64,000 nt of DNA from assembly GCF_030814475.1 (NCBI RefSeq), contig NZ_JAUSVF010000001.1:3168001-3232000 (forward strand). The letters are read 5' to 3'. A model generated the notes under the pieces. It saw only the letters and a program-made list of their open reading frames with translations, did no database searches and was not told the DNA's origin. This DNA comes from Pararhizobium capsulatum DSM 1112. GTDB lineage: Bacteria; Pseudomonadota; Alphaproteobacteria; Rhizobiales; Rhizobiaceae. The translations under genes were made by a program, and so were the position numbers. The first letter of the stretch is position 1. Each line of letters begins with the position of its first letter. Below are positions 1 to 64,000 of this stretch, piece after piece.

Positions 1-936
1 AACAGCAGCACCCAGCAGAACCACGACGTGATCGAAGACGAAGGACAGGTCGATCAACAGCCCGATGGAGAGGAAGAAAACCACCAGCAACACGCTCTGG
101 ATCGGCTCGATCACCGGGATGATGCGACTGCGCAATGTCGAATTTCCGAGCACAATACCGGCAAGAAAAGCGCCATAGGCTGGTGACATCCCCGCAAGAC
201 CGGAAACGGCGGCCGCGGAAAAACAAAGAGCCAGCGCACCGAGCGCCAGGATCTCGACCTTGTCCTCCATCGTCTCGCTGAACGGTATCTTCAGCTTGCC
301 ATGATTGCCGAACCACCACAGAAGGCCCGCCAGGAGGCCGATGGCAAGCACCATCTTGAGAGCGATGGAGGGGATATCCAGCTCGCCGCCGCCAAGGCTC
401 GATACGAGGATCAGCATCGGCACCACGGCGACGTCCTGCGCAATCAGGACACCGATCGCGATGCGGCCGGTCTCGCTGCGCAGCTCGCCCATATCCTCCA
501 GCATCTTCATGGCAACGACCGTGGAGGACATCGCCGCGACAAAGCCGAGGATCATGCCTTCAGCAAGGCTTGCCCCCGTCAACAGCTCGATAAGAACCGC
601 AACCGCAAGCGCCACGGAAACCTGCCCGCCGGCAACCAGCAGTGCCTGGCGCAGGCTGAGAGTGAACGCCTTGACCGACAGTTCCATTCCAATAAAAAAC
701 AGCAGGACAACAACGCCCATCTCGGCAAGAAGCGTGACATTCCCGCTGGAGGAAATGAGGCCGAAGCCGGTGGGACCGAGCGCGATCCCCGCAAGGATGA
801 AACCCACGAGTGGAGGCTGGCGAAGACGCAGGAAACCAAGGCCGAGCAGCGCCGCAACAGCAACCACGACCGCTATTGAGACAAGGCCCTGATCGCCGTG
901 GGACGCGGTTTGCGCAGCGGCATCTAACGGTTCCAG
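1..936 (-). CDS. Cation:proton antiporter, CPA2/Kef type (partial, 3' end outside window)
   Basis: Inner-membrane monovalent cation:H+ antiporter, running off the left edge. The minus-strand reading frame translates into hydrophobic helices with CPA2 hallmarks: RLRQPPLVGFILAGIALGPT near the N-terminus, GMELSVKAF, the core helix around IAQDVAVVPM (QD pair), and LAGMSPAYGAFLAGIVLGNS. About 310 residues are visible and no TrkA-N domain is reached. The frame is open upstream but has no ATG in a sensible place. A strong Shine-Dalgarno GAGGAG (948-943) lies 6 nt before an in-frame CTG (936-934), so I place the start there; a TTG at 1023 is the alternative. It diverges from the EamA gene at 1049. 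Which ion it carries cannot be read from sequence. Confidence 0.85.
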   Translation of the reverse strand, partial: MEPLDAAAQTASHGDQGLVSIAVVVAVAALLGLGFLRLRQPPLVGFILAGIALGPTGFGLISSSGNVTLLAEMGVVVLLFFIGMELSVKAFTLSLRQALLVAGGQVSVALAVAVLIELLTGASLAEGMILGFVAAMSSTVVAMKMLEDMGELRSETGRIAIGVLIAQDVAVVPMLILVSSLGGGELDIPSIALKMVLAIGLLAGLLWWFGNHGKLKIPFSETMEDKVEILALGALALCFSAAAVSGLAGMSPAYGAFLAGIVLGNSTLRSRIIPVIEPIQSVLLVVFFLSIGLLIDLSFVFDHVVVLLGAAV

Positions 937-1048
937 CGCAAGCTCCTCGAATGAACGATACTCTGCGACACGAATCGGGTGGCAAAATCGCCCCTGACCC
1001 CGTATCTCCGCCCCATGTTTCAAATCACGCGCCGGAAGGTCAAGGCAT

Positions 1049-2020
1049 ATGCAGGAAATTCGAAGCGGGCAACAAAACAACACATCCGCTTCCCCGGCCC
1101 CTTCCCTGGACCATCGCATGGCGCTTTCCACCTGGGGAATGCTGTGCCTGCTCGGCCTCATATGGGGTGGTTCGTTCTTCTTCGCCCGCATCGCCGTAAC
1201 GGCGGTACCACCGTTCACGCTGGTCTTCCTGCGGGTCGCACTCGCCGCACTGGCCTTGCAGATATATATCGCGGGCCGATACGGCATCTACCGTGAGTTG
1301 GCCAACCGCTGGCCGCAGTTCCTGCTTCTGGGCCTGATCAACAACGCCATACCGCACACCCTGATCTTTCTTGGCCAGACACAGATCGGCGCGGGCCTCG
1401 CGGCGATCCTCAATGCAACGACGCCGGTCTGGACCGTGCTGATCGCCAACGTCGTAACGTCGGATGAGAGATTGACGGCGAGAAAGATCAGCGGCTGTCT
1501 GCTCGGACTTGTAGGGACCGCCGTGCTGATCGGGCCGAGTGCCTTCAGCGGGTTTTCATCGACAGCCGGCCTCCCCCTCTGGCCGCTTCTGCTGCCGGTC
1601 GCGGCAGCCGTCAGCTACGGCTTTGCGGGCATCTATGGGAAGCGATTCAAGGGCGTTGTCCCGCCGGTGACGGCAGCCGGCCAGCTGACGGCATCGACCG
1701 TGATCATGCTGCCGGCCTCGCTCGCCATCGACCATCCATGGACCCTCGATATGCCCGGCACGTCGGTTCTGCTTGCAATCCTCGCGCTCGCGCTGATCTC
1801 GACGGCCTATGGCTACATTCTCTATTTCCGCATCCTTGATCGCGCAGGCGCCACCAACACCTCGCTGGTCACGCTGCTGGTGCCGCCGAGCGCCGTGCTT
1901 CTGGGATTTCTCTTCCTCGGAGAAACGCTTCATCCAATCGACTTTGTCGGCATGGCCTTCATCGCACTCGGTCTCCTCGTCCTTGATGGACGCATCCTCC
2001 GTCATCTCCGGAAAGGTTAA
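1049..2020 (+). CDS. DMT superfamily transporter, EamA family
   Basis: Predicted inner-membrane drug/metabolite transporter of about 323 residues, the usual EamA length, with ten hydrophobic segments in two repeated five-helix halves. The first half contains LGLIWGGSFFFARIAV and VFLRVALAALALQ. The second half contains AAVSYGFAGIYGKRF and ends with FLGETLHPIDFVGMAFIALG, a typical EamA C-terminal signature. The start at 1049 follows GGAAGG/AAGG; an internal ATG at 1118 gives a shorter protein beginning MALSTW but lacks a ribosome site. The substrate is unknown; family members export amino acids or metabolites or import small solutes. It is divergent from the antiporter and has no same-strand operon partner. 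Confidence 0.88.
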   Translation: MQEIRSGQQNNTSASPAPSLDHRMALSTWGMLCLLGLIWGGSFFFARIAVTAVPPFTLVFLRVALAALALQIYIAGRYGIYRELANRWPQFLLLGLINNAIPHTLIFLGQTQIGAGLAAILNATTPVWTVLIANVVTSDERLTARKISGCLLGLVGTAVLIGPSAFSGFSSTAGLPLWPLLLPVAAAVSYGFAGIYGKRFKGVVPPVTAAGQLTASTVIMLPASLAIDHPWTLDMPGTSVLLAILALALISTAYGYILYFRILDRAGATNTSLVTLLVPPSAVLLGFLFLGETLHPIDFVGMAFIALGLLVLDGRILRHLRKG

Positions 2021-2258
2021 TGGAATCGCCGCAATTGTGCCAAATCCGCCACTCACGGCATATTTCAGCCGGTGACATTAAGGAAGCAGGCTGGATTGTG
2101 AAAAAAATGTGGCGGACGAAAATCGATTTAAGAACAGGAATTTAACCCTGTGTATAACGGTTTTTGGAGAGGTCGATATCGCAACGCAGCATAGTTTCCG
2201 CTTTGAGGTGTGACATTTTCACCCTATGTTTCAGGCGTTAACGCAAGGAGGGCCGATT

Positions 2259-2336
2259 ATGGGAATTACACATTCGCTGAATGTCCTCATGATAAGTGCA
2301 GCGTTCGTCTTCGTCGCAACCATGCTTTTCATTTGA
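2259..2336 (+). CDS. Candidate 25-residue single-helix membrane peptide
   Basis: A very short ORF beginning MGITHSLN and continuing as an almost wholly hydrophobic stretch (LMISAAFVFVATMLFI) to a TGA stop. It has an unusually good ribosome site, AAGGAGGG (2245-2252), 6 nt before the ATG. About 240 nt separate it from the preceding EamA gene, enough for its own promoter, and a strong bidirectional terminator follows at 2443. The composition fits one transmembrane helix with a short polar N-terminus. I do not recognise a named family. A chance ORF is possible, but the combined ribosome site, hydrophobicity and terminator favour a real small protein. Confidence 0.55.
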   Translation: MGITHSLNVLMISAAFVFVATMLFI

Positions 2337-2442
2337 GCGCCAGGAGACAGCAAGAGCGGATCTAGAATCCGAAATGCCATTGCAGCCATCCAGCATCTAA
2401 AGCGCAGAATGCGCATGCTGAACATAGCCTGCCTGATTTCAC

Positions 2443-2476
2443 AAAAATCCCTGCCGGTTCTCCGACAGGGATTTTT
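2443..2476. terminator. Bidirectional intrinsic terminator between the small ORF and metF
   Basis: A hairpin with arms AAAAATCCCTG and CAGGGATTTTT around a CGG/CCG inner stem and TTCT loop. It has T-runs on both strands, so it can end the plus-strand small ORF transcript and the minus-strand metF transcript. Confidence 0.85.
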
Positions 2477-2515
2477 CTTTGACACCAATCATCAGCTTTG
2501 GTCTTCGCGACAATC

Positions 2516-3445
2516 TCAGGCGGCCGCACCCTCGCGGCGTGCCGGCGCTGCCTTTTGCGCACGCTCGAAGCCGACGAGATCGCATACGGCGGCCACCAGC
2601 GGCGACCGGTTCATCGTATAGAGGTGGAAATCGCGCACGCCCCGACGGGCAAGATCGACAATCTGCTCTGCGGCTATGTGGGTTGCCTCTTTAAAACGCT
2701 CCTCAGGGGCTTCATCGAGATGGATGAGCCGCGTGATGATTGCATCCGGCACACTGGCGCCGCAGAGCCCCGCGAATTTGCGTGTCTGGGCGAGGTTGTT
2801 GATCGGCAGGATGCCCGGAACAACCGGAATATTGATGCCAGCGCGGCGAACGCGCTCCAGATAGCGCTCGAAATCATTGTTGTCGAAGAAGAACTGGGTG
2901 AGCGCGCGGGTTGCGCCGTTGTCTACCTTGCGCTTCAGCATATCGATATCGGCAGTGACGTCGGCGCTTTCCGGGTGTTTTTCCGGATAGGCCGAAACGG
3001 AAATCTCGAAATCCCCCTTGGCACGGATGCCAGCAACCAGGGCCGCAGCATTCTCGTAGCCACCCGCCGTGGGCTCGTACCGGGCGCCGATACCGCCCTG
3101 GGGATCCCCACGCAGGGCAACGAAATGGCGCACGCCGCATGTGGTGAACTCGTTGACGACGGCATCGACGTCAGCCTTCGTCGCACCGACGCAGGTGAGA
3201 TGCGCCGCGGTGTTCACGAGACCGGTGTCCTTGATCATCCGACAGACGGTCGTCAGCGAACGAGACTTGGTCGAGCCGCCGGCACCATAGGTAACCGTCA
3301 CGAAGGCCGGGGAGAATGCAGAAAGCGCCTCAACGGTCTCAAAAAGCTGCACCTCCATCTCATCGGATTTTGGTGGAAAATATTCAAAGGAGAGCCGCAG
3401 GTTGCCGCGCTCGGCCGGGTAAAGCGTGTGGATGGCCATCGTCAA
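2516..3445 (-). CDS. metF: 5,10-methylenetetrahydrofolate reductase
   Basis: Flavoenzyme reducing 5,10-methylene-THF to 5-methyl-THF, the methyl donor for methionine synthase, in the cytoplasm. At 309 residues it has the normal bacterial MetF length. Recognisable segments are SFEYFPPKSDEMEVQLFETV (substrate/FAD-contacting Glu), FVTVTYGAGGST, HLTCVG, VALRGDPQGG, FFFDNNDFERYLERVRRAGI, PVVPGILPI and the C-terminal FHLYTMNRSPL. Its ATG overlaps the stop of the upstream ArsR-methyltransferase gene by 4 nt, which indicates translational coupling and shared control through the palindrome at 4507-4528. The transcript ends at the terminator at 2443-2476. Confidence 0.97.
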   Translation of the reverse strand: MTMAIHTLYPAERGNLRLSFEYFPPKSDEMEVQLFETVEALSAFSPAFVTVTYGAGGSTKSRSLTTVCRMIKDTGLVNTAAHLTCVGATKADVDAVVNEFTTCGVRHFVALRGDPQGGIGARYEPTAGGYENAAALVAGIRAKGDFEISVSAYPEKHPESADVTADIDMLKRKVDNGATRALTQFFFDNNDFERYLERVRRAGINIPVVPGILPINNLAQTRKFAGLCGASVPDAIITRLIHLDEAPEERFKEATHIAAEQIVDLARRGVRDFHLYTMNRSPLVAAVCDLVGFERAQKAAPARREGAAA

Positions 3446-4491
3446 GTTCTCCCCGCATGGGCATAGCGGGCGCCTTCGGCCCCCGCAGCAATTGCTGCAT
3501 CGCGTCCCTCACCCGCTGAGGGGGTGGCGACACGACGGTCGCGTGCGAGCCAGATCGTCACTGTCAGCTGCCGATCGCTTTCAGGCTCCAAGTCCACTGC
3601 CTTCTCCACGGAAAGCCCTGCCCGCTCCAGCCATTCCGCCATCGTCCCATGGGAGAAACCGAGGCGCACATGGGCGTGCTCGTCGCGCAGGTGTTCGAGG
3701 GTATGGGGCGCCAGATCGATGATCACCAGACGCCCGCCGGGCGCCAACATACGGGCAGCCTCGGTAATCGCCGCCTCAGGCTGTTCCAGGAAGTGCAGGA
3801 CCTGATGGATCGTCACAAGGTCGAAGAACTGGCCATCCAGCGGCAGGTTGAAAATATCACCATGGCGGATCGTAGCCTTGCTGGTGCCGCTGCGGTCGAG
3901 GTTGGCGCGCGCAACGGCCAGCATGTCGCGGCTGGCATCGATGCCGATGCCGCGGCGATAAAGTCCTTCGAACAGTTGGAGAATACGGCCCGTGCCGGTA
4001 CCCAGATCGAGCAGCGCATCGACGGGCGCATCACCGACGACTGTCTTCAGTGCGTCTTCGACATCCGCTTCGCTGACATGAAGTCGCCTTAGGGCATCCC
4101 ACTCGCCGGCGTTGCGGCTGAAATAGGCCTGTGCCTTCTCGGATCTTGCCCGTTTCAAAGCCTCCAGACGTTCGCTATCGCGACCAAGGACCGCATCGGA
4201 ACCGGAAGCGGTCGCCAGCATGTCCTGTACCAGACGGACTTGAACCCCTTCGTTCTTCATCCGGAAATAGGCCCAGGCGCCCTCCTGGTAGCGATCGATC
4301 AACGCGACCTCCGAGAGCAGTTTCAGATGACGGGAAATGCGGGGCTGGGACTGGCCGAGAATTTCTGTAAGATCGGTAACGGTCAGATCGCCGGCCGAAA
4401 GCAAGGCCAGAAGACGCATCCGCGTCGGCTCTCCCGCCGCCTTCAGGACGTCGACCAGCGCATCCAAACCCAAGCCTCGTGCGTCTGCCAT
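3442..4491 (-). CDS. ArsR-family regulator fused to a SAM-dependent methyltransferase domain
   Basis: A two-domain protein of about 349 residues. The N-terminal 85 or so residues are a winged helix of the ArsR type (AAGEPTRMRLLALLSAGDLT, then LGQSQPRISRHLKLL as recognition helix). From about residue 130 there is a class I methyltransferase domain with motif I LLDLGTGTGRILQLF and the Methyltransf_11-like stretch FDLVTIHQVLHFLEQPEAAI. It is co-transcribed with metF (4-nt overlap), so I infer control of the methionine/SAM cycle, with SAM or SAH as possible effector. Starts at 4491 (after GGGGTGG), 4503 or GTG 4509 are possible. I prefer 4491 because the operator palindrome would cover GTG 4509 and abut the ATG at 4503. 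No arsenical-type cysteine pair is evident. Confidence 0.9.
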   Translation of the reverse strand: MADARGLGLDALVDVLKAAGEPTRMRLLALLSAGDLTVTDLTEILGQSQPRISRHLKLLSEVALIDRYQEGAWAYFRMKNEGVQVRLVQDMLATASGSDAVLGRDSERLEALKRARSEKAQAYFSRNAGEWDALRRLHVSEADVEDALKTVVGDAPVDALLDLGTGTGRILQLFEGLYRRGIGIDASRDMLAVARANLDRSGTSKATIRHGDIFNLPLDGQFFDLVTIHQVLHFLEQPEAAITEAARMLAPGGRLVIIDLAPHTLEHLRDEHAHVRLGFSHGTMAEWLERAGLSVEKAVDLEPESDRQLTVTIWLARDRRVATPSAGEGRDAAIAAGAEGARYAHAGRT

Positions 4492-4506
4492 CGACCACCC
4501 CATCAA

Positions 4507-4528
4507 CACATAAAGATATCTTTATGTG
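4507..4528. promoter_or_regulatory. Perfect 22-bp palindromic operator upstream of the ArsR-metF operon
   Basis: Eleven bases (CACATAAAGAT) followed by their exact reverse complement, ending about 15 nt upstream of the ATG at 4491. ArsR-family dimers bind short AT-rich palindromes of this kind. The position suggests autoregulation of the regulator and metF. The assignment to the adjacent ArsR protein is inference. Confidence 0.75.
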
Positions 4529-4622
4529 ATTTCGCGTGGTCGCGCAATAAAGAAAAACTCGGGGCACGCAAACAATGCCTTGGCGAGGTAATTACAGGTT
4601 CAAAAATCGAGGACTGGACGAG

Positions 4623-4648
4623 AAAAGGCGGCCCGAAGGCCGCCTTTT
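4623..4648. terminator. Intrinsic terminator downstream of ettA
   Basis: AAAA, then GGCGGCC, a CGAA-containing loop, GGCCGCC and TTTT: a strong symmetric hairpin with T-runs on both strands, between ettA (ending at 4716) and the ArsR-metF promoter. Confidence 0.85.
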
Positions 4649-4715
4649 GCGTCGTCAAACTGAAATATCCCAAAGCGTGGGGACGGCGATTGCCGTTTAC
4701 CCGGTCGTCTCGATC

Positions 4716-6365
4716 TCAGCGCGTCAGGCGCTTGTAGCTGACGCGGCTTGGGTTGACCGATTCCGGGCCGAGACGACGGATCTTGTCGGCTTCGTAATCC
4801 TCAAAGTTGCCTTCGAACCACTCGACATGGCTGTCCCCTTCGAAGGCGAGGATGTGCGTGGCCAAACGGTCGAGGAACATGCGATCGTGACTGATGATAA
4901 CAGCGCAACCGGCGAAGTTTTCGAGCGCAATTTCCAGCGCCGCCAGCGTTTCCGTGTCAAGGTCGTTGGTCGGCTCGTCGAGGAGCAGGACGTTGCCGCC
5001 GGCCTTCAGCATCTTGGCGAGGTGGACGCGATTGCGCTGGCCACCCGAGAGATTGCCAACCTTCTGCTGCTGGTCGCCGCCCTTGAAGTTGAAGGCGCCG
5101 CAATAGGCGCGCGAGTTCATGTCGAACTTGCCGAGCTTGATGATTTCAGCACCGCCGGAAATTTCTTCCCAAACAGTTTTGTCGCCGTTCAATGCATCGC
5201 GGCTTTGGTCGACATAACCGAGCTGGACGGAATCACCGATGCGGAAATCGCCCTCATCCGGGGTTTCCTGGCCGGTGATCATGCGGAACAGTGTGGTCTT
5301 GCCGGCACCGTTCGGGCCGATGACACCGACGATGCCGCCCGGAGGCAGCTTGAACGACAGGTTGTCGATCAGCAGACGGTCGCCATAGCTCTTGGAAATT
5401 CCGGTCGCCTCAATGACCACCTGGCCAAGACGCTCGCTAACCGGAATGATGATCTGCGCATCGCCGGGACGCTGCTTGTCCGCTGCTTCGACCAATTCGT
5501 CATAGGCGCGGATACGGGCTTTGGACTTTGCCTGGCGAGCCTTGGGGCTGGAAGCGATCCACTCCTGTTCACGGCTGATGGCCTTCTGACGCGAGGCATC
5601 CTCACGGTTTTCCTGCTGCATGCGCTTGGCCTTGGACAGAAGATAGGCCGAATAATTGCCTTCGTAGGGAATGCTGCGGCCGCGGTCGAGTTCGAGAATC
5701 CATCCGGTGACGTTGTCGAGAAAGTAGCGGTCGTGGGTGATCATCAGCACAGAGCCGGCATACATGCGCAGGTGATTTTCCAGCCATCCGATCGTCTCGG
5801 CGTCAAGGTGGTTGGTCGGTTCGTCGAGGAGGAGAAGGTCTGGCTTGGACAGCAACAGCTTGCAGAGCGCGAGACGACGACGTTCACCACCCGAAAGCGA
5901 CGTGACGTCGGCATCACCTGGCGGGCAGCGCAGTGCATCCATGGCCATTTCGACCTGGCTTTCCAGATCCCAGAGGTTCTGGCCGTCGATGATGTCCTGT
6001 AGCCTGGCGCCTTCCTCGGCGGTCTCGTCGGAATAGTTCATCATCAGTTCGTTGTAGCGCTCGAGGATCGCCGTCTTGTCGGCAACGCCTTCCATGACGT
6101 TTTCAAGCGCCGTCTTGTTCGGGTCGAGCTGTGGCTCCTGGGCCAGATAGCCGACGGTCGCGCCTTCGGCGACCCAGGCTTCGCCGGTATATTCCTTGTC
6201 GAGGCCTGCCATGATGCGCAGCACGGTCGACTTACCGGCGCCGTTCGGGCCGAGGATACCGATCTTGGCGTCCGGGTAGAAGGACAGGCTCACATTATCG
6301 AGAACCTTCTTCGCGCCGTAGGACTTGCTCAGTCCGGACATGTGATAAATGAATTGACGTGCCAT
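4716..6365 (-). CDS. ettA: Energy-dependent translational throttle protein EttA (ABC-F ATPase)
   Basis: Soluble ABC-F protein of 549 residues that binds the ribosomal E site and gates translation by energy state. It begins MARQFIYHMSGLSKSYG, typical of EttA. Two ABC domains are visible: Walker A GPNGAGKST (about residue 39) with signature LSGGERRRLALC and Walker B LLLLDEPTNHLD, then GPNGAGKTTLFR (about residue 355) with LSGGQRNRVHLAK and LLLDEPTNDLD. The linker between the domains carries the ABC-F arm and P-site interaction motif region (EQEWIASSPKARQAKSKARI). It is monocistronic with a terminator on its 3' side. Family assignment is firm; the regulatory role is taken from the E. coli protein. 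Confidence 0.96.
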   Translation of the reverse strand: MARQFIYHMSGLSKSYGAKKVLDNVSLSFYPDAKIGILGPNGAGKSTVLRIMAGLDKEYTGEAWVAEGATVGYLAQEPQLDPNKTALENVMEGVADKTAILERYNELMMNYSDETAEEGARLQDIIDGQNLWDLESQVEMAMDALRCPPGDADVTSLSGGERRRLALCKLLLSKPDLLLLDEPTNHLDAETIGWLENHLRMYAGSVLMITHDRYFLDNVTGWILELDRGRSIPYEGNYSAYLLSKAKRMQQENREDASRQKAISREQEWIASSPKARQAKSKARIRAYDELVEAADKQRPGDAQIIIPVSERLGQVVIEATGISKSYGDRLLIDNLSFKLPPGGIVGVIGPNGAGKTTLFRMITGQETPDEGDFRIGDSVQLGYVDQSRDALNGDKTVWEEISGGAEIIKLGKFDMNSRAYCGAFNFKGGDQQQKVGNLSGGQRNRVHLAKMLKAGGNVLLLDEPTNDLDTETLAALEIALENFAGCAVIISHDRMFLDRLATHILAFEGDSHVEWFEGNFEDYEADKIRRLGPESVNPSRVSYKRLTR

Positions 6366-6453
6366 GAAGCTGCTCCGACGGAATAGGATTTTGCCCGCTA
6401 TGTAGGCGAATTATCCCTGCGGAGCAATGTCGAAACCGGCAGAGAACGCTGCT

Positions 6454-7263
6454 TTACGGGCGACCTGCACGATAGACGATGCCGCTCGTGCATTTGCCAT
6501 GGGTAGCGTCGGCCGCAAGGATCAGACGTGACAGCTCCGCACGCGTGTCGGTAGCGTTCGTAACCGCAGTTCCGCCAGCCGCATCGACCGCGACGGGTTT
6601 TTCGCCATCACCAAGCCCGAAGGTGAGGCCGGTTACCACTGTTGTTTCTCCGGCCTTTGCACACTGCATGCGCACACGCGCTCCAGCCCCTGGCCCGAAA
6701 GCCACGTCGACAGCCTGTCGAACCTCCTGCTCCGTTATCCGCTCACCCAGCTTCTCGTTGAAAAGCACCCCTACAGCCGAGCTGTTCAAGACCTCAAGAT
6801 AGCGCAGCTGCACATCGAAATAGGCCTCGGCCGTCGAGGTATAGCATTGACCGCTGCGAACCCATTGATGCCTGTCAAAACCCGGCTGGACACCCGGCAT
6901 TACCCGCGCGAGCGTAACCGCCGTCTTTTCCGCAAGCTCGAGTTTCGGCAACTCCAGCCATTTCTTCTTCCCATCCTGCGCCCTGACGGCAGCATCGACG
7001 CCGCAATAGGTTTTTCCGACCGGCCAGAGCCCGTGAAGCGTGAAATGCGTGGCATCGAAGCGGTCAGGCGTCTGCCCCTTGCATTCGGGCCGCTCTGGCT
7101 GGGTATCGCAAAATCCCGGCAGCCAGCTGACCGCGAAGACGACCTTCGTTCGGCCGGCAGAATTTTCTTTTTCCACCGGTTGCGCCGCCAATACCGCCGA
7201 AGCGCCCAAAAACAGGGCAAGAACCGGCATAAGACGCACCAATACCTTCAAAACCACCATCAT
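6454..7263 (-). CDS. Ribonuclease T2 family protein, exported
   Basis: Secreted or periplasmic RNase T2-like protein. It starts MMVVLKVLVRL after GAGGGGAAGCG, with a signal peptide ending ASAVLAAQP. The first catalytic segment is intact (FTLHGLWPVGKTYC, with its His), and most of the usual cysteines are present. The second catalytic segment reads DRHQWVRSGQCY where family members normally have HEWxKHGxC, so the catalytic Glu, Lys and second His positions appear as Gln, Arg and Ser. The protein may therefore be a weak or non-catalytic RNA binder, or an alphaproteobacterial subgroup with altered chemistry. A GTG/TTG start further upstream (7371) is possible, but it would bury the signal peptide. 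Confidence 0.85.
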   Translation of the reverse strand: MMVVLKVLVRLMPVLALFLGASAVLAAQPVEKENSAGRTKVVFAVSWLPGFCDTQPERPECKGQTPDRFDATHFTLHGLWPVGKTYCGVDAAVRAQDGKKKWLELPKLELAEKTAVTLARVMPGVQPGFDRHQWVRSGQCYTSTAEAYFDVQLRYLEVLNSSAVGVLFNEKLGERITEQEVRQAVDVAFGPGAGARVRMQCAKAGETTVVTGLTFGLGDGEKPVAVDAAGGTAVTNATDTRAELSRLILAADATHGKCTSGIVYRAGRP

Positions 7264-7475
7264 CGCTTCCCCTCGCATACATGAACAAAACGTGATCATT
7301 AACCAACATAAGCGGGAAAAATACAACCCTGAATCGATATAACCGCACAAATTTTCTGAGGTGATGCGCAACAGTCAACAACAGGGCATTGCTTTCGCCC
7401 GGCAAATCTCTTTGATATCGATGACAAGATTTGCCGGCGCGATTGCATTGCAGCCGGAAGAATGCGGGGGGCTTG

Positions 7476-8417
7476 ATGTTTCAGGAGGTGAAGGCGCTGC
7501 AAAGCCCGACGGGCGCAACGCTTGCCTGGCGATCCGAGCCCGCTGTGGGTCCGGAAATGAGCATCCTCCAGATCAGCCATGGCCTTGCAGAGCATTCCGC
7601 ACGCTACGGCCGGTTCGCGCATTTCATGAGCCAGCGAGGCTTCCACGTCTACGCCCACGATCACCGCGGCCATGGCGTGACCCAATCTTCCGATGCGCCC
7701 TTTGGTCGCTATGCCGGGAGCGGCGGCCCGGAAAAGGTGGTCGAAGATGTCCGCGCGGTAACCGAGATGGCCAAGGCATTGCATCCGGGTCTTCCGGTGA
7801 TTCTCTTCGGCCACTCAATGGGCGGGCTTATCGCGCTCAATGCTGCCGAAACGCATCCGACACTCTATGACGGACTGGCTGTCTGGAATTCGAACTTCAA
7901 CCCAGGCCTCGCCGGCCGCGCAGGCCAGTTCATATTGAAGGTCGAGCGGATGCTGAAGGGATCGGACGTGCCAAGCGCGATCCTGCCACCCCTCACCTTT
8001 TCCACCTGGGCAAAGGCCATTCCCAACCACAAAACCCAATCCGACTGGCTATCGCGGGATGATCGGGAAGTTGCCGCCTATATTGCCGATCCGCTCTGCG
8101 GCTTCGACACCAGTGTCTCCCTGTGGATCGACCTGTTTGCGTTGACCTATGGCGGCGCCAGCAGCGAGCGCCTGCGGCGCCTGCCGAGCGCCCTCCCTAT
8201 CCATCTCGTCGGCGGTGGCCAGGACCCCGCAACCAACGGCGCGCGCGAAACCAGCTGGTTCGCGCAACGTATGAAGCGCTATGGTCTTACCAATGTGACG
8301 ACACGCATTTATCCGGAAATGCGCCACGAAACCCTCAATGAGATCGGCCGCGAGGTTCCGATGCGGGATTTTGCGAACTGGAGCACCGCCGTTGTCGATA
8401 CCCGGCGCAAGGCATAG
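7476..8417 (+). CDS. Alpha/beta hydrolase, monoacylglycerol lipase/lysophospholipase-like
   Basis: Predicted serine hydrolase of about 313 residues, acting on lipid esters. Evidence is the lid-family opening HGLAEHSARYGRFAHFM, the oxyanion stretch YAHDHRGHG, the nucleophile elbow FGHSMGGLIAL, the acid in VGGGQDPATN and the catalytic His in PEMRHETLNE. These match the hydrolase_4 (MGLL/YtpA) group. The ATG at 7476 follows GCGGGGGGC; an upstream TTG (7431) would only add an untypical leader. The next gene (EamA) starts 8 nt after its stop, so the two are probably co-transcribed. Confidence 0.88.
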   Translation: MFQEVKALQSPTGATLAWRSEPAVGPEMSILQISHGLAEHSARYGRFAHFMSQRGFHVYAHDHRGHGVTQSSDAPFGRYAGSGGPEKVVEDVRAVTEMAKALHPGLPVILFGHSMGGLIALNAAETHPTLYDGLAVWNSNFNPGLAGRAGQFILKVERMLKGSDVPSAILPPLTFSTWAKAIPNHKTQSDWLSRDDREVAAYIADPLCGFDTSVSLWIDLFALTYGGASSERLRRLPSALPIHLVGGGQDPATNGARETSWFAQRMKRYGLTNVTTRIYPEMRHETLNEIGREVPMRDFANWSTAVVDTRRKA

Positions 8418-8424
8418 GCGGATC

Positions 8425-9375
8425 ATGGGGAAGCCTATATCCGGCAGCGCTGCCGATAACAGCGACGTTTCGTTCGGCCTGACCTTGATGGCGATCGCGG
8501 TGCTCATCGCCCCGTTGATCGACATCTTCTCCAAGCTCGCCATCGCAACGATACCCTCGGGTCAGATCACCGCGATCCGTTTTACCCTGCAGGTGCTGTT
8601 CATCCTGCCGGTCGTCGCCCTGCGCGGCGCCTTGTTCGACCTCACCTGGAAGAAGACGGCGCTTCACGCGCTCCGCGGCGTACTTCTGGTCGCAACCATG
8701 CTGTCGTTCATCACGACACTGAAAGTCATGGAGGTGGCGGACGCCATCGCCATCTTCTTCGTCGAACCGATCATCCTGACCATTCTCGGCAGCATTTTCT
8801 TGAAGGAAACCATCGGCTGGCGTCGCTACACCGCCTGCGGCGTCGGCTTCTTCGGCGCCATGCTGGTCGTCCAGCCAAGCATGCAGGAAGTCGGGCTGAT
8901 CGCGCTGCTGCCGATCGTCTCCGCCTTCACGCTGGCCGTCTTCCTGCTGGTGACAAGACTTGTGGCGCAGAGTGAAGACCCATGGTCGATGCAGTTTCAT
9001 GCCGGCATTTGGGGCGCGCTGTTCTCTGCCGCCCTGCTCTATTTCGGCGAAGGAACAGGCTCAGACGTATTCGACCCCGTCGTTCCGGATGCCCTTTCCC
9101 TTGTCTACGTGCTGGGTGTCGGCGTCGCAGCGACGATCTCGGGCGTATTGGGTGTCTATGCCTATCGCGCAGCGCCGGCCTCCGTACTGGCGCCGTTGCA
9201 ATATCTGGAGATCGTCTCGGCAACCCTCTTCGGCTGGCTGGTCTTCAATGACCTGCCGGACGCGCTGAAATGGCTGGGCATCTCGATCATCATCACCTCC
9301 GGCCTCTATATCATCTGGCGGGAGCACAGACTCAACAAGACGGCCGGCACAGCGCCGGTCTCGCCGGCCATTTAG
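8425..9375 (+). CDS. DMT superfamily transporter, EamA family (second copy)
   Basis: Inner-membrane transporter of 316 residues with ten predicted helices in two EamA repeats. Visible are LMAIAVLIAPLIDIFSKLAI, the conserved first-half loop FFVEPIILTILGSIFLKETI, and the second-half QYLEIVSATLFGWLVFNDLP. It ends with a short charged tail (WREHRLNK). The ATG at 8425 lies 8 nt after the hydrolase stop. The TPP-enzyme gene follows after 32 nt, so 7476-11054 may be one transcription unit. The substrate is unknown; transport of a product linked to the adjacent TPP enzyme is possible but untested. Confidence 0.88.
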   Translation: MGKPISGSAADNSDVSFGLTLMAIAVLIAPLIDIFSKLAIATIPSGQITAIRFTLQVLFILPVVALRGALFDLTWKKTALHALRGVLLVATMLSFITTLKVMEVADAIAIFFVEPIILTILGSIFLKETIGWRRYTACGVGFFGAMLVVQPSMQEVGLIALLPIVSAFTLAVFLLVTRLVAQSEDPWSMQFHAGIWGALFSAALLYFGEGTGSDVFDPVVPDALSLVYVLGVGVAATISGVLGVYAYRAAPASVLAPLQYLEIVSATLFGWLVFNDLPDALKWLGISIIITSGLYIIWREHRLNKTAGTAPVSPAI

Positions 9376-9407
9376 ACACCGGCACACAGGCTTTGGGAGG
9401 AGCTGAC

Positions 9408-11054
9408 ATGAAAACCGGAGGACAACTGATCGTCGATGCCTTGAAGGCAAACGGCGTGAAGCGCATTTCCTGCGTACCGGGCGAAAGCTATCTGGCGGTT
9501 CTGGATGCGCTGCATGACAGCGAAATCGACGTCCTCGTCTGCCGTCAGGAAGGCGGCGCAGCGATGATGGCCGATGCCTGGGGCAGGCTCACCGGCGAGC
9601 CCGGCATCTGCATGGTGACGCGCGGCCCAGGCGCCATGAACGCCTCGGCCGGCCTGCATATCTCGCGACAGGATTCCGTGCCGGTCATCCTGTTCATCGG
9701 ACAGGTGCAGAGCGATGCGCGCGAGCGCGAAGCCTTCCAGGAGGTCGAATATCGCCGGGCCTTTACCGAGATCGCCAAGTGGGTGGGGGAGATCGATGAT
9801 CCCGCCCGCATTCCGGAATTCGTAACCCGCGCCTTCGCCGTCGCAACCTCCGGCCGTCCCGGCCCGGTGGTACTGTCGCTTCCGGAGGACATGCTGACGA
9901 AAGCGGTGGAAACCGTTGCCGCGCGCGCCTATGAGCCAGTCGAAAGCCACCCTGGCCCAAGCCAGATCGCGAAGATGGAGGCGCTGCTCGCCAAAGCGAA
10001 GCGGCCGATTGCCATTCTCGGCGGCAGCCGCTGGAGCGAAGGCTCGGTCGCAGCCTTCCAGAGCTTTGCCGAACGGTGGAACCTGCCTGTCGGATGCTCC
10101 TTCCGCCGCCAGATGCTGTTCGATCACCTGCACCCGAGCTATGCCGGCGATGTCGGCATCGGCATCAATCCGGCGCTATCGAAGGAAATCCGCGAGGCAG
10201 ATCTGGTGCTGCTGATCGGCGGGCGCATGTCGGAAATGCCGTCGTCGGGCTACACGCTGCTTGACGTGCCCTATCCGAAACAGACGCTCGTTCATGTCCA
10301 TCCTGACCCGAGCGAGCTTGGCCGTGTCTATCGCCCCGACCTTGCAATCGTCGCGGCATCCGATGATTTCGTTGCGGCTCTTGCTTCATCCGCTCCGGGG
10401 GAAGCGCCTGCTTGGGGGCAAAGGACACAGCAGATGCACGCGGCCTATCTCGCATGGTCGACGCCGCCCAAAACAGGTCCGGGCGCGGTGCACATGGGAC
10501 CGATCATGGAGTGGATCGAAGCCAATACGCCGCAGGATGCGATCTTCACCAATGGCGCCGGCAATTATGCCACGTGGCTGCACCGCTTCCACCGTTTCCG
10601 GCGTTTCGCCACGCAGGCTGCACCGACATCCGGCTCGATGGGATATGGCCTGCCGGCGGCAGTCGCTGCGAAGCGGCTGTTTCCAGAGCGCGAAGTGGTC
10701 TGCTTTGCCGGCGACGGCTGCTTCATGATGCACGGCCAGGAATTTGCGACCGCCGTGCGCTACAAGCTGCCGATCATCACTCTCGTCATCAACAACGGCA
10801 TCTACGGCACGATCCGCATGCATCAGGAGCGTGAATATCCGGGTCGCGTCAGCGCGACCGACCTCACCAATCCGGATTTTGCAGCCTTGGCGGTTGCCTA
10901 TGGCGGACATGGGGAGACGGTGGAAAAGACGGAGGATTTTGCCGGCGCCTATGAGCGCGCCCGGGCAAGCGGCAAGCCTTCGATCATCGAGATCAGGCTC
11001 GATCCCGAAGCGATCACGCCGACACGCACGCTGAGCCAGATCCGCGCGGGTTGA
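9408..11054 (+). CDS. Thiamine-pyrophosphate-binding enzyme, acetolactate synthase large subunit-like
   Basis: Cytoplasmic ThDP enzyme of 548 residues with the three-domain layout PYR, central, PP. The N-terminal domain holds the catalytic Glu in CRQEGGAAMMADAWGRLTG. The PP domain has the metal/ThDP motif GDGCFMMHGQEF through to LVINNGIYGTIRMHQ. The start follows GGGAGGAG. No ilvN-type small subunit gene is adjacent, so it is probably not the biosynthetic IlvB. Such orphan enzymes may be acetolactate synthase-like, 2-oxoacid decarboxylases or oxalyl-CoA decarboxylase relatives. The specific reaction cannot be assigned. Confidence 0.9.
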   Translation: MKTGGQLIVDALKANGVKRISCVPGESYLAVLDALHDSEIDVLVCRQEGGAAMMADAWGRLTGEPGICMVTRGPGAMNASAGLHISRQDSVPVILFIGQVQSDAREREAFQEVEYRRAFTEIAKWVGEIDDPARIPEFVTRAFAVATSGRPGPVVLSLPEDMLTKAVETVAARAYEPVESHPGPSQIAKMEALLAKAKRPIAILGGSRWSEGSVAAFQSFAERWNLPVGCSFRRQMLFDHLHPSYAGDVGIGINPALSKEIREADLVLLIGGRMSEMPSSGYTLLDVPYPKQTLVHVHPDPSELGRVYRPDLAIVAASDDFVAALASSAPGEAPAWGQRTQQMHAAYLAWSTPPKTGPGAVHMGPIMEWIEANTPQDAIFTNGAGNYATWLHRFHRFRRFATQAAPTSGSMGYGLPAAVAAKRLFPEREVVCFAGDGCFMMHGQEFATAVRYKLPIITLVINNGIYGTIRMHQEREYPGRVSATDLTNPDFAALAVAYGGHGETVEKTEDFAGAYERARASGKPSIIEIRLDPEAITPTRTLSQIRAG

Positions 11055-11069
11055 TACCGGCGGAAACAC

Positions 11070-11093
11070 GAACGGCGCGACGGGGCGCCGTTC
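11070..11093 (+). terminator. Possible hairpin terminator after the TPP-enzyme gene
   Basis: Perfect arms AACGGCGC and GCGCCGTT around a 6-nt loop, 16 nt after the stop codon. There is no T-run after it, so termination would be Rho-assisted or weak. Confidence 0.45.
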
Positions 11094-11129
11094 AGTATGG
11101 ATGGTCCCCATAACGGGAATGCCAGAAGC

Positions 11130-11468
11130 TCAGTTCCGGATATGCTGCGTCTGCTGATAGACGGCCGTGGAACGGGCACCGGAGCGGCAATAGCCGAGCA
11201 TCGGGCGCTGGAACGAGTCGAGCGCATCAACCATCTCCCGCACTGCATCGGCCGTCACACCCATTGGGCCGACCGGAATGTGGGTGATATCCAGCCCCAG
11301 ATCCTTGGCATGGGCAGCGATGGTCGCGAACTCCGGCTGGTCCGGGCTTTCATGATCCGGACGGTGGCAGACGATGGATTTGAAACCCATTGTCTTGATC
11401 GCATCGAGATCCTCGACGGAAATCTGTCCGGTGACCGAGTATTCATCGTTGATCTGGCGAATGTCCAT
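11130..11468 (-). CDS. DUF442/TIGR01244 family sulfur transferase-phosphatase-like protein
   Basis: Small cytoplasmic protein of about 112 residues starting MDIRQINDEYSVTGQIS. The fold is that of dual-specificity phosphatase/rhodanese-like DUF442 proteins. The active-site loop is GYCRSGARST (Cys then Arg five residues on), and IVCHRPDHE lies in the N-terminal half. Related domains are fused to beta-lactamase-like persulfide dioxygenases (Blh/PDO in rhizobia), so a role in sulfide/persulfide handling is plausible. No metallo-hydrolase partner gene lies beside it here. The ATG at 11468 is preferred over a longer frame because the extra leader has no family match. Confidence 0.8.
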   Translation of the reverse strand: MDIRQINDEYSVTGQISVEDLDAIKTMGFKSIVCHRPDHESPDQPEFATIAAHAKDLGLDITHIPVGPMGVTADAVREMVDALDSFQRPMLGYCRSGARSTAVYQQTQHIRN

Positions 11469-11555
11469 GGCGTAGCCCTTTCTCGGAAATGTCGGCATTG
11501 ATGTAAGACCGCCGCAGGCGGGCGTCAATCGTAAAGCGGAGAGTACGCGCGAGCT

Positions 11556-12401
11556 CTAGGCGACGCGAAAAGCCAGTTCGTATTCAATGGTTGCCGATGG
11601 CATCAACGGCACCAGTTCCCCGCCCTCGGCAAGATCGGGTCGTTTGGCAATGCGGTGCGACACCGGCTCGATGCTGATGACATCGGCGTCACCCCGCTGG
11701 CAGCGCCACATCTGTAGAAACGGCAAGGTCGCGGTCGCGAAACGAACATGCAGCGATCGGCCCGACAGGGCATGAAACGGCCCGAGTGCTATCGCGCTCC
11801 AGCCCTCGCTATCGACACCCGCCGGCAGGCAGAAATGCGCACTCTCGCCATCGCCAAAGCGCCAGGGCCACGTTTGTCCTCCCAGCGCATCCGCCGTAAT
11901 CTCCGTGTCCTCGGCAAGCAGCCAGCCACCGATGTTGATGTGATACATTATCATCGGCGGAAACGGTTGGTCGCCGATGTTCGTCAGACGATCATGAAGA
12001 TGCACGTCTCCACGGTCGGCATTGATTGACCAACACCGTTCGAGCCTCGCTCTGCCACCGCCGGCGAGATCGAGTTCGATCACGGCAGAACAGCCCGGCG
12101 CGTGCTCCGCACCGGACATTTCCGAGTTCAGGACCAGGGTGCCGGACAGCGAGCCGTGCAGCGGATAGAGACCGTCGCCGCTCTCCATCGGCTCCGGGTG
12201 GCGGATATGTTCAAGCCCGCAGGTGAACAGGAAGCCCCTCAAGGAATGATCGATACGCGGATCGCCGTCCGAGGGGATGGCTTCTCCCGGCGACAGGTCG
12301 ATGCCATCGACAACGAAAGCCGCGATGTCGAGCGCCGATTGCCGGTCGAGAAGAATGTGGAAGTTTCCCTCGCCTCCCTGGCCAGCGATGCGGATCGGCA
12401 T
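11556..12401 (-). CDS. Aldose 1-epimerase-like protein (DUF4432 type)
   Basis: Predicted cytoplasmic galactose-mutarotase-fold protein of about 281 residues. It begins MPIRIAGQGGEGNF after GGGAGACG. Segments such as LLDRQSALDIAAFVVDG, the GDGLYPLHGSLSGT stretch (conserved His-Gly) and PFPPMIMYHINIGG (His of the beta-sandwich active site) fit the DUF4432 branch of aldose-1-epimerases. It stands alone on the minus strand between the DUF442 gene and the divergent L,D-transpeptidase. No sugar catabolic genes are adjacent, so the substrate is open. Confidence 0.72.
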   Translation of the reverse strand: MPIRIAGQGGEGNFHILLDRQSALDIAAFVVDGIDLSPGEAIPSDGDPRIDHSLRGFLFTCGLEHIRHPEPMESGDGLYPLHGSLSGTLVLNSEMSGAEHAPGCSAVIELDLAGGGRARLERCWSINADRGDVHLHDRLTNIGDQPFPPMIMYHINIGGWLLAEDTEITADALGGQTWPWRFGDGESAHFCLPAGVDSEGWSAIALGPFHALSGRSLHVRFATATLPFLQMWRCQRGDADVISIEPVSHRIAKRPDLAEGGELVPLMPSATIEYELAFRVA

Positions 12402-12604
12402 GATCGTCTCCCTGCTAATAACCGTGAAACCAAACCCGGCCTTCAAACGTTTGATGTAGGCGCTGGTTCGTTTCCCTTGAAACGGCCAAGTTACCGAATT
12501 ACATCGCCTTTAACGAGATGTTCATAATGAATTCAGATTTTTCATATTACCGTCCCAATTGATTTGTACTCGCCGAGATCAACCGGAAGACAACAGGTTT
12601 CAAA

Positions 12605-14011
12605 GTGACGCGCCGTATCAGGACCACCATCGCCCTTTTTGCCGCCGCAAGCGCCTTCAGCCTTTGCGCTGGAGCCACTTTGGCCCAGGACTTCGGTCGC
12701 CTTCCACCGGATGCCGTACTCGTCACTCCACAAGGCGAAATCCTCGACTACATCCCCGAATCAAGCGAAGTCTCGGTGATGCGCGATCGCCGCGGGCGCA
12801 CGGTGCTGGTCGACAACTGGGGCAATATCGTTGCCACCGTCATGGGTTCGGGCCGCCAGCGCACTGCACCGGACGGATTTGGCCGACGCGAGGCGAGCCG
12901 GGATGACAATCAGGGCTATGGATACAGCGTCCGCCGTTATGGCGACACGGTCTACAGCTCCGCGCCCGATTATCGCGATCCCGCCTTCCGGCAACCCGGC
13001 GACATAACCGGTTCTATTCCCGATGATGGCGACAGCATGCAAGGCATCCAGCGCCAGCCGTTGCCGGACGCATCCGCGCCCGACGAAAACGACAGTGCCG
13101 CCTTGCCGCCACTGGAGGAAAGCCCACGCGGCCCGACATTGCCGCCTGCCGCCGCTATCGGAAAGAAATCGAGCGCCGAAATCACCGCGCTTCAGGTGTT
13201 TCTGGATCGCGAAGGCTTCTCGCCGGGCGTGATCGACGGCAAGAAGGGCTCCAACGTCACCAAGGCGATCGAAGCCTGGCAGCAGGCAACCGGCGAAACG
13301 CTCGATCCCAACAACACCGACGACATTCTCGAACGCCTGCGTCTGAGCGGCGGCCTGCCGATCACCAGTTATGAGATATCAGCAGCCGACGCGGCTGGCC
13401 CCTACGTCGCCTCGATCCCGGAAGACTACGCCCACAAGGCGGCGCTTCCGCATCTCTCCTACACCTCGACCACCGAGATGCTGGGCGAGAAATTCCACAT
13501 GGATGAAAACTATCTGCGTGAACTCAACCCCGGCGTCGATTTCACTGTTCCCGGCACGATCATCAAGGTCATTTCACCCGGCGAGAAGAAGACCGGCAAG
13601 GTCGCGCGCGTGATTGCCGACAAGGCCCGCAAGCAGATCCTCGCCTACGACGACGCCGGCACGCTGATCGCAGCCTATCCGGCCTCTATCGGCTCTTCCG
13701 ACACGCCTTCTCCTTCAGGTACGGTGCAGGTTGACCGCATCGCGCTTGAACCCGGCTATACCTACAATCCGAAGATCAACTTCCAGCAGGGTGCAAACGA
13801 CAAGGTTCTGAATATCCCGCCAGGTCCGAACGGCCCGGTCGGTACCGTCTGGATCGCGCTTTCCAAGCCCACTTACGGCATTCACGGTACGCCGGAACCC
13901 TCCAAGATCGGCAAGACCCAGAGCCACGGCTGCATCCGCCTCACCAACTGGGACGCGACCGAACTCGCCAAGATGGTAAGCGTGGGAACCACCGTCGAGT
14001 TCGTCGACTGA
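12605..14011 (+). CDS. L,D-transpeptidase with peptidoglycan-binding domain
   Basis: Periplasmic 3-3 cross-linking or protein-anchoring enzyme of 468 residues. The signal peptide (IALFAAASAFSLCAGATLAQ) is followed by a low-complexity region. A peptidoglycan-binding-1 domain lies at about residues 195-250 (ITALQVFLDREGFSPGVIDG). A LysM-like stretch comes at about 285-325 (SYTSTTEMLGEKFHMDENYL). The YkuD catalytic domain ends with IHGTPEPSKIG...SHGCIRLTNWDA, containing the catalytic Cys, His and Arg. The start is GTG at 12605. Rhizobiales carry many such paralogues; this one has no operon partner. Confidence 0.92.
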   Translation: MTRRIRTTIALFAAASAFSLCAGATLAQDFGRLPPDAVLVTPQGEILDYIPESSEVSVMRDRRGRTVLVDNWGNIVATVMGSGRQRTAPDGFGRREASRDDNQGYGYSVRRYGDTVYSSAPDYRDPAFRQPGDITGSIPDDGDSMQGIQRQPLPDASAPDENDSAALPPLEESPRGPTLPPAAAIGKKSSAEITALQVFLDREGFSPGVIDGKKGSNVTKAIEAWQQATGETLDPNNTDDILERLRLSGGLPITSYEISAADAAGPYVASIPEDYAHKAALPHLSYTSTTEMLGEKFHMDENYLRELNPGVDFTVPGTIIKVISPGEKKTGKVARVIADKARKQILAYDDAGTLIAAYPASIGSSDTPSPSGTVQVDRIALEPGYTYNPKINFQQGANDKVLNIPPGPNGPVGTVWIALSKPTYGIHGTPEPSKIGKTQSHGCIRLTNWDATELAKMVSVGTTVEFVD

Positions 14012-14034
14012 GGGCTCTCCCCTCATAGAGCCCC

Positions 14035-14063
14035 TTCATGACTTCATGAGATGTTGTCATGAA
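14035..14063. promoter_or_regulatory. Inverted repeat in the leader of the FAD oxidoreductase gene
   Basis: TTCATGAC (14035-14042) and GTCATGAA (14056-14063) are exact reverse complements 13 nt apart, with a third TCATGA between them. It lies 67 nt upstream of the ATG at 14130 and is possibly an operator. A GGGCTCT/AGAGCCC hairpin just before it (14013-14032) may end the L,D-transpeptidase transcript. Confidence 0.4.
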
Positions 14064-14129
14064 ACAGGGGCCTCGCATTGTTCTATCTGTTGGGAAGCTC
14101 ATTTTCCCGACCGACCAAGGACAATCCCG

Positions 14130-15419
14130 ATGGCTGCCGAACGCGCTCTTCCCAATCTCTGGCACGCGACCGCACCTGCGGCCCCGGAAACCACAACCCT
14201 CGCCGGCGACATCGTCGCCGATGTTGCGATCGTCGGTGGCGGTTTCACCGGCCTCTCGGCTGCCCTTCATCTGGCTGACAAGGGGCTGAAAGCCGTTGTG
14301 ATCGAGGCCCGTATGATCGGTTTCGGCGGCTCCGGCCGAAACGTCGGTCTTGTCAATGCCGGCATGTGGACCAAGCCCGACGACCTGATTGCAACGCTCG
14401 GCAAGAGCATCGGCGAACGGCTGCTGACAGAGCTTGGCGACGGCCCTTCCCTCGTCTACTCGCTTGTCGAGAAACACGGCATGGACTGCGAAGCCGTCCG
14501 CAACGGCACGCTGCATCTGGCCGTGGGCGAGGACGGCGTGAAGGAAGTTGCGGAACGCCAGGCCCAATGGAAGAAATTCGGCGCACCGGTCGAAGTGCTC
14601 GATGCTGAACAGACCCGCAGGCTTACGGGGGCCAAGGGCTTCACCGGCGCCCTGCTTGATCGTCGCGCCGGCACCATCCAGCCTATGGCCTATGCCCGTG
14701 GGCTTGCGCGCGCAGCTCTCGCCGCCGGAGCGCATATCTACACAAGCACGCCGCTTGAGAGTGCCGAACGCAAGGGTGACGCATGGAAGCTCAACGTCCC
14801 CGGCGGTAGCGTTACCGCGAGGAACGTCATCCTGGCTACCAATGCCTACGGCACGCTGATCGGCAAGACACCCTGGACGGCCCACACCGAAGAGCTGACC
14901 ATCCTGCCCTACTTCCAGTTTGCGACCAATCCGCTACCCGACCACGTCGCGGCAAAGATCCTACCTGAACGTCAGGGGTGCTGGGATACGGGTCTGGTCA
15001 TGACATCGTTCCGCACCGACAAGCAGAACCGGATGATCTTCGGCAGCATCGGCAGGCTCGATGCAATGGCGCAGGGTACGCACCGCGCCTTTGCGAAGCG
15101 CTCGGTACGCAAGATTTTCCCTGAGATCGGTGATTTCAGCTTCGAATACTGGTGGGACGGCCGCATCGGCATGACCACCAACAACTTGCCCCAGACACAC
15201 CAGCTTGCACCGAACGTCTATTCCGTCAGCGGCTACAATGGTCGCGGCATCGCGCCCGGCACGGTTTTCGGCCGCGCGCTCGCCCATCGCGTCATGGGCG
15301 AGGAACACGCGATACCGATCGCCGAGACGCCAGTGACCCCCGATCCGTGGCGGACACCGAAATCAGCTTTCTATCATGTCGGCGCCCAGGCCAAGCATCT
15401 CGTCGATCATCGGTTTTAA
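14130..15419 (+). CDS. FAD-dependent amine/amino-acid oxidoreductase (DAO family, PuuB-like)
   Basis: Flavoprotein of 429 residues. The FAD dinucleotide motif is VAIVGGGFTGLSAALHLADK near residue 32, followed by IGFGGSGRNVGLVNAGMW, which is typical of the DadA/gamma-glutamylputrescine oxidase group. The C-terminal FAD-contacting stretch is YSVSGYNGRGIAPGTVFGRAL. It would oxidise a secondary amine or amino acid, giving aldehyde or imine and peroxide. A PuuA-like glutamine synthetase (19840), an aldehyde dehydrogenase (17531) and a permease (21308) lie within 9 kb, so a gamma-glutamyl-polyamine pathway is possible, although they are not one operon. The start follows AAGGA. Confidence 0.85.
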   Translation: MAAERALPNLWHATAPAAPETTTLAGDIVADVAIVGGGFTGLSAALHLADKGLKAVVIEARMIGFGGSGRNVGLVNAGMWTKPDDLIATLGKSIGERLLTELGDGPSLVYSLVEKHGMDCEAVRNGTLHLAVGEDGVKEVAERQAQWKKFGAPVEVLDAEQTRRLTGAKGFTGALLDRRAGTIQPMAYARGLARAALAAGAHIYTSTPLESAERKGDAWKLNVPGGSVTARNVILATNAYGTLIGKTPWTAHTEELTILPYFQFATNPLPDHVAAKILPERQGCWDTGLVMTSFRTDKQNRMIFGSIGRLDAMAQGTHRAFAKRSVRKIFPEIGDFSFEYWWDGRIGMTTNNLPQTHQLAPNVYSVSGYNGRGIAPGTVFGRALAHRVMGEEHAIPIAETPVTPDPWRTPKSAFYHVGAQAKHLVDHRF

Positions 15420-15426
15420 ATGCGAA

Positions 15427-15457
15427 AACCCCGCTGGATTTGGCGGGGCTTGTTTTT
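15427..15457 (+). terminator. Intrinsic terminator after the FAD oxidoreductase gene
   Basis: Arms CCCCGC and GCGGGG, eight bases apart, followed by CTTGTTTTT just after the stop codon at 15419. It also lies immediately beyond the 3' end of the convergent ParA gene. Confidence 0.8.
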
Positions 15458-15465
15458 GCTTGGTG

Positions 15466-16158
15466 TCAGGCGGCCCGGCGGGCTGATGTCGTCGCGCGCA
15501 GCGGCACAAGATGACGGACTTCATCGCCAAAGGCACGAGCGTTTTCGCGGGCCTTGTCGAGGTTGCTGACGCGCTCCGGATCCATGGTCTGGAGCGTGCC
15601 GCCACAGTCGAAGATGTCACGGAAGGCGGCGCGCTCAATGATGGGCGTGTTCAGCACCGGCACGTTGCGCTGGGAGAGCAGGGTCTTGACGACCTGCAGT
15701 GCGCGTGTTGTGACGAGCGAATTGACGCGGGTCAGCACGACCGAATGGGCAATGCTGATGCCGGCCTTTTCCTTGAGATAGCCGAGCAATTCCAGCACCT
15801 GTGCACCACCCTTGGCGTCCATCGCACAGCCCTGGATCGGGATCATGACATGGTCCGACATACCGATGGCGGTTGCCATCAGCGTGTTGCGTGCGCCTGC
15901 AAGGTCGATGATGAAGTAGTCGGTATTGGCGCGGTTTTCGGTGATGTGCGTCTGAATGTTGGCCATGCTGACATAGGAAATGACCTGCACATTCGGCACG
16001 GACACGGAAATTTCGTGCCAATGGGTGATCCAGTGCTGCGGATCGCAGTCGAGAATGGTGATGCGGGCACCCGTGCGCGCAAGTTCCTGTGCCAGGATCA
16101 ATGCGGCGGTCGTTTTGCCCGCGCCGCCCTTGGTATTGGCAAATGTGATGACTGGCAT
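15466..16158 (-). CDS. ParA/MinD-family ATPase (orphan, VirC1-like size)
   Basis: Deviant Walker A ATPase of 230 residues. It begins MPVITFANTKGGAGKTTAAL (both signature lysines), then Walker A' TILDCDPQHWITHWHE and Walker B-like YFIIDLAGARNTLM. No parB, repA/C or origin is adjacent, so this is not a plasmid or chromosome segregation locus in the usual sense. Its size and layout resemble the short orphan ParA proteins of rhizobia (including VirC1 of Ti plasmids), which position protein or DNA cargo. The start follows GGGGAC. It is convergent with the FAD oxidoreductase gene. The cargo is unknown. Confidence 0.88.
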   Translation of the reverse strand: MPVITFANTKGGAGKTTAALILAQELARTGARITILDCDPQHWITHWHEISVSVPNVQVISYVSMANIQTHITENRANTDYFIIDLAGARNTLMATAIGMSDHVMIPIQGCAMDAKGGAQVLELLGYLKEKAGISIAHSVVLTRVNSLVTTRALQVVKTLLSQRNVPVLNTPIIERAAFRDIFDCGGTLQTMDPERVSNLDKARENARAFGDEVRHLVPLRATTSARRAA

Positions 16159-16323
16159 GTTAGTCCCCGTCTGATAGATGGCTCGAGCCCCGGCATGGCT
16201 CCCGTAAAGCGTCCGTTTCCATCGCGCTTCGGTTACTCAAGCCTTTCAGAACGTGGTTAACAAACTCTGAAGACGCCCCTCCCGAGAATTAACTAGTCAC
16301 CCCAACGAAAGCTGTTGTTGCAT

Positions 16324-16358
16324 AAAAAAAGCCCGGAAACACAATGGTTTCCGGGCTT
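16324..16358 (-). terminator. Intrinsic terminator of the aldehyde/alcohol dehydrogenase operon
   Basis: On the minus strand, AAGCCCGGAAAC and GTTTCCGGGCTT form a 12-bp perfect stem followed by a run of seven T, located 31 nt past the alcohol dehydrogenase stop. Confidence 0.9.
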
Positions 16359-16388
16359 GTCTGTCCAAGCCGTTTACGGGCCTAAAGG

Positions 16389-17534
16389 TTAAATGCATTC
16401 CTTGAAGAGCTGCTTTGCCGCTTCCAGAGTCAGCTCGACCGGATTGCCGCCAGCGGTCGGATCGACGATCGCCATTTCGGACATCTCATCGATTCGATCT
16501 GTGCCGACGCCGAGCGCCGAAAGCTTGTCAGGCACGCCGAGTTCCTCGCGCAGCTTCAGCACGTAGTCGTAGAAGCCGTCGAAACCGCCGGAGATGCCGA
16601 GATAAGCGGCCGCATTGGCGATCCTGTCTTCGATTGCCGGGCGGTTGAAGCGCAGCACCGGCGGCATCACAACGGCATTGGTCATGCCGTGATGGGTGTT
16701 GTAAATCGCACCGACGGGATGGGAGAGCGAGTGGATGGCGCCCAAACCCTTCTGGAAGGCGACCGCACCCATCGCAGCAGCCGACATCATGTTGGCGCGG
16801 GCCTTGATGTCAGTGCCATCCTTATAGGCGCGCGGCAGGTATTCCTTGACGAGCCGCAGGCCTTCCAGCGCGATACCCTGGGACATCGGATGGTAGAAGG
16901 GCGAGGAATAGGCTTCCAGGCAATGGGCAAAGGCATCCATGCCGGTGCCGGCGGTGATCACCTTCGGCATGCCGACCGTCAGTTCCGGGTCGCAGATCGT
17001 GACCGCCGGCAGGAACTTCGGATGGAAGATGACCTTCTTGGTGTGGGTCTCGGAATTGGTAATGACCGAGGCGCGGCCGACTTCCGAGCCGGTGCCGGCC
17101 GTCGTCGGCACGGCGATGATCGGGGCGATGCCCGCAACGCTCGCACGCGTCCACCAGTCGCCAATATCCTCGAAATCCCAGACGGGGCGCGTCTGGCCGG
17201 CCATGAAGGCGACCGCCTTGCCGAGATCGAGGCCGGAGCCGCCGCCGAACGCGACGACACCATCATGACCGCCGTCCTTGAAGGCCTTGACGCCGGCTTC
17301 GAGGTTCTTGTCATTCGGGTTCGGATCGACATCGGCAAACATGGCGCGGCCGAGGCCTGCGGCTTCGAGAACATCGAGTGCCTTCTGCGTGATCGGCATC
17401 GGGGCAAGACCCCGGTCGGTGATCAACAGCGGCTTCTTCATACCGACGGCCTTGCAGTGGTCAGCAAGTTCGCTGATACGCCCTGCCCCGAACTTGATGG
17501 CGGTCGGGTAGCTCCAGTTGGCGGTGATGGTCAT
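16389..17534 (-). CDS. Iron-containing alcohol dehydrogenase
   Basis: NAD(P)-dependent group III alcohol dehydrogenase of 381 residues, the normal family length. Family motifs: the nucleotide-binding VVAFGGGSGLDLGKAVAF, IIAVPTTAGTGSEVGRASVI, and the metal-binding DAFAHCLEAYSS and GAIHSLSHPVGAIYNTHHGM, with the conserved Asp and three His. Its ATG overlaps the stop of the upstream aldehyde dehydrogenase by 4 nt, so the pair forms an operon that interconverts an alcohol, aldehyde and acid. The physiological substrate cannot be deduced; no regulator is adjacent. Confidence 0.93.
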   Translation of the reverse strand: MTITANWSYPTAIKFGAGRISELADHCKAVGMKKPLLITDRGLAPMPITQKALDVLEAAGLGRAMFADVDPNPNDKNLEAGVKAFKDGGHDGVVAFGGGSGLDLGKAVAFMAGQTRPVWDFEDIGDWWTRASVAGIAPIIAVPTTAGTGSEVGRASVITNSETHTKKVIFHPKFLPAVTICDPELTVGMPKVITAGTGMDAFAHCLEAYSSPFYHPMSQGIALEGLRLVKEYLPRAYKDGTDIKARANMMSAAAMGAVAFQKGLGAIHSLSHPVGAIYNTHHGMTNAVVMPPVLRFNRPAIEDRIANAAAYLGISGGFDGFYDYVLKLREELGVPDKLSALGVGTDRIDEMSEMAIVDPTAGGNPVELTLEAAKQLFKECI

Positions 17535-18916
17535 GCGGTGACTTTCTTCAGGTGGTAGGATTTCGGGCGGGTGAGGTTCTGGAAGCCGATGACGGAAAGC
17601 GAGCCGCCGCGGCCTGTTTCCTTGACGCCGGTCCAGCAGAGCGCCGGGTCGAGATAATCAGCGCGGTTCATGAAGACGGTGCCCGTCTCGATCTCGCGGC
17701 CGATACGGCCAGCGCGCTCGGCATCCTTGGTCCAGAGCGAGGCGGTCAGGCCGTACTTGCTGTCGTTCATCAGCGAGAGCGCTTCCTCATCGCTCTTCAC
17801 CTTCATGATGCCGACGGCGGGACCGAAAGTTTCCTCGCGCATGAACTCCATCGAATGATCGACATCGACGAGAACCTGTGGCGCGACATAGGCGCCGCCA
17901 TCATCGGCCGGGAAAAGCTTGGGATTGACCAAAGCCTTGGCGCCCTTGGCAACGGCATCGGCGATTTGCGCACGCACGGTTGCGGCAAAGCGCTTGTGCG
18001 CCATCGGGCCAAGCGTCGTTTCCGTGTCGAGCGGATTGCCGAGCTTGTAGTTGGACACCCAGGCGACGGACTTCTCGACGAACGCGTCATAGAGGCTTTC
18101 GTGCACATAGATGCGCTCGATACCGCAGCAGCATTGTCCGGAATTGAAGGTGGCGCCATCCATCAGCGTATCGACGGCAGCATCGAGATCGGCGTCTTCC
18201 ATGACATAGCCGGGGTCTTTGCCGCCAAGTTCAAGCCCGAGCGGCGTAAAGGTGCCGGCAGCAGCCCGTTCGATCGAACGTCCACCCTCGACGGAACCGG
18301 TGAAATTGATGAAATCGAAGCTTTTTTTGGCGATCAGCGCCGAGGTGGTGGCATGGTCGAGGAAGATGTTCTGAAAGACGTCTTCCGGCACGCCGGCCTC
18401 GCTGAAGGCGCGGACCATGCGTTCGCCGACAAGAATCGTCTGGCTCGCATGTTTGATGATGACGGTGTTGCCGGCCATCAGCGCCGGGGCAATCGTGTTG
18501 ATCGCGGTCATATAGGGATAGTTCCACGGCGCGATGACGAAGACGACGCCATGGGCCTCGCGCTCGATACGGCGCTCGAAGCTGCCGCTCTCTTCGATGA
18601 TCAGCGGCGCCAACGCGTCGGCGGCGATGGTCGCGACATAGTTGGAGCGCTCGTTGAAGCCGCGAAATTCGCCGCCATAGCGCACCGGCCGGCCCATCTG
18701 CCAAGCCAGTTCCGGTACGACCTCATCGACCATTTCGTTGAGCCGCGCGACACCCTTGAGAACGAGTTGCACGCGCTCTTCCAGCGGCCGCTTGGCCCAG
18801 CTCTTCTGCGCCTTTTTCGCCCGCGCAACGACGTCACGCGCCGCATCCAGCGGCAGGGCCGGCCGCTCGGCAAAGACCGAGCCGTCAATGGGTGAAATGC
18901 ATTGGATAACAGTCAT
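17531..18916 (-). CDS. NAD(P)-dependent aldehyde dehydrogenase
   Basis: Aldehyde dehydrogenase superfamily protein of 461 residues. The N-terminal Rossmann region has VIAPWNYPYMTAINTIAPAL and INFTGSVEGGRSIERAA. The catalytic Glu is in LELGGKDPGYV, and the catalytic Cys is in FNSGQCCCGIERIYV. NRADYLDPALCWTGVKETGR lies near the C-terminus. It is the first gene of a two-gene operon with the iron alcohol dehydrogenase (4-nt overlap). It resembles succinate-semialdehyde/betaine-aldehyde type enzymes, but the exact substrate is uncertain. The 33-nt gap to the VapC gene leaves little room for a separate promoter, so read-through from the toxin-antitoxin operon is possible. Confidence 0.93.
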   Translation of the reverse strand: MTVIQCISPIDGSVFAERPALPLDAARDVVARAKKAQKSWAKRPLEERVQLVLKGVARLNEMVDEVVPELAWQMGRPVRYGGEFRGFNERSNYVATIAADALAPLIIEESGSFERRIEREAHGVVFVIAPWNYPYMTAINTIAPALMAGNTVIIKHASQTILVGERMVRAFSEAGVPEDVFQNIFLDHATTSALIAKKSFDFINFTGSVEGGRSIERAAAGTFTPLGLELGGKDPGYVMEDADLDAAVDTLMDGATFNSGQCCCGIERIYVHESLYDAFVEKSVAWVSNYKLGNPLDTETTLGPMAHKRFAATVRAQIADAVAKGAKALVNPKLFPADDGGAYVAPQVLVDVDHSMEFMREETFGPAVGIMKVKSDEEALSLMNDSKYGLTASLWTKDAERAGRIGREIETGTVFMNRADYLDPALCWTGVKETGRGGSLSVIGFQNLTRPKSYHLKKVTA

Positions 18917-18949
18917 TCCGTTTTTCTCCTTCGGCTGCAGGATCGATGC

Positions 18950-19372
18950 CTAGCAAGCCAGTACCTTCACATGACCCGCAGCGCCATAGGCCAGAATGGC
19001 GCGGTCGCGGGTGATAACAGTCAAATCATGCTCGCGCGCCGTGGCGATCAGGATGCGGTCGGCAGGGTCGGCATGTAGCGGCTGCGGCAGGAACGACGAA
19101 GCGACGAGGATGTCCGGTGTCGCTTCCAGCACCGACAGCTCGTGTTCACTTGCAAAGCTTCGAAACCAGGGCAACGGTGCCTGCGTGAGGCTCAATCGCC
19201 CTTTCGAGACGAGCATGCCGATCTCCCACGCCGAAAACGCGCTCAGAAACAGCGTATCTTGCTGATTGCTCGCCTCCGTCAACACCTGCTCGGCTTTCGA
19301 CGTCAAAGCCTCGCGGCGAGCAAGATACAAGATCAGGCAAGTATCAAAGAGATATCGGGTAGTCATCGTCAT
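18950..19372 (-). CDS. vapC: PIN-domain toxin, VapC family
   Basis: Predicted Mg2+-dependent RNase toxin of about 140 residues. The acidic PIN residues are all visible: Asp in YLFDTCLILYLA, Glu in FSAWEIGMLV, Asp in HADPADRILIATAREH and Asp in VITRDRAIL. It overlaps the 3' end of the antitoxin gene by about 29 nt, with the antitoxin first, the standard order for type II pairs. Starts at GTG 19378, ATG 19372 and ATG 19366 are possible. The cellular RNA target is unknown; many VapCs cut initiator tRNA or 23S rRNA. Confidence 0.88.
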   Translation of the reverse strand: MTMTTRYLFDTCLILYLARREALTSKAEQVLTEASNQQDTLFLSAFSAWEIGMLVSKGRLSLTQAPLPWFRSFASEHELSVLEATPDILVASSFLPQPLHADPADRILIATAREHDLTVITRDRAILAYGAAGHVKVLAC

Positions 19373-19775
19373 AGACACGCGCCCAATCCGGATCTGCCGG
19401 CTCAGTCAGATCGACCCCGGGTGCCACAGTGATGGTTCCCGCCATCCGGCCGCGAATTCGATCAAGAAAGTTATCGGCGCCGTGAGTATCGCCGTTCCCG
19501 CGTTTTCCTTGAGCGCTCACCTTATCGTCTCTTATCAACGGTTCCTGCCCCCTTTCCGCTAAACCCAAAGCCTTGCCTCGACGCCGGGCGGCGACTTCCA
19601 CCATCGGAACATCGAGATATTCCGCGATCCCGTCCTGCTCATCCGCCGTCATCTTTCGTTCACCGCGCAGCATGCGCGAAACGGCGCTCGGATCGAGCCC
19701 CAATGTCCGCGCCATGCCGCGCAGCGAACGGCCGTCTTTTTCCAGCTGTTGATAGAACCACGCGCTGTCAATCAT
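19344..19775 (-). CDS. Antitoxin with N-terminal Xre-type HTH and VapB-like C-terminal tail
   Basis: Protein of 143 residues. The first 65 residues form a lambda-repressor-like HTH (SLRGMARTLGLDPSAVSRML, then YLDVPMVEVAARR). After a linker, the C-terminus (GRMAGTITVAPGVDLTEPAD, then DWARVYDDDYP) resembles the toxin-wrapping tail of VapB/Phd-type antitoxins. Most VapBs use AbrB or RHH DNA-binding domains, so an Xre domain is an uncommon pairing. The start has an excellent AGGAGGTG site and a near-consensus promoter 23 nt upstream. The HTH is likely to autoregulate that promoter together with the toxin. Confidence 0.8.
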   Translation of the reverse strand: MIDSAWFYQQLEKDGRSLRGMARTLGLDPSAVSRMLRGERKMTADEQDGIAEYLDVPMVEVAARRRGKALGLAERGQEPLIRDDKVSAQGKRGNGDTHGADNFLDRIRGRMAGTITVAPGVDLTEPADPDWARVYDDDYPISL

Positions 19776-19797
19776 GAAGCACCTCCTAATCGTTGTG

Positions 19798-19826
19798 ATT
19801 TTACCATCGCGTTGTCGTCATATCAA
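19798..19826 (-). promoter_or_regulatory. Sigma70-type promoter of the toxin-antitoxin operon
   Basis: On the minus strand, TTGATA (19826-19821) and TAAAAT (19803-19798) are separated by exactly 17 nt, with the AGGAGGTG ribosome site and ATG 19775 directly downstream. The match to the consensus is close for this GC-rich genome. Confidence 0.7.
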
Positions 19827-19839
19827 CAGACAGGTGACA

Positions 19840-21210
19840 TCAAGCTCTTTCGAAACCGCGCGCCACCTCCCAGTCGGTCACACGGCGATCATACTCTTCC
19901 TGCTCCCACTGGGCCGCGCGGGTGTAATGATCGATGACATCGTCGCCAAAGGCCTCGCGCAGCATCTTCGAGCCGGCCATGAAGCCCGTCGCATCGCGGA
20001 GCGTCTTGGGGATTTCGCGCACGCCGTTGCCGCCATAGGCGTCGCCGACGAAGGCGGGCTCGAGTTCCAGCTTGCCTTCAATCCCGGCAATGCCTGCTGC
20101 GAGCAATGCAGCCATCGCTATGTAAGGGTTGAGGTCGGAGCCGCCGACGCGGCATTCGATGCGGATCGCCTTGCCGCCTTCGCCGCAGAGACGATAACCG
20201 GCGGTGCGATTGTCCTTGCTCCAGACGGCCTTGGTCGGGGCGAAGGTGCCGGCCATGTAGCGCTTGTAGGAGTTGATGTAGGGCGCGAGGAAATAGGTGA
20301 TTTCGCTGGCGTGGTTCAGAAGACCGGCAACGTAGTGGCGCATCATCTCCGACATGCCGTATTTGCCGTCCTTGTCGAAGAAATGCGACGTCTTGCCGTC
20401 GAGGCTCCAGAGCGACTGGTGAATGTGCGAGGACGAGCCGGCCGCCGCATAGTGCCATTTGGCGAGGAAGGTGATCGCCTTGCCACGGCTCCAGGCGATC
20501 TCCTTGCAGCCGTTCTTGATGATGACGTGGCGGTCGGCCATGGTCAGCGCATCGGCATAGCGCACGTTGATCTCTTCCTGGCCGGCGGAAGCTTCGCCCT
20601 TGGAATTCTCGACCGGAATGCCGGCGCCCTGCAGGCCCTTTCGGATCGCCCGCATCACGTCCTCTTCCTTGGTGGTCTGGAAGATGTGGTAGTCTTCGTT
20701 ATAGCCGCTGACGAGCTTCAGATCGCGGTAGCCGCTTTCGCGCGCGTCGTCGTAGCTCTGGTCGAAGAGGAAAAATTCGAGTTCGCTCGCCATGTAGGCC
20801 TTGAGGCCCATGGCTTCGAGACGCTTTACCTGCTTCTTCAGGATGGCGCGTGGCGAATGCGGCACTTCTTCATGGGTATGATGGTCGAGCATGTCGCAGA
20901 GCACCAGCGCCGTGCCTTCGAGCCAGGGAATGCGACGTAATGTCGAAAGGTCGGGCTTCATCGTGTAGTCGCCGTAGCCGGCTTCCCAGCTGGTGGACTT
21001 GTAGCCGGAGACAGTGTCCATCTCCATGTCGGTGGCCAGCAGGTAGTTGCAGCTATGGGTTTCCTCATAGGCGCTTTCGACGAAATACTCCGCCTGGAAG
21101 CGCTTGCCCATCAGGCGTCCCTGCATATCGACCTGGCAGGCCAGAACCGTGTCGATGCGGCCTTCGGCTACATCCTTCTTCAACTCGTCGAACGAATAGG
21201 TGACGCTCAT
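19840..21210 (-). CDS. Glutamine synthetase-family ligase, PuuA/gamma-glutamylamine synthetase type
   Basis: ATP-dependent gamma-glutamyl ligase of 456 residues starting MSVTYSFDELKKDVAEGR. It has the GS catalytic barrel: MASELEFFLFDQSYDDARES (metal-binding Glu), AGSSSHIHQSLWSLDG (catalytic His region), PYINSYKRYMAGTFAPTKAV and the RIECRVGGSDLNPYIAMAAL end-signature. The sequence is of the short GS group used to glutamylate amines (PuuA, GlnT-like), not the GlnA type, and GlnA's adenylylation-tyrosine motif near the C-terminus is absent. It sits downstream of an amino-acid permease, separated by a terminator. The substrate is probably a mono- or polyamine; this is inference from family and neighbour. 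Confidence 0.87.
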   Translation of the reverse strand: MSVTYSFDELKKDVAEGRIDTVLACQVDMQGRLMGKRFQAEYFVESAYEETHSCNYLLATDMEMDTVSGYKSTSWEAGYGDYTMKPDLSTLRRIPWLEGTALVLCDMLDHHTHEEVPHSPRAILKKQVKRLEAMGLKAYMASELEFFLFDQSYDDARESGYRDLKLVSGYNEDYHIFQTTKEEDVMRAIRKGLQGAGIPVENSKGEASAGQEEINVRYADALTMADRHVIIKNGCKEIAWSRGKAITFLAKWHYAAAGSSSHIHQSLWSLDGKTSHFFDKDGKYGMSEMMRHYVAGLLNHASEITYFLAPYINSYKRYMAGTFAPTKAVWSKDNRTAGYRLCGEGGKAIRIECRVGGSDLNPYIAMAALLAAGIAGIEGKLELEPAFVGDAYGGNGVREIPKTLRDATGFMAGSKMLREAFGDDVIDHYTRAAQWEQEEYDRRVTDWEVARGFERA

Positions 21211-21261
21211 GGTCTCGATCCCGTATTGGAAAGCGGGCAACAATGGCGCCGCTGAGAAATG

Positions 21262-21292
21262 AAAAACGGAGGCCGCGAGGGGCGGCCTCCGT
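21262..21292 (-). terminator. Intrinsic terminator between the permease and the glutamine synthetase-like gene
   Basis: On the minus strand, ACGGAGGCCGC and GCGGCCTCCGT form a perfect 11-bp stem with a 5-nt loop, followed by TTTTT. It ends the permease transcript, so the ligase gene (start 21210) probably has its own promoter or gets reduced read-through. Confidence 0.88.
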
Positions 21293-21307
21293 TGACCGAC
21301 GTAGCAA

Positions 21308-22855
21308 TCAATGCTGGCCGACCGCCTTTTCGGCAGCAGCGATCTCCGCCTGGCGGCGGGCAACTTCTTCGCCGATCGGCGGGCCACGGAAGCGGCGCTT
21401 CTCGAAGCCGAACCAGACGATGCCGGTCAGGATGAGGAAACCGACCGTGACGTAGAGGGCCGGGCCGTTCGGCGGCTGGATGCCGAGCACGAAGATCAGG
21501 ATCATCGCAAGCACGGTCAGGACGGCAAACAGCTTGAACATGCCCTCGCCGAGGTTCCACGGACCCATCTTGTCCCACTTCGACGTACCCCAGGCAAAAA
21601 GGCCGAGCGTGATCGGGATCGCGAAGGAGAAGAACAGGAAGATGACCGTGCAGGAGACGACGATCGTGTAGACCGGCGTTTCGCCGATGGTGACGAGCGA
21701 CGAGCCCCAGACGAACAGCACCGACAGGATCGAACCGGTCCAGATCGCAGCAACTGGCGTACGATAGGTCGGGCTAACCTTGGCAAGCGCCTTGGAGGCC
21801 GGCAGGCCACCGTCACGCGAGAAGGCGAAGATCATGCGGGACACGGACGTGACCGTTGCCAGGCCGCACAGCCACTGGCTGACGAGGATGGCGAGGTAGA
21901 GGATATCCTTCACCACGGAATTGACCTGCGTGTCCATCGCCCAGAAGAACACGTTCCAGCCCTGCTTGGCGGCTTCGTCCATGTTCGGGAGCATCAGCAC
22001 GAAGGAGCACAGCATGATGTAGCCGAACAGCGCTGACCACAGGACTGACGCGATCATGCCCTTCGGAACAGACGTTGCAGCCTTAACGGTTTCTTCCGAG
22101 GTATGTGCCGAGGCATCATAGCCGGTGATCGTGTAGATCGGCAGCAGCAGGCCGAGCAGGAACACCCATGTGCCCGAGGTTTCCGGCCAGACATTGCCGC
22201 CCGCTTCGCCCGAGTAGTTCGAGAATGTGAAGAGACGACCGATCTCGAAGGTATCGACAGCCGCAAGGCATACAATCGACAGAGCAATCGCGGTCGCAAA
22301 GATCAGATAACCGGAAAAGTCGGTGAGCTTTGCAGTCAGGCCGATGCCCATGTGATTGACGATAGCCTGAAGGCCGGTGATGACCAACAGGAACAGGATG
22401 CGCACCGTGGTTGTATCTTCAAGGCCGAAGTAGGAAGCCCCGAAGGAGCCCATGAAGAAGTAGTAGGTGCCGACGTTGATGGCGCCGAGAACGGTGACGA
22501 GACCGAGCAGGTTGAACCATGCGGTGACCCAGCCGGTGAAGCGGTTGCCGAGGATCGAACCCCAGTGATAAAGGCCGCCCGCCGTTGGATAGGCCGAAGA
22601 AATCTGCGCCATCGCGACCGCGAAGACCAGCGAAACGAAGCAGCCGACCGGCCAGCCGATGCCGATTGCAGCGCCACCTGCTCCCGACGTCGCCTGTGCC
22701 AGCGAATTGATACCGCCGGACAGAATGCAAATGATCGAGAAGGACACGGCGAAGTTCGAGAACGAACTCATGCGCCGTTCAAGTTCCTGCGCGTAGCCCA
22801 TGGAATGCAGAACCTGCATATCCGCTTTTTTATCTACGTCCGAATAATCTGACAT
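21308..22855 (-). CDS. APC-superfamily amino acid/amine permease
   Basis: Inner-membrane permease of 515 residues with about twelve predicted helices. It starts MSDYSDVDKKAD. The APC first-helix signature is FAVSFSIICILSGGINSLAQ, followed by GPVG-like IGIGWPVGCFVSLVFAVAMA and the AYPTAGGLYHWGSILG loop characteristic of the BAT/GABA-permease branch. The cytoplasmic TLGLFAWGTSKWDKMGPW and a charged C-terminal tail are also typical. It is upstream of the PuuA-like ligase in the same orientation and downstream of an N-formylglutamate amidohydrolase gene. Uptake of an amine or amino acid used by those enzymes is likely. Confidence 0.9.
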   Translation of the reverse strand: MSDYSDVDKKADMQVLHSMGYAQELERRMSSFSNFAVSFSIICILSGGINSLAQATSGAGGAAIGIGWPVGCFVSLVFAVAMAQISSAYPTAGGLYHWGSILGNRFTGWVTAWFNLLGLVTVLGAINVGTYYFFMGSFGASYFGLEDTTTVRILFLLVITGLQAIVNHMGIGLTAKLTDFSGYLIFATAIALSIVCLAAVDTFEIGRLFTFSNYSGEAGGNVWPETSGTWVFLLGLLLPIYTITGYDASAHTSEETVKAATSVPKGMIASVLWSALFGYIMLCSFVLMLPNMDEAAKQGWNVFFWAMDTQVNSVVKDILYLAILVSQWLCGLATVTSVSRMIFAFSRDGGLPASKALAKVSPTYRTPVAAIWTGSILSVLFVWGSSLVTIGETPVYTIVVSCTVIFLFFSFAIPITLGLFAWGTSKWDKMGPWNLGEGMFKLFAVLTVLAMILIFVLGIQPPNGPALYVTVGFLILTGIVWFGFEKRRFRGPPIGEEVARRQAEIAAAEKAVGQH

Positions 22856-22968
22856 TGTTTTCCCCTGTATCGAAGGGGCCTTCGGCGGAATTGCCGAAAG
22901 CCGCAAACGCCCTGTTCCATGGCGAACCATGGGCCATTCTCCGCGGACATGCCGCTCCCCGGGTCTTT

Positions 22969-23739
22969 TTAGTTTTTCGGCTGAAGCTGCAGGCTTTCGC
23001 GCAGCAGCCCCGCCAGATAATCAGCCATGACCCTTTGGCTGGTCTCATTGGCGATGAGGTCATTTCTGACCTCGATCATGACATTGGGCAGACCATTGGC
23101 CAGTCCATGCAATTTCAAAGTATGCGTGACGCCGTCCTGCGGGCCATAGGGCTCGTTACGGCGCACATCATATCGTTTCGTACGTTCTGCAGCCGCAAGC
23201 ATGCCATCCGCCAAGCGGGCGTCTGCGTCATGAAGCATGCCGATTTCGACGGCTCTCCGCTTGCCGAAATAGACGGGTGTAAAACTATGAACCGTGACGA
23301 GGACCGGCGCTCGGCCGTCCGAAAGATGCTCTTGGAGCAGGGTCTCTATACGGCGATGAAACGGGAAATAGAGCGCCTCTACCCGGGCAGCGCGCGCCTC
23401 CCGTGACAATGCCACATTGCCGGGAATGCTGTAGATTTCACTGGTCTCCGGCATGGCACCGGGCGATTCCGGGGGCCGGTTGCAATCATAGGCAAGCCGG
23501 GAAAAGCGCTGGCAGACCAGAACAGCGTCAAGCGCCTGCGCAAGAAAATGCGAGACAGCAAGCGCGCCAGGATCCCAGGCAATGTGGCTTTCCAAAGCAT
23601 CTTCGGAAAGACCGAGGTTACCGAGACTTTCGGGCATGCGTCGCGACGCGTGCTCGCAGACGACAACGACAGGGCTTGAACCTTCGGCGTTCTCGACGGC
23701 GACCGGATCGCCTTCCTCTGCGCTCAACAAAGCAACCAA
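22969..23739 (-). CDS. N-formylglutamate amidohydrolase family protein
   Basis: Predicted zinc-dependent amidohydrolase of about 256 residues. Typical motifs are VVVVCEHASRRMPESLGNLG, HIAWDPGALAVSHFLAQAL, FSRLAYDCNRPPESPGAMPE and VLVTVHSFTPVYFGKRRAVE. The family (HutG/FGase) hydrolyses N-formylglutamate, but many members in Rhizobiales lie in amine-utilisation loci and may cleave other N-acyl or gamma-glutamyl amides. Here the neighbours are a permease and a PuuA-like ligase, not hut genes. No ATG fits; a TTG at 23739 preceded by GAGGGGA is the best start, with TTG 23766 as the alternative. Confidence 0.85.
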   Translation of the reverse strand: MVALLSAEEGDPVAVENAEGSSPVVVVCEHASRRMPESLGNLGLSEDALESHIAWDPGALAVSHFLAQALDAVLVCQRFSRLAYDCNRPPESPGAMPETSEIYSIPGNVALSREARAARVEALYFPFHRRIETLLQEHLSDGRAPVLVTVHSFTPVYFGKRRAVEIGMLHDADARLADGMLAAAERTKRYDVRRNEPYGPQDGVTHTLKLHGLANGLPNVMIEVRNDLIANETSQRVMADYLAGLLRESLQLQPKN

Positions 23740-23840
23740 GCCGCATCCCCTCGATTGGCTAAACAATCGTTAATGAAGAGAATTCTTCAGGAAATAGCCA
23801 GTGTCAACGGGGGAATGAAAAAATCTCTTCAAAAAAACAT

Positions 23841-23870
23841 TTGACTCGAATTGTGACAGCGATGTTTAAT
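23841..23870 (+). promoter_or_regulatory. Sigma70-like promoter of the RpiR regulator gene
   Basis: TTGACT (23841-23846) and TTTAAT (23865-23870) are separated by 18 nt in an AT-rich stretch, 43 nt upstream of the TTG start at 23914. Confidence 0.55.
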
Positions 23871-23913
23871 TTTCCCACAGGCTGGCGAAGACCGCCTAGG
23901 GGGAATTTCAGAT

Positions 23914-24783
23914 TTGAACCAGGCATCGACCGTTTCGGACGTGATTGCCGCCCATTTCGACGCGTTGACCCGTGCCGAAAAGCAGTTGGCAACATCGCTT
24001 CTCGACAACTACCCGGTCTCGGGACTGGGTAGCATCACGACCGTTGCAGAAAATGCCGGCGTCTCGACGCCGACCGTCGCCCGCATGGTGCAGAAAATCG
24101 GGTTTCGCGGATTTCCCGATTTTCAGGCCAGCCTCCATCACGAGTTGGAAGCCACGCTCTCGAACCCGATTGCCAAGCACGATCGCTGGGCGGCGAATGC
24201 GCCGGGAACACATATTCTCAATCGCTTTGCCGATGCGATTATGAACAATATGCGCGACACGCTCTCGCAGATCGAGACGGCCGATTTCGATGGCGCGGCC
24301 GCCCTGGTCGCCGATCGCAAGCGCGACGTCTATGTCGTCGGCGGCCGCATCACCAAGGCGCTTGCAGACTATCTGTTCACCCACCTGCAGGTCGTCCGCC
24401 CCGGTGTTACCCAGATTGCCGCCAACGCAAGCGCGTGGCCCCACTACGTGCTCAACATGAAGGCCGGTGACGTCCTCGTTCTTTTCGATATACGCCGTTA
24501 CGAGCAGGAGATGGAAGCGCTCGCCCGCACCGCCCGCCAGGGCGGCGTGGAGATCATCCTCTTCACTGACCAGTGGGCCTCCCCGGTCGCCAAGCTCGCC
24601 ACCCGCATTTTCCGCGTTCACATCGAGGCACCCTCCGCCTGGGATTCCTCCGTCGTGACGCTGTTTATCGTCGAAGCCCTGATCGAGGCCGTTCAAAGCT
24701 CCGGATGGGCGCAGACCCGAGATCGAATGAAGGCACTGGAAGGCCTCTTCGAGGAAAGCCGGCTCTTCCGAAAACCACGTTAG
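23914..24783 (+). CDS. MurR/RpiR-family transcriptional regulator
   Basis: Regulator of 289 residues starting at TTG 23914 behind AGGGGGA. The N-terminal HTH_6 domain is at about residues 5-80 (HFDALTRAEKQLATSLLDNY, then VAENAGVSTPTVARMVQKIG). A SIS domain covers about 125-260 (DVYVVGGRITKALADYLFTH, GDVLVLFDIRRYEQE), which would bind a phosphosugar or similar ligand. It is divergent from the N-formylglutamate amidohydrolase gene and 120 nt upstream of the ABC importer operon, so it probably controls one or both. The SIS ligand cannot be predicted. Confidence 0.92.
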   Translation: MNQASTVSDVIAAHFDALTRAEKQLATSLLDNYPVSGLGSITTVAENAGVSTPTVARMVQKIGFRGFPDFQASLHHELEATLSNPIAKHDRWAANAPGTHILNRFADAIMNNMRDTLSQIETADFDGAAALVADRKRDVYVVGGRITKALADYLFTHLQVVRPGVTQIAANASAWPHYVLNMKAGDVLVLFDIRRYEQEMEALARTARQGGVEIILFTDQWASPVAKLATRIFRVHIEAPSAWDSSVVTLFIVEALIEAVQSSGWAQTRDRMKALEGLFEESRLFRKPR

Positions 24784-24907
24784 ACGGATCGTGGCCCAGG
24801 AAAAGCTTCAGAGCGAAAAACTGAAGGAAAACTGTCACATAAACTTCACCTGCCACCAGTATCAGCTTCGCCGAAGTTGACTGACACACAAAAGGAGAAC
24901 ACCCGTG

Positions 24908-26011
24908 ATGTCACATACGAGACGCCTGCTTTCGCTCACCACGGCCATGGTCGTGGCCTCGTCCGCTCTCGCCTATGCAGAGCCGAGCGCAGAACTGATC
25001 GCAGCAGCCAAGGGTGAAGGCAAGCTCACCACCATCGCCCTTCCCCACAGCTGGTGCGGCTACGGCGATGTCATCACCGGATTCAAGGCCAAGTATCCGG
25101 AAATCCAGATCAACGAACTGAACCCGGACGCTGGCTCGGGCGACGAAATCGAAGCCATCAAGGCCAACAAGGGCAACACCGGCGACCAGGCACCCGACGT
25201 CATCGACGTCGGTCTCTCCTTCGGCCCGTCTGCAAAGACTGAAGGCCTGATCCAGCCTTACAAGGTCTCGACCTGGGATTCGATCCCGGATAGCGCCAAG
25301 GATGCCGAAGGTTACTGGTACGGCGATTACTACGGCGTTCTCTCGTTCCTCGTGAACAAGGACCTCGTGAAGGAATCCCCGAAGGATTGGGCTGACCTGC
25401 AGAAGGCCGACTATGCCAACGCCGTCGCTCTCGCCGGCGATCCGCGCAGCGCCAACCAGGCCGTTCAGGGTGTCTTCGCAGCTGGTCTCGCGACCAATGG
25501 CGGCGACGTTTCCAAGGCGGGCGAAGCCGGCCTCAAGTTCTTCAAGGAACTGAACGACAAGGGCAATTTCGTACCGGTCGTCGGCAAGGCTGCTCCGTTC
25601 GCCCAAGGGTCCACGCCGATCATCGTCGCCTGGGACTACAACGCTCTCTCCTGGGGTGAAAGCCTGAACGGCAACCCGCCCTTCGAAGTTGTCGTTCCGG
25701 CATCCGGCGTTGTTGCAGGTGTCTACGTGCAGGCAATTTCTGCCTTCGCACCGCATCCGAACGCTGCCAAGCTCTGGATGGAATATCTCTATTCCGACGA
25801 AGGCCAACTCCTGTGGCTGAAGGGTTACTGCCACCCGATCCGCTTCAACGATCTCGCCAAGGCCGGCAAGATCCCGCAGGAACTGCTCGACAAGCTGCCG
25901 CCGGCTGCTGCCTATGAAAAGGCTCTCTTCCCGACGCTCGAAGAGCAGTCTGCCAACAAGGCAGTGATCAGCGGTCAGTGGGACAGCGTCGTCGGTGCCA
26001 ATGTCCAGTAA
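24908..26011 (+). CDS. ABC transporter substrate-binding protein (polyamine/family-1 type)
   Basis: Periplasmic binding protein of 367 residues with a Sec signal peptide (LSLTTAMVVASSALAYAEPS). The mature part begins SAELIAAAKGEGKLTTIALP, the pattern of PotD/iron(III)-type family-1 binding proteins. A conserved hinge region VIVAWDYNALSWGESL is also visible. GTG at 24905, 7 nt after AAAGGAG, is an equally good start. It is the first gene of the importer operon; a terminator hairpin right after it fits the usual excess of binding protein over permease. The ligand is unknown. Confidence 0.9.
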   Translation: MSHTRRLLSLTTAMVVASSALAYAEPSAELIAAAKGEGKLTTIALPHSWCGYGDVITGFKAKYPEIQINELNPDAGSGDEIEAIKANKGNTGDQAPDVIDVGLSFGPSAKTEGLIQPYKVSTWDSIPDSAKDAEGYWYGDYYGVLSFLVNKDLVKESPKDWADLQKADYANAVALAGDPRSANQAVQGVFAAGLATNGGDVSKAGEAGLKFFKELNDKGNFVPVVGKAAPFAQGSTPIIVAWDYNALSWGESLNGNPPFEVVVPASGVVAGVYVQAISAFAPHPNAAKLWMEYLYSDEGQLLWLKGYCHPIRFNDLAKAGKIPQELLDKLPPAAAYEKALFPTLEEQSANKAVISGQWDSVVGANVQ

Positions 26012-26032
26012 TACCGCTTTCGAACGCCTATG

Positions 26033-26060
26033 CCCTCCCGCGAATAGCGGGAGGGTTTTC
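26033..26060 (+). terminator. Partial terminator between binding protein and permease genes
   Basis: CCCTCCCGC and GCGGGAGGG form a 9-bp perfect stem with a 5-nt loop followed by TTTT. Such attenuators lower expression of downstream permease genes relative to the binding protein. Confidence 0.85.
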
Positions 26061-26146
26061 CATTTATATTCAGGTGCATACGTTGCGCTTATTTCATTTG
26101 TGACTAAACTTCTTTCATTGCCTCGAGCAAGGATGACGACCGCTTC

Positions 26147-27010
26147 ATGAGCACCCTGATAGACCGCCGAAAAGTCGTCGATTGGCTCGGCATCGCGCCG
26201 TTCATGATCTTCGCCGTGATGTTTTTGATCCTGCCGACGCTGTATCTCGTAACAGGCGCATTCTTCACGCCGGATGGCCAATTCACATTCAAGAACGTCG
26301 CAGATCTCGCGCACCCCTCGATCCTCAGCGCGTATTGGATCAGCATCAAGGTCTCTGTCGCCTCCTCGATTGGCGGGGCTGTCATCGGCTTCTTCCTCGC
26401 CTGGGCGATCACGCTCGGCGGGCTGCCATCGTGGATACGCTCGGGCCTTCTGACCTTTTCCGGCGTGGCCTCTAACTTCGCAGGCGTACCGCTGGCCTTC
26501 GCCTTCATCGCAACGCTCGGCCGCACCGGTCTCGTGACGGTGCTTCTGCGCGACATCTTCGGCTTCAATCTCTACTCGACCGGCTTCAACCTGTTGTCGT
26601 TCTTCGGTCTCACCATAACCTACATGTTCTTCCAGATCCCGCTGATGGTGCTGATCCTGACGCCGGCGCTGGATGGCATGAAGAAAGAATGGCGTGAAGC
26701 CTCCGAAATCCTCGGCGCTTCCAACTGGCAATATTGGCGCATGGTTGCCCTGCCCATCCTGTGGCCGAGTGTCATGGGCACGACCCTGCTGCTCTTCGCC
26801 AATGCCTTCGGCGCCATCGCCACGGCTTACGCCTTGACCGGTGCCTCGCTCAACATCGTGCCGATCCTGCTCTATGCCCAGATCCGTGGCGACGTGCTGC
26901 ACAATCCAAACCTGGGTTATGCGCTGGCGCTCGGCATGATCGTGATCACCGGCGCGTCTAACGTTCTCTATATCTGGCTGCGCTCGCGCGCCGAACGGTG
27001 GCAGAAATGA
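26147..27010 (+). CDS. ABC transporter permease (PotB-like)
   Basis: Inner-membrane permease of 287 residues with six predicted helices. Visible features are the N-terminal helix IAPFMIFAVMFLILPTLYLV, the large periplasmic loop, and the EAA loop EWREASEILGASNWQYWRMV that contacts the ATPase. It follows the binding-protein gene after a terminator-containing 135-nt gap and overlaps the next permease by 4 nt (ATGA), indicating translational coupling. Confidence 0.92.
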   Translation: MSTLIDRRKVVDWLGIAPFMIFAVMFLILPTLYLVTGAFFTPDGQFTFKNVADLAHPSILSAYWISIKVSVASSIGGAVIGFFLAWAITLGGLPSWIRSGLLTFSGVASNFAGVPLAFAFIATLGRTGLVTVLLRDIFGFNLYSTGFNLLSFFGLTITYMFFQIPLMVLILTPALDGMKKEWREASEILGASNWQYWRMVALPILWPSVMGTTLLLFANAFGAIATAYALTGASLNIVPILLYAQIRGDVLHNPNLGYALALGMIVITGASNVLYIWLRSRAERWQK

Positions 27011-27795
27011 AGACCAACCGCCTCCTCGCCTGGATCGCGCTTGCCATCGGCGTCATCTATTTCGTTGTGCCGCTGCTCGGCACCTTCGAATTCTCGTTGC
27101 GCATGCGCCGTGGCGAATATTCGTTCGATGCCTATCAATCGGTCTTCTCCGACATGCAGTTCCGCGAAACCTTCGGCTATTCGATGATGATGGCGCTGCT
27201 GACTATCATCTTCGGCATGCTGCTGATCGTACCGACCGCCTATTGGGTGCGCCTGCGCCTGCCGCAGATACGGCCCGTCATCGAATTCATCACGCTCTTG
27301 CCGCTGGTCATTCCGGCCATCGTCATCGTGTTCGGCTATCTCAGGCTCTACAATTCCTCCTCCTGGCTGCCGCTCACCAACTCGACGAGCGGCACCAACG
27401 CGCTGCTGATGCTGTCCTATGTCACGCTGGCACTTCCCTATATGTACCGTGCCGTCGATACCGCCATGCGCGCCATCGACGTTGCGACGCTGACGGAGGC
27501 CGCCGAAAGCCTCGGCGCCAAGTGGCCGACCATCATGTTCCGCTGCATCTTTCCGAACGTTATGAGCGGCGTGCTGTCCGGCGCCTTCATCACCTTTGCG
27601 ATCGTCATGGGCGAGTTCACCATGGCAGCGCTCCTCAATCGCCCGGCCTTCGGCCCCTATCTGCAGCTTGTCGGCGCCAACAAGGCCTATGAGCCATCGG
27701 CGCTTGCCATCATCGCCTTCGCCATCACCTGGATCAGCATGGGCCTGCTCCAACTCGTCAGCCGTTTTTCAAAAACCGCCCCCCGCAAGGCCTAG
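27007..27795 (+). CDS. ABC transporter permease (PotC-like)
   Basis: Second inner-membrane permease, 262 residues, starting MKTNRLLAWIALAIGVIYFV. It has the EAA motif TEAAESLGAKWPTIMFRCIF and the C-terminal helix block LAIIAFAITWISMGLLQLVS. The ATG lies inside the 3' end of the previous gene (4-nt overlap), so the two permeases are made together and probably form a heterodimer. The ATPase gene follows after 13 nt. Confidence 0.92.
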   Translation: MKTNRLLAWIALAIGVIYFVVPLLGTFEFSLRMRRGEYSFDAYQSVFSDMQFRETFGYSMMMALLTIIFGMLLIVPTAYWVRLRLPQIRPVIEFITLLPLVIPAIVIVFGYLRLYNSSSWLPLTNSTSGTNALLMLSYVTLALPYMYRAVDTAMRAIDVATLTEAAESLGAKWPTIMFRCIFPNVMSGVLSGAFITFAIVMGEFTMAALLNRPAFGPYLQLVGANKAYEPSALAIIAFAITWISMGLLQLVSRFSKTAPRKA

Positions 27796-27808
27796 GGATA
27801 TTTTTCAT

Positions 27809-28870
27809 ATGTCTTTTCTTACACTGAGCAATATCCAGAAGTCCTTCGGCCCCGTGCAAGTGGTCAAGGACTTCAATATGACCATCGACAAGGGCGAATT
27901 CGTCTCCTTTCTCGGGCCGTCCGGCTGCGGCAAGACCACGATCCTGCGCATGATCGCCGGCTTCGAGGCGCCGAGCGGCGGCTCGATCACGATCGGCGGC
28001 AAGAGCCAGACGAACCTGAAACCCAACCAGCGCAATATCGGCATGGTGTTCCAGGCCTACGCGCTGTTCCCGAACATGAATGTCGCCGACAACGTCGCGT
28101 TCGGCCTGAAGGTTGCCGGCAAGCCTGCCGCGGAGATCGAGGCGCGCGTCAAGGAAATGCTCGGCCTCATCAAGCTCGACCATCTGGCCGAGCGCTATCC
28201 CTACCAGATGTCTGGCGGCCAGCAGCAGCGCGTGGCGCTTGCCCGCGCGCTGGCCCCGAAGCCGCAGGTTCTGCTGCTCGACGAACCGCTGTCGGCACTC
28301 GATGCCAAGATCCGCGTGTCGCTGCGCGAAGAAATCCGCATGATCCAGCAGCAACTCGGCATTACCACGGTGTTCGTCACCCACGATCAGGAAGAGGCAC
28401 TGTCGATCTCCGACCGCATCGTCGTCATGAATGCCGGCCGCGCCGACCAGATCGGCACGCCGTTCGAAATCTACAACAAGCCCGCCACCCGCTTCGTCGC
28501 CTCCTTCGTCGGCACCCTGAACCTGATCGAGGCGAAGGTGGTGGACACCGCCGCCAACCGTATCTCGATCGGCGATCAGGGCATCACCCTGCGCGAACCC
28601 CTCGGGGCCGTGAAAGCTGGAGATACCGTCTCGCTGGCGCTGCGCCCGGAAGCCGGCTCGATCGCCGAAGGCGCCAAGGGTGATACAGCGCTGACCGGCA
28701 CGGTCATCGCCAGCAACTTCCTCGGTTCCGTCATCCGCACGCGCATGAAGGTCGGCGACGCCGTGATTTCATTCGATATGTTCAACGGTCCCGGCCTGGT
28801 GCCGCCGGCTGTCGGGGAAACCGTGACGCTGCGCTTCACCGCCAGCGATCTGCTGATCATCCGAGAATAA
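27809..28870 (+). CDS. ABC transporter ATP-binding protein (PotA/CUT1-like with TOBE domain)
   Basis: ATPase subunit of 353 residues. It has Walker A GPSGCGKTTIL, Q-loop GMVFQAYALFPNMNV, signature MSGGQQQRVALARAL, Walker B VLLLDEPLSALDAKI and H-loop VFVTHDQEEAL. The last 110 residues form a TOBE/OB domain (VSLALRPEAGSIAEG). It completes the importer that begins at 24908. A strong terminator follows at 28919. The substrate is unassigned; the subfamily covers polyamines, ferric iron, sulfate and sugars. Confidence 0.95.
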   Translation: MSFLTLSNIQKSFGPVQVVKDFNMTIDKGEFVSFLGPSGCGKTTILRMIAGFEAPSGGSITIGGKSQTNLKPNQRNIGMVFQAYALFPNMNVADNVAFGLKVAGKPAAEIEARVKEMLGLIKLDHLAERYPYQMSGGQQQRVALARALAPKPQVLLLDEPLSALDAKIRVSLREEIRMIQQQLGITTVFVTHDQEEALSISDRIVVMNAGRADQIGTPFEIYNKPATRFVASFVGTLNLIEAKVVDTAANRISIGDQGITLREPLGAVKAGDTVSLALRPEAGSIAEGAKGDTALTGTVIASNFLGSVIRTRMKVGDAVISFDMFNGPGLVPPAVGETVTLRFTASDLLIIRE

Positions 28871-28918
28871 GAAAGCTTTTTCCCGCCTCTTGTGCATTGC
28901 AGGAAAAATCTGTCGCCA

Positions 28919-28957
28919 AACCCGCTTTCGACGTCGCAAGCGGGTTTGATCTTTTTC
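28919..28957 (+). terminator. Intrinsic terminator of the ABC importer operon
   Basis: AACCCGCTT (28919-28927) and AAGCGGGTT (28938-28946) form a 9-bp perfect stem followed by a T-rich tract. It separates the importer operon from the FMN riboswitch. Confidence 0.88.
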
Positions 28958-28984
28958 GTCAGCTGCTTATAGTTTGAAGCGTAG

Positions 28985-29697
<713 letters not shown>

Positions 29698-29794
29698 TCG
29701 AATGGGGCGGTCTTCGGGCCGCCCTTACTATATCTGCCGAAGACCGCGCTGCACCAACACCGGTCATTGTTAAGCAGAAGCGGGGCAACCTTTA

Positions 29795-30790
29795 TCAGGC
29801 AACGTCTGCAATCGGGCCGGATCTGGGCAATAGCTTGAAGCTGTTCTTGCCAGTCGCTTTCACCGCATACAAGGCCCTGTCCGCCTCGGCAAAGATATCC
29901 TTGGCAGGACTCCCCTGCAGTATCATCGCAGCGCCAATGGAGGCGCTTACCTTGAGTTTGTTCGCAGACGTTCCAACCCACCATTCGAGCTTGTTGACGA
30001 CGCGCCGACAGACGTCCTCGACACTGTTCGCCGCCCCGCAGTCATGGATGACTGCAAACTCATCGCCCCCGAGGCGGGCGATCAGAGTTGCATCCGGCAC
30101 CGCCTGTGAAATCCGTCGGGCAGCTTCCCGCAAGCATTCATCCCCCGCCTGATGTCCCAACCTGTCGTTGACAGCCTTGAAGTTATCCAGATCGATCAGC
30201 AGCAACGCCTTTTGTTCTGATTGACTAGAAGCCGCGACCTCGTCCAGCATGCTTTCGAACTTGGTCCGGGACGCAAGCCCGGTAACCACGTCTGTTTCCG
30301 CCAGGTGGCGAAGCTGCTCGAACAGTGTCTTTTCGGCAGTTATATCCTGCTTCATTCCGAACAGGCGGACCGGGATGCCATCCTGCCTTTCGACGATCGC
30401 GGTAATTCTGATCCATCTGCGGTCGCCCTTGGCGGTAATGATCTCGGCGTCAAGGGTGAAACCCTCACCATCCCTGATCGCAGCGCTACGGATTTCCGTC
30501 AGTTTTTTACGGGATTCTGGAGCGTAAAGCGCAACAGTCGCCCCCCTGGTCAGCGGGGACCGCGGTTCCAGACCGAACAGTTCGTAAACGGTATCCGTCC
30601 ATGTGATCGTCTCCTCGGGTAAGGTGCATTCCCATATGCCGACGCGAGCAGCCTTGAAGGACTTGTCGAACAACTCCTGAAGCCGATTGAACTGTTCCGA
30701 ATTTTCGGGCGCAGGTGGGCGAGGCCCGTCGGCATCCAGCGTCGTCGTGTTTCGAGGGGGTTCGCAATGATATTGCAAACTGTTCGGCAT
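29795..30790 (-). CDS. PAS-domain diguanylate cyclase (GGDEF)
   Basis: Cytoplasmic c-di-GMP synthase of about 331 residues with no membrane helix. A PAS/PAC sensor spans about residues 45-160 (KAARVGIWECTLPEETITWT, VRLFGMKQDITAEK). The GGDEF domain covers about 165-325, with the intact active loop IARLGGDEFAVI and the upstream DLDNFKAVNDRLGHQAGDEC. The allosteric RxxD inhibition motif that normally precedes GGDEF is not present (AVPD instead), so product inhibition may be lost. The ATG at 30790 follows GAGAGGG. It stands alone and is convergent with ribH. Confidence 0.92.
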   Translation of the reverse strand: MPNSLQYHCEPPRNTTTLDADGPRPPAPENSEQFNRLQELFDKSFKAARVGIWECTLPEETITWTDTVYELFGLEPRSPLTRGATVALYAPESRKKLTEIRSAAIRDGEGFTLDAEIITAKGDRRWIRITAIVERQDGIPVRLFGMKQDITAEKTLFEQLRHLAETDVVTGLASRTKFESMLDEVAASSQSEQKALLLIDLDNFKAVNDRLGHQAGDECLREAARRISQAVPDATLIARLGGDEFAVIHDCGAANSVEDVCRRVVNKLEWWVGTSANKLKVSASIGAAMILQGSPAKDIFAEADRALYAVKATGKNSFKLLPRSGPIADVA

Positions 30791-31013
30791 AAACCCTCTC
30801 CTACATTCCGATTTCATATCGACGCTTGGCCGGTCTCAGCATGCAGCAGGAATCGTTTCATTTCTGTTTCTAGCGGTGATCGTTGCCACGCCCGGGCTCA
30901 TGAATGAACATTCGCGGGAAAAAGCAATTCGACAGGCGACAAGCCTTTGGACGACTGCGGCGCTTCCCCCGGAACAGAAGTGGAAACGTGCCACCCACTC
31001 CACAGCACACACG
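30791..31013. other. 223-nt intergenic region without a clear gene
   Basis: Lies between the diguanylate cyclase 5' end and the urocanase-like gene 3' end. I see no convincing ORF, terminator or repeat; it must hold the diguanylate cyclase promoter. Confidence 0.5.
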
Positions 31014-32675
31014 CTAACCAAGCGGAATATACCCAATCCCCTTGGCCGCAATTTCCTCAAACGACTCCTCATAACCCGCATCCGCATAGCGGATGACGCC
31101 GAGCGCCGTATCATTGGTCAGCGCATGGGAAAGCCGCTCATCCGCAGCCTCAGTGCCATCCGCCACGACCGTCACGCCGCAGCTGGTCATGTAACCAGCA
31201 TAACCGCCGCCGCCGGAGTGGACGACGACGAGGTCGGCCATCGATGAACAAAGCAGCATGGCGTCGAGCAGCGGCCAGTCGGCGATGGCATCAGAGCCGT
31301 CCTTCATCCGTTCCGTCATGATGTTCGGATGCGCCATGGCCCCGGCATCGAGGTGATCGCGGGAGAAGGCGATCGGGCCTTTCAATTCGCCGGAGCGAAC
31401 GAGCGCATTGACCGCAACGGCAAGATCAGTGCGCTCGCCATGGCCGAGCCAGGCGATGCGGGCCGGCAGGCCTTCGAAGGGGATATGCTGGCGGGCAAGC
31501 TTAATCCAGTTGGTGACGATCTTGTTGTCCGGGAACATCTCCAGCAGCAGATCGTCGATGCGGGCGATATCGCTTTCCTCGCCGGAAAGCGCCATCCAGC
31601 GGAAGGGGCCGATGGCGCGGGCAAACAGCGGGCGCAGATAGGCTTCCGTGAAGATGCGGATATCGAAGGCGTTGGTAACGCCGCCTTCGCGCGCCTGCGT
31701 GCGAATGAGGTTGCCGTTGTCGAAGACCTCCGAGCCCCGTTCTTGAAACTCCAGCATGGCGCGGACATGATCGGCGATCGAGGCGCGGCTGGCGGCCATC
31801 AGTTGCCCTTGCCCGTCTTCCCGCAGGTGCTTCACCTCATCGAGGCTCATGCCCTTCGGCACGTATCCATAGAGGAGATCATGCGCCGATGTCTGGTCGG
31901 TAACGATATCCGGCACAATGCCGCGCCGGGCGATTTCCGGGTAAATCACAGCGGCATTGCCGACGAGGCCGATCGAGGTGGCGCGTTTTTCCTTCACCGC
32001 CGCGTCGATCATCGCCAGCGCCGTGTCGAGATCGGGGGCGATATGTTCGAGATAGCCGATCGCCCTGCGCTTTTCGGCCCGCTCCGCATCGATATCGATG
32101 CAGAGGATGGCAGCGCCCGCCATGCGGCCGGCGAGCGGCTGCGCCCCGCCCATGCCGCCGAGGCCCGCCGTCAGGATGAAGCGGCCGGCAAGTTCGCCGC
32201 CGAAACGGTTTTCGGCGATGCGCATGAAGATTTCATAGGTGCCCTGGATGACGCCCTGGCTGCCGATATATTGCCATGCACCGGCCGTCAGCCCGCCCCA
32301 GCAGATCAGCCCCTTACGTTCCAGCTCGTAGAAGATCTCGGCCTTGGCCCATTGGCCGACGATGTTGCAATTGGCCATGATCACCAATGGCGCCTTAGGA
32401 TGAGTCTTCAAGAGAGCGACCGGCTTGCCCGACTGGATGACCAGCGTCTGGTCCTCGTCCATCTCGATCAGTGTCTTGACGATCGCCTTGTGGGACGCCC
32501 AGTTGCGCGCGGCCTTACCGAGCGCCGCATAGACGATCAGCTTTTCCGGGGCTTCACCGACCGAGAGCACGTTTTCGAGCAGCCGCAACAAGGCCTCCTG
32601 CCGCCAGCCCTTGGCGCGAAGCTCCGGGCCGCCGGGGATCGGGAAATCGGGATGACGGGGATTGGGCTTCGGCAT
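31014..32675 (-). CDS. Urocanate hydratase family protein, probably thiourocanate or S-methyl-thiourocanate hydratase
   Basis: NAD-dependent hydratase of 553 residues, close to HutU length. The urocanase framework is clear: LTAGAWQYIGSQGVIQGTYE, GLGGMGGAQPLAGRMAGAAI (NAD site), TDQTSAHDLLYGYVPKGMS, GSDAIADWPLLDAML and DGTEAADERLSHAL. The conserved glycine/histidine stretch of canonical HutU (HHGGGVGxGxSxHxG) reads HSGGGGYAGYMTSCG here, implying a changed substrate pocket. It is the last gene of an operon with a MIO-less lyase, hydantoinase, carbamoylase and DUF917 protein, and no hutH, hutI or hutG is adjacent. I therefore infer hydration of thiourocanate or its S-methyl form. Start after AGGAGACGACA. 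Confidence 0.85.
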   Translation of the reverse strand: MPKPNPRHPDFPIPGGPELRAKGWRQEALLRLLENVLSVGEAPEKLIVYAALGKAARNWASHKAIVKTLIEMDEDQTLVIQSGKPVALLKTHPKAPLVIMANCNIVGQWAKAEIFYELERKGLICWGGLTAGAWQYIGSQGVIQGTYEIFMRIAENRFGGELAGRFILTAGLGGMGGAQPLAGRMAGAAILCIDIDAERAEKRRAIGYLEHIAPDLDTALAMIDAAVKEKRATSIGLVGNAAVIYPEIARRGIVPDIVTDQTSAHDLLYGYVPKGMSLDEVKHLREDGQGQLMAASRASIADHVRAMLEFQERGSEVFDNGNLIRTQAREGGVTNAFDIRIFTEAYLRPLFARAIGPFRWMALSGEESDIARIDDLLLEMFPDNKIVTNWIKLARQHIPFEGLPARIAWLGHGERTDLAVAVNALVRSGELKGPIAFSRDHLDAGAMAHPNIMTERMKDGSDAIADWPLLDAMLLCSSMADLVVVHSGGGGYAGYMTSCGVTVVADGTEAADERLSHALTNDTALGVIRYADAGYEESFEEIAAKGIGYIPLG

Positions 32676-32710
32676 TGTCGTCTCCTGTTTGACCTATGGA
32701 GAGCGCGATA

Positions 32711-32749
32711 CCCCCCTCTGTCCCTACGGGACATCTCCCTCTCAAGGGG
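32711..32749. repeat. Half copy of a GC-rich intergenic repeat (CCCCTCTGTC family)
   Basis: CCCCCCTCTGTC, then GGGACATCTCCC and CTCAAGGGG. The same blocks occur at both ends of the element at 43731-43891 and in the one at 53449-53597. Here only one end is present. Confidence 0.7.
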
Positions 32750-32785
32750 TGAGATTGTTCTTTTTCAATCGCCGCACTCGCGGTT

Positions 32786-32916
32786 CCCTCTTCTCCCCAG
32801 CGGGGAGAAGTGCCGAGCGAAGGCGAGGCGGCGATGAGGGGCGGCACGGCAAATTACGAGAGCCGCCCCCTCATCCGGCACTGCGCGCCACCTTCTCCCC
32901 GCTGGGGAGAAGAGGG
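32786..32916. repeat. 131-bp inverted-repeat intergenic element overlapping the TfoX-like gene
   Basis: The ends are perfect 25-bp inverted repeats (32786-32810 and 32892-32916), each built on CTTCTCCCC and GGGGAGAAG. GATGAGGGGCGGC and GCCGCCCCCTCAT form an inner imperfect pair. No transposase is encoded. This is the rhizobial mosaic-repeat style of element, and it supplies the 3' end of the neighbouring coding sequence. Confidence 0.85.
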
Positions 32917-33254
32917 AGTGCGCCGCTAATCCTCTCTTGGCAATGTCCCCACGAACGCATCGCATCATTCAGCAATTTTCGCCGCAACTCATCATCCCCA
33001 TAGGCATCCGGGCCGGCGCGCACCCATCCGGGCATCCTGCGGCTCGACATCATTTCCTCGATATCCGGCAAGGCCAGCGCCCAGCCTTCATTGCCCCTGC
33101 CGAGCCGGATCATCAGGCCGCGATCGCTGGCGCCGCAGAGCAGATGTCCATCCAGCATCCAGCAAAGTCCGCCGAACATGCGCTTGCGCACAAGCCCGTG
33201 CAGGTCCTCGAGTTCGGCCTCGATCAGCTCTTCCAGTCCCTCGTCGCGCGCCAT
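32871..33254 (-). CDS. TfoX N-terminal domain protein
   Basis: Small protein of 127 residues. Residues 1-100 match the TfoX_N/YjhX-like fold: VRKRMFGGLCWMLDGHLLCG followed by GLMIRLGRG and MPGWVRAGPDAYGDDEL. The gene starts 5 nt after the DUF917 stop, inside the predicted ergothioneine operon. The last 14 or so residues (LPLLPSGEKVARSAG) are encoded by the intergenic repeat at 32786-32916, so the native C-terminus has apparently been replaced. The role is unknown; TfoX_N proteins outside competence regulation have no defined biochemical function. There is no sign that it is catalytic in the pathway. Confidence 0.78.
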   Translation of the reverse strand: MARDEGLEELIEAELEDLHGLVRKRMFGGLCWMLDGHLLCGASDRGLMIRLGRGNEGWALALPDIEEMMSSRRMPGWVRAGPDAYGDDELRRKLLNDAMRSWGHCQERISGALPLLPSGEKVARSAG

Positions 33255-33259
33255 GACCG

Positions 33260-34360
33260 TCAGCCTTTCACGCCATCGAGGGCGTATTTCGCAAGCTCGA
33301 TGCCCATCGCCTTTTCCACCGACGGATAGACGGAGGGATCGAGCACGCTGGAGGCGAGCGGGATGACGGTCTTGGGCACATGCAGCACGAAGATTTTCAT
33401 GCCGACTTTCAGCTGGCCGACGCTCAAGGGCTCACCCTCCGGCGAAAGCGTGGTGATGACGTCGGGGAAGGTCGCGAGCCGTTTGCCCCCTGCATTCTCC
33501 ACCGCCATGTATTCGTTCATGACGTGGAGTACCGTGAGGCCATCCCCCTTCCCCAGAGTCACCGTGCCGATATCGAAGGCTTCTTTGGTATAGACCACCG
33601 ATTTGTCGGTGATTTCGCCCTCGGCAAGGATGGCGCCACTGGTGGTCCGCACGATGGCATCGATGATCGCATGGCCGCCCCTGGCTTCCGCCGCGATGAT
33701 CGCCTCCCCGAGAGTCAACGCGAGCGTGATGCCGCCGAGCGCGGCGTTGGCCTTGACGTAAGAGGCGCGGACCGGATTGCGGCAGGAGGCGATGAAGCCA
33801 CCGGACATATCGGAGGCCGTGCGCAGGATCGGCGAGACCTTGGCCGTCGCGCCGCGCACGACAAGCTCGATATAGCGGTTCTCCTCGCGATTGCCGCCGA
33901 CGGCGGTCTGGATCATCGGCTCGGGCGAGCCGGCAAGGCCGATCGAGCCCATGTCGCCGGTCGGATGCGCGCGGATATCGCCGACGGCGTCGACAACCTT
34001 GGGGCCGAGAATGGCTGATGGCAGCCAGCCGTTCAACGTCGAGGATTTGCCGTTCTGACCGACGATAAGGCCCGAAAGCTTTTCGCCCAATGCCTCCTGC
34101 AGCATCTCGACTGCCTTTACGTAATCGACGCCGCGCATCTCCCAGGGCGTGGTCGAGGCCGGGGCGCCGATGGCGGCGGCGGTCGCCACCCAGTCGTTCG
34201 CATCGAGCTCATCAATGGAGACCAGTTCCGGCTTGCCGATAGAGACCGCGGCGTAGCCGAGCATGCGGCCGTGATCGGCCCAGCCCCCGCCGCCGGCGGC
34301 ATAAACGGAGCCACCCTTCACCGCCGCCTCGACATCCTTTTCCTTCAAGATGCGTCCCAT
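33260..34360 (-). CDS. DUF917 / S-methyl-thiohydantoin desulfurase family protein
   Basis: Protein of 366 residues starting MGRILKEKDVEAAVKGGSVY and continuing AAGGGGWADHGRMLGYAAVS, the glycine-rich N-terminal signature of DUF917 (renamed S-Me-THD in Pfam, as I recall). The C-terminal part contains GDGLTVLHVMNEYMAVENAG and YPSVEKAMGIELAKYALDG. Its ATG overlaps the upstream hydrolase stop by 1 nt. With urocanase-like, hydantoinase and carbamoylase genes in the same operon, the expected reaction is removal of sulfur (or methanethiol) from the thiohydantoin propionate to give hydantoin-5-propionate. The function is inferred from family name and context. Confidence 0.85.
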   Translation of the reverse strand: MGRILKEKDVEAAVKGGSVYAAGGGGWADHGRMLGYAAVSIGKPELVSIDELDANDWVATAAAIGAPASTTPWEMRGVDYVKAVEMLQEALGEKLSGLIVGQNGKSSTLNGWLPSAILGPKVVDAVGDIRAHPTGDMGSIGLAGSPEPMIQTAVGGNREENRYIELVVRGATAKVSPILRTASDMSGGFIASCRNPVRASYVKANAALGGITLALTLGEAIIAAEARGGHAIIDAIVRTTSGAILAEGEITDKSVVYTKEAFDIGTVTLGKGDGLTVLHVMNEYMAVENAGGKRLATFPDVITTLSPEGEPLSVGQLKVGMKIFVLHVPKTVIPLASSVLDPSVYPSVEKAMGIELAKYALDGVKG

Positions 34361-35628
34361 TATGTCTGCTCCTGTAGCTCGGTATCGAGGCGGCGCACGG
34401 CGCCGACAAGCACGGCTGCGCCCAGCGTGATATCGTCGTTTTCGGCCCATTCGTCCGGCGTGTGGGACCGGCCCTCGCGGCAGGGAACGAAGATCATGGC
34501 GGAGCGCGAAATCCGCGCCATCCAGGCCGCGTCATGACCCGCGCCGGAGGCCATGCGGCGGAAAAGGGCGCCGGCATTTTCGGCCGCAGCCTCAAGCGCC
34601 GCCATCACCGTGATATCCGCAGGCGTCGGCATATTGTCGGAAACGATCTTGGGCGAGGATACCGTGACGCCGCGATCGCGCTGCAGCTCGACAGCCATGC
34701 GATCAACCTCGGTGATGAAACGCTCCATATCCTCACGCCGCTCGGCGCGGGCATCGATCAGCAGCCGGGCGCGCGAGGGCACGACATTGGCGGCATTCGG
34801 TTCGATTTCGAATTCGCCGACCGTCGCGGTGAAATGCCACTCGCCTTCGGAGAGCCGAAGCGCGACACGTTCGACATCGGCCACCAGCGCCGCACCCGCG
34901 ACCAGCGCATCGCGCCGCGCGCCCACCGGTGTCGTCCCGGCGTGATCGGCCTGGCCCTCGATGAAAATCTCGATGCGGGTGATGCCGGCGATCGCGGTGA
35001 CGATGCCGATGTCGCGGCGTTCGTTTTCCAGAACCGGCCCCTGCTCGATATGCAGTTCCAGAAAGGCGCTGATATCGGTGCGCTTAAGCTGGGCGATCCT
35101 TGATGGGTCCCCGCCCGCATCGACGATGCCCTGACGCAGAGTCAAATCCCCCTCGCTACGGCTCAGCCATCCATCCGGGATCAGCCCGGCCATGCCGCGG
35201 CTGCCGATACAGGAGACGCCGAAGATCGAGACTTCCTCCGCGAGGAAATCGACGATCTCCAGATCATGATCGAGGCGGATGCCGGCATCATCCAGCGCGC
35301 GCGCCACTTCAAGAGCGGCGGCAACACCGGCGATACCATCGAAGCGGCCGCCTTCCGGCACTGTATCGGAATGCGAGCCGAGCATGATGGTGCCGAGGCC
35401 GGATTTGCGGCCCTTGCGTTTTCCGATCAGGTTGCCGCTGGCATCGATACGGGTCTCAAGACCGGCGGCCTTGAACTGGCGATCGAGGAAGGCGCGGCCT
35501 TCGAGAAACATCGGCGTGAAGGCGCGGCGGGTGTAGGGCCTGTCGGGCTCGGTGATCCGCGCCAGCCCCTTGATGACGTCGGCAATGCGCGTCGCATCAA
35601 CCGGCAGATTGGTCTGCGATGCCTTCAT
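34360..35628 (-). CDS. Zn-dependent N-carbamoyl-L-amino-acid hydrolase/allantoate amidohydrolase family
   Basis: M20/M28-type amidohydrolase of 422 residues. Metal-binding motifs are LGSHSDTVPEGGRFDGIAGV (His, Asp), FLAEEVSIFGVSCIGSRGM (Glu), LELHIEQGPVLE (His) and the C-terminal SGAGHDAAWMARI plus EGRSHTPDEW (His). These fit HyuC/AmaB/AllC enzymes that split N-carbamoyl amino acids to amino acid, CO2 and NH3. In this operon the likely substrate is N-carbamoyl-L-glutamate made by the upstream hydantoinase. It overlaps the hydantoinase stop by 4 nt and the DUF917 start by 1 nt. Confidence 0.9.
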   Translation of the reverse strand: MKASQTNLPVDATRIADVIKGLARITEPDRPYTRRAFTPMFLEGRAFLDRQFKAAGLETRIDASGNLIGKRKGRKSGLGTIMLGSHSDTVPEGGRFDGIAGVAAALEVARALDDAGIRLDHDLEIVDFLAEEVSIFGVSCIGSRGMAGLIPDGWLSRSEGDLTLRQGIVDAGGDPSRIAQLKRTDISAFLELHIEQGPVLENERRDIGIVTAIAGITRIEIFIEGQADHAGTTPVGARRDALVAGAALVADVERVALRLSEGEWHFTATVGEFEIEPNAANVVPSRARLLIDARAERREDMERFITEVDRMAVELQRDRGVTVSSPKIVSDNMPTPADITVMAALEAAAENAGALFRRMASGAGHDAAWMARISRSAMIFVPCREGRSHTPDEWAENDDITLGAAVLVGAVRRLDTELQEQT

Positions 35629-37007
35629 CCGATCGCCCCCGCAAGCGGCAGGCTTGCCGGCGGCCGCACGAAGCGGCCGTCGCCGGGGGCGGCCAGCACC
35701 TTGCCGTCTTCATAGATCTTGCGACCGCGATTGTAGGTCGCCGCCACGCGCCATGGCAGGCGGATGCCGTTGTAAGGCGACCAGCCAACGACATTGTTGC
35801 CGCTCTCGGCAGCGTCGTAGACATAAGCCTCGGGCGTCAGCACCGCGATATCGGCATGCTTTCCGACTTCCAGCGCGCCCTTCTCGTGATCGAGGCGGAA
35901 GTGTCGCGCCGGGTTCAGCGCCATCAACTCGGCCGCGCGGGTGAGCGGAACGCCACGCTCCAGCGCGCTCTTGATAAACAACGGCACCATCACCTCCAGC
36001 CCCGGTACGCCGGAGGAATTGGCGAGCATATCCGGATTGGTCTTGCGGTTTTCCGACCAGCTGACGTGATCGGTCGAAACCAGTGTGATATTGCCCTCGG
36101 CTACATGCCGCCAGAGTTTTTCCACCTCGGCGCGCGGGCGGATCGGCGGGTTGATCTTGGCCTTGCCGCCGAGACGGCGCACGTCGTTTTCCTCGTCCAG
36201 TACCAGATAGTGGATGCAGCATTCAATTGTCGCGCGAAAACCTTGTGCCCGATAGCTGCGGGCGATGTCGTAGCCACGTCCTACCGAGCAATGAACCACA
36301 TGAGCCGGGCAGCCGGTGGCGGCGCCGGTCTCATAAATCTGGTTGGTGGCGAGCAGTTCCGTCAGCGGCGGGCGCGACAGGCCATGGGCGCGGTAATCGG
36401 TGATGCCGGCGGCCTTGACCTTCTCGATTGCAGCGCGGACGGCCTCGTCATCCTCGTTGTGGACACCTGCCGTCAGCCCTGTCGGGGCGATAGCGGCAAA
36501 GCAATCTGCCAGCAATGCGGCCGGGATACGCGGAAACCGCTTCGGGTCGGTGCCGAAGGTCGAGAACTTGAAGGCCGCGACGCCTGCCTCGACCATTTCG
36601 GGAATACGTGCCGACCCTTCCTCGGGATCGATCGTGCCGTAAAGCGCGAAATCGATACGGGCCTGCGCCCCGGCATGGGCAATCTTGCGGCGCACGGCAT
36701 CGCCCGAGCAGACGAGATCGCCCTCGTCATAGGGCATATCGACAATGGTGGTGACGCCGCCGGCTGCCGCCGAGCGCGTCGACCAGATGAAATCCTCCTG
36801 ATCCTTCTGGCTCAGCGAATGCACCTGCGCATCGATCGCACCGGGCAGGATCAGCGCCTTGCCGAGATCATGGCTTTCTCGCGCAGAGGGCATCGCGCCC
36901 TGGCCGAGAACGGCGATGCGCTCGCCGATGACGCCGATATGGCCGTCCTCGACGATCCTGTCGGGCAGAACCAGCGTTCCCTTCAAGACGAGATCGAAAT
37001 CGGCCAT
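35625..37007 (-). CDS. Hydantoinase/dihydropyrimidinase-dihydroorotase family amidohydrolase
   Basis: Cyclic amidohydrolase of 460 residues with binuclear-metal TIM barrel motifs. ALILPGAIDAQVHSLSQKD has DxQxH, a known variant of the first HxH pair. FKFSTFG carries the probable carboxylated Lys, GVHNEDD and AHVVHCSVGRGYD the two His, and STDHVSWSENRK the Asp. The C-terminal GALEVGKHADIAVLTPEAY is typical of the family. It would open the hydantoin ring, here predicted as hydantoin-5-propionate to N-carbamoylglutamate. It starts 12 nt after the lyase-like gene behind AAGGGAACC and overlaps the next gene by 4 nt. Allantoinase activity cannot be excluded by sequence alone. Confidence 0.88.
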   Translation of the reverse strand: MADFDLVLKGTLVLPDRIVEDGHIGVIGERIAVLGQGAMPSARESHDLGKALILPGAIDAQVHSLSQKDQEDFIWSTRSAAAGGVTTIVDMPYDEGDLVCSGDAVRRKIAHAGAQARIDFALYGTIDPEEGSARIPEMVEAGVAAFKFSTFGTDPKRFPRIPAALLADCFAAIAPTGLTAGVHNEDDEAVRAAIEKVKAAGITDYRAHGLSRPPLTELLATNQIYETGAATGCPAHVVHCSVGRGYDIARSYRAQGFRATIECCIHYLVLDEENDVRRLGGKAKINPPIRPRAEVEKLWRHVAEGNITLVSTDHVSWSENRKTNPDMLANSSGVPGLEVMVPLFIKSALERGVPLTRAAELMALNPARHFRLDHEKGALEVGKHADIAVLTPEAYVYDAAESGNNVVGWSPYNGIRLPWRVAATYNRGRKIYEDGKVLAAPGDGRFVRPPASLPLAGAIG

Positions 37008-37019
37008 GCCCGGTTCCCT

Positions 37020-38558
37020 TCAAATCGCGAGAGCAAAGAAATCGTCGAATTCCGGCATCGGCGCCGCCGAGACGAAACTGCGGCGCAGATCGGGGCAGGA
37101 AAACGCCCTCCGCAGCGCCTCGATCTCTTCCGAGAGCGGCCGGTCCTGCAGGTACATCGGGCTAATGTCACGCACCCGGTCATAGGCAAGCTTGGCGGTC
37201 GCCTGCGGTTTGTCGCCGAGCAGATCGACGGCCTGCGCCGACAGCAGCGCCTCGATGGCGCCCATCTGGCAGAGATCACGCACCTGCGCCTCCATGCGCT
37301 CGACGATCAGCGGCAGGAAGGTTGCCTCCTCCTCAAGTCCGCCGGCAACGACGATGGATTGCGCCGACAGCGGCACGGCATTGGACTGGACGCGCATGTA
37401 GAGTTCGACGGCGAGCTTCATCAGCGGGCCGAGGCCGCTTGCGACTTCGCCGGGCGCGACGAGATTGATCGGCAGGTTGCGCCGAACGCCGTTGGAGAGG
37501 AGAACGCAGCGATTGAGCACGTTGCGGGCGACATGGGAGAAGGCGATCTGTGCCGTCTCAATATAGAGCGTCGTCGTCAGCGGCAGCGAGGCACCGGAAG
37601 AATGCACCTGTCCGCCCAGCACCACCGGATTGTCATCGGAGAGATAGGTCGCATCGAGCAACCGCTCGGCCGCAACCACGAGCGTATCAGCTGCTGCACC
37701 GAAGACCTGCGCCGTCATGCGCAGGCTCAAGGGATCGTGGATCGCCGTCGGCAGCGGCCAGTCGACCATATCCGACTGGCCATAAAGCCAGGAACCGACC
37801 AGCGCCTCGCCACGCGTGCCAAGCGTCGCAGCCACCCGCCAGGGATCGGCGGACGCACCGAGCGCCAGCGACGACATGAGCCCCGTCACCATCAGAACCC
37901 GCACACCTGATGCGGCCTCGCGAATGACTTCGGCCGCGGCAGCATAGGCCGTGGCGTTGACGCTGAGGGCCGCCAGTGCATCCCGCGGCTGCATGCCGAA
38001 CGGCGTTATACCCGCGCGTATCAAAGCTTCGCTCGCATCGAGAAGCTCGCCGCCATAAAAGGCCTTGCCGACCCCCGTGAGCACCGAGGCAACCTGCCCC
38101 ATCAGCCCGATATCGGCGCATCCGATCGAGCCGTGGCGGTGCACCGCAGGCACCACGTCATGCTCCAGAAGGGCCAGAAACGCATTGACCAGCTCGACGC
38201 TGCATCCGGTATGGCCGCCCAGCGCTGTATTGACCCGGATCGCCATCGCTTTCCTGACGACGGACGAGGAGAAGAGTGGCCCGGTGCCGAAATGATGGGC
38301 TTTGACCAGCGAGGCATTGAACTGATCCAAATCGCCGGCAGTCCAGAGTTTGTCTTTCATCGAACCGACGCCGGTATTGGCGCCGTAGACAGGAAGGCCC
38401 AGAGCGATGCGATCGGTGATGACAGTGCGGGCGCTGCGTACTCTGTCCATGGCTAGATCGGACACGACAGTGCTGTGCTCGCCGCTGCCGATTCTCTCCA
38501 GAGTCGAGAAGCTGAGCGGTTGCCCTGTCAAAACAATGGTTTTCGTCGCCGCCTGCAT
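37020..38558 (-). CDS. Aromatic amino-acid lyase family protein without MIO triad (ergothionase candidate)
   Basis: HAL/PAL-superfamily protein of 512 residues. The family frame is clear: LPVYGANTGVGSMKDKLW, FNASLVKAHHFGTGPLFSSS, YLSDDNPVVLGGQVHSSGAS and QSIVVAGGLEEEATFLPLIV. Where true ammonia-lyases have GSVGASGDLAPL, this protein has GSIGCADIGLMGQ, so the Ala-Ser-Gly that cyclises to the MIO electrophile is Cys-Ala-Asp. The DNA is unbroken across it. Ergothionase, which eliminates trimethylamine from ergothioneine, belongs to this superfamily and works without MIO because the leaving group is already quaternary. As first gene of the operon ending at 31014, it fits that role. Divergent from the tandem-HTH regulator. 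Confidence 0.85.
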   Translation of the reverse strand: MQAATKTIVLTGQPLSFSTLERIGSGEHSTVVSDLAMDRVRSARTVITDRIALGLPVYGANTGVGSMKDKLWTAGDLDQFNASLVKAHHFGTGPLFSSSVVRKAMAIRVNTALGGHTGCSVELVNAFLALLEHDVVPAVHRHGSIGCADIGLMGQVASVLTGVGKAFYGGELLDASEALIRAGITPFGMQPRDALAALSVNATAYAAAAEVIREAASGVRVLMVTGLMSSLALGASADPWRVAATLGTRGEALVGSWLYGQSDMVDWPLPTAIHDPLSLRMTAQVFGAAADTLVVAAERLLDATYLSDDNPVVLGGQVHSSGASLPLTTTLYIETAQIAFSHVARNVLNRCVLLSNGVRRNLPINLVAPGEVASGLGPLMKLAVELYMRVQSNAVPLSAQSIVVAGGLEEEATFLPLIVERMEAQVRDLCQMGAIEALLSAQAVDLLGDKPQATAKLAYDRVRDISPMYLQDRPLSEEIEALRRAFSCPDLRRSFVSAAPMPEFDDFFALAI

Positions 38559-38604
38559 GCCTGTCTGTCCTTGCCTGTCACCATGCTATGCGCATTGGAC
38601 GGCC

Positions 38605-38620
38605 TTGTGGTATATCCCAA
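38605..38620. promoter_or_regulatory. Possible LysR-type operator between the lyase operon and its regulator
   Basis: An imperfect 16-bp palindrome, TTGTGGTATATCCCAA, in the 133-nt divergent spacer between 38558 and 38692. Six of eight base pairs match. Size and place fit a LysR site, but one imperfect copy is weak evidence. Confidence 0.35.
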
Positions 38621-38691
38621 AGACGAAACGGGAGATGCGTCAATCCGAACACACGGCAACGTCTTCAAACACCAACCGGACAGATTGTTTC

Positions 38692-39909
38692 ATGGATATC
38701 GCCACCCTTGCGCTGGTTCACGCCGTCCTGGTCGAGCGCGGCATCCGGCGCGCGGCGAGAGTGACGGGCCGTCCTCCCGCCAGCGTCACGGCCGCGCTGA
38801 AGCGGATGGAGGCGGCAATCGCCGTGCCGCTCGTGCGCCGCGAGGGCGGTAATCTTGTCCCAACACTCGAGGCGCAGCGACGATTCGGTGATTTTGCAGC
38901 AGCAAGACTGAAGATCGAGGCGCTGCTTGCTCCGGCAAACCGGGAAACGGTGGCGGTGCCCGCCATTGGTATCAGCGCGCTCGAAAGGTTTCTGACCGTT
39001 GCCCGCAGCGGCAGCATCCGCAGCGCTGCCCAGCAGATCGGCGTCGGGCAGCCGCAGTTGACGCGCCAGATCGCCGACATGGAACGCACGTTGGGCTACG
39101 CTCTCCTCACCCGCTCCGCCGCTGGCGTCGCCTGTACCGCGCAGGGGCTTGATGCCATGCCTGTGGCAGAAGCGCTGAGCGAAATCTGGGCGAGATTGTC
39201 GCGCGCCTCGGCCGATCGTTTCCGTAGGACCGCGGCGACGTGGCGGCTCGGCTCCGTCATGCCGCTCGGCCCGGAAAGCGAGATCGCCCGCATGCTGGCG
39301 TCGCTGACCGCGCGCTGGCATCAGGCACGGCCGCGCCAACCGCTGTTCCTTTCCAGCACCACCGCAGACGAACTGATAGCCGGGCTGAAGAGCCGCCGCT
39401 TCGACGCTGTGCTGCTCGACATTGCCGATTTTCCCAGCGAGTTCGAAGGGCGGCTGGTATCACAGGCACCGCTTGCGCTTGCCGGACAAGCCGAGTTTTT
39501 CGCGCAAGGTCGTCCGCTCGCCGATATCCTCACGTCTCACCCCATCGTCGTTCCCAGCCTGCGCAGCGGCCTTCGCCAGCAGGCGGCCCGCTTTCTCGAA
39601 AACACATTGAACGACGTGGAACGCCAGCGGCTGACGATAGCCGAAGTTGATTCCATCCCCGTGATCATCAACCTCGTTCTGAACCACGGATATCTGTCGG
39701 TGCTGCCGCAAAGCTCGCTGTCGCGGGTTCGCAATGCACCGGCGATGATCCGGCTGGATGCGAGCTACGCACAGTCGCTTTCGCTCGTCTGGCCGAAGAA
39801 CGCGCTCTCCCGCCAACTGGGAGAAACGATGCTGGCGATGATGCGCGCTGACGAGAACGGTATGACCGAAGCGGAATCAGTTTCGCCACATCCGGCACGA
39901 ACCATCTGA
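38692..39909 (+). CDS. LysR-type regulator with two tandem HTH segments
   Basis: Protein of 405 residues, about 100 longer than a usual LysR regulator. Residues 1-60 look like one LysR HTH (HAVLVERGIRRAARVTGRPP, then SVTAALKRMEAAIAVPLVRR). Residues 80-140 are a second, better one (LERFLTVARSGSIRSAAQQI, then VGQPQLTRQIADMERTLGYA). The rest is a normal substrate-binding domain (FLSSTTADELIAGLKSRRFD; VIINLVLNHGYLSVLPQSSL). It is divergent from the predicted ergothioneine operon and is the obvious candidate regulator. ATG 38692 is used; ATG 38635 would add a non-family leader. Confidence 0.85.
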   Translation: MDIATLALVHAVLVERGIRRAARVTGRPPASVTAALKRMEAAIAVPLVRREGGNLVPTLEAQRRFGDFAAARLKIEALLAPANRETVAVPAIGISALERFLTVARSGSIRSAAQQIGVGQPQLTRQIADMERTLGYALLTRSAAGVACTAQGLDAMPVAEALSEIWARLSRASADRFRRTAATWRLGSVMPLGPESEIARMLASLTARWHQARPRQPLFLSSTTADELIAGLKSRRFDAVLLDIADFPSEFEGRLVSQAPLALAGQAEFFAQGRPLADILTSHPIVVPSLRSGLRQQAARFLENTLNDVERQRLTIAEVDSIPVIINLVLNHGYLSVLPQSSLSRVRNAPAMIRLDASYAQSLSLVWPKNALSRQLGETMLAMMRADENGMTEAESVSPHPARTI

Positions 39910-39958
39910 TTGGATTCAGCAAATCCCGCCTGTTGAATCAGCGTATTAAAAACCTGAA

Positions 39959-40930
39959 TCAACTCTTGAGCTTCAGCCGCCGGCGCGTCTCGCTCGGGCT
40001 TTCGCGGTAGTGGGCGCGATAGCTACGGGAGAAGGCGGATGATGAGTTGAAGCCGGTGGCGGCCGCGATATCGGCGAAATCGGCGCGGCTTTCGATGACC
40101 TTGCGGCGGGCGGCATTGAGCCGGAGCGCGAGATAATGGACATGGGGGGCGACGCCCATCGTCTCCTGAAACAGCGTCTGCAGATGGCGGGCACTCACCC
40201 CGAGGCGACGGGCGAGACGAGTAAGCGTCAAGGGTGCCTCCACCGTCTCCTCCATCAGCTTTACCGCAGCACCCACCCTGTTGTCGGAGATGCGCATATT
40301 GCCGATCGTCGGCACCTGCAGCAGGTCGCCGCGGGTGCGCTCCTGCTCGTAGATGAACAGGCGCGAGACTTCGAGCGCCAGCGAATAGCTGTGCTGGCGG
40401 CGGATCAGCTCCAGCATCAGATCGAGCGTCGGCAGCGAACCGCCTGTGGTGATGCGCTTGCCGTCGATGACGAAGCGCTCTCGCACCATCGTCACCTGCG
40501 GATAGGCCGCCGTGAAATCCTCGAAATCCTCCCAGTGGTTGGTGGCGGAGAAATTGTCGAGAAGGCTGGTCTCGGCCAGAAACCACGACCCGGCCTCGAT
40601 CCCCGCCATCAGTTCGCGATGCCGGGCGGTGCGCGACAGGAGCATCTTCAGTTGCGTCGTCGCATAGGCCCGCCAGTTGTAGCTCGACAGAACGAACAGC
40701 GGCGACGTTTCATTCTGTGGTCGAAAAGGGCCTGAAACCGGGATCGGGATGCCGCTCTTGGTCTCGATCGCATTGCCGTCCGGGCTGAAAATCTGCCAGT
40801 CGTAAAGCACCTTTCCGGCGATGCGATTAGCCGCGCGAAGCGGCTCGATGACCGACGCGACGAGGATAAGATTGGTCTCCGGCAAGACCAGCAGGTCGAT
40901 ATGCTGGGTCTCATCCTGCGGAACGAGCAT
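39959..40930 (-). CDS. GlxA-type AraC-family regulator (CdhR/GbdR-like)
   Basis: Transcription factor of about 323 residues. The N-terminal DJ-1/PfpI-like domain covers about 12-190 (IDLLVLPETNLILVASVIEP; GIEAGSWFLAETSLLDNFSA). The C-terminal double AraC HTH covers about 220-320 (LTLTRLARRLGVSARHLQTL; DIAAATGFNSSSAFSRSYRA). Amidotransferase-like AraC regulators of this type control carnitine and glycine-betaine catabolism in pseudomonads (CdhR, GbdR). It is divergent from the BKACE gene of the predicted carnitine module, so I infer the same role. The ATG at 40930 follows GGAG; GTG 40948 is the alternative. Confidence 0.9.
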   Translation of the reverse strand: MLVPQDETQHIDLLVLPETNLILVASVIEPLRAANRIAGKVLYDWQIFSPDGNAIETKSGIPIPVSGPFRPQNETSPLFVLSSYNWRAYATTQLKMLLSRTARHRELMAGIEAGSWFLAETSLLDNFSATNHWEDFEDFTAAYPQVTMVRERFVIDGKRITTGGSLPTLDLMLELIRRQHSYSLALEVSRLFIYEQERTRGDLLQVPTIGNMRISDNRVGAAVKLMEETVEAPLTLTRLARRLGVSARHLQTLFQETMGVAPHVHYLALRLNAARRKVIESRADFADIAAATGFNSSSAFSRSYRAHYRESPSETRRRLKLKS

Positions 40931-41041
40931 TCGTATGTCTCCAGCCACTCATTCCGAAAATGTATAGCACGCATCCGAGAAAGGAAAGCAGATCGCTTTG
41001 TCTTGCCTCGTAATGGACGTCAAGAACAAGGGGAGGCTTTT

Positions 41042-41944
41042 ATGCCACTAAGCATGAATCGCGACGTTTTCATCACCTGTGCCGTTACCGGCTCCGGCGA
41101 CACCGCCGGCAAATCACCGCATGTGCCGAGATCGCCAAAGGACATCGCAGCATCGGCCATCGACGCCGCGAAAGCAGGGGCGGCCATCGTCCACTGCCAT
41201 GTGCGCGACCCGGAAACCGGCGTGCCGAGCCGTCGTAACGACCTTTATAAGGAGGTCACTGATCTCATTCGCTCCGCCGATGTCGATGTCGTGCTGAACC
41301 TCACGGCCGGCATGGGCGGCGACATGATTTTCGGCAATGTCGAAAACCCGCTGCCCCTCAACCCTGATGGCACCGACATGGCAGGCGCGACCGAACGCGT
41401 ATCGCATGTGGCCGAATGCCTGCCGGAAATATGCACGCTCGATTGCGGCACGATGAACTTCTCGCTCGGCGACTACGTCATGACCAACACGCCGTCGATG
41501 CTGCGTGCCATGGCCAAGATGATGACCGATCTCGGCGTGCGCCCGGAAATCGAAGCCTTCGATACCGGCCATCTCTGGTTTGCCAAGCAACTCGTCGAGG
41601 AAGGCCTGATCGAGGACCCGGTCCTCATCCAGCTCTGCATGGGCATTCCGTGGGGCGCGCCGGATGACCTCAACACCTTCATGGCGATGGTCAACAACGT
41701 GCCGAAAAACTGGACCTTCTCCGCGTTTTCCATTGGCCGCAACGCGCTTGCCTATCCGGCAGCCGCCGTGCTTGCCGGCGGCAATGTCCGCGTCGGGCTT
41801 GAAGACAATCTCTATGTCGGCAAGGGCCAGCTCGCGACCAACGCGCAACTTGTCGAAAAGGCGGTTGGAGTCATCGAAGGCATGGGCGCCAGGATCATTG
41901 GACCGGCCGAAGTGCGCGAAAAGCTGAAGCTGACGAAGCGGTAA
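41042..41944 (+). CDS. Beta-keto acid cleavage enzyme (BKACE, DUF849), probably 3-dehydrocarnitine cleavage
   Basis: TIM-barrel zinc enzyme of 300 residues. The family condenses a beta-keto acid with acetyl-CoA, releasing acetoacetate and a new acyl-CoA. The metal-binding HCHVRDPETG (two His) and EIEAFDTGHLWF (Glu) are present, together with LNLTAGMGGDM, CTLDCGTMNFS and QLCMGIPWGAPDD. Next to a carnitine dehydrogenase-thioesterase fusion the expected reaction is 3-dehydrocarnitine plus acetyl-CoA to betainyl-CoA plus acetoacetate. The ribosome site is AAGGGGAGG. It is separated from the dehydrogenase gene by a 203-bp repeat element, so read-through or a second promoter is needed. Confidence 0.92.
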   Translation: MPLSMNRDVFITCAVTGSGDTAGKSPHVPRSPKDIAASAIDAAKAGAAIVHCHVRDPETGVPSRRNDLYKEVTDLIRSADVDVVLNLTAGMGGDMIFGNVENPLPLNPDGTDMAGATERVSHVAECLPEICTLDCGTMNFSLGDYVMTNTPSMLRAMAKMMTDLGVRPEIEAFDTGHLWFAKQLVEEGLIEDPVLIQLCMGIPWGAPDDLNTFMAMVNNVPKNWTFSAFSIGRNALAYPAAAVLAGGNVRVGLEDNLYVGKGQLATNAQLVEKAVGVIEGMGARIIGPAEVREKLKLTKR

Positions 41945-41968
41945 AAACTTGCAGTCTAGGCAAGATTA

Positions 41969-42171
41969 CCCCTCACCAAGTTCGTCCAGCCGATCGGCTG
42001 CGCCTCTCGGGGACGAACTATCCTCTCCCACAAGGGGAGAGGAAGCCTGCCGCAAGTTCACCTCGATTTCAAAAGCAAGGGTGTCGCGCGGTTCTTACCT
42101 CTCCCCTTGCGGGAGAGGATAGCAAGCCCGCACGAAGCAAAGCTGAGTGCCTGGGCGCGCTTGGTGAGGGG
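41969..42171. repeat. 203-bp inverted-repeat intergenic element (CCCCTCACCAAG family)
   Basis: The outer ends CCCCTCACCAAG (41969-41980) and CTTGGTGAGGGG (42160-42171) are exact inverted repeats. Inside, CTCTCCC...GGGGAGAGG and CTCTCCCCTTGCGGGAGAGG form two more hairpins. It has no coding capacity and looks like a MITE or rhizobial mosaic repeat. Confidence 0.82.
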
Positions 42172-42220
42172 GAAATCACCGCCCGATGACAGACCGAATT
42201 ATTGAAGAGGTAAAACACCA

Positions 42221-43711
42221 ATGACCAAGATCACCAAGGCGGCCTGTATCGGCGGCGGCGTTATCGGCGGGGCCTGGGCGGCACGCTTCATTCTCGGTGG
42301 CATCGATGTCGCCATGTTCGATCCGCATCCGGAGGCGGAGCGCATTGTTGGCGAAGTCATGGCAAACGCCGAGCGCGCCTATGGCATGCTGACCATGGCG
42401 CCGCTGCCTCCGAAGGGCAAGCTCACCTTCGTCAAGAGCATTGAAGAGGCCGTGCAAGGCGCTGACTGGATTCAGGAAAGCGTGCCTGAACGGGTCGATC
42501 TCAAGCGCAGTGTCATCACGCAGATCGACGCAGCCGCCGATCCGAAGGCGCTGATCGGTTCCTCGACATCCGGCATCATGCCGACCGAGCTGCAGCGCGA
42601 CATGAAGCATCCCGAGCGCATGTTCGTCGCCCATCCCTACAATCCTGTCTATCTCCTGCCGCTTGCCGAACTCGTCGGCGGCGAAAAGACCAGCAAAGCC
42701 ACCCTTGATGACGCTAAGGCAAAGCTTGCGCCGATCGGCATGAAGGGCGTCATCATCAACAAGGAGATCGAGGCCTTCGTCGGCGACCGTCTTCTCGAAG
42801 CCGTCTGGCGCGAAGGCCTGTGGCTGATCAAGGACGACATCTGCGATACCGAAACGCTCGACGATGTGATCCGCTATTCGTTCGGCATGCGCTGGGCGCA
42901 GATGGGCATGTTCGAGACCTATCGTATCGCCGGCGGTGAAGCCGGCATGCGCCACTTCCTCGCCCAGTTCGGCCCCTGCCTGTCCTGGCCCTGGACCAAA
43001 CTGATGGATGTCGTCGATCTCGATGACGAACTGGTCGACAAGATCGCCGGCCAGTCCGATGCGCAATCCGGCGCCCGGGGCATCCGCGACCTGGAACGTA
43101 TCCGCGACGAAAACCTCGTCGGCATCATGCATGCACTGAAGAGTGGCGATGGCGGCAAGGGCTGGGGTGCGGGCAAGCTGCTTGCCGATTTCGAGCAGGG
43201 CCTCTGGGCCAATGCCGAAAAGCCCAAGACAGATCTCGGCCAGGCTCAACCGATCCGCATCCTCGAAACCAAGGTCAATGCCGCCTGGGTCGATTACAAC
43301 GGCCACATGACCGAACATCGCTACCTGCAGGTGTTCGGTGATACCTCCGACGGTCTGCTGCGCCTCATCGGCGTCGATCTCGACTACGTCAAGAACGGCC
43401 ACAGCTACTACACGGTGGAAACCCATATCCGGAACCTCGGCGAAGCCAAGCTCGGCGATGCGCTCTACTCGACCTGCCAGATCCTGTCGCATGACGAAAA
43501 GCGCCTGCACATCTTCTCGACCATCTACAATGCGGACAGCAATGCGCCGGTCGCGACGGCCGAGCAGATGCTGCTGCATGTGGACAGCAAGGCTAGCAAG
43601 GCCGTACCCGCACTGCCGGAGGTGATCGCCAAGGTGACGGCGATTGCGGAAGCTCATGCCTCGCTGCCGGCGCCAGAAGGCGTTGGGCGGGCTGTGGGGC
43701 AGAAGCGGTAG
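42221..43711 (+). CDS. lcdH: L-carnitine dehydrogenase fused to betainyl-CoA thioesterase
   Basis: Two-domain protein of 496 residues. Residues 1-330 are a 3-hydroxyacyl-CoA dehydrogenase-like NAD enzyme: Rossmann IGGGVIGGAWAARFILGGID, SSTSGIMPTELQRDMKHPER, the catalytic region FVAHPYNPVYLLPLAELVGG and FGMRWAQMGMFETYRIAGG. Residues 345-496 are a 4HBT hot-dog thioesterase (VDYNGHMTEHRYLQVFGDTS). Carnitine dehydrogenases of rhizobia carry this fused thioesterase, giving oxidation of L-carnitine to 3-dehydrocarnitine and release of glycine betaine from its CoA ester. The neighbouring BKACE provides the step between. Symbol assigned by family resemblance. Confidence 0.92.
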   Translation: MTKITKAACIGGGVIGGAWAARFILGGIDVAMFDPHPEAERIVGEVMANAERAYGMLTMAPLPPKGKLTFVKSIEEAVQGADWIQESVPERVDLKRSVITQIDAAADPKALIGSSTSGIMPTELQRDMKHPERMFVAHPYNPVYLLPLAELVGGEKTSKATLDDAKAKLAPIGMKGVIINKEIEAFVGDRLLEAVWREGLWLIKDDICDTETLDDVIRYSFGMRWAQMGMFETYRIAGGEAGMRHFLAQFGPCLSWPWTKLMDVVDLDDELVDKIAGQSDAQSGARGIRDLERIRDENLVGIMHALKSGDGGKGWGAGKLLADFEQGLWANAEKPKTDLGQAQPIRILETKVNAAWVDYNGHMTEHRYLQVFGDTSDGLLRLIGVDLDYVKNGHSYYTVETHIRNLGEAKLGDALYSTCQILSHDEKRLHIFSTIYNADSNAPVATAEQMLLHVDSKASKAVPALPEVIAKVTAIAEAHASLPAPEGVGRAVGQKR

Positions 43712-43730
43712 TCTGAAGTCGCCGCTTTTA

Positions 43731-43891
43731 CCCCCTCTGTCTCTTCGGGACATCTCCCCCTCAAGGGGGGATGGGGAGCAAACGGCAAGCTCGGAAACCC
43801 AAAGTGCCGGCGATGAGGAACGTGGGCAGTGAGGGAAAAGAACGATCTTTCCCCTTGAGGGGGAGATGTCGGCAACGCCGACAGAGGGGGG
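43731..43891. repeat. 161-bp inverted-repeat intergenic element (CCCCTCTGTC family)
   Basis: CCCCCTCTGTC with GACATCTCCCCCTCAAGGGG on the left is mirrored by CCCCTTGAGGGGGAGATGTC and GACAGAGGGGG on the right, around about 90 nt of unique sequence. The terminal blocks also occur at 32711 and 53449-53597. It fills most of the gap before the acyl-CoA dehydrogenase gene. Confidence 0.85.
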
Positions 43892-43943
43892 TGAGAGCGA
43901 CAAACGCCGGCCTCCCGATAAACAGATACGAGGGAGAACGACC

Positions 43944-45104
43944 ATGAATTTCGCACTGACAGACGAACAGCAGATGATCGTCAATACCGTGCGCGGCTTC
44001 GTCGAGACGGAGATCTATCCGCATGAGAACGAGGTCGAGCGCACCGGCTTCGTGCCGCCGGAACTCGGCCAGGACATTGCCCGCAAATGCAAGGAGCTCG
44101 GCTTCTTCGGTTGCAACATGCCGGAATCGGTCGGCGGCGCCGGGCTTGACCACCAGACCTTCACGCTGGTCGAGCGCGAGCTTGGCCGCGGCTCCATGGC
44201 GCTCACCGTGTTCTTCGGCCGCCCCTCGGGCATCCTGATGGCCTGCAACGACGAGCAGAAGGAAAAATACCTGCTGCCGGCCGTTTCCGGCGAGAAATTC
44301 GATGCACTCGCCATGACCGAGCCCGATGCCGGCTCGGACGTGCGCGGCATGAAGTGCTTTGCGAGGCAGGATGGCGACGACTGGGTCGTCAACGGCACCA
44401 AGCATTTCATCAGCCATGCCAACATCGCCGATTTCGTCATCGTCTTCATCGCCACCGGCGAAGAGCAGACCCCGCGCGGGCCGAAGAAACTCATTACTTG
44501 CTTCCTCGTCGATCGCGGCACGCCGGGCTTCGAAATCCGCGACGGCTATAGTTCCGTGTCACATCGTGGCTACAAGAATTGCATCCTCACCTTCGACGAA
44601 TGCCGCCTGCCCTCGGCGCAGATTCTGGGTGAGGTGCACAAGGGTTTCGACATCGCCAATGACTGGCTGTATGCGACCCGCCTGACGGTTGCTGCAACCT
44701 CCGTCGGCCGCGCCCGCCGGGCCTTCGATTATGCGTTGTCCTATGCGGCCGAGCGCAAGCAGTTCGGCAAACCGATCGGCGCCAACCAGGGTGTGTCCTT
44801 CAAGCTCGCCGACATGATCACCGAGATCGATGCCGCCGACCTGCTGACGCTCTCGGCCGCCTGGAGGCTCGATCAGGGCCTGCCGGCCAACCGCGAGATC
44901 GCTTCGGCCAAGGTTTATGCCACGGAAATGCTGGCCCGCGTGACGGATGAGGCGATCCAGATCTATGGCGGCATGGGCCTGATGGACGACCTGCCGCTCG
45001 CCCGCTTCTGGCGCGATGCCCGCGTGGAGCGGATCTGGGACGGCACGTCGGAAATCCAGCGGCACATCATCAGCCGCGAACTCTTGCGACCACTGGGGGC
45101 GTGA
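43944..45104 (+). CDS. Acyl-CoA dehydrogenase, probably gamma-butyrobetainyl-CoA/crotonobetainyl-CoA acting
   Basis: FAD enzyme of 386 residues with the ACAD layout: helical N-terminus (MNFALTDEQQMIVNTVRGFV), beta domain with LAMTEPDAGSDVRGMKCFAR and VNGTKHFISHANIADFVIVF, and C-terminal helices with AERKQFGKPIGANQGVSFKL and YGGMGLMDDLPLARFWRDAR. The catalytic base position is within VERIWDGTSEIQRHI. It is first in a coupled trio with a CoA ligase and a CaiD-like hydratase, so the natural substrate is probably a C4 betaine CoA ester. It is not a close match to E. coli CaiA; function comes from context. Confidence 0.9.
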   Translation: MNFALTDEQQMIVNTVRGFVETEIYPHENEVERTGFVPPELGQDIARKCKELGFFGCNMPESVGGAGLDHQTFTLVERELGRGSMALTVFFGRPSGILMACNDEQKEKYLLPAVSGEKFDALAMTEPDAGSDVRGMKCFARQDGDDWVVNGTKHFISHANIADFVIVFIATGEEQTPRGPKKLITCFLVDRGTPGFEIRDGYSSVSHRGYKNCILTFDECRLPSAQILGEVHKGFDIANDWLYATRLTVAATSVGRARRAFDYALSYAAERKQFGKPIGANQGVSFKLADMITEIDAADLLTLSAAWRLDQGLPANREIASAKVYATEMLARVTDEAIQIYGGMGLMDDLPLARFWRDARVERIWDGTSEIQRHIISRELLRPLGA

Positions 45105-45118
45105 TGGAGGCATCCCCC

Positions 45119-47194
45119 ATGACCACATCCCCCCGTCCTCTCGATCGCCTGATCCGCCCGAAATCCATTGCCGTCTTTGGCGGCAAGGAAGCGCGGCGCG
45201 TGATCGAGCAATGCAACAAGATGGGCTTTGCCGGCGAAATCTGGCCGGTGCATCCGAAGCTTGACGACGTGCTCGGCCGCAAGTGCTATCGCTCCGTCGC
45301 GGAGCTGCCGGCCGCTCCTGATGCAGCCTTCGTCGGCGTCAACCGCCAGCTCACCATCGAGATCATTCGTGACCTTTCGGCGCGTGGCGCCGGCGGTGCG
45401 ATCTGCTACGCCTCCGGCTTCCGCGAGGCGGTAAACGAGCTTTCCGACGGTAACGAGCTGCAATCCGCGCTCGTGGAAGCCGCCGGTGAGATGGCGATCG
45501 TCGGGCCGAACTGCTACGGCTTCATCAACATGCTCGACGGCGCGCTGCTCTGGCCCGACCAGCACGGCATGGTGCGTGTCGACAAGGGCGTCGCCGTGCT
45601 CACCCAGTCCTCCAACATTGCCTGCAATGTCTCGATGCAGATGCGCGGCCTGCCGCTCGCCTATCTCATGACCGCAGGAAATCAGGCGCAGACCGGACTG
45701 TCCGACCTCGCCTGCGCCGTCATCGAAGACCCGCGCGTGACCGCTGTCGGCCTGCATATCGAAGGTTTTGACAGCATCGAGGCGCTACAGCGGCTGGCCA
45801 CGCGCGCCCGCGAACTCGGCAAGCCCGTCGTCACCCTGAAGGTCGGCAAATCGGAAGCGGCACAGCTGGCGACGGTCTCGCACACGGCCTCGCTTGCCGG
45901 CAACGACAAGGTCTCCTCGGCCCTGCTCGCCCGTCTCGGCATCGGCCGCGTCGATACCCTGCCCGAGCTTCTGGAAACGCTGAAGCTGCTCCACCTGAAC
46001 GGCACGCTGAAGAGCTTCGACATCTCCTCGATGAGCTGTTCAGGCGGCGAGGCTTCGCTGATGGCGGATGCCGGGGTCGGGCGCAAGGTCATCTACCGGG
46101 CGCTGAAGGACGAACAGCGCCTGCCGTTGCGCGAAAGCCTTGGCGAGATGGTGACGATCTCCAATCCGCTGGATTACCACACCTTCGTCTGGGGCAACCG
46201 TGAGAAGCAGACGACGGCTTTCACGGCGATGATGAGGGGCGACTATGCTGTCAATCTCATCGTGCTCGACTTCCCCCGTCAGGATCGCTGCGATGCCGCC
46301 GATTGGGTCACCACCTGCGATGCTGTCATCGACGCTTCGAAAGCGACCGGCGCGGTTGCCGGCATTGTCGCAAGCCTCGGCGAAAACATGCCGGAAGACA
46401 CGGCGCTTTCGCTGATGGCGCAGAATGTCGTGCCCTTCTTCGGCATCGACGAGGCACTGACAGCCTGCGAAGTCGCCGCAGAAATCCGCCGCCTCTGGGC
46501 CGAACCAGCCATGGAGCCACTGCTGCCCGTCTCGCCGAAGGCCGATGGCGAAAGCGTCACGCTCTCCGAACATGAGGCCAAGACGGAGCTTGCCGCCTTC
46601 GGCCTGAAGATCCCTGAAAGCCTGACCGCCACAACAGCCGAGGAAGCCGCCGACGCTGCGGGTAAACTCGGTTTCCCTGTCGTCCTCAAGGGTCAGGGCG
46701 TCGCCCACAAGACCGAGGCCGGAGCCGTCAAGCTCAACCTTGCCAGCCGCGAAGCAGTTCTTGAAGCGGCGAAAGCAATGGCAGGAGTCGCCTCCGGTTA
46801 TCTCGTGGAGAAGATGGTCGCAAAGCCGGTTGCCGAGCTGATCATCGGCGCGATGCGCGATCCTGTCGCGGGGCCGGTGCTGACCGTTGGCGCGGGCGGA
46901 ATCCTCGTGGAACTGCTGGAAGACTCGGCAATCCTGACGCTTCCCACCGCCGAAAAGGCGATCCGCGCGGCGCTTTCCGGCCTCAAGGTTGCAAAGCTGC
47001 TCGGCGGTTATCGCGGCCAGCCCAAGGGCGATATCGACGCCCTCGTGCAGGCCGTCGCATCAGTGGCATCCTATGTCGTTTCAAACGCTTCAATGATCGA
47101 AGAAGTAGATATCAATCCTATCATGGTGCTGCCCGAAGGTTCTGGAACCGTCGCGGCCGATGCCCTGATCAGGCGAAGGAAAGCGAGCGCATGA
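45119..47194 (+). CDS. ADP-forming acyl-CoA ligase (acetyl-CoA synthetase NDP-forming family)
   Basis: CoA ligase of 691 residues with both halves fused. The N-terminal CoA-binding domain is RPKSIAVFGGKEARRVIEQC, and the succinyl-CoA ligase-like domain carries SMSCSGGEASLMADAG and the putative phosphohistidine region LATVSHTASLAGND. The C-terminal ATP-grasp domain includes LGFPVVLKGQGVAHKTEAGA and DPVAGPVLTVGAGGILVELL. The start follows GGAGG 8 nt upstream. Between an acyl-CoA dehydrogenase and a CaiD-like hydratase it should activate a carnitine-related acid (gamma-butyrobetaine, crotonobetaine or carnitine), replacing the AMP-forming CaiC. The 3' end overlaps caiD by 4 nt. Confidence 0.88.
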   Translation: MTTSPRPLDRLIRPKSIAVFGGKEARRVIEQCNKMGFAGEIWPVHPKLDDVLGRKCYRSVAELPAAPDAAFVGVNRQLTIEIIRDLSARGAGGAICYASGFREAVNELSDGNELQSALVEAAGEMAIVGPNCYGFINMLDGALLWPDQHGMVRVDKGVAVLTQSSNIACNVSMQMRGLPLAYLMTAGNQAQTGLSDLACAVIEDPRVTAVGLHIEGFDSIEALQRLATRARELGKPVVTLKVGKSEAAQLATVSHTASLAGNDKVSSALLARLGIGRVDTLPELLETLKLLHLNGTLKSFDISSMSCSGGEASLMADAGVGRKVIYRALKDEQRLPLRESLGEMVTISNPLDYHTFVWGNREKQTTAFTAMMRGDYAVNLIVLDFPRQDRCDAADWVTTCDAVIDASKATGAVAGIVASLGENMPEDTALSLMAQNVVPFFGIDEALTACEVAAEIRRLWAEPAMEPLLPVSPKADGESVTLSEHEAKTELAAFGLKIPESLTATTAEEAADAAGKLGFPVVLKGQGVAHKTEAGAVKLNLASREAVLEAAKAMAGVASGYLVEKMVAKPVAELIIGAMRDPVAGPVLTVGAGGILVELLEDSAILTLPTAEKAIRAALSGLKVAKLLGGYRGQPKGDIDALVQAVASVASYVVSNASMIEEVDINPIMVLPEGSGTVAADALIRRRKASA

Positions 47195-47973
47195 CAGGAC
47201 CGATCAAGACCCGCCGCGAAGGCGGCATTCTGGAAGTGACGATCGACCGGCCGAAGGCCAATGCGATCGATCTCGTCACCTCCCGGATCATGGGCGAAGT
47301 CTTCCGCGATTTCCGCGACGACGAGACCCTGCGTGTTGCGATCATCACCGGCGCCGGTGAAAAGTTCTTCTGTCCGGGATGGGACCTGAAGGCGGCAGCC
47401 GCAGGCGATGCCGTCGATGGTGACTATGGCGTCGGCGGCTTTGGTGGCATGCAGGAACTGCGCGACCTCAACAAGCCGATCATTGCGGCGATCAACGGCA
47501 TCTGCTGCGGCGGCGGCTTTGAAATCGCTCTTTCCACCGACATGATCCTCGCGGCCGAACACGCGACCTTCGCGCTGCCCGAAATCCGCTCCGGCACCGT
47601 TGCCGATGCCGCCTCCATCAAGCTGCCAAAGCGCATTCCCTATCACATCGCCATGGACATGCTGTTTACAGGTCGCTGGCTGGATGTCACCGAGGCCCAT
47701 CGCTGGGGTTTCGTCAACGAGATCCTGCCCGCCGATAAGCTGATGGACCGCGCCTGGGAACTGGCACGCCTGCTCGAAAGCGGGCCGCCGCTGGTCTATG
47801 CCGCCATAAAGGAAGTCGTGCGCGCTGCCGAAGGCGAGGCCTTCCAGACGACTATGAACAAGATCACCCGCCGCCAGCTGAAGACGGTGGATATTCTCTA
47901 TTCCAGCGAGGATCAGCTCGAAGGCGCCCTCGCCTTCACCGAGAAGCGCGATCCCGTCTGGAAAGGGCGATAA
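47191..47973 (+). CDS. caiD: Carnitinyl-CoA dehydratase (crotonobetainyl-CoA hydratase), CaiD-like
   Basis: Crotonase-fold hydratase of 260 residues. It resembles E. coli CaiD almost end to end: EVTIDRPKANAIDLVTSRIM, FRDDETLRVAIITGAGEKFF, GWDLKAAAAGDAVDGDYGVG and the final residues AFTEKRDPVWKGR. The oxyanion-hole GGGFEIALSTDMILAAEHAT and the LPEIRSGTVADAASI region with the general-base area are present. It interconverts crotonobetainyl-CoA and L-carnitinyl-CoA. It is translationally coupled to the CoA ligase (ATGA overlap). With LcdH and BKACE upstream it links crotonobetaine or gamma-butyrobetaine to glycine betaine. Confidence 0.92.
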   Translation: MTGPIKTRREGGILEVTIDRPKANAIDLVTSRIMGEVFRDFRDDETLRVAIITGAGEKFFCPGWDLKAAAAGDAVDGDYGVGGFGGMQELRDLNKPIIAAINGICCGGGFEIALSTDMILAAEHATFALPEIRSGTVADAASIKLPKRIPYHIAMDMLFTGRWLDVTEAHRWGFVNEILPADKLMDRAWELARLLESGPPLVYAAIKEVVRAAEGEAFQTTMNKITRRQLKTVDILYSSEDQLEGALAFTEKRDPVWKGR

Positions 47974-48279
47974 AAGCAAACGGCGCGCGAGGAAACGCGC
48001 CGAAAGAGACGGCCGAGAGCATGCCACTTCGCATAAGCTATATTTATGCAGTGGAATGAATTTTCATGTGAATACAAAGGGAAATTTTGAAACTAGCCTG
48101 AACAGCAACGGGGATCGTTCATTCAACGAAAACCCCGCAATCAAAATTCGACAGCCGAAAAGGCTGCAAAAACACTGGTGGTTGGGGCCATTGCCATGCA
48201 TGTTGCGCATAGCGAGATACCTCGTCGGACAAAACAAGATTGATCGGCTGAGCCGGCAAACAATAAAGGGAACAGGGGA
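47974..48279 (+). other. 306-nt intergenic region before the peptide-type ABC operon
   Basis: AT-richer than its surroundings. It contains the inverted repeat at 48031-48049 and several TATA-like stretches, so it is likely to be the promoter region of the operon starting at 48280. I see no ORF with a ribosome site. Confidence 0.5.
48031..48049. promoter_or_regulatory. Inverted repeat upstream of the peptide-type ABC operon
   Basis: GCATAA (48031-48036) and TTATGC (48044-48049) are exact inverted repeats 7 nt apart in an AT-rich patch. Possible operator, or the weak terminator of caiD. Confidence 0.35.
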
Positions 48280-49869
48280 ATGAGCGACTACAAGAATTTT
48301 CTTAGCGGCCAAGTCACGCTTGGCAAAATGAACCGACGCGAATTCATGGGCCGCACCGCGGCTCTGGGCCTGACCGTCGCGGCGGCCGGCACGTTGTTTT
48401 CGCAGAGCGCCATGGCGCAGGAGCCCAAGCGCGGCGGTCACCTGAAGCTTGGCCTTGAAGGCGGCTCGGCCACCGATTCTAACGATCCGGCGAAATTCCT
48501 GTCGCAGGTCATGTTCTGCATCGGCCGCTGCTGGGGTGACATGCTGGTCGAATCCGAGCCCCTGACGGGCGCTCCGGTTCCGGCATTGGCCGAATCCTGG
48601 GAACCGTCGGCTGACGCTGCCACCTGGACCTTCAAGATCCGCAAGGGCGTCAAGTTCCACGACGGCAAGGACTTGACGATCGACGACGTCGTCAAGACCC
48701 TGCAGCGCCATACCGACGAGAAGTCGGAATCCGGCGCGCTCGGCGTCATGAAGTCGATCAAGGAAATCAAGGCCGACGGCGAAAACCTCGTTCTCGTGCT
48801 GACCGAAGGCAATGCCGACCTGCCGCTGCTTTTGACCGACTACCACCTCGTCATCCAGCCGGGCGGCGGCTACGAAAATCCGGGCGCCGGCATCGGCACT
48901 GGCCCCTACAAGCTCTCGAGCTTCGAGCCGGGCGTTCGCGCCACTTTCGAGAAGAACCCCGACGACTGGCGCACCGACCGCGGCTTCGTCGATTCGATCG
49001 AAATCATCGGTATGAACGACGCGACCGCCCGTATCGCGGCGCTGTCTTCCGGCCAGGTGCACTACATCAACCGCGTCGATCCGAAGACCGTGAACCTTCT
49101 GAAGAAGGCACCGAACGTCGAAATCCTCTCGACCTCGGGCCGCGGCCACTACGTCTTCATCATGCATTGCAACACTGCGCCGTTCGACAACAACGATCTG
49201 CGCATGGCGCTGAAATACGCCATGGACCGCGAAACCATGGTCGATAAAATCCTTGGCGGCTATGGCAAGGTCGGTAACGACTTCCCGATCAACTCGACCT
49301 ACGCCCTCTTCCCCGAAGGCATCGAGCAGCGCGCCTACGACCCGGACAAGGCGGCCTTCCACTACAAGAAGTCCGGCCACAGCGGGTCGGTGCTGTTGCG
49401 CACCTCAGATGTCGCCTTCCCGGGTGCGGTCGATGCGGCCGTGCTCTATCAGGAAAGCGCCAAGAAGGCCGGCATCGAGATCGAAGTGAAGCGCGAACCC
49501 GGCGACGGCTACTGGTCGAACGTCTGGAACGTGCAGCCCTTCTCCACCTCCTACTGGGGTGGCCGTCCGACCCAGGACCAGATGTATTCCACCGCCTATC
49601 TTTCGACGGCCGACTGGAACGACACCCGCTTCCTGCGTCCGGACTTCGACAAGATCCTTCTCGAAGCCCGCTCGGAACTCGACGAAAACAAGCGCAAGGA
49701 CATGTACCGCACCATGGCAACCATGGTGCGTGACGAAGGCGGCCTGATCCTGCCGATGTTCAACGACTTCGTGAACGCCTGCGGCAAGAACGTGAAGGGC
49801 TATGTCCACGATATCGGCAACGACATGTCGAACGGCTATGTCGCAACCCGCGTCTGGCTCGACGCATAA
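48280..49869 (+). CDS. Peptide/nickel-type ABC substrate-binding protein (SBP family 5), first copy
   Basis: Periplasmic binding protein of 529 residues. A twin-arginine-like leader (MNRREFMGRTAALGLTVAAA) is followed by AMAQEPKRGGHLKLGLEGG. The family 5 core includes LAESWEPSADAATWTFKIRK, GVKFHDGKDLTIDDVVKTLQ and GTGPYKLSSFEPGVRATFEK. It is strikingly similar to the protein at 54921-56510 over the whole length. The stop overlaps the first base of the permease ATG. The ligand is unknown; family 5 covers oligopeptides, nickel, opines and glycosides. The AT-rich leader upstream probably holds the promoter. Confidence 0.92.
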   Translation: MSDYKNFLSGQVTLGKMNRREFMGRTAALGLTVAAAGTLFSQSAMAQEPKRGGHLKLGLEGGSATDSNDPAKFLSQVMFCIGRCWGDMLVESEPLTGAPVPALAESWEPSADAATWTFKIRKGVKFHDGKDLTIDDVVKTLQRHTDEKSESGALGVMKSIKEIKADGENLVLVLTEGNADLPLLLTDYHLVIQPGGGYENPGAGIGTGPYKLSSFEPGVRATFEKNPDDWRTDRGFVDSIEIIGMNDATARIAALSSGQVHYINRVDPKTVNLLKKAPNVEILSTSGRGHYVFIMHCNTAPFDNNDLRMALKYAMDRETMVDKILGGYGKVGNDFPINSTYALFPEGIEQRAYDPDKAAFHYKKSGHSGSVLLRTSDVAFPGAVDAAVLYQESAKKAGIEIEVKREPGDGYWSNVWNVQPFSTSYWGGRPTQDQMYSTAYLSTADWNDTRFLRPDFDKILLEARSELDENKRKDMYRTMATMVRDEGGLILPMFNDFVNACGKNVKGYVHDIGNDMSNGYVATRVWLDA

Positions 49870-50984
49870 TGGCGGCGCTCGGACCAGACAATGGTCCGGC
49901 ACCGACGACTGAAACGCCTGCGGTTGGCTCCGACCAGCCGCAGGCCGCAGCCGTTGCCGGATCGGGCGTTGTCGCCACCATGACCCCCGGTGTCCTCCAG
50001 GGCACCTTCTGGCGCCGCTTCAGCCTGCGTCGGCCGATGGCAGCGCTCATCATTCAGCGGCTCGGCTTGAGCGTCGGTTTGCTCTTTGCCGTGTCGCTGA
50101 TGATCTTCGGCGGCGTGGAAGCCCTGCCGGGCGATTTCGCCACGACCTATCTCGGCCAGTCGGCCACCCCGCAGGCGGTCGAGAACATCCGCAAGGACCT
50201 CGGCCTCGATCGGCCCGTGACCGAACGTTACTTCTCCTGGCTCGGCGGCGCGCTGCAGGGGGATTTTGGCACCTCCTGGGCAAGCCGAAACTCCGTCAGC
50301 GAACAGATCGGCAAACGGCTGGGCAACTCGCTGTTTCTCGCCTTCTTCGCCGCCATCATCTCCGTTCCGCTCGCCATTGGGCTGGGCATGATCGCGGTAC
50401 AATTCCGAAACCGGCTTCCGGACAAGCTGATCAACATCGTATCGCTGGCCGCGATCTCGCTGCCCGAGTTCTTCGTCGGCTATATCCTGATCGTACTGTT
50501 CGCCGTCAAATTCGGCGTCGCGACCTTCCCGGCCACCGTTTATGACAGCATGGGCTTCCTGGAGCGCCTGTCAGCCATCGCGCTTCCGGTCGCAACCCTC
50601 GTTCTGGTCGTGCTCGCCCACATGATGCGCATGACGCGGGCGGCGATCCTCAACGTCATGTCCTCGGCCTATGTCGAGACCGCAGAACTCAAGGGTCTCG
50701 GCGCCTTCCGCATCATCGCCCGCCACGCCGCTCCCAACGCTGTGGCGCCGGTCATCAACGTTGTCGCTCTCAACCTCGCCTATCTCGTCGTCGGCGTCGT
50801 CGTCGTGGAAGTGGTCTTCGTCTATCCCGGCATGGGGCAATATATGGTGGATGCGGTGACCGTGCGCGACATGCCCGTCGTTCAGGCGTGCGGCCTGATC
50901 TTCGCCGCCTTCTACATCTTCCTCAACATGGCGGCCGATATCCTCGCCATTCTTGCCAATCCAAGACTGAGGCACCCGCGATGA
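49869..50984 (+). CDS. ABC transporter permease, DppB type
   Basis: Permease of 371 residues with six core helices, beginning at about residue 60 with ALIIQRLGLSVGLLFAVSLM. EAA loop: YVETAELKGLGAFRIIARHA. The C-terminal signature is EVVFVYPGMGQYMVDAVTVR. The first 55 residues are an Ala/Pro/Thr-rich cytoplasmic extension not usual in DppB (typical length about 310-340). ATG overlaps the preceding TAA by one base; an internal start near residue 38 or 57 is possible. Coupled to the next permease by a 4-nt overlap. Confidence 0.9.
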   Translation: MAALGPDNGPAPTTETPAVGSDQPQAAAVAGSGVVATMTPGVLQGTFWRRFSLRRPMAALIIQRLGLSVGLLFAVSLMIFGGVEALPGDFATTYLGQSATPQAVENIRKDLGLDRPVTERYFSWLGGALQGDFGTSWASRNSVSEQIGKRLGNSLFLAFFAAIISVPLAIGLGMIAVQFRNRLPDKLINIVSLAAISLPEFFVGYILIVLFAVKFGVATFPATVYDSMGFLERLSAIALPVATLVLVVLAHMMRMTRAAILNVMSSAYVETAELKGLGAFRIIARHAAPNAVAPVINVVALNLAYLVVGVVVVEVVFVYPGMGQYMVDAVTVRDMPVVQACGLIFAAFYIFLNMAADILAILANPRLRHPR

Positions 50985-51808
50985 ACCTGAGATCCATTCC
51001 CATCAGCGCCTGGGTCGGTTTCGCCGGTATCGCGATCGCCCTCGTCTGCGCCCTCTTCGCACCCTTGATCGCCCCCTACGGCGAAAGCCAGGTGGTCGGC
51101 GATATCTGGCTGCCCGGCGGCGGCGATTTCCTCCTCGGCACCGACAATCTCGGCCGCGATCTCCTGTCCCGCCTGATCTACGGCGCCCGCACCACGATCT
51201 TCGTGGCGCTGGCCGCAACCATCATCTCGTTTTCGCTGGGCATGCTCTTGTCGTTCACCGCCGCCGTTACTGGTGGTTTCATCGACCAGCTGTTCTCGCG
51301 CTTCAACGACCTGATGATGGCGATCCCGACCTTGATCTTCGCCCTCGTCGTGCTCGCGGTCCTGCCGCAGCATCTCTGGATCCTGATCCTCGTCATGGCG
51401 GTGCTGGACTCAACCCGCGTCTTCCGCATCGGCCGCGCCGTTGCGCTCGATGTGGCAGTCATGGAGTTCGTCGAGGCAGCACGGCTGCGCGGCGAAGGCA
51501 CGGGCTGGATCATCTTCCGCGAAATCCTACCCAACACGCTCTCGCCACTGCTCGCCGAATTCGGCCTGCGCTTCGCCTTCTCGATCCTGTTCCTCTCCAC
51601 CCTCTCCTTCCTTGGCCTCGGCATCCAGCCGCCGGCAGCGGACTGGGGCGGCATGGTCAAGGACAACAAGGACGGCATCATCTTCGGTATCAACGCCGCG
51701 CTCATCCCGGGCGGGGCGATCGCCGTGCTTGCCATCTGCGTCAACCTCGTCGTCGACTGGCTGATGAAACGAACCTCCAGCCTGAAAGGAGGCCGTGGCG
51801 ATGCCTGA
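50981..51808 (+). CDS. ABC transporter permease, DppC type
   Basis: Permease of 275 residues starting MNLRSIPISAWVGFAGIAIA. The DppC signature LLGTDNLGRDLLSRLIYGAR, the EAA loop FVEAARLRGEGTGWIIFREI and LSFLGLGIQPPAADWGGMVK are all present. It pairs with the DppB-type permease and overlaps it by 4 nt; it overlaps the ATPase gene by 8 nt. It lacks the long first cytoplasmic region of some DppC proteins, but this is common. Confidence 0.93.
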   Translation: MNLRSIPISAWVGFAGIAIALVCALFAPLIAPYGESQVVGDIWLPGGGDFLLGTDNLGRDLLSRLIYGARTTIFVALAATIISFSLGMLLSFTAAVTGGFIDQLFSRFNDLMMAIPTLIFALVVLAVLPQHLWILILVMAVLDSTRVFRIGRAVALDVAVMEFVEAARLRGEGTGWIIFREILPNTLSPLLAEFGLRFAFSILFLSTLSFLGLGIQPPAADWGGMVKDNKDGIIFGINAALIPGGAIAVLAICVNLVVDWLMKRTSSLKGGRGDA

Positions 51809-53432
51809 TCTTCTAACTGTCAAGAACCTGAAGATCGAAGCGACCAGCTATCCTCCGGGCGAACCGCCAAAGACGGTGACCTTGGTCGACAATGTCTCCT
51901 TCTCCGTCGAAAAGGGCAAGGTGCTCGGCCTCATCGGCGAATCTGGCGCCGGCAAATCGACCATCGGCCTCTCCGCTCTGGCCTATGGCCGCGGCGGCGC
52001 ATCCATCGTCGGCGGCGAAGTGATGCTGAACGGCAAGGACATCCTGAAGCTTGGACGTGGCGGCATTCGCTCCGTGCGCGGCTGCAAGGTCTGTTATGTC
52101 GCCCAGTCTGCGGCAGCCGCCTTCAACCCCGCGCACAGACTTGGCGAACAGGTCATCGAGGCGTCGCTGCGCCACAAGATCATGACGCGGTCCGAAGCCG
52201 AAAAGCGGGCGCTGTATCTCTTCCGCGTTCTCGGCCTGCCAAACCCGGACACGTTTGGCGACCGTTATCCACATCAGGTCTCCGGCGGCCAGCTGCAGCG
52301 TGCCATGACCGCCATGGCGCTCTGCCCCAACCCGGAACTGATCGTCTTCGACGAGCCGACCACGGCGCTCGACGTCACCACCCAGATCGACGTGCTGGCG
52401 GCGATCAAGCACGCGATCGAGGAGACGCACACCGCGGCGCTCTACATCACCCATGACCTCGCTGTCGTCGCCCAGATCTCCGACGACATCATGGTGCTAC
52501 GCCATGGCAAGACCGTCGAATACGGCACGACGAAACAGATCATCGAAGCCCCGGTGCAGGAATACACCAGAGCCTTGGTCAGTGTCCGCCAGACCAAGCG
52601 TGACGAAGCAGCCGATCAGTCCAACACGCTGCTCAACATCGAGAATATCAGCGCCGGTTATGCCAATGGCTTCAAGGTGCTGCATGACGTTTCGCTGCAT
52701 CTGCCGAAGGGGCAGACGCTGGCGATCGTCGGGGAGAGCGGCTCGGGCAAGTCGACCCTCGCCCGCGTCATCACCGGCCTCCTGCCGCCGAGCGAAGGCC
52801 GCATCACCTTCGACGGCAAGCAACTGCCGCCGGCTTTGCGCGGCCGCAGCAAGGACGAGCTGCGCCGGGTGCAGATGATCTACCAGATGGCCGATACAGC
52901 GATGAACCCGCGCCAGACGGTGCGCGACATCGTCGGCCGTCCGATCTCCTTCTACTACGGCCTGCACGGGGCCAAGAAGACGGAGCGAGTGAAGGAACTG
53001 CTCGACCAGATCGAGATGGGTGATCGTTTCCTCGACCGCTACCCGGCCGAACTTTCCGGCGGCCAGAAACAGCGCGTCGCCATCGCTCGCGCTTTGGCAG
53101 CCAAGCCGGAACTCATCCTCTGCGACGAACCGACCTCGGCGCTCGACCCGCTGGTGGCGGAAGGCATCCTGAATCTTCTTCTGAAGCTTCAGGAGGAAAC
53201 CGCTGTTTCCTATGTCTTTATCACCCACGACATCGCCATCGTCCGCGCCATCGCCGACAGCGTCGCCGTCATGCACCGGGGCAAGCTCGTCCGCTTCGGG
53301 CCGAAATCGAAGGTGCTCTCACCGCCGTTCGACGACTATACGGACCTGCTGTTGAAGTCGGTCCCGGAGATGGAAATCGGCTGGCTGGAGAAGGTGCTGA
53401 CGACACGGCGGATGGAGAGCGCGGGGAACTGA
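51801..53432 (+). CDS. Double ABC ATPase (DppD-DppF fusion) of a peptide-type importer
   Basis: Fused ATPase of 543 residues. The first half (about 1-265) has Walker [20 protein letters not shown], signature [13 protein letters not shown] and Walker [14 protein letters not shown]. The second half (about 280-540) has [40 protein letters not shown] and [13 protein letters not shown]. One polypeptide therefore supplies both nucleotide sites for the two permeases. The start follows AGGAGG at 8 nt; the upstream GTG is too close to that site. An intergenic repeat follows the stop. Confidence 0.95.
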
Positions 53433-53448
53433 GGCACGGCACACTCGG

Positions 53449-53597
53449 TCCCAATCTCCCCCTTGCGGGGGAGATGTCGGCAGAGCCGACAGAGGGGGTT
53501 GGATACCTCACACGCAAAGCCACTGATTCTGAATTCGGAGGCACCGCCCCTCTCTGTCACTTCGCGACATCTCCCCCCGCAAGGGGGGAGATTGGGA
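53449..53597. repeat. 149-bp inverted-repeat intergenic element (CCCCTCTGTC family)
   Basis: TCCCAATCTCCCCC at the left end is mirrored by GGGGGGAGATTGGGA at the right end. Internal GATGTCGGC...GCCGACAGAGGGGG blocks match the element at 43731-43891. Non-coding; it separates the ABC operon from the convergent small exported protein gene. Confidence 0.85.
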
Positions 53598-53604
53598 CCG
53601 CGTC

Positions 53605-53949
53605 CTACTGCGTCTTACACGCCACATCCCCCAACCTGTTCGCAGCCTCCCCCTCCATCATCACGCTGCCCTCGCTCTTCGCCCCGCAACTCGTCTTGCC
53701 ATCCGAACCGCCGCGGAAATGGACGACCGGCTGACCTTCGATCATGATGCTCGGCACGATCTCGTAAAGTTCGGGCGGGCATTTGGCGACGTCGGAGAGG
53801 CGTAGCGCCGGGGCGCCGCCGATCATGACGCTGACTGCGCCGGACAGGGCGCAAGGCGGGATGGTCGAAGTGGCGCCCTCTTCGGCAAATGCGGCGGCAG
53901 ACGTGCCGGCCAGAAGCAAGCCGGTACAGGCTACGATCCTTGTTAACAT
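53605..53949 (-). CDS. Small exported PAAR-like protein
   Basis: Protein of 114 residues with a clear Sec signal peptide (MLTRIVACTGLLLAGTSAAA, cleavage near AFAEEG). The mature part repeats a PAAR-like pattern: GAVSVMIGGAPALRLSDVAK, PSIMIEGQPVVHFRGGS and EGSVMMEGEAANRLGDVACK, with three well-spaced Cys residues. PAAR proteins normally tip type VI secretion spikes and carry no signal peptide; no T6SS gene is near. A periplasmic or secreted structural role is possible but unknown. The start follows AGGAGGAAG. Confidence 0.72.
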   Translation of the reverse strand: MLTRIVACTGLLLAGTSAAAFAEEGATSTIPPCALSGAVSVMIGGAPALRLSDVAKCPPELYEIVPSIMIEGQPVVHFRGGSDGKTSCGAKSEGSVMMEGEAANRLGDVACKTQ

Positions 53950-54002
53950 GGCTTCCTCCTCCACAAGATCAACGACGACACAGTATCACGCCGCCGCATC
54001 CC

Positions 54003-54797
54003 TCAATAATCGGAGGGCAGTGTCAGCACCTCGGCCGCGGGGGTTTCCAGAAAATGTCGCACCGTCGTCGGCAGCTGCCGTGAATTCAGCGCCAACACGC
54101 CGCAGCGCGAAAGCATCTGCCTGAGGTCCGGCTCCTGGCCGATATGGCGCCAGATCATCCGTGACGCATAGGGCAGATTTTCCTTGCGCCACGACACGCC
54201 CATGGTCGTGCCGCGCAAATAGACGCGCTGGTGCACTTCGAACGGCATCAGGATCGTCTGAGACAGCATCGGCTGGCGACCGACGCTGCGCTCGGCGATG
54301 AAGATGCGGTTGCGCCAGAAGGTGACGAGGCCGACATACTTCGAAAACTGCACGATCTCGTTTGCGCTGTCGCGAATGCGCTCGATGGATTTGATGCGGA
54401 TAGAGCCGTTGTCCTCGAAAATCCGTGCGCAGGAAGAGACGACCAGCCCCGGCCAGGACGGCGACAGATGGTAGGTCTGGTAGTATCCGACATGCCGCCG
54501 CAGCGCGCCGATATCGCCGGGGAAACCATCAAGCAGCAGCCCCGCCTGCGCACTGTCGCGATCCGGTCGCGTCATGCGCGTCTCGAAAATCTTCGGCGCC
54601 AGCTCGAAGTCCTGCGGCGACACGCCGAAAAAGGCGGCGATGCGCGTGATATTGTGCGCCGAGGGCCGCGCCTCGCCATTGATGTAGCGATTGAACTGCT
54701 GCCGGTTGATGCCGATCTCCCGGCAGATTTCGGAAATCGAACGTCTCGTGGCGCAGGCAAATCGCAGATTCTGGTGGAAGACCTCGCTGTCCGGCAT
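54003..54797 (-). CDS. HTH (Xre-like) transcriptional regulator
   Basis: Regulator of 264 residues. The N-terminal HTH covers residues 5-65 (CATRRSISEICREIGINRQQ, then FNRYINGEARPSAHNITRIA). The C-terminal 180 residues contain no named domain I recognise; they read as a mixed alpha/beta ligand or oligomerisation domain (MPFEVHQRVYLRGTTMGVSW). It is divergent from the second SBP gene, with the four 10-bp spaced repeats in the 123-nt spacer, so it is probably the local regulator of the 54921-58526 pair and perhaps of the importer. Confidence 0.82.
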   Translation of the reverse strand: MPDSEVFHQNLRFACATRRSISEICREIGINRQQFNRYINGEARPSAHNITRIAAFFGVSPQDFELAPKIFETRMTRPDRDSAQAGLLLDGFPGDIGALRRHVGYYQTYHLSPSWPGLVVSSCARIFEDNGSIRIKSIERIRDSANEIVQFSKYVGLVTFWRNRIFIAERSVGRQPMLSQTILMPFEVHQRVYLRGTTMGVSWRKENLPYASRMIWRHIGQEPDLRQMLSRCGVLALNSRQLPTTVRHFLETPAAEVLTLPSDY

Positions 54798-54824
54798 GCC
54801 CGATTTCCCGTTGGATCATTATGA

Positions 54825-54861
54825 GCGTAAACCAGCGTAAATTCGCGTCAAGTCGCGAAAT
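54825..54861. promoter_or_regulatory. Four direct GCG repeats at exact 10-bp spacing (regulator binding array)
   Basis: GCGTAAA at 54825 and 54835, GCGTCAA at 54845 and GCGAAAT at 54855 recur with a strict 10-nt period, so all face one side of the helix. They lie 28-64 nt upstream of the HTH gene start and 60-96 nt upstream of the binding-protein gene. This is a likely cooperative operator of the divergent HTH regulator. Confidence 0.6.
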
Positions 54862-54920
54862 TGTGCAGCTGTGTACACGCGGTAGGTTTTCAGCAACAAC
54901 ATCACAAAGGGAACTTCCGC

Positions 54921-56510
54921 ATGACCGACTTCACCAAGCGTCCCGACAGGCTCATCATCCCCGCCAGCATCAACCGTCGCGGCTTCCTCGCAGGCACGGC
55001 AGCCCTCGGTCTTGCCGCGACCTTTGGTGGCACGATGGCAGTCGGCGAAGCACGCGCGCAGGAACCGAAGCGTGGCGGCCATTTCAAGATGGGCCTAAAG
55101 GGAGGTGCTGCGACCGATACGCTCGATCCCGCGACCTACAGCGCTTCAGTACTCTTTGTCATCGGCCATCTCTGGGGCGATACGCTTGTAGAGACCGACC
55201 CCAAGACGGGCGCCGCCCTGCCCTCTATCGCCTCCTCCTGGGAACCCTCGGCGGATGCCTCGGTCTGGACCTTCAAGATCCGCAACGACATTTCCTTCCA
55301 TGACGGCCGCAAGATGACCGTCGCCGACATCATCGCCACGCTGAAGCGCCATTCCGACGAAGGTTCGAAGTCCGGCGCGCTCGGCCTGATGCGCTCGATC
55401 AAGACCATCGAGGAAAAGGCCGGCGATCTCGTGCTGACGCTGACGGAAGGCAATGCCGACCTGCCGCTGCTGCTGACCGACTACCACCTGATCATCCAGC
55501 CGAACGGCGGTATCGACGACCCGGCTTCGCCGATCGGTACCGGCCCGTATAAGCTGACGAGCTATGAAGCCGGCGTGCGCTCCACCTTCGAAAAGAACGC
55601 CGAGGACTGGCGCTCCGATCGCGGCTTCGTGGACTCGGTCGAGATCATCGTCATGAACGATGCGACCGCACGCATCGCCGCCCTCTCCTCCGGTCAGGTA
55701 CATTTCATCAACAACATCGACCCGAAGACCGTGCCGCTCCTGAAGCGGGCGCGCCGCGTCGAAATCCTGCGCAGCTCCGGCAAGGGCTTCTACAGCTTCC
55801 TCATGCACTGCGACACAGCGCCCTTCGATAACAACGACCTGCGGCTTGCCCTGAAATATTCGATCGACCGTCAGGCGATCCTCGATCGCGTGCTCGGTGG
55901 CTTCGGCACGCTCGGCAATGATTATCCGGTCAACGGCAACTATGCGCTGGCCCCCGAAGGCATCGAGCAGCGCGCCTATGATCCCGACAAGGCCGCCTTC
56001 CACTACAAGAAATCCGGCCACGAGCGGCCGATCCTGCTGCGCACGTCCGACGCCGCCTTCTCCGGCGCCGTCGATGCTGCCGTGCTCTATCAGGAAAGCG
56101 CCAAGGCAGCCGGCATCGAAATCGAGGTTCGCCGCGAGCCGGAAGACGGCTACTGGACCAATGTCTGGAACGTGCAGCCCTTCTGCGCCTCCTACTGGGG
56201 CGGCCGCCCGACGCAGGATTCGCGCTACTCGACCTCCTATCTCTCGACGGCAGAGTGGAACGACACGCACTTCAAGCGCGAGGACTTTGACAAGCTGCTG
56301 CTTCAGGCCCGCTCCGAACTGGACGACGCCAAGCGCAAGGAACTTTATCACACCATGGCAGTGATGGTACGCGACGAAGGCGGCCTGATCCTGCCGGTTT
56401 TCAACGACTACATCATGGCCGCTTCCGCCTCCGTGAAGGGTTTTGTCGACGATATCGGCAACGACATGTCGAACGGCTATATCGGCAGCCGTGTCTGGCT
56501 CGACGCGTAA
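54921..56510 (+). CDS. Peptide/nickel-type ABC substrate-binding protein (SBP family 5), second copy
   Basis: Periplasmic binding protein of 529 residues, the same length as the copy at 48280 and colinear with it. Shared stretches include EPKRGGHFKMGLKGGAATDT (EPKRGGHLKLGLEGGSATDS in the other), NADLPLLLTDYHLIIQP, and the terminal GNDMSNGYIGSRVWLDA. The leader INRRGFLAGTAALGLAATFG is Tat-like. There is no permease or ATPase of its own, so it probably docks on the importer at 49869-53432. The CocE/NonD hydrolase gene follows after 15 nt. Start follows AAAGGGAAC. Confidence 0.92.
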   Translation: MTDFTKRPDRLIIPASINRRGFLAGTAALGLAATFGGTMAVGEARAQEPKRGGHFKMGLKGGAATDTLDPATYSASVLFVIGHLWGDTLVETDPKTGAALPSIASSWEPSADASVWTFKIRNDISFHDGRKMTVADIIATLKRHSDEGSKSGALGLMRSIKTIEEKAGDLVLTLTEGNADLPLLLTDYHLIIQPNGGIDDPASPIGTGPYKLTSYEAGVRSTFEKNAEDWRSDRGFVDSVEIIVMNDATARIAALSSGQVHFINNIDPKTVPLLKRARRVEILRSSGKGFYSFLMHCDTAPFDNNDLRLALKYSIDRQAILDRVLGGFGTLGNDYPVNGNYALAPEGIEQRAYDPDKAAFHYKKSGHERPILLRTSDAAFSGAVDAAVLYQESAKAAGIEIEVRREPEDGYWTNVWNVQPFCASYWGGRPTQDSRYSTSYLSTAEWNDTHFKREDFDKLLLQARSELDDAKRKELYHTMAVMVRDEGGLILPVFNDYIMAASASVKGFVDDIGNDMSNGYIGSRVWLDA

Positions 56511-56525
56511 GGATCGGTGATCTCA

Positions 56526-58526
56526 ATGACGAAACGCAATTTCACCGTCATCGAAAACGAATGGATCATGCTGAAGGATGGCACGCGGCTCGCCGCGCGC
56601 ATCTGGATGCCGGAGGGTACCGATCAGGCGCCCGTTCCCGCCGTCTTCGAATACCTGCCCTACCGCAAGCGTGACGGCACCTGCCTGCGCGATGAATCGA
56701 CCTATCCGGTCTTTGCCGAAGCCGGCATTGCCGGCATACGCGTCGATATCAGAGGCTCGGGCGAAAGCGACGGCGTGATCGACGGCGAATATACGCCACG
56801 CGAACTGGCCGATGGCTGCGAACTGATCGAATGGATCGCCGCCCAGTCTTGGTCCAATGGCAACGTCGGCATGATGGGCATCTCCTGGGGCGGATTCAAC
56901 TGCCTGCAGGTCGCAGCGCTCAAACCACCGGCGCTGAAGGCGGTGATCTCGATCGCCTCCACCGTCGATCGCTACAACGACGACATCCACTACAAGAACG
57001 GCACGCACCTTTCCGCCCAGCTCTCCTGGGCAGCGACCATGCTCGCCTACCAGTCGCGTGCACCAGACCCGGCGCTGGTCGGCGACAGGTGGAAGGAGAT
57101 GTGGCTGGAGCGGCTGGAAAACGAGCCGTTCTTCATGGAGGAATGGCTGGAGCACCAGCGCCGCGACGAATTCTGGAAACACGGCTCCATATCAGAGGAT
57201 TTCGGCGATTTCCCCGTGCCGGCGCTGGTGATCGCCGGCTGGGCGGATGGCTATCGCAACACGCCGATCAAGGCGATCGAAGGTCTGGGCGACAAGGCCA
57301 AGGCGATGATCGGTCCCTGGGTGCACAAATATCCGCATTTCGCCTGGCCGAAACCACGCGCCGATTTCCACGGCGAGGCGATCGCCTGGTGGAACAAGTG
57401 GCTGCGCGATGAAGACACCGGCGCTGAAAAGTTGCCGCAGATGCGCGCCTATATCCAGGACGGTCCGAAGCCCTCGCTGCGGCGCGAATTCGACCCCGGC
57501 TTCTGGATTGCCAAGGACGAGTGGCAGCAGCCGGAGATGCAGAGCTATTACATCGACCAGTTCGGCGGCCTTGCCGAAGGCATGCCGATCGCGGGCGCGA
57601 CGGATCAGGACGTTTATCTGAAGTCACCGCTCGATACCGGCACTGCCTCCGGCGAATGGTTTACGCTGAAGCCGGATGCCGAGATGGCCGGCGACCAGCG
57701 CGTCGATGATGCTGGATCGCTGGTCTTCGAAACGCTGCCGCTTGAGAAAGCCATAACCGCCCTCGGCCAGCCGGTGCTGACCGTCGAAGTGGCCTGCGAC
57801 GAAGACTGGGCCAACCTGATCGCCCGCATCGTCGACATCCATGCGGACGGCACGGCGACCCGCGTTACCTTTGGCGTGCTCAACCTCGCCCACCGCGACG
57901 GCAATGCCGAACCCAAGGCGATGGAGAAGGGCAAGAAAACGCAGATCCGACTGGTGCTCGATGCGCTCGGCTATAATTTCCGGGAAGGTCACCGCATCCG
58001 CCTGTCGCTATCGACGGCCTATTGGCCAATGGTTCTGCCGGCACCGGGCGATCCGGGCCTGACAATCGACCGCGCCTCGATCGGGCTGGCCCTGCCGCTT
58101 CTCGGCGAGCACCAGCGCATCAGCGTTCCGGAGCCGGAGAACCCCGATCCGCTGCCCAAGTATATCGATCTCGAACCGGGCGAAACCGCCCGCAATGTCG
58201 TACGCGACCTGACCAACGGCGTGACCGACTATACGATCTACGAGGATACCGGGCTGAGCCAGCATCCTGATACGGGGCTTTCCACGCGCCAGATTCGCGA
58301 CGAAATCTGGTCCATCGTGGATGGTGATCCGCTGTCGATGAGCGGAACCTCGACCTGGACCTGCGACATGCAGCGGGACAATATCAACCTGCGGACGATC
58401 TCGGTCGCCACCATCGCCTGTACGAGGGACGAATGGCTGATCTCGGCGTCCGTGAACGCCTTCGAGGGGGATGAGGAAATCTTCGAGAAGAGCTTCGACA
58501 AGCGCATCCCACGCGACTTCATGTAA
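56526..58526 (+). CDS. CocE/NonD family hydrolase (peptidase S15-like)
   Basis: Serine hydrolase of 666 residues. The N-terminal alpha/beta domain has VFEYLPYRKRDGTCLRDEST, the nucleophile elbow MMGISWGGFNCLQVAALKPP, VIAGWADGYRNTPIKAIEGL (acid) and IGPWVHKYPHFAWPKP (His). The C-terminal jelly-roll PepX_C domain follows from about residue 330 (EGHRIRLSLSTAYWPMVLPA). The family includes X-Pro dipeptidyl-peptidases, cocaine esterase and glutaryl-7-ACA acylases. No signal peptide is seen, so it is cytoplasmic. Being next to a peptide-type binding protein suggests it cleaves the imported ester or amide. Confidence 0.92.
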   Translation: MTKRNFTVIENEWIMLKDGTRLAARIWMPEGTDQAPVPAVFEYLPYRKRDGTCLRDESTYPVFAEAGIAGIRVDIRGSGESDGVIDGEYTPRELADGCELIEWIAAQSWSNGNVGMMGISWGGFNCLQVAALKPPALKAVISIASTVDRYNDDIHYKNGTHLSAQLSWAATMLAYQSRAPDPALVGDRWKEMWLERLENEPFFMEEWLEHQRRDEFWKHGSISEDFGDFPVPALVIAGWADGYRNTPIKAIEGLGDKAKAMIGPWVHKYPHFAWPKPRADFHGEAIAWWNKWLRDEDTGAEKLPQMRAYIQDGPKPSLRREFDPGFWIAKDEWQQPEMQSYYIDQFGGLAEGMPIAGATDQDVYLKSPLDTGTASGEWFTLKPDAEMAGDQRVDDAGSLVFETLPLEKAITALGQPVLTVEVACDEDWANLIARIVDIHADGTATRVTFGVLNLAHRDGNAEPKAMEKGKKTQIRLVLDALGYNFREGHRIRLSLSTAYWPMVLPAPGDPGLTIDRASIGLALPLLGEHQRISVPEPENPDPLPKYIDLEPGETARNVVRDLTNGVTDYTIYEDTGLSQHPDTGLSTRQIRDEIWSIVDGDPLSMSGTSTWTCDMQRDNINLRTISVATIACTRDEWLISASVNAFEGDEEIFEKSFDKRIPRDFM

Positions 58527-58530
58527 GACT

Positions 58531-58929
58531 TCAGACGGGCGCTGCTTCCTTCAGGGCAAGCAGCGCCCGTTCAGCATCGCCTGCAGGCACGAAGATGTGA
58601 TCGTGATGATAGGCGGCGACGACATTGGCGCTGATGCCATGACGCGTGAGAGCGACCGAGACCGCCGCCGTCAGTCCCACCGCTTCCAGCGCGGAATGAA
58701 CCGTCAGCATGATGCAGCACATGACCGGACCGTAAGCGAGGTTTGCCGCATCGGCCAGCGAACGCTCGAGGATCAGCGTGACGCCTTCTTGCTCGCGAAA
58801 CATGGCAAGTGCCTGGGCGAAATAATTGACCGCCTCTTCAGGTGCCGCAAGACAGTAGACGTATTCTTTGTCCTGCAGAACCGGACGCATTTCCCTCAAC
58901 AGCGCATCGAGATCCGTAATTGCCGCCAT
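58531..58929 (-). CDS. ACT-domain protein
   Basis: Small protein of 132 residues starting MAAITDLDALLREMRPVLQD, with AAGGA 6 nt before the ATG. It has two ACT-like halves: VYCLAAPEEAVNYFAQALAM then LILERSLADAANLAYGPVMC, and ITLTVHSALEAVG-like plus AVSVALTRHGISANVVAAYH near the end. The pattern fits the COG3602-type ACT proteins, possibly amino-acid sensors. Convergent with the hydrolase gene (4-nt gap between stops) and divergent from msrA. Ligand unknown. Confidence 0.8.
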   Translation of the reverse strand: MAAITDLDALLREMRPVLQDKEYVYCLAAPEEAVNYFAQALAMFREQEGVTLILERSLADAANLAYGPVMCCIMLTVHSALEAVGLTAAVSVALTRHGISANVVAAYHHDHIFVPAGDAERALLALKEAAPV

Positions 58930-59131
58930 CGTCATTCCTTTTGCGCCGTAAGTGCACTCTTCGACTTTTTCGCGAGGTATAGATGCCGACAGAGCGTTGG
59001 CGAGACAAGGCGAAACCCGCTTATACAGCAGCTTGTCACACACGCGTGACACACGCGATTGCGATTTGACCGAATGATCGCTTGGGAGGATGCTCCGGCA
59101 ACATCGAAGCAGAGACAGTGGGAGATATCCA

Positions 59132-59857
59132 ATGCGCATGACGCAATCATCTTTTCCGGGCAAATTGAAAAGCTTGGCCATGGCCCTCGTTGCAGGTGTT
59201 GCCCTGCATGTCGGCGGCGCGACAACAGTGTTCGCGGCAGAAGACGCCGTCGTCATCCCCGCCCCTGCCGTCGATGAGGTTGCCAAATCCGGCACCGAAA
59301 AGGCGATCTTTGCCGGTGGCTGTTTCTGGGGCGTGCAGGGTGTGTTCCAGCATGTGAAGGGCGTCAAGAACGCCGTCTCCGGCTATGCTGGCGGAGCCAA
59401 GGACACGGCCGTCTACGAGACCGTCAGTTCCGGCACGACGGGCCACGCCGAATCCGTCGAAGTGACCTTCGATCCCAAAACGGTCACCTATGGCCAGCTT
59501 TTGCAGGTGTTCTTCTCGGTCGCCCACAACCCGACCCAGCTCAACTATCAAGGCCCCGACCAAGGCACGCAATATCGTTCCGCCATCTTCACACTAACGG
59601 ACGAGCAGAAGAAGGTTGCGGAAAGCTATATTGCGCAGCTCGGAAAGGCTTCCGTCTTCCCCGAACCGATCGTCACGAAGATTTCGTCGTCCGAGGGCTT
59701 CTATCCGGCGGAGGGATATCATCAGGATTTCCTGACGGCCAACCCGACCCACCCCTACATCGTCTACAATGATATGCCGAAGATCGAGAATCTGAAGGCG
59801 CTTTTCCCGACCCGCTTCTCGGAAAAACCGGTGCTGGTTGCCAACGTCAAGAGTTGA
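59132..59857 (+). CDS. msrA: Peptide-methionine (S)-S-oxide reductase MsrA, exported
   Basis: Reductase of 241 residues repairing Met-S-sulfoxide. The catalytic motif AIFAGGCFWGVQGVFQHVKG lies at about residue 56, then the substrate region SGYAGGAKDTAVYETVSSGT, GHAESVEVTFDP and HNPTQLNYQGPDQGTQYRSA. The C-terminus has AEGYHQDFLTANP. The N-terminus has a signal-like hydrophobic run (LAMALVAGVALHVGGATTVF, cleavage near AAEDA), so this copy acts in the periplasm. An inverted GTCAC/GTGAC pair lies about 80-97 nt upstream. It is divergent from the ACT-domain gene. Confidence 0.95.
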   Translation: MRMTQSSFPGKLKSLAMALVAGVALHVGGATTVFAAEDAVVIPAPAVDEVAKSGTEKAIFAGGCFWGVQGVFQHVKGVKNAVSGYAGGAKDTAVYETVSSGTTGHAESVEVTFDPKTVTYGQLLQVFFSVAHNPTQLNYQGPDQGTQYRSAIFTLTDEQKKVAESYIAQLGKASVFPEPIVTKISSSEGFYPAEGYHQDFLTANPTHPYIVYNDMPKIENLKALFPTRFSEKPVLVANVKS

Positions 59858-59869
59858 TCGAGAGGACCG

Positions 59870-60778
59870 TTAGCCCTTTGCCAGCTGCCTGACAGCTGCG
59901 CAGAGGGTCGCAAACCCGGTCTTCGCTCCTTCGCTCATGAAGCGCGCGCGCAACCACGCATGGATCATCTGCGGCTCTTCCCGGAATGTGACATTGACAC
60001 CAGCGCTGGCAAGGCGCGCAGCATAGCGCCGCGCGTCATCGCAAAGCGGATCGAAATGCGCGGCGGTGATGAAAGCGGCAGGAAGGCCGGAAAAATCCTT
60101 CGCAGCCAGCGGAAAAGCGTATGAATTGCCCGCCGGCGCCTGAAGCACGTCGCGATAATAGGCGACATCCGCCGTGGAGAGACCGGGCGCTTCCGCCATT
60201 TCGATGTAAGAGCCAGAGACCAGATCACCGCCAAGGCCGGGGTAGATCAGCGCCTGCCCGATGATGCCGGAACGCCCCTCATCCCGCGCCTTCATGGCAA
60301 TGCCCGCCGCCAGATTACCGCCAGCGCTGTCGCCAATAACGACCAGAGGATGGCCATCTTTCAACACATGAGAGAGAACAGCCCAGCAATCCTCGAAAGC
60401 GGCGGGCCAAACATGCTCCGGCGCAAGCCGATAGTCCACGGCCACCAGTTCCGCCCCCACGGCATCGGAAATTTCGGCGCAGATCGCATCATGACTTTCC
60501 AGCGACCCAACTACAAAACCGCCGCCATGGATGTAAAACAGCCGTGTCTGCGTTGCGATGCGCTTCGGTCGATATCGACCCACACGAATGCGGTCGCAAA
60601 TCAATTCATATTCTTGCACCAATCCGAGCGGCGGCGGCGCATCAAATTCAGCGCAAAGCGCATCGTACCAAGCGCGCTGCTGCGCTATTGGCGCGTCGAC
60701 GGCGTCCTCCGGATAAAAAGCAGAGCACTGCCTGTGGAATTCAAGGATCGCGTCTTCCGTGGGCATTGCGCTCGTCAT
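59870..60778 (-). CDS. Alpha/beta hydrolase, hormone-sensitive-lipase/esterase family
   Basis: Esterase of about 302 residues. Motifs of the HSL family: LFYIHGGGFVVGSLESHDAI (oxyanion hole HGGG), VVIGDSAGGNLAAGIAMKAR (nucleophile GDSAG), FITAAHFDPLCDDARRYAAR (Asp) and REEPQMIHAWLRARFM (His). Cytoplasmic, with no leader. It is convergent with msrA (12-nt gap). ATG 60790 is also possible; neither start has a strong ribosome site. The natural ester is unknown. Confidence 0.9.
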   Translation of the reverse strand: MTSAMPTEDAILEFHRQCSAFYPEDAVDAPIAQQRAWYDALCAEFDAPPPLGLVQEYELICDRIRVGRYRPKRIATQTRLFYIHGGGFVVGSLESHDAICAEISDAVGAELVAVDYRLAPEHVWPAAFEDCWAVLSHVLKDGHPLVVIGDSAGGNLAAGIAMKARDEGRSGIIGQALIYPGLGGDLVSGSYIEMAEAPGLSTADVAYYRDVLQAPAGNSYAFPLAAKDFSGLPAAFITAAHFDPLCDDARRYAARLASAGVNVTFREEPQMIHAWLRARFMSEGAKTGFATLCAAVRQLAKG

Positions 60779-60851
60779 TATCGCTACCATAAATAGAAAT
60801 TCGATTCATTAAGTAAATGCTATTTATAAGAGCAAATGCAAGAGGTTATCC

Positions 60852-61562
60852 GTGGGTAGAACTAGGAAGTATTTCTGGATATTAGCAATTTCTCTGTCGG
60901 TCGTTTTCCTCGGCCCGCCACTTCTCTTCACCGGATTTATCGCATTGGGAGGCGCGCCCTTGCTCGCGCGAACCTTCTGGATTCAGCCATTCTCAATTTC
61001 CAGCGGCACCATGTATCCAACCCTTTGGGTTGACGATTACATCTTTACCAGCAATTCCGCATACGGGTTCAGAAGCCCCTACTTCGCGGGCTCCGATGGA
61101 AGAGCGCGACTGGAGGTCAAACCGCAGCAAGGCGACGTGGTCGCCTTTATCAACCCAAACAATCCTGCAAGTGCAATTGTCAGCCGAATCATCGGCATGC
61201 CGGATGACCGCGTTCGCCTGACGGAAGGGCGCCTTTATTTAAACGATGTACTCGTACCACGCATGGCAGCAGCCCCCTTCCTGGAACCTGGCGAGTATGG
61301 AGAGCAAATTCCCGCCTACACCGAAATGCTTCCAAACGGTCTGCTTCATAACATCCTTGAAGCTTCCGACGACAGAATGGGCGATAACATGGATGAAATC
61401 ACCGTTCCCCAGGAGAGTTATTTCATGATGGGTGACAACCGGGATAACAGCAACGACAGCCGGTTCGATCTGGGTTTCGTGCCAGAAGACTATATTATCG
61501 GTAAAGCCAGCCTTGTTCTCTTCAACAGGCAGGCTCTGATGCGTCACCAATGGATTGAATGA
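60852..61562 (+). CDS. Signal peptidase I-like protein with altered catalytic dyad
   Basis: S26-family protein of 236 residues with one N-terminal membrane segment (ILAISLSVVFLGPPLLFTGF) and a periplasmic domain. Box B reads ISSGTMYPTLWVDDYIF where active enzymes have SGSMxPT, so the nucleophile position is Thr. Box D reads AIVSRIIGMPDDRVRL where the general-base Lys (KRxxGxPGD) is Ser. Box E, MMGDNRDNSNDSR, is intact. The fold is thus conserved but both catalytic residues are changed. The codon use is somewhat more AT-rich than neighbours. GTG start. Possibly a non-catalytic paralogue; not the essential LepB. Confidence 0.85.
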   Translation: MGRTRKYFWILAISLSVVFLGPPLLFTGFIALGGAPLLARTFWIQPFSISSGTMYPTLWVDDYIFTSNSAYGFRSPYFAGSDGRARLEVKPQQGDVVAFINPNNPASAIVSRIIGMPDDRVRLTEGRLYLNDVLVPRMAAAPFLEPGEYGEQIPAYTEMLPNGLLHNILEASDDRMGDNMDEITVPQESYFMMGDNRDNSNDSRFDLGFVPEDYIIGKASLVLFNRQALMRHQWIE

Positions 61563-61617
61563 ACAGGCCTGATGAAGTCAGTTGCTGTTCCCGTGGTCTC
61601 CGTCTAACGATAGCCCA

Positions 61618-62529
61618 ATGGCCTTCACTCTCCGACAACTCCAGTATTTCATCGCCGTTGCCGAGCAGGGCTCGGTGACGCGGGCGGCGCAAAATCTTTC
61701 GATCTCGCAATCCTCGATCACAGAAGCGGTAAAGGAGCTGGAGACAGATCTCGGCGTCGAGCTTTTCGAGCGCCATCCGCGCGGCCTGCACATCACCCAC
61801 AACGGCCACCAGTTCCTCCGTCATGCCACCAAAATTCTCGCTGGCGTCTCCGATGCGCGGCGCTCCTTCTCACAAGAAAAAGAATCGCGCACCGGCGGCA
61901 AGCTCAATCTCGGCGTCACATCGCTGGTCGCCGGTTATGTGCTCTCCGACCTGCTCGCCCGTTATCGCCGCGCCTGCCCCGGCGTCGAGGTCAGCGCCAT
62001 CGAGGACAACGGCTCCTATCTCGAACACCTGCTGATCGGCGGTGAGCTGGATGTCGCCGTCATGGTCATCTCCAACCTGCGCGATCGCATGGCGCTGCAG
62101 GCCGAGATCATCGAAACCTCGCCTTATCGCCTCTGGTTGCCCCTCGGGCATCCTCTGGTATCGGCCGATATCATCTCGGTTGCCGATATCGCCAAGGAGC
62201 CGTTGATCATGCTCACGGTCGATGAAATCGAGGAAAACACCGGCAAGCTCTTGAGCGCGCTCGGCGCCCGCCCCCATGTCGCCTTCCGAACCCGCTCGGT
62301 GGAAGCCGTGCGCAGTCTCGTCGCCACCGGTGCCGGTATCGCGCTGCTACCCGATCTCGTCTACCGCCCCTGGTCGCTGGAAGGCGACCGGATCGAAAGC
62401 CGCGATGTCTCCGGCGCTCTGCCGGTCGTGCAGGTTGGCATGGTCTGGCGCAAAGGCTCCGGACTGCCGCAATCGGCGAAGGATTTCATCGGGGTTGCCG
62501 AGGCGTTGAGGAGCGGAAGAAACCGGTAA
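61618..62529 (+). CDS. LysR-family transcriptional regulator
   Basis: Regulator of 303 residues, normal LysR size. The HTH at residues 1-60 is MAFTLRQLQYFIAVAEQGSV, then TRAAQNLSISQSSITEAVKE. The effector domain spans about 90-300 (LNLGVTSLVAGYVLSDLLAR; SVEAVRSLVATGAGIALLPD). It is followed by a perfect palindrome and then a PotD-like binding protein in the same direction, so it probably controls that importer. Confidence 0.93.
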   Translation: MAFTLRQLQYFIAVAEQGSVTRAAQNLSISQSSITEAVKELETDLGVELFERHPRGLHITHNGHQFLRHATKILAGVSDARRSFSQEKESRTGGKLNLGVTSLVAGYVLSDLLARYRRACPGVEVSAIEDNGSYLEHLLIGGELDVAVMVISNLRDRMALQAEIIETSPYRLWLPLGHPLVSADIISVADIAKEPLIMLTVDEIEENTGKLLSALGARPHVAFRTRSVEAVRSLVATGAGIALLPDLVYRPWSLEGDRIESRDVSGALPVVQVGMVWRKGSGLPQSAKDFIGVAEALRSGRNR

Positions 62530-62537
62530 ATTCGACT

Positions 62538-62558
62538 GATATCGGAAATTCCGATATC
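62538..62558. promoter_or_regulatory. Perfect 21-bp palindrome upstream of the PotD-like gene
   Basis: GATATCGGAA, one central A, then the exact reverse complement. It starts 8 nt after the LysR stop and lies about 100 nt before the binding-protein ATG, suitable for activator binding. It has no T-run, so it is unlikely to be a terminator. Confidence 0.6.
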
Positions 62559-62656
62559 ACCTTTCTGATTAATGAATTTGCGAATGCGCCAAAACCAAGG
62601 CACCTTTTCATCCGGGAACAATACCGCCTTGAAGCGGACAAACCGGGAGACTGAAA

Positions 62657-63817
62657 ATGAAGCGTCACCTTCATTCGTGCACTGCGCTTGCCCTGTCCTT
62701 CACCTTTACCGCCCATGCCTTTGCCCAGGAGCCGCTGAAAGAGATCGGCGCTGGAGAAGGCGAAGTTTCGATCGTTGCCTGGGCCGGTTACATCGAGCGC
62801 GGCGAAACTGACAAGAACTACGACTGGGTCACTTCCTTCGAGAAGGAAACCGGCTGCAAGGTCAGCGTGAAGACGGCCGCCACCTCGGATGAAATGGTCG
62901 CTTTGATGAACGAAGGCGGCTTCGATCTGGTCACCGCCTCAGGTGACGCATCGCTGCGCCTGATTGCCGGCAAGCGCGTCCAGCCGATCAACACTGACCT
63001 GATCCCGAGCTTCAAGACCGTTGATGAGCGCCTGCAGAGCGCGCCCTGGAACACCGTCAAAGGCGTGCATTACGGCGTCCCCTATCTCTGGGGGCCGAAC
63101 GTCCTGATGTATAACACCGAAGCCTTCAAGGGCGAAGCGCCCAAGAGCTGGAACGTCGTCTTCGAAGAAATGACCCTGCCGGACGGTAAGTCCAACAAGG
63201 GCCGCATCCAGGCCTATGACGGCCCGATCCACGTCGCCGACGCCGCCCTCTACCTCAAGGCCCACAAGCCGGAACTCGGCATCAAGGACCCCTACGAGCT
63301 GAACGAAGACCAGTACAAGGCAGCCCTCGATCTGCTCCGTGTCCAGCGCACGCTCGTCGGCCGCTACTGGCACGATGCCATGATCCAGATCGACGACTTC
63401 AAGAACGAAGGCGTCGTCGCCTCCGGCTCCTGGCCCTTCCAGGTCAACCTGATGCAGGCCGAAAAGCTGCCGATCGCCTCGACCTTCCCGGAAGAGGGCG
63501 TCACCGGCTGGTCGGATACGACCATGCTGCATGCCGAAAGCGCCCATCCAAACTGCGCCTACAAATGGATGGAGCATTCGCTCTCGGCCAAGGTGCAAGG
63601 CGACGCTGCTGCCTGGTTCGGCGCGGTTCCATCCGTCCCTGCTGCCTGCAAGGGCAATGAACTGCTGACCGACGCAGGTTGCTCCACCAACGGCTTCGAC
63701 AACTTCGACAAGATCAGCTTCTGGAAGACCCCGACGTCGAAGTGCGAAAGCCAGGGCGAGTGCGTGCCCTATCACCGTTGGGTTTCGGACTATATCGGCG
63801 TGATCGGCGGCCGGTAA
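62657..63817 (+). CDS. ABC transporter substrate-binding protein (PotD/PotF-like)
   Basis: Periplasmic binding protein of 386 residues. The signal peptide ends FTAHAFAQEP. The mature part has VSIVAWAGYIERGETDKNYD, FEKETGCKVSVKTAATSDEM and VPYLWGPNVLMYNTEAFKGE, typical of the spermidine/putrescine family (SBP_bac_8/6). GGGAGA lies before the ATG. The permease and ATPase genes are presumably beyond the right edge. Four to six Cys in the last 70 residues (for example CAYKW, CKGNE, CESQGEC) suggest disulfides. Ligand uncertain, probably an amine or amino acid. Confidence 0.9.
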   Translation: MKRHLHSCTALALSFTFTAHAFAQEPLKEIGAGEGEVSIVAWAGYIERGETDKNYDWVTSFEKETGCKVSVKTAATSDEMVALMNEGGFDLVTASGDASLRLIAGKRVQPINTDLIPSFKTVDERLQSAPWNTVKGVHYGVPYLWGPNVLMYNTEAFKGEAPKSWNVVFEEMTLPDGKSNKGRIQAYDGPIHVADAALYLKAHKPELGIKDPYELNEDQYKAALDLLRVQRTLVGRYWHDAMIQIDDFKNEGVVASGSWPFQVNLMQAEKLPIASTFPEEGVTGWSDTTMLHAESAHPNCAYKWMEHSLSAKVQGDAAAWFGAVPSVPAACKGNELLTDAGCSTNGFDNFDKISFWKTPTSKCESQGECVPYHRWVSDYIGVIGGR

Positions 63818-63845
63818 GTCCGGTAGCTTTTAAACCTGAAAGAAT

Positions 63846-63973
63846 GCCCTCACCCTAACCCTCTCCCCCAAAACGAGGAGAGGGGACGACAGAGTATGCC
63901 GCTTGTCCCTTCTCCCCGTTTACGGGGAGAAGGTGCCCGCCCTTCTTCTCTAAAAGGAGGGCGGATGAAGGGC
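63846..63973. repeat. Intergenic inverted-repeat element near the right edge
   Basis: GCCCTCACCCTAACCCTCTC at the left and GGCGGATGAAGGGC at the right are imperfect mirrors. The inner CCTTCTCCCCG and CGGGGAGAAGG form a hairpin related to the ends of the element at 32786-32916. Non-coding. Confidence 0.6.
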
Positions 63974-63997
63974 AACAAACCGAATTCCGGAGCACCC

Positions 63998-64000
63998 ATG
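63998..64000 (+). other. Probable start codon of the next gene (cut by the window edge)
   Basis: ATG preceded by CCGGAG at 6-nt spacing. Given the upstream PotD-like gene, it may open a permease or ATPase gene of the same importer, but no coding sequence is visible. Confidence 0.4.

Follow-up and report, generated by a model that had tools for sequence, protein, structure and literature searches.

An operon of Pararhizobium capsulatum predicted to convert ergothioneine to glutamate in five steps

Operon layout

The locus described here raises the question of whether a HAL-superfamily lyase, encoded together with a urocanase homologue and two hydantoin-type hydrolases, belongs to histidine degradation or to the breakdown of ergothioneine or one of its derivatives. 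The window analyzed (a 64,000-nt stretch of Pararhizobium capsulatum DSM 1112) was originally predicted to carry a six-gene ergothioneine or S-methyl-ergothioneine to glutamate pathway; the six minus-strand ORFs and their families were recovered as predicted by the ORF check and the family search. Judged from the encoded proteins, the operon would supply the cell with nitrogen, carbon and sulfur from ergothioneine via five steps to glutamate, with a probability of roughly 0.88. The features are as follows:

37020..38558, minus strand: Lyase_aromatic, ergothionase-like lyase (Pfam PF00221, 512 aa)
35625..37007, minus strand: ErtD, cyclic amidohydrolase, hydantoin-5-propionate amidohydrolase (NF058538, 460 aa)
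34360..35628, minus strand: ErtE, M20 hydrolase, N-carbamoyl-glutamate amidohydrolase (NF058540, 422 aa)
33260..34360, minus strand: thiohydantoin desulfurase, DUF917/S-Me-THD (NF058529, 366 aa from the likely start)
32871..33254, minus strand: TfoX_N-domain protein, accessory (PF04993, 127 aa)
31014..32675, minus strand: thiourocanate hydratase, urocanase homologue (NF058530, 553 aa)
32788..32914, approximate limits, no strand: repeat element, two inverted copies of CTTCTCCCCGCTGGGGAGAAG (genome matches)
38692..39909, plus strand: divergent LysR-type regulator (two HTH_1 and LysR_substrate, 405 aa from the likely start)

The predicted tight coupling holds for the first five genes, which are separated in order by a 12-nt gap, a 4-nt overlap, a 1-nt overlap and a 5-nt gap, and breaks down between the TfoX_N gene and the urocanase homologue, where a 195-nt gap contains one arm and the loop of the repeat element. 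The DUF917 ORF is open to 34450, but its NCBIfam match begins only at residue 33, and the start was therefore placed at the likely ATG at 34360, within a TAATG shared with the stop of the preceding gene.

Hydratase, desulfurase, ErtD and ErtE

Four of the six proteins scored above NCBIfam equivalog cut-offs for the ergothioneine pathway, so that the profile search suggested with the original prediction was passed by the thiourocanate hydratase, the thiohydantoin desulfurase, ErtD and ErtE. The hydratase reached 1043 bits with the thiourocanate hydratase model NF058530 (cut-off 930) and 745 bits with the S-methyl model NF058531, below the cut-off of 880. It also exceeded the HutU cut-off (TIGR01228, 688 vs. 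375 bits), yet NF058530 scored higher. By sequence comparison, it is 67.5% identical to PDB 7ned, which bears the title urocanate hydratase and which we take to be a thiourocanate hydratase, 51.5% to 8q9u, presumably the S-methyl enzyme, and 49.1% to the urocanase of the hut-type locus elsewhere in this genome. Its C-terminal loop is the HSGGGGYAGY of 7ned and neither the HHGGGVGMG of the hut-type urocanase nor the shortened loop of 8q9u. The DUF917 protein gave 595 bits with the thiohydantoin desulfurase model NF058529 (cut-off 440) and 281 bits with the S-methyl model NF058532 (cut-off 450).

These scores bear on the S-methyl-ergothioneine pathway, whereby the DUF917 enzyme would free methanethiol from an S-methyl intermediate and the other steps would be the same. 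The original prediction had leaned toward this variant from the presence of the DUF917 member, and indeed the Pfam family carries the name S-Me-THD and the S-methyl models give significant E-values. However, the Pfam name does not discriminate, both S-methyl models remain under their cut-offs while both thio models are over theirs, and the hydratase sides with 7ned in identity and in the loop that it keeps. The S-methyl pathway was rejected on the sub-cut-off scores of NF058531 and NF058532 and is very improbable; the ergothioneine half of the prediction stands on the four equivalogs and the MIO-free lyase described below.

Another candidate for the main substrate is oxidised ergothioneine, i.e., ergothioneine sulfonate, which the Treponema ergothionase accepts as well. 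A catabolic pathway for this compound was reportedly described by Yan in 2022 and is cited for Agrobacterium radiobacter, a bacterium of the same family. Since a desulfurase above its equivalog cut-off suits a thione, not a sulfonate, we consider the sulfonate an improbable main substrate and ergothioneine itself the preferred one.

ErtD scored 784 bits with NF058538 (cut-off 600) and ErtE 598 bits with NF058540 (cut-off 520), the generic Zn-dependent hydrolase model NF009531 being higher for the latter (668). Both cut-offs are also exceeded in a second cluster of this genome that shows no desulfurase (see below), and ErtD plus ErtE are therefore no proof of ergothioneine.

Lyase

The protein encoded at 37020-38558 would remove trimethylamine from ergothioneine, giving thiourocanate. 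The alignment shows GCA-D where HutH-type lyases have ASG-D, and no MIO triad; it is thus a HAL-superfamily protein without MIO, as looked for in an ergothionase, and not the HAL with MIO triad looked for in a hut lyase. One report gives MIO as absent from ergothionase (PMC13405746). GCA-D is present in the window lyase and in 73 of 74 lyases of related loci, and the remaining one, which comes from a poorly preserved locus, is also without ASG. Loss of ASG is not confined to these loci, being seen as well in a HAL-family protein near the hut-type genes on C2. Lys381 is found in all 75 aligned lyases and in the ergothionase 6s7j and is missing in four HAL-family controls; Glu409 is common to every aligned lyase, 6s7j and the controls. 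Overall, Y58, N201, K381 and E409 align with the same residues in 6s7j, and some of these four may matter for ergothionase catalysis.

A sequence search of the PDB returned 6s7j on top with 195 bits, the best HAL-annotated chain having 141, and the AF2 model also had 6s7j as its first Foldseek match (TM 0.86/0.89), with HALs following closely (0.84/0.85). The margin in identity is likewise small, 29% to 6s7j and 27% to a Pseudomonas HAL. The top NCBIfam scores came from HAL models, far under cut-off (212 vs. 524), and no ergothionase model was among the matches returned. Compared with the window lyase, a lyase encoded near a desulfurase in Burkholderia arboris has the higher identity to 6s7j (37%). 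The locus would offer a divergent ergothionase clade, whose members databases tend to name histidine ammonia-lyase or aromatic amino acid lyase.

Histidine degradation, in its ordinary or an unusual form and with an added hydantoin branch, would account for the HAL and urocanase superfamilies and for a hydratase that passes the HutU cut-off. Against it stand the missing MIO triad, an over-cut-off HutH adjoining a urocanase in the hut-type locus elsewhere in the genome, and the chemistry, as a hydantoinase would find neither oxygen nor sulfur at C2 of ordinary imidazolone propionate. HutI and HutG were not among the families listed for the six operon proteins (for ErtD and ErtE, among the best 25 NCBIfam matches). 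The originally noted lack of hutH, hutI and hutG in the operon is thus correct, albeit a weaker argument than assumed because the genome has that hut-type locus. Overall, histidine degradation retains only a minimal probability.

Proposed pathway and regulation

From the observed protein families and motifs, together with gene order and co-occurrence, the reactions in P. capsulatum would run as follows, beginning with ergothioneine. After the elimination of trimethylamine by the MIO-free lyase, the urocanase homologue would hydrate thiourocanate to thiohydantoin (2-thio-imidazolone) propionate, and the DUF917 enzyme would hydrolyse its C=S to C=O, producing sulfide and hydantoin-5-propionate. 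ErtD would then open the ring to N-carbamoylglutamate, from which ErtE would form glutamate, ammonia and CO2. EgtD was not found in the genome, in a search that also gave no over-cut-off positive in control genomes; with no EgtD, the organism would be an ergothioneine consumer.

The operon is probably controlled by the divergent LysR protein, in which the domain search found two HTH_1 stretches besides LysR_substrate. In all but one of 58 LysR ORFs at related loci (57 of 58), a match to the first HTH precedes the second, and a literature search for two-HTH LysR regulators returned no paper on the subject by title.

TfoX_N gene and repeat element

The TfoX_N gene is an optional accessory of the operon, found at this position in 45 of 78 loci and missing in the other 33. 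The five close matches in the Rhizobiaceae sample (at least 59% identity, own gene included) all lie beside a desulfurase, and the remaining 23 hits are at most 46% identical. In the class-wide sample, three genomes have relatives of 58–62% identity that do not lie near a desulfurase: in two of them the neighbours are ketoacyl-synthase and YceG genes, and the third has its desulfurase elsewhere on the contig. In view of these relatives and of the loci without the gene, a dedicated role in the pathway is not supported. The structure model had no PDB match at E ≤ 0.001 and the sequence none at E ≤ 1; a literature search for TfoX with ergothioneine gave nothing beyond Vibrio engineering work.

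The window copy of the gene is overrun by a dispersed repeat: one inverted CTTCTCCCCGCTGGGGAGAAG copy lies inside its 3' end, with the other arm and the loop in the following gap. The last residues of the 127-aa protein are encoded by the repeat, and aligned close relatives mostly stop near residue 108–110. The genome holds 97 matches to CTTCTCCCCGCTGGGGAGAAG with up to two mismatches, strands counted apart, and none to the reversed control.

A second hydantoin-type cluster

The second cluster, on contig C5 (99.7 kb), combines a MIO-triad lyase, a divergent urocanase (TEMCPCHDP replacing TDQTSAHDP), ErtD, ErtE, an amino-acid-type ABC transporter and, in place of DUF917, a deaminase-like amidohydrolase. 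As the MIO triad is kept, the substrate of this lyase would be a primary amine. Tentatively, hydantoin-5-propionate might be a hub that at least two C2-decorated histidines feed into in this genome, with the C5 cluster degrading a 2-substituted histidine whose C2 group the amidohydrolase swaps for oxygen; 2-amino-, 2-thio- and 2-oxo-histidine are guesses at the substrate. Plasmids of Burkholderia ambifaria and Paraburkholderia graminis have the C5 gene set in common, and among 398 Pseudomonadota genomes no C5 urocanase orthologue other than its own was found at E ≤ 1e-185.

Occurrence in other genomes

All five enzyme genes are present in 69 of 80 related loci and are collinear in each of the 69, so that the arrangement is not a matter of chance. 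Among 151 Rhizobiaceae genomes, the lyase was found in 13, all within the 16 holding the desulfurase (Fisher p 2.8e-16, kinship ignored; lyase threshold E ≤ 1e-60), the other three giving no lyase at this threshold. All eight genomes examined hold a 45–90% identical lyase somewhere, and four of these have lyase-less operons. Reading lyase-less operons as thiourocanate users is not needed in these four Rhizobiaceae, as the lyase is present elsewhere; in the one case annotated, the gene adjoins ubiE and ubiB-type genes. At the same threshold, the lyase was found on three of 11 plasmid records with a desulfurase (the search covering the plasmid records). In Paracoccus aminophilus and Thalassospira, the record shows no lyase at this threshold and a TRAP transporter adjoins the module, so that the hydratase module can occur separately.

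Of the 80 loci, 10 encode an importer whose binding protein is of the OpuAC (glycine betaine) type, with Pfam confirming OpuAC for two of them, and 44 have carnitine genes as neighbours; there is no importer within the window operon. Rhizobia and their relatives are soil and root bacteria, and the locus would place a complete ergothioneine sink among them, with the desulfurase present in 16 of the 151 sampled Rhizobiaceae genomes.

Comparison with known systems

From its gene content, the cluster is very probably a further example of the known ergothioneine-to-glutamate route with extra genes around it. Five-step bacterial ergothioneine catabolism was reportedly described by Beliaeva, Leisinger and Seebeck in 2021, and the present operon compares with it in having a MIO-free lyase first and equivalog-level matches to the NCBIfam models for the four enzymes after it. 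It differs in the TfoX_N gene within the operon, the two-HTH LysR protein, the adjoining carnitine genes, and a lyase of a distant clade. The S-methyl enzymes of NF058531 and NF058532 belong to the same superfamilies as the window hydratase and desulfurase, both of which fall short of those models. The closest structural counterpart of the lyase, the Treponema denticola ergothionase 6s7j, resembles it in fold and in the Lys, Glu and Asn positions, and in both the MIO triad is lost, with a gap of one residue, although the low sequence identity sets the two apart.

Gene content and enzyme assignment

The six ORFs of the original prediction are present on the minus strand at 31014-38558, and they are predicted to form a complete, conserved operon for ergothioneine degradation. 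The tight coupling ascribed to them applies to the first five genes (spacings of 12, -4, -1 and 5 nt) and not to the urocanase homologue, which lies 195 nt further on.

Features of the operon and its surroundings
28980-29133, plus strand: FMN riboswitch RF00050 (112 bits, gathering score 66)
29137-29697: lumazine synthase gene, directly after the riboswitch
31014-38558, minus strand: lyase, ErtD, ErtE, DUF917 desulfurase, TfoX_N protein, urocanase homologue
32788-32914: dispersed inverted repeat, arms beginning about 102 nt apart, one of them in the 3' end of the TfoX_N gene
34360, minus strand: probable ATG start of the DUF917 gene, the ORF being open up to 34450
38692-39909, plus strand: LysR-type regulator with two HTH_1 and one substrate domain, divergent from the operon
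39959-40948: GbdR-like AraC regulator by the carnitine cluster
40901-53432, plus strand: carnitine degradation cluster adjoining the operon

In an NCBIfam profile search judged by curated cut-offs, the urocanase homologue scored 1043 bits with the thiourocanate hydratase model (cut-off 930) and the DUF917 protein 595 bits with the thiohydantoin desulfurase model (cut-off 440). The operon amidohydrolase passed the ErtD model (784; cut-off 600) and its neighbor the ErtE model (598; cut-off 520), the latter being outscored by a generic Zn-dependent-hydrolase model (668 vs 598). The S-methyl variant favored at first had to be rejected, since the corresponding hydratase and desulfurase models both remained under their cut-offs (745 against 880 and 281 against 450, respectively). 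The HutU cut-off of 375 was also passed by the operon hydratase (688). This protein shares 67.5% identity with the hydratase structure 7ned, 51.5% with 8q9u and 49.1% with the urocanase of the genome's own hut-type locus. The three kinds are told apart at sequence level by the C-terminal loop, which reads HSGGGGYAGY in the window hydratase and 7ned, HHGGGVGMGF in the hut-type urocanase and a shortened HSNGDK in 8q9u; HSGGGGYAG was found in 75 of 78 locus hydratases.

Identity of the lyase

The lyase had no equivalog in the NCBIfam search, and its HAL scores were far under cut-off. The closest solved structure was the Treponema denticola ergothionase 6s7j (195 bits), the highest-scoring HAL-annotated chain being 7tqr (141 bits), with low identity to both 6s7j (29%) and Pseudomonas HAL (27%). 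Foldseek with the AF2 model (mean pLDDT 84.5, with low confidence at residues 400-412, Glu409 included) also ranked 6s7j first (TM 0.86 and 0.89), with HALs near (0.84 and 0.85). The identity of the lyase is decided by motif and partner genes, not by fold alone.

According to PMC13405746, ergothionase has been definitively identified in few microorganisms and lacks MIO. In the alignment, the MIO loop, whose Ala-Ser-Gly triad gives rise to this cofactor in HAL, is the point distinguishing the predicted ergothionase from HAL: Pseudomonas HAL and two lyases of the same genome read GSVGASGD, whereas the window lyase reads GSIGCA-D, 6s7j SSIGEG-D and a Burkholderia arboris lyase GSIGEA-D. From the 75 locus lyases, fragment L068 was left out; GCA-D occurred in 73 of the 74 aligned, the exception being L036, whose genes appear broken, and ASG in none. 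Lys381 was present in all 75 aligned lyases, the window's counted, and in 6s7j, the four HAL-family controls having V, I, V and Y; Glu409 was common to all of these proteins. Loss of ASG is not exclusive to ergothionases, because the genome encodes one more, fourth HAL-family protein (L011:13973-15466, minus strand, contig C2), close to hut-type genes, that also seems to be without the triad (GSAG---Y vs GSVGASGD).

Conservation across genomes

The desulfurase query had 443 relatives among the named genomes, of which the best 80 were analyzed, a sample biased towards near relatives such as rhizobia, Ensifer, Shinella and Devosia. Among these best 80, the five enzyme genes were complete in 69 loci, all 69 in the same order, and the lyase was present in 75. 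Two loci (L031, L060) miss one gene at a contig end. In four (L065, L079, L088, L089), the lyase was not found within the stretch examined; all four genomes carry an orthologue elsewhere (52-54%), adjoining ubiE- and ubiB-type genes in the single annotated case. Of 151 Rhizobiaceae genomes, 16 had the desulfurase; 13 of these 16, and no other genome, had the lyase at E <= 1e-60, in one case split in two pieces (Fisher 2.8e-16, kinship ignored). Class-wide, 5 of 385 genomes had the desulfurase, the window's own genome counted.

Of the desulfurase-bearing plasmid records, 3 of 11 had the lyase at E <= 1e-60. It was not found at this threshold in those of Paracoccus aminophilus (L172) and Thalassospira marina (L174), whose loci combine desulfurase, hydratase, ErtD, ErtE and a TRAP transporter, and which are perhaps users of thiourocanate itself. 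The Thalassospira locus also has a UbiD-family decarboxylase.

Neighboring genes

The TfoX_N gene occupied the same operon slot in 45 of 78 loci (two hydratase-less loci of the 80 left out), and tblastn found no trace of it in the other 33. All five close copies found in Rhizobiaceae adjoin the desulfurase; close relatives outside this family lie away from it. The 21-base repeat arm, present in two inverted copies, had 97 genome matches (<=2 mismatches, strands counted apart) against zero for the control, and the stretch folds with z -6.4; elements of this kind are known in rhizobia as RIME. Since aligned TfoX_N relatives mostly end near residue 110, the repeat has probably created the last residues of the window protein as a side effect.

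Two HTH_1 stretches were seen in all six ert-locus LysR proteins examined, the window's own counted, and of 58 LysR ORFs at related loci, 57 had a match to the first HTH upstream of the second (exception L036). Carnitine genes (BKACE and carnitine dehydrogenase) adjoin the operon in 44 of 80 loci; the window cluster encodes BKACE, carnitine 3-dehydrogenase (897 bits, cut-off 592), an acyl-CoA dehydrogenase, CoA-ligase-like and crotonobetainyl-CoA-hydratase-like proteins and an ABC importer with an SBP_bac_5 binding protein. In 10 of 80 loci there is an ABC importer whose binding protein is of the OpuAC (glycine betaine) type, one of the ten being the importer used as query; 6 of these 10 have it placed between the lyase and ErtD genes. 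OpuAC was confirmed by Pfam in two of the ten, and the nine importers other than the query show 67-82% similarity to its binding protein. Its presence at ergothioneine loci fits a betaine substrate.

A second cluster and known pathways

The genome holds four HAL-family and three urocanase-family genes; on contig C2, a HutH above its cut-off adjoins a urocanase. EgtD was not found in this genome, nor above cut-off in any control genome. A further cluster is located on another contig:

L010:5516-14017, contig C5 (99.7 kb) at about 85515-94016: HAL with intact ASG, divergent urocanase, ErtD (680; cut-off 600), ErtE (552; cut-off 520), deaminase-like amidohydrolase, and genes for an ABC transporter of the amino-acid type

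Its urocanase missed both thio-type models (567 vs 930 and 616 vs 880) and passed HutU (609 vs 375), and no desulfurase match was present in the 16 kb examined. The same gene set was found by tblastn on plasmids of Burkholderia ambifaria and Paraburkholderia graminis, with identities of 72-73% for urocanases, 53-54% for lyases, just 41-46% for ErtD and ErtE and 28-31% for the amidohydrolase. A Streptomyces record has a urocanase 60% identical to that of C5. At a strict threshold (E <= 1e-185), none of 398 Pseudomonadota genomes except the window's own had an orthologue of the C5 urocanase. The assembly is flagged as 4.68% contaminated, so contig C5 could be foreign.

Five-step ergothioneine catabolism was reportedly described by Beliaeva in 2021, ergothionase by Maurer in 2019 and an ergothioneine sulfonate pathway by Yan in 2022. 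The pathway itself is already known, and what deserves work is the lyase clade, the TfoX_N neighbor, the regulator with its two HTH domains and the branch on C5.
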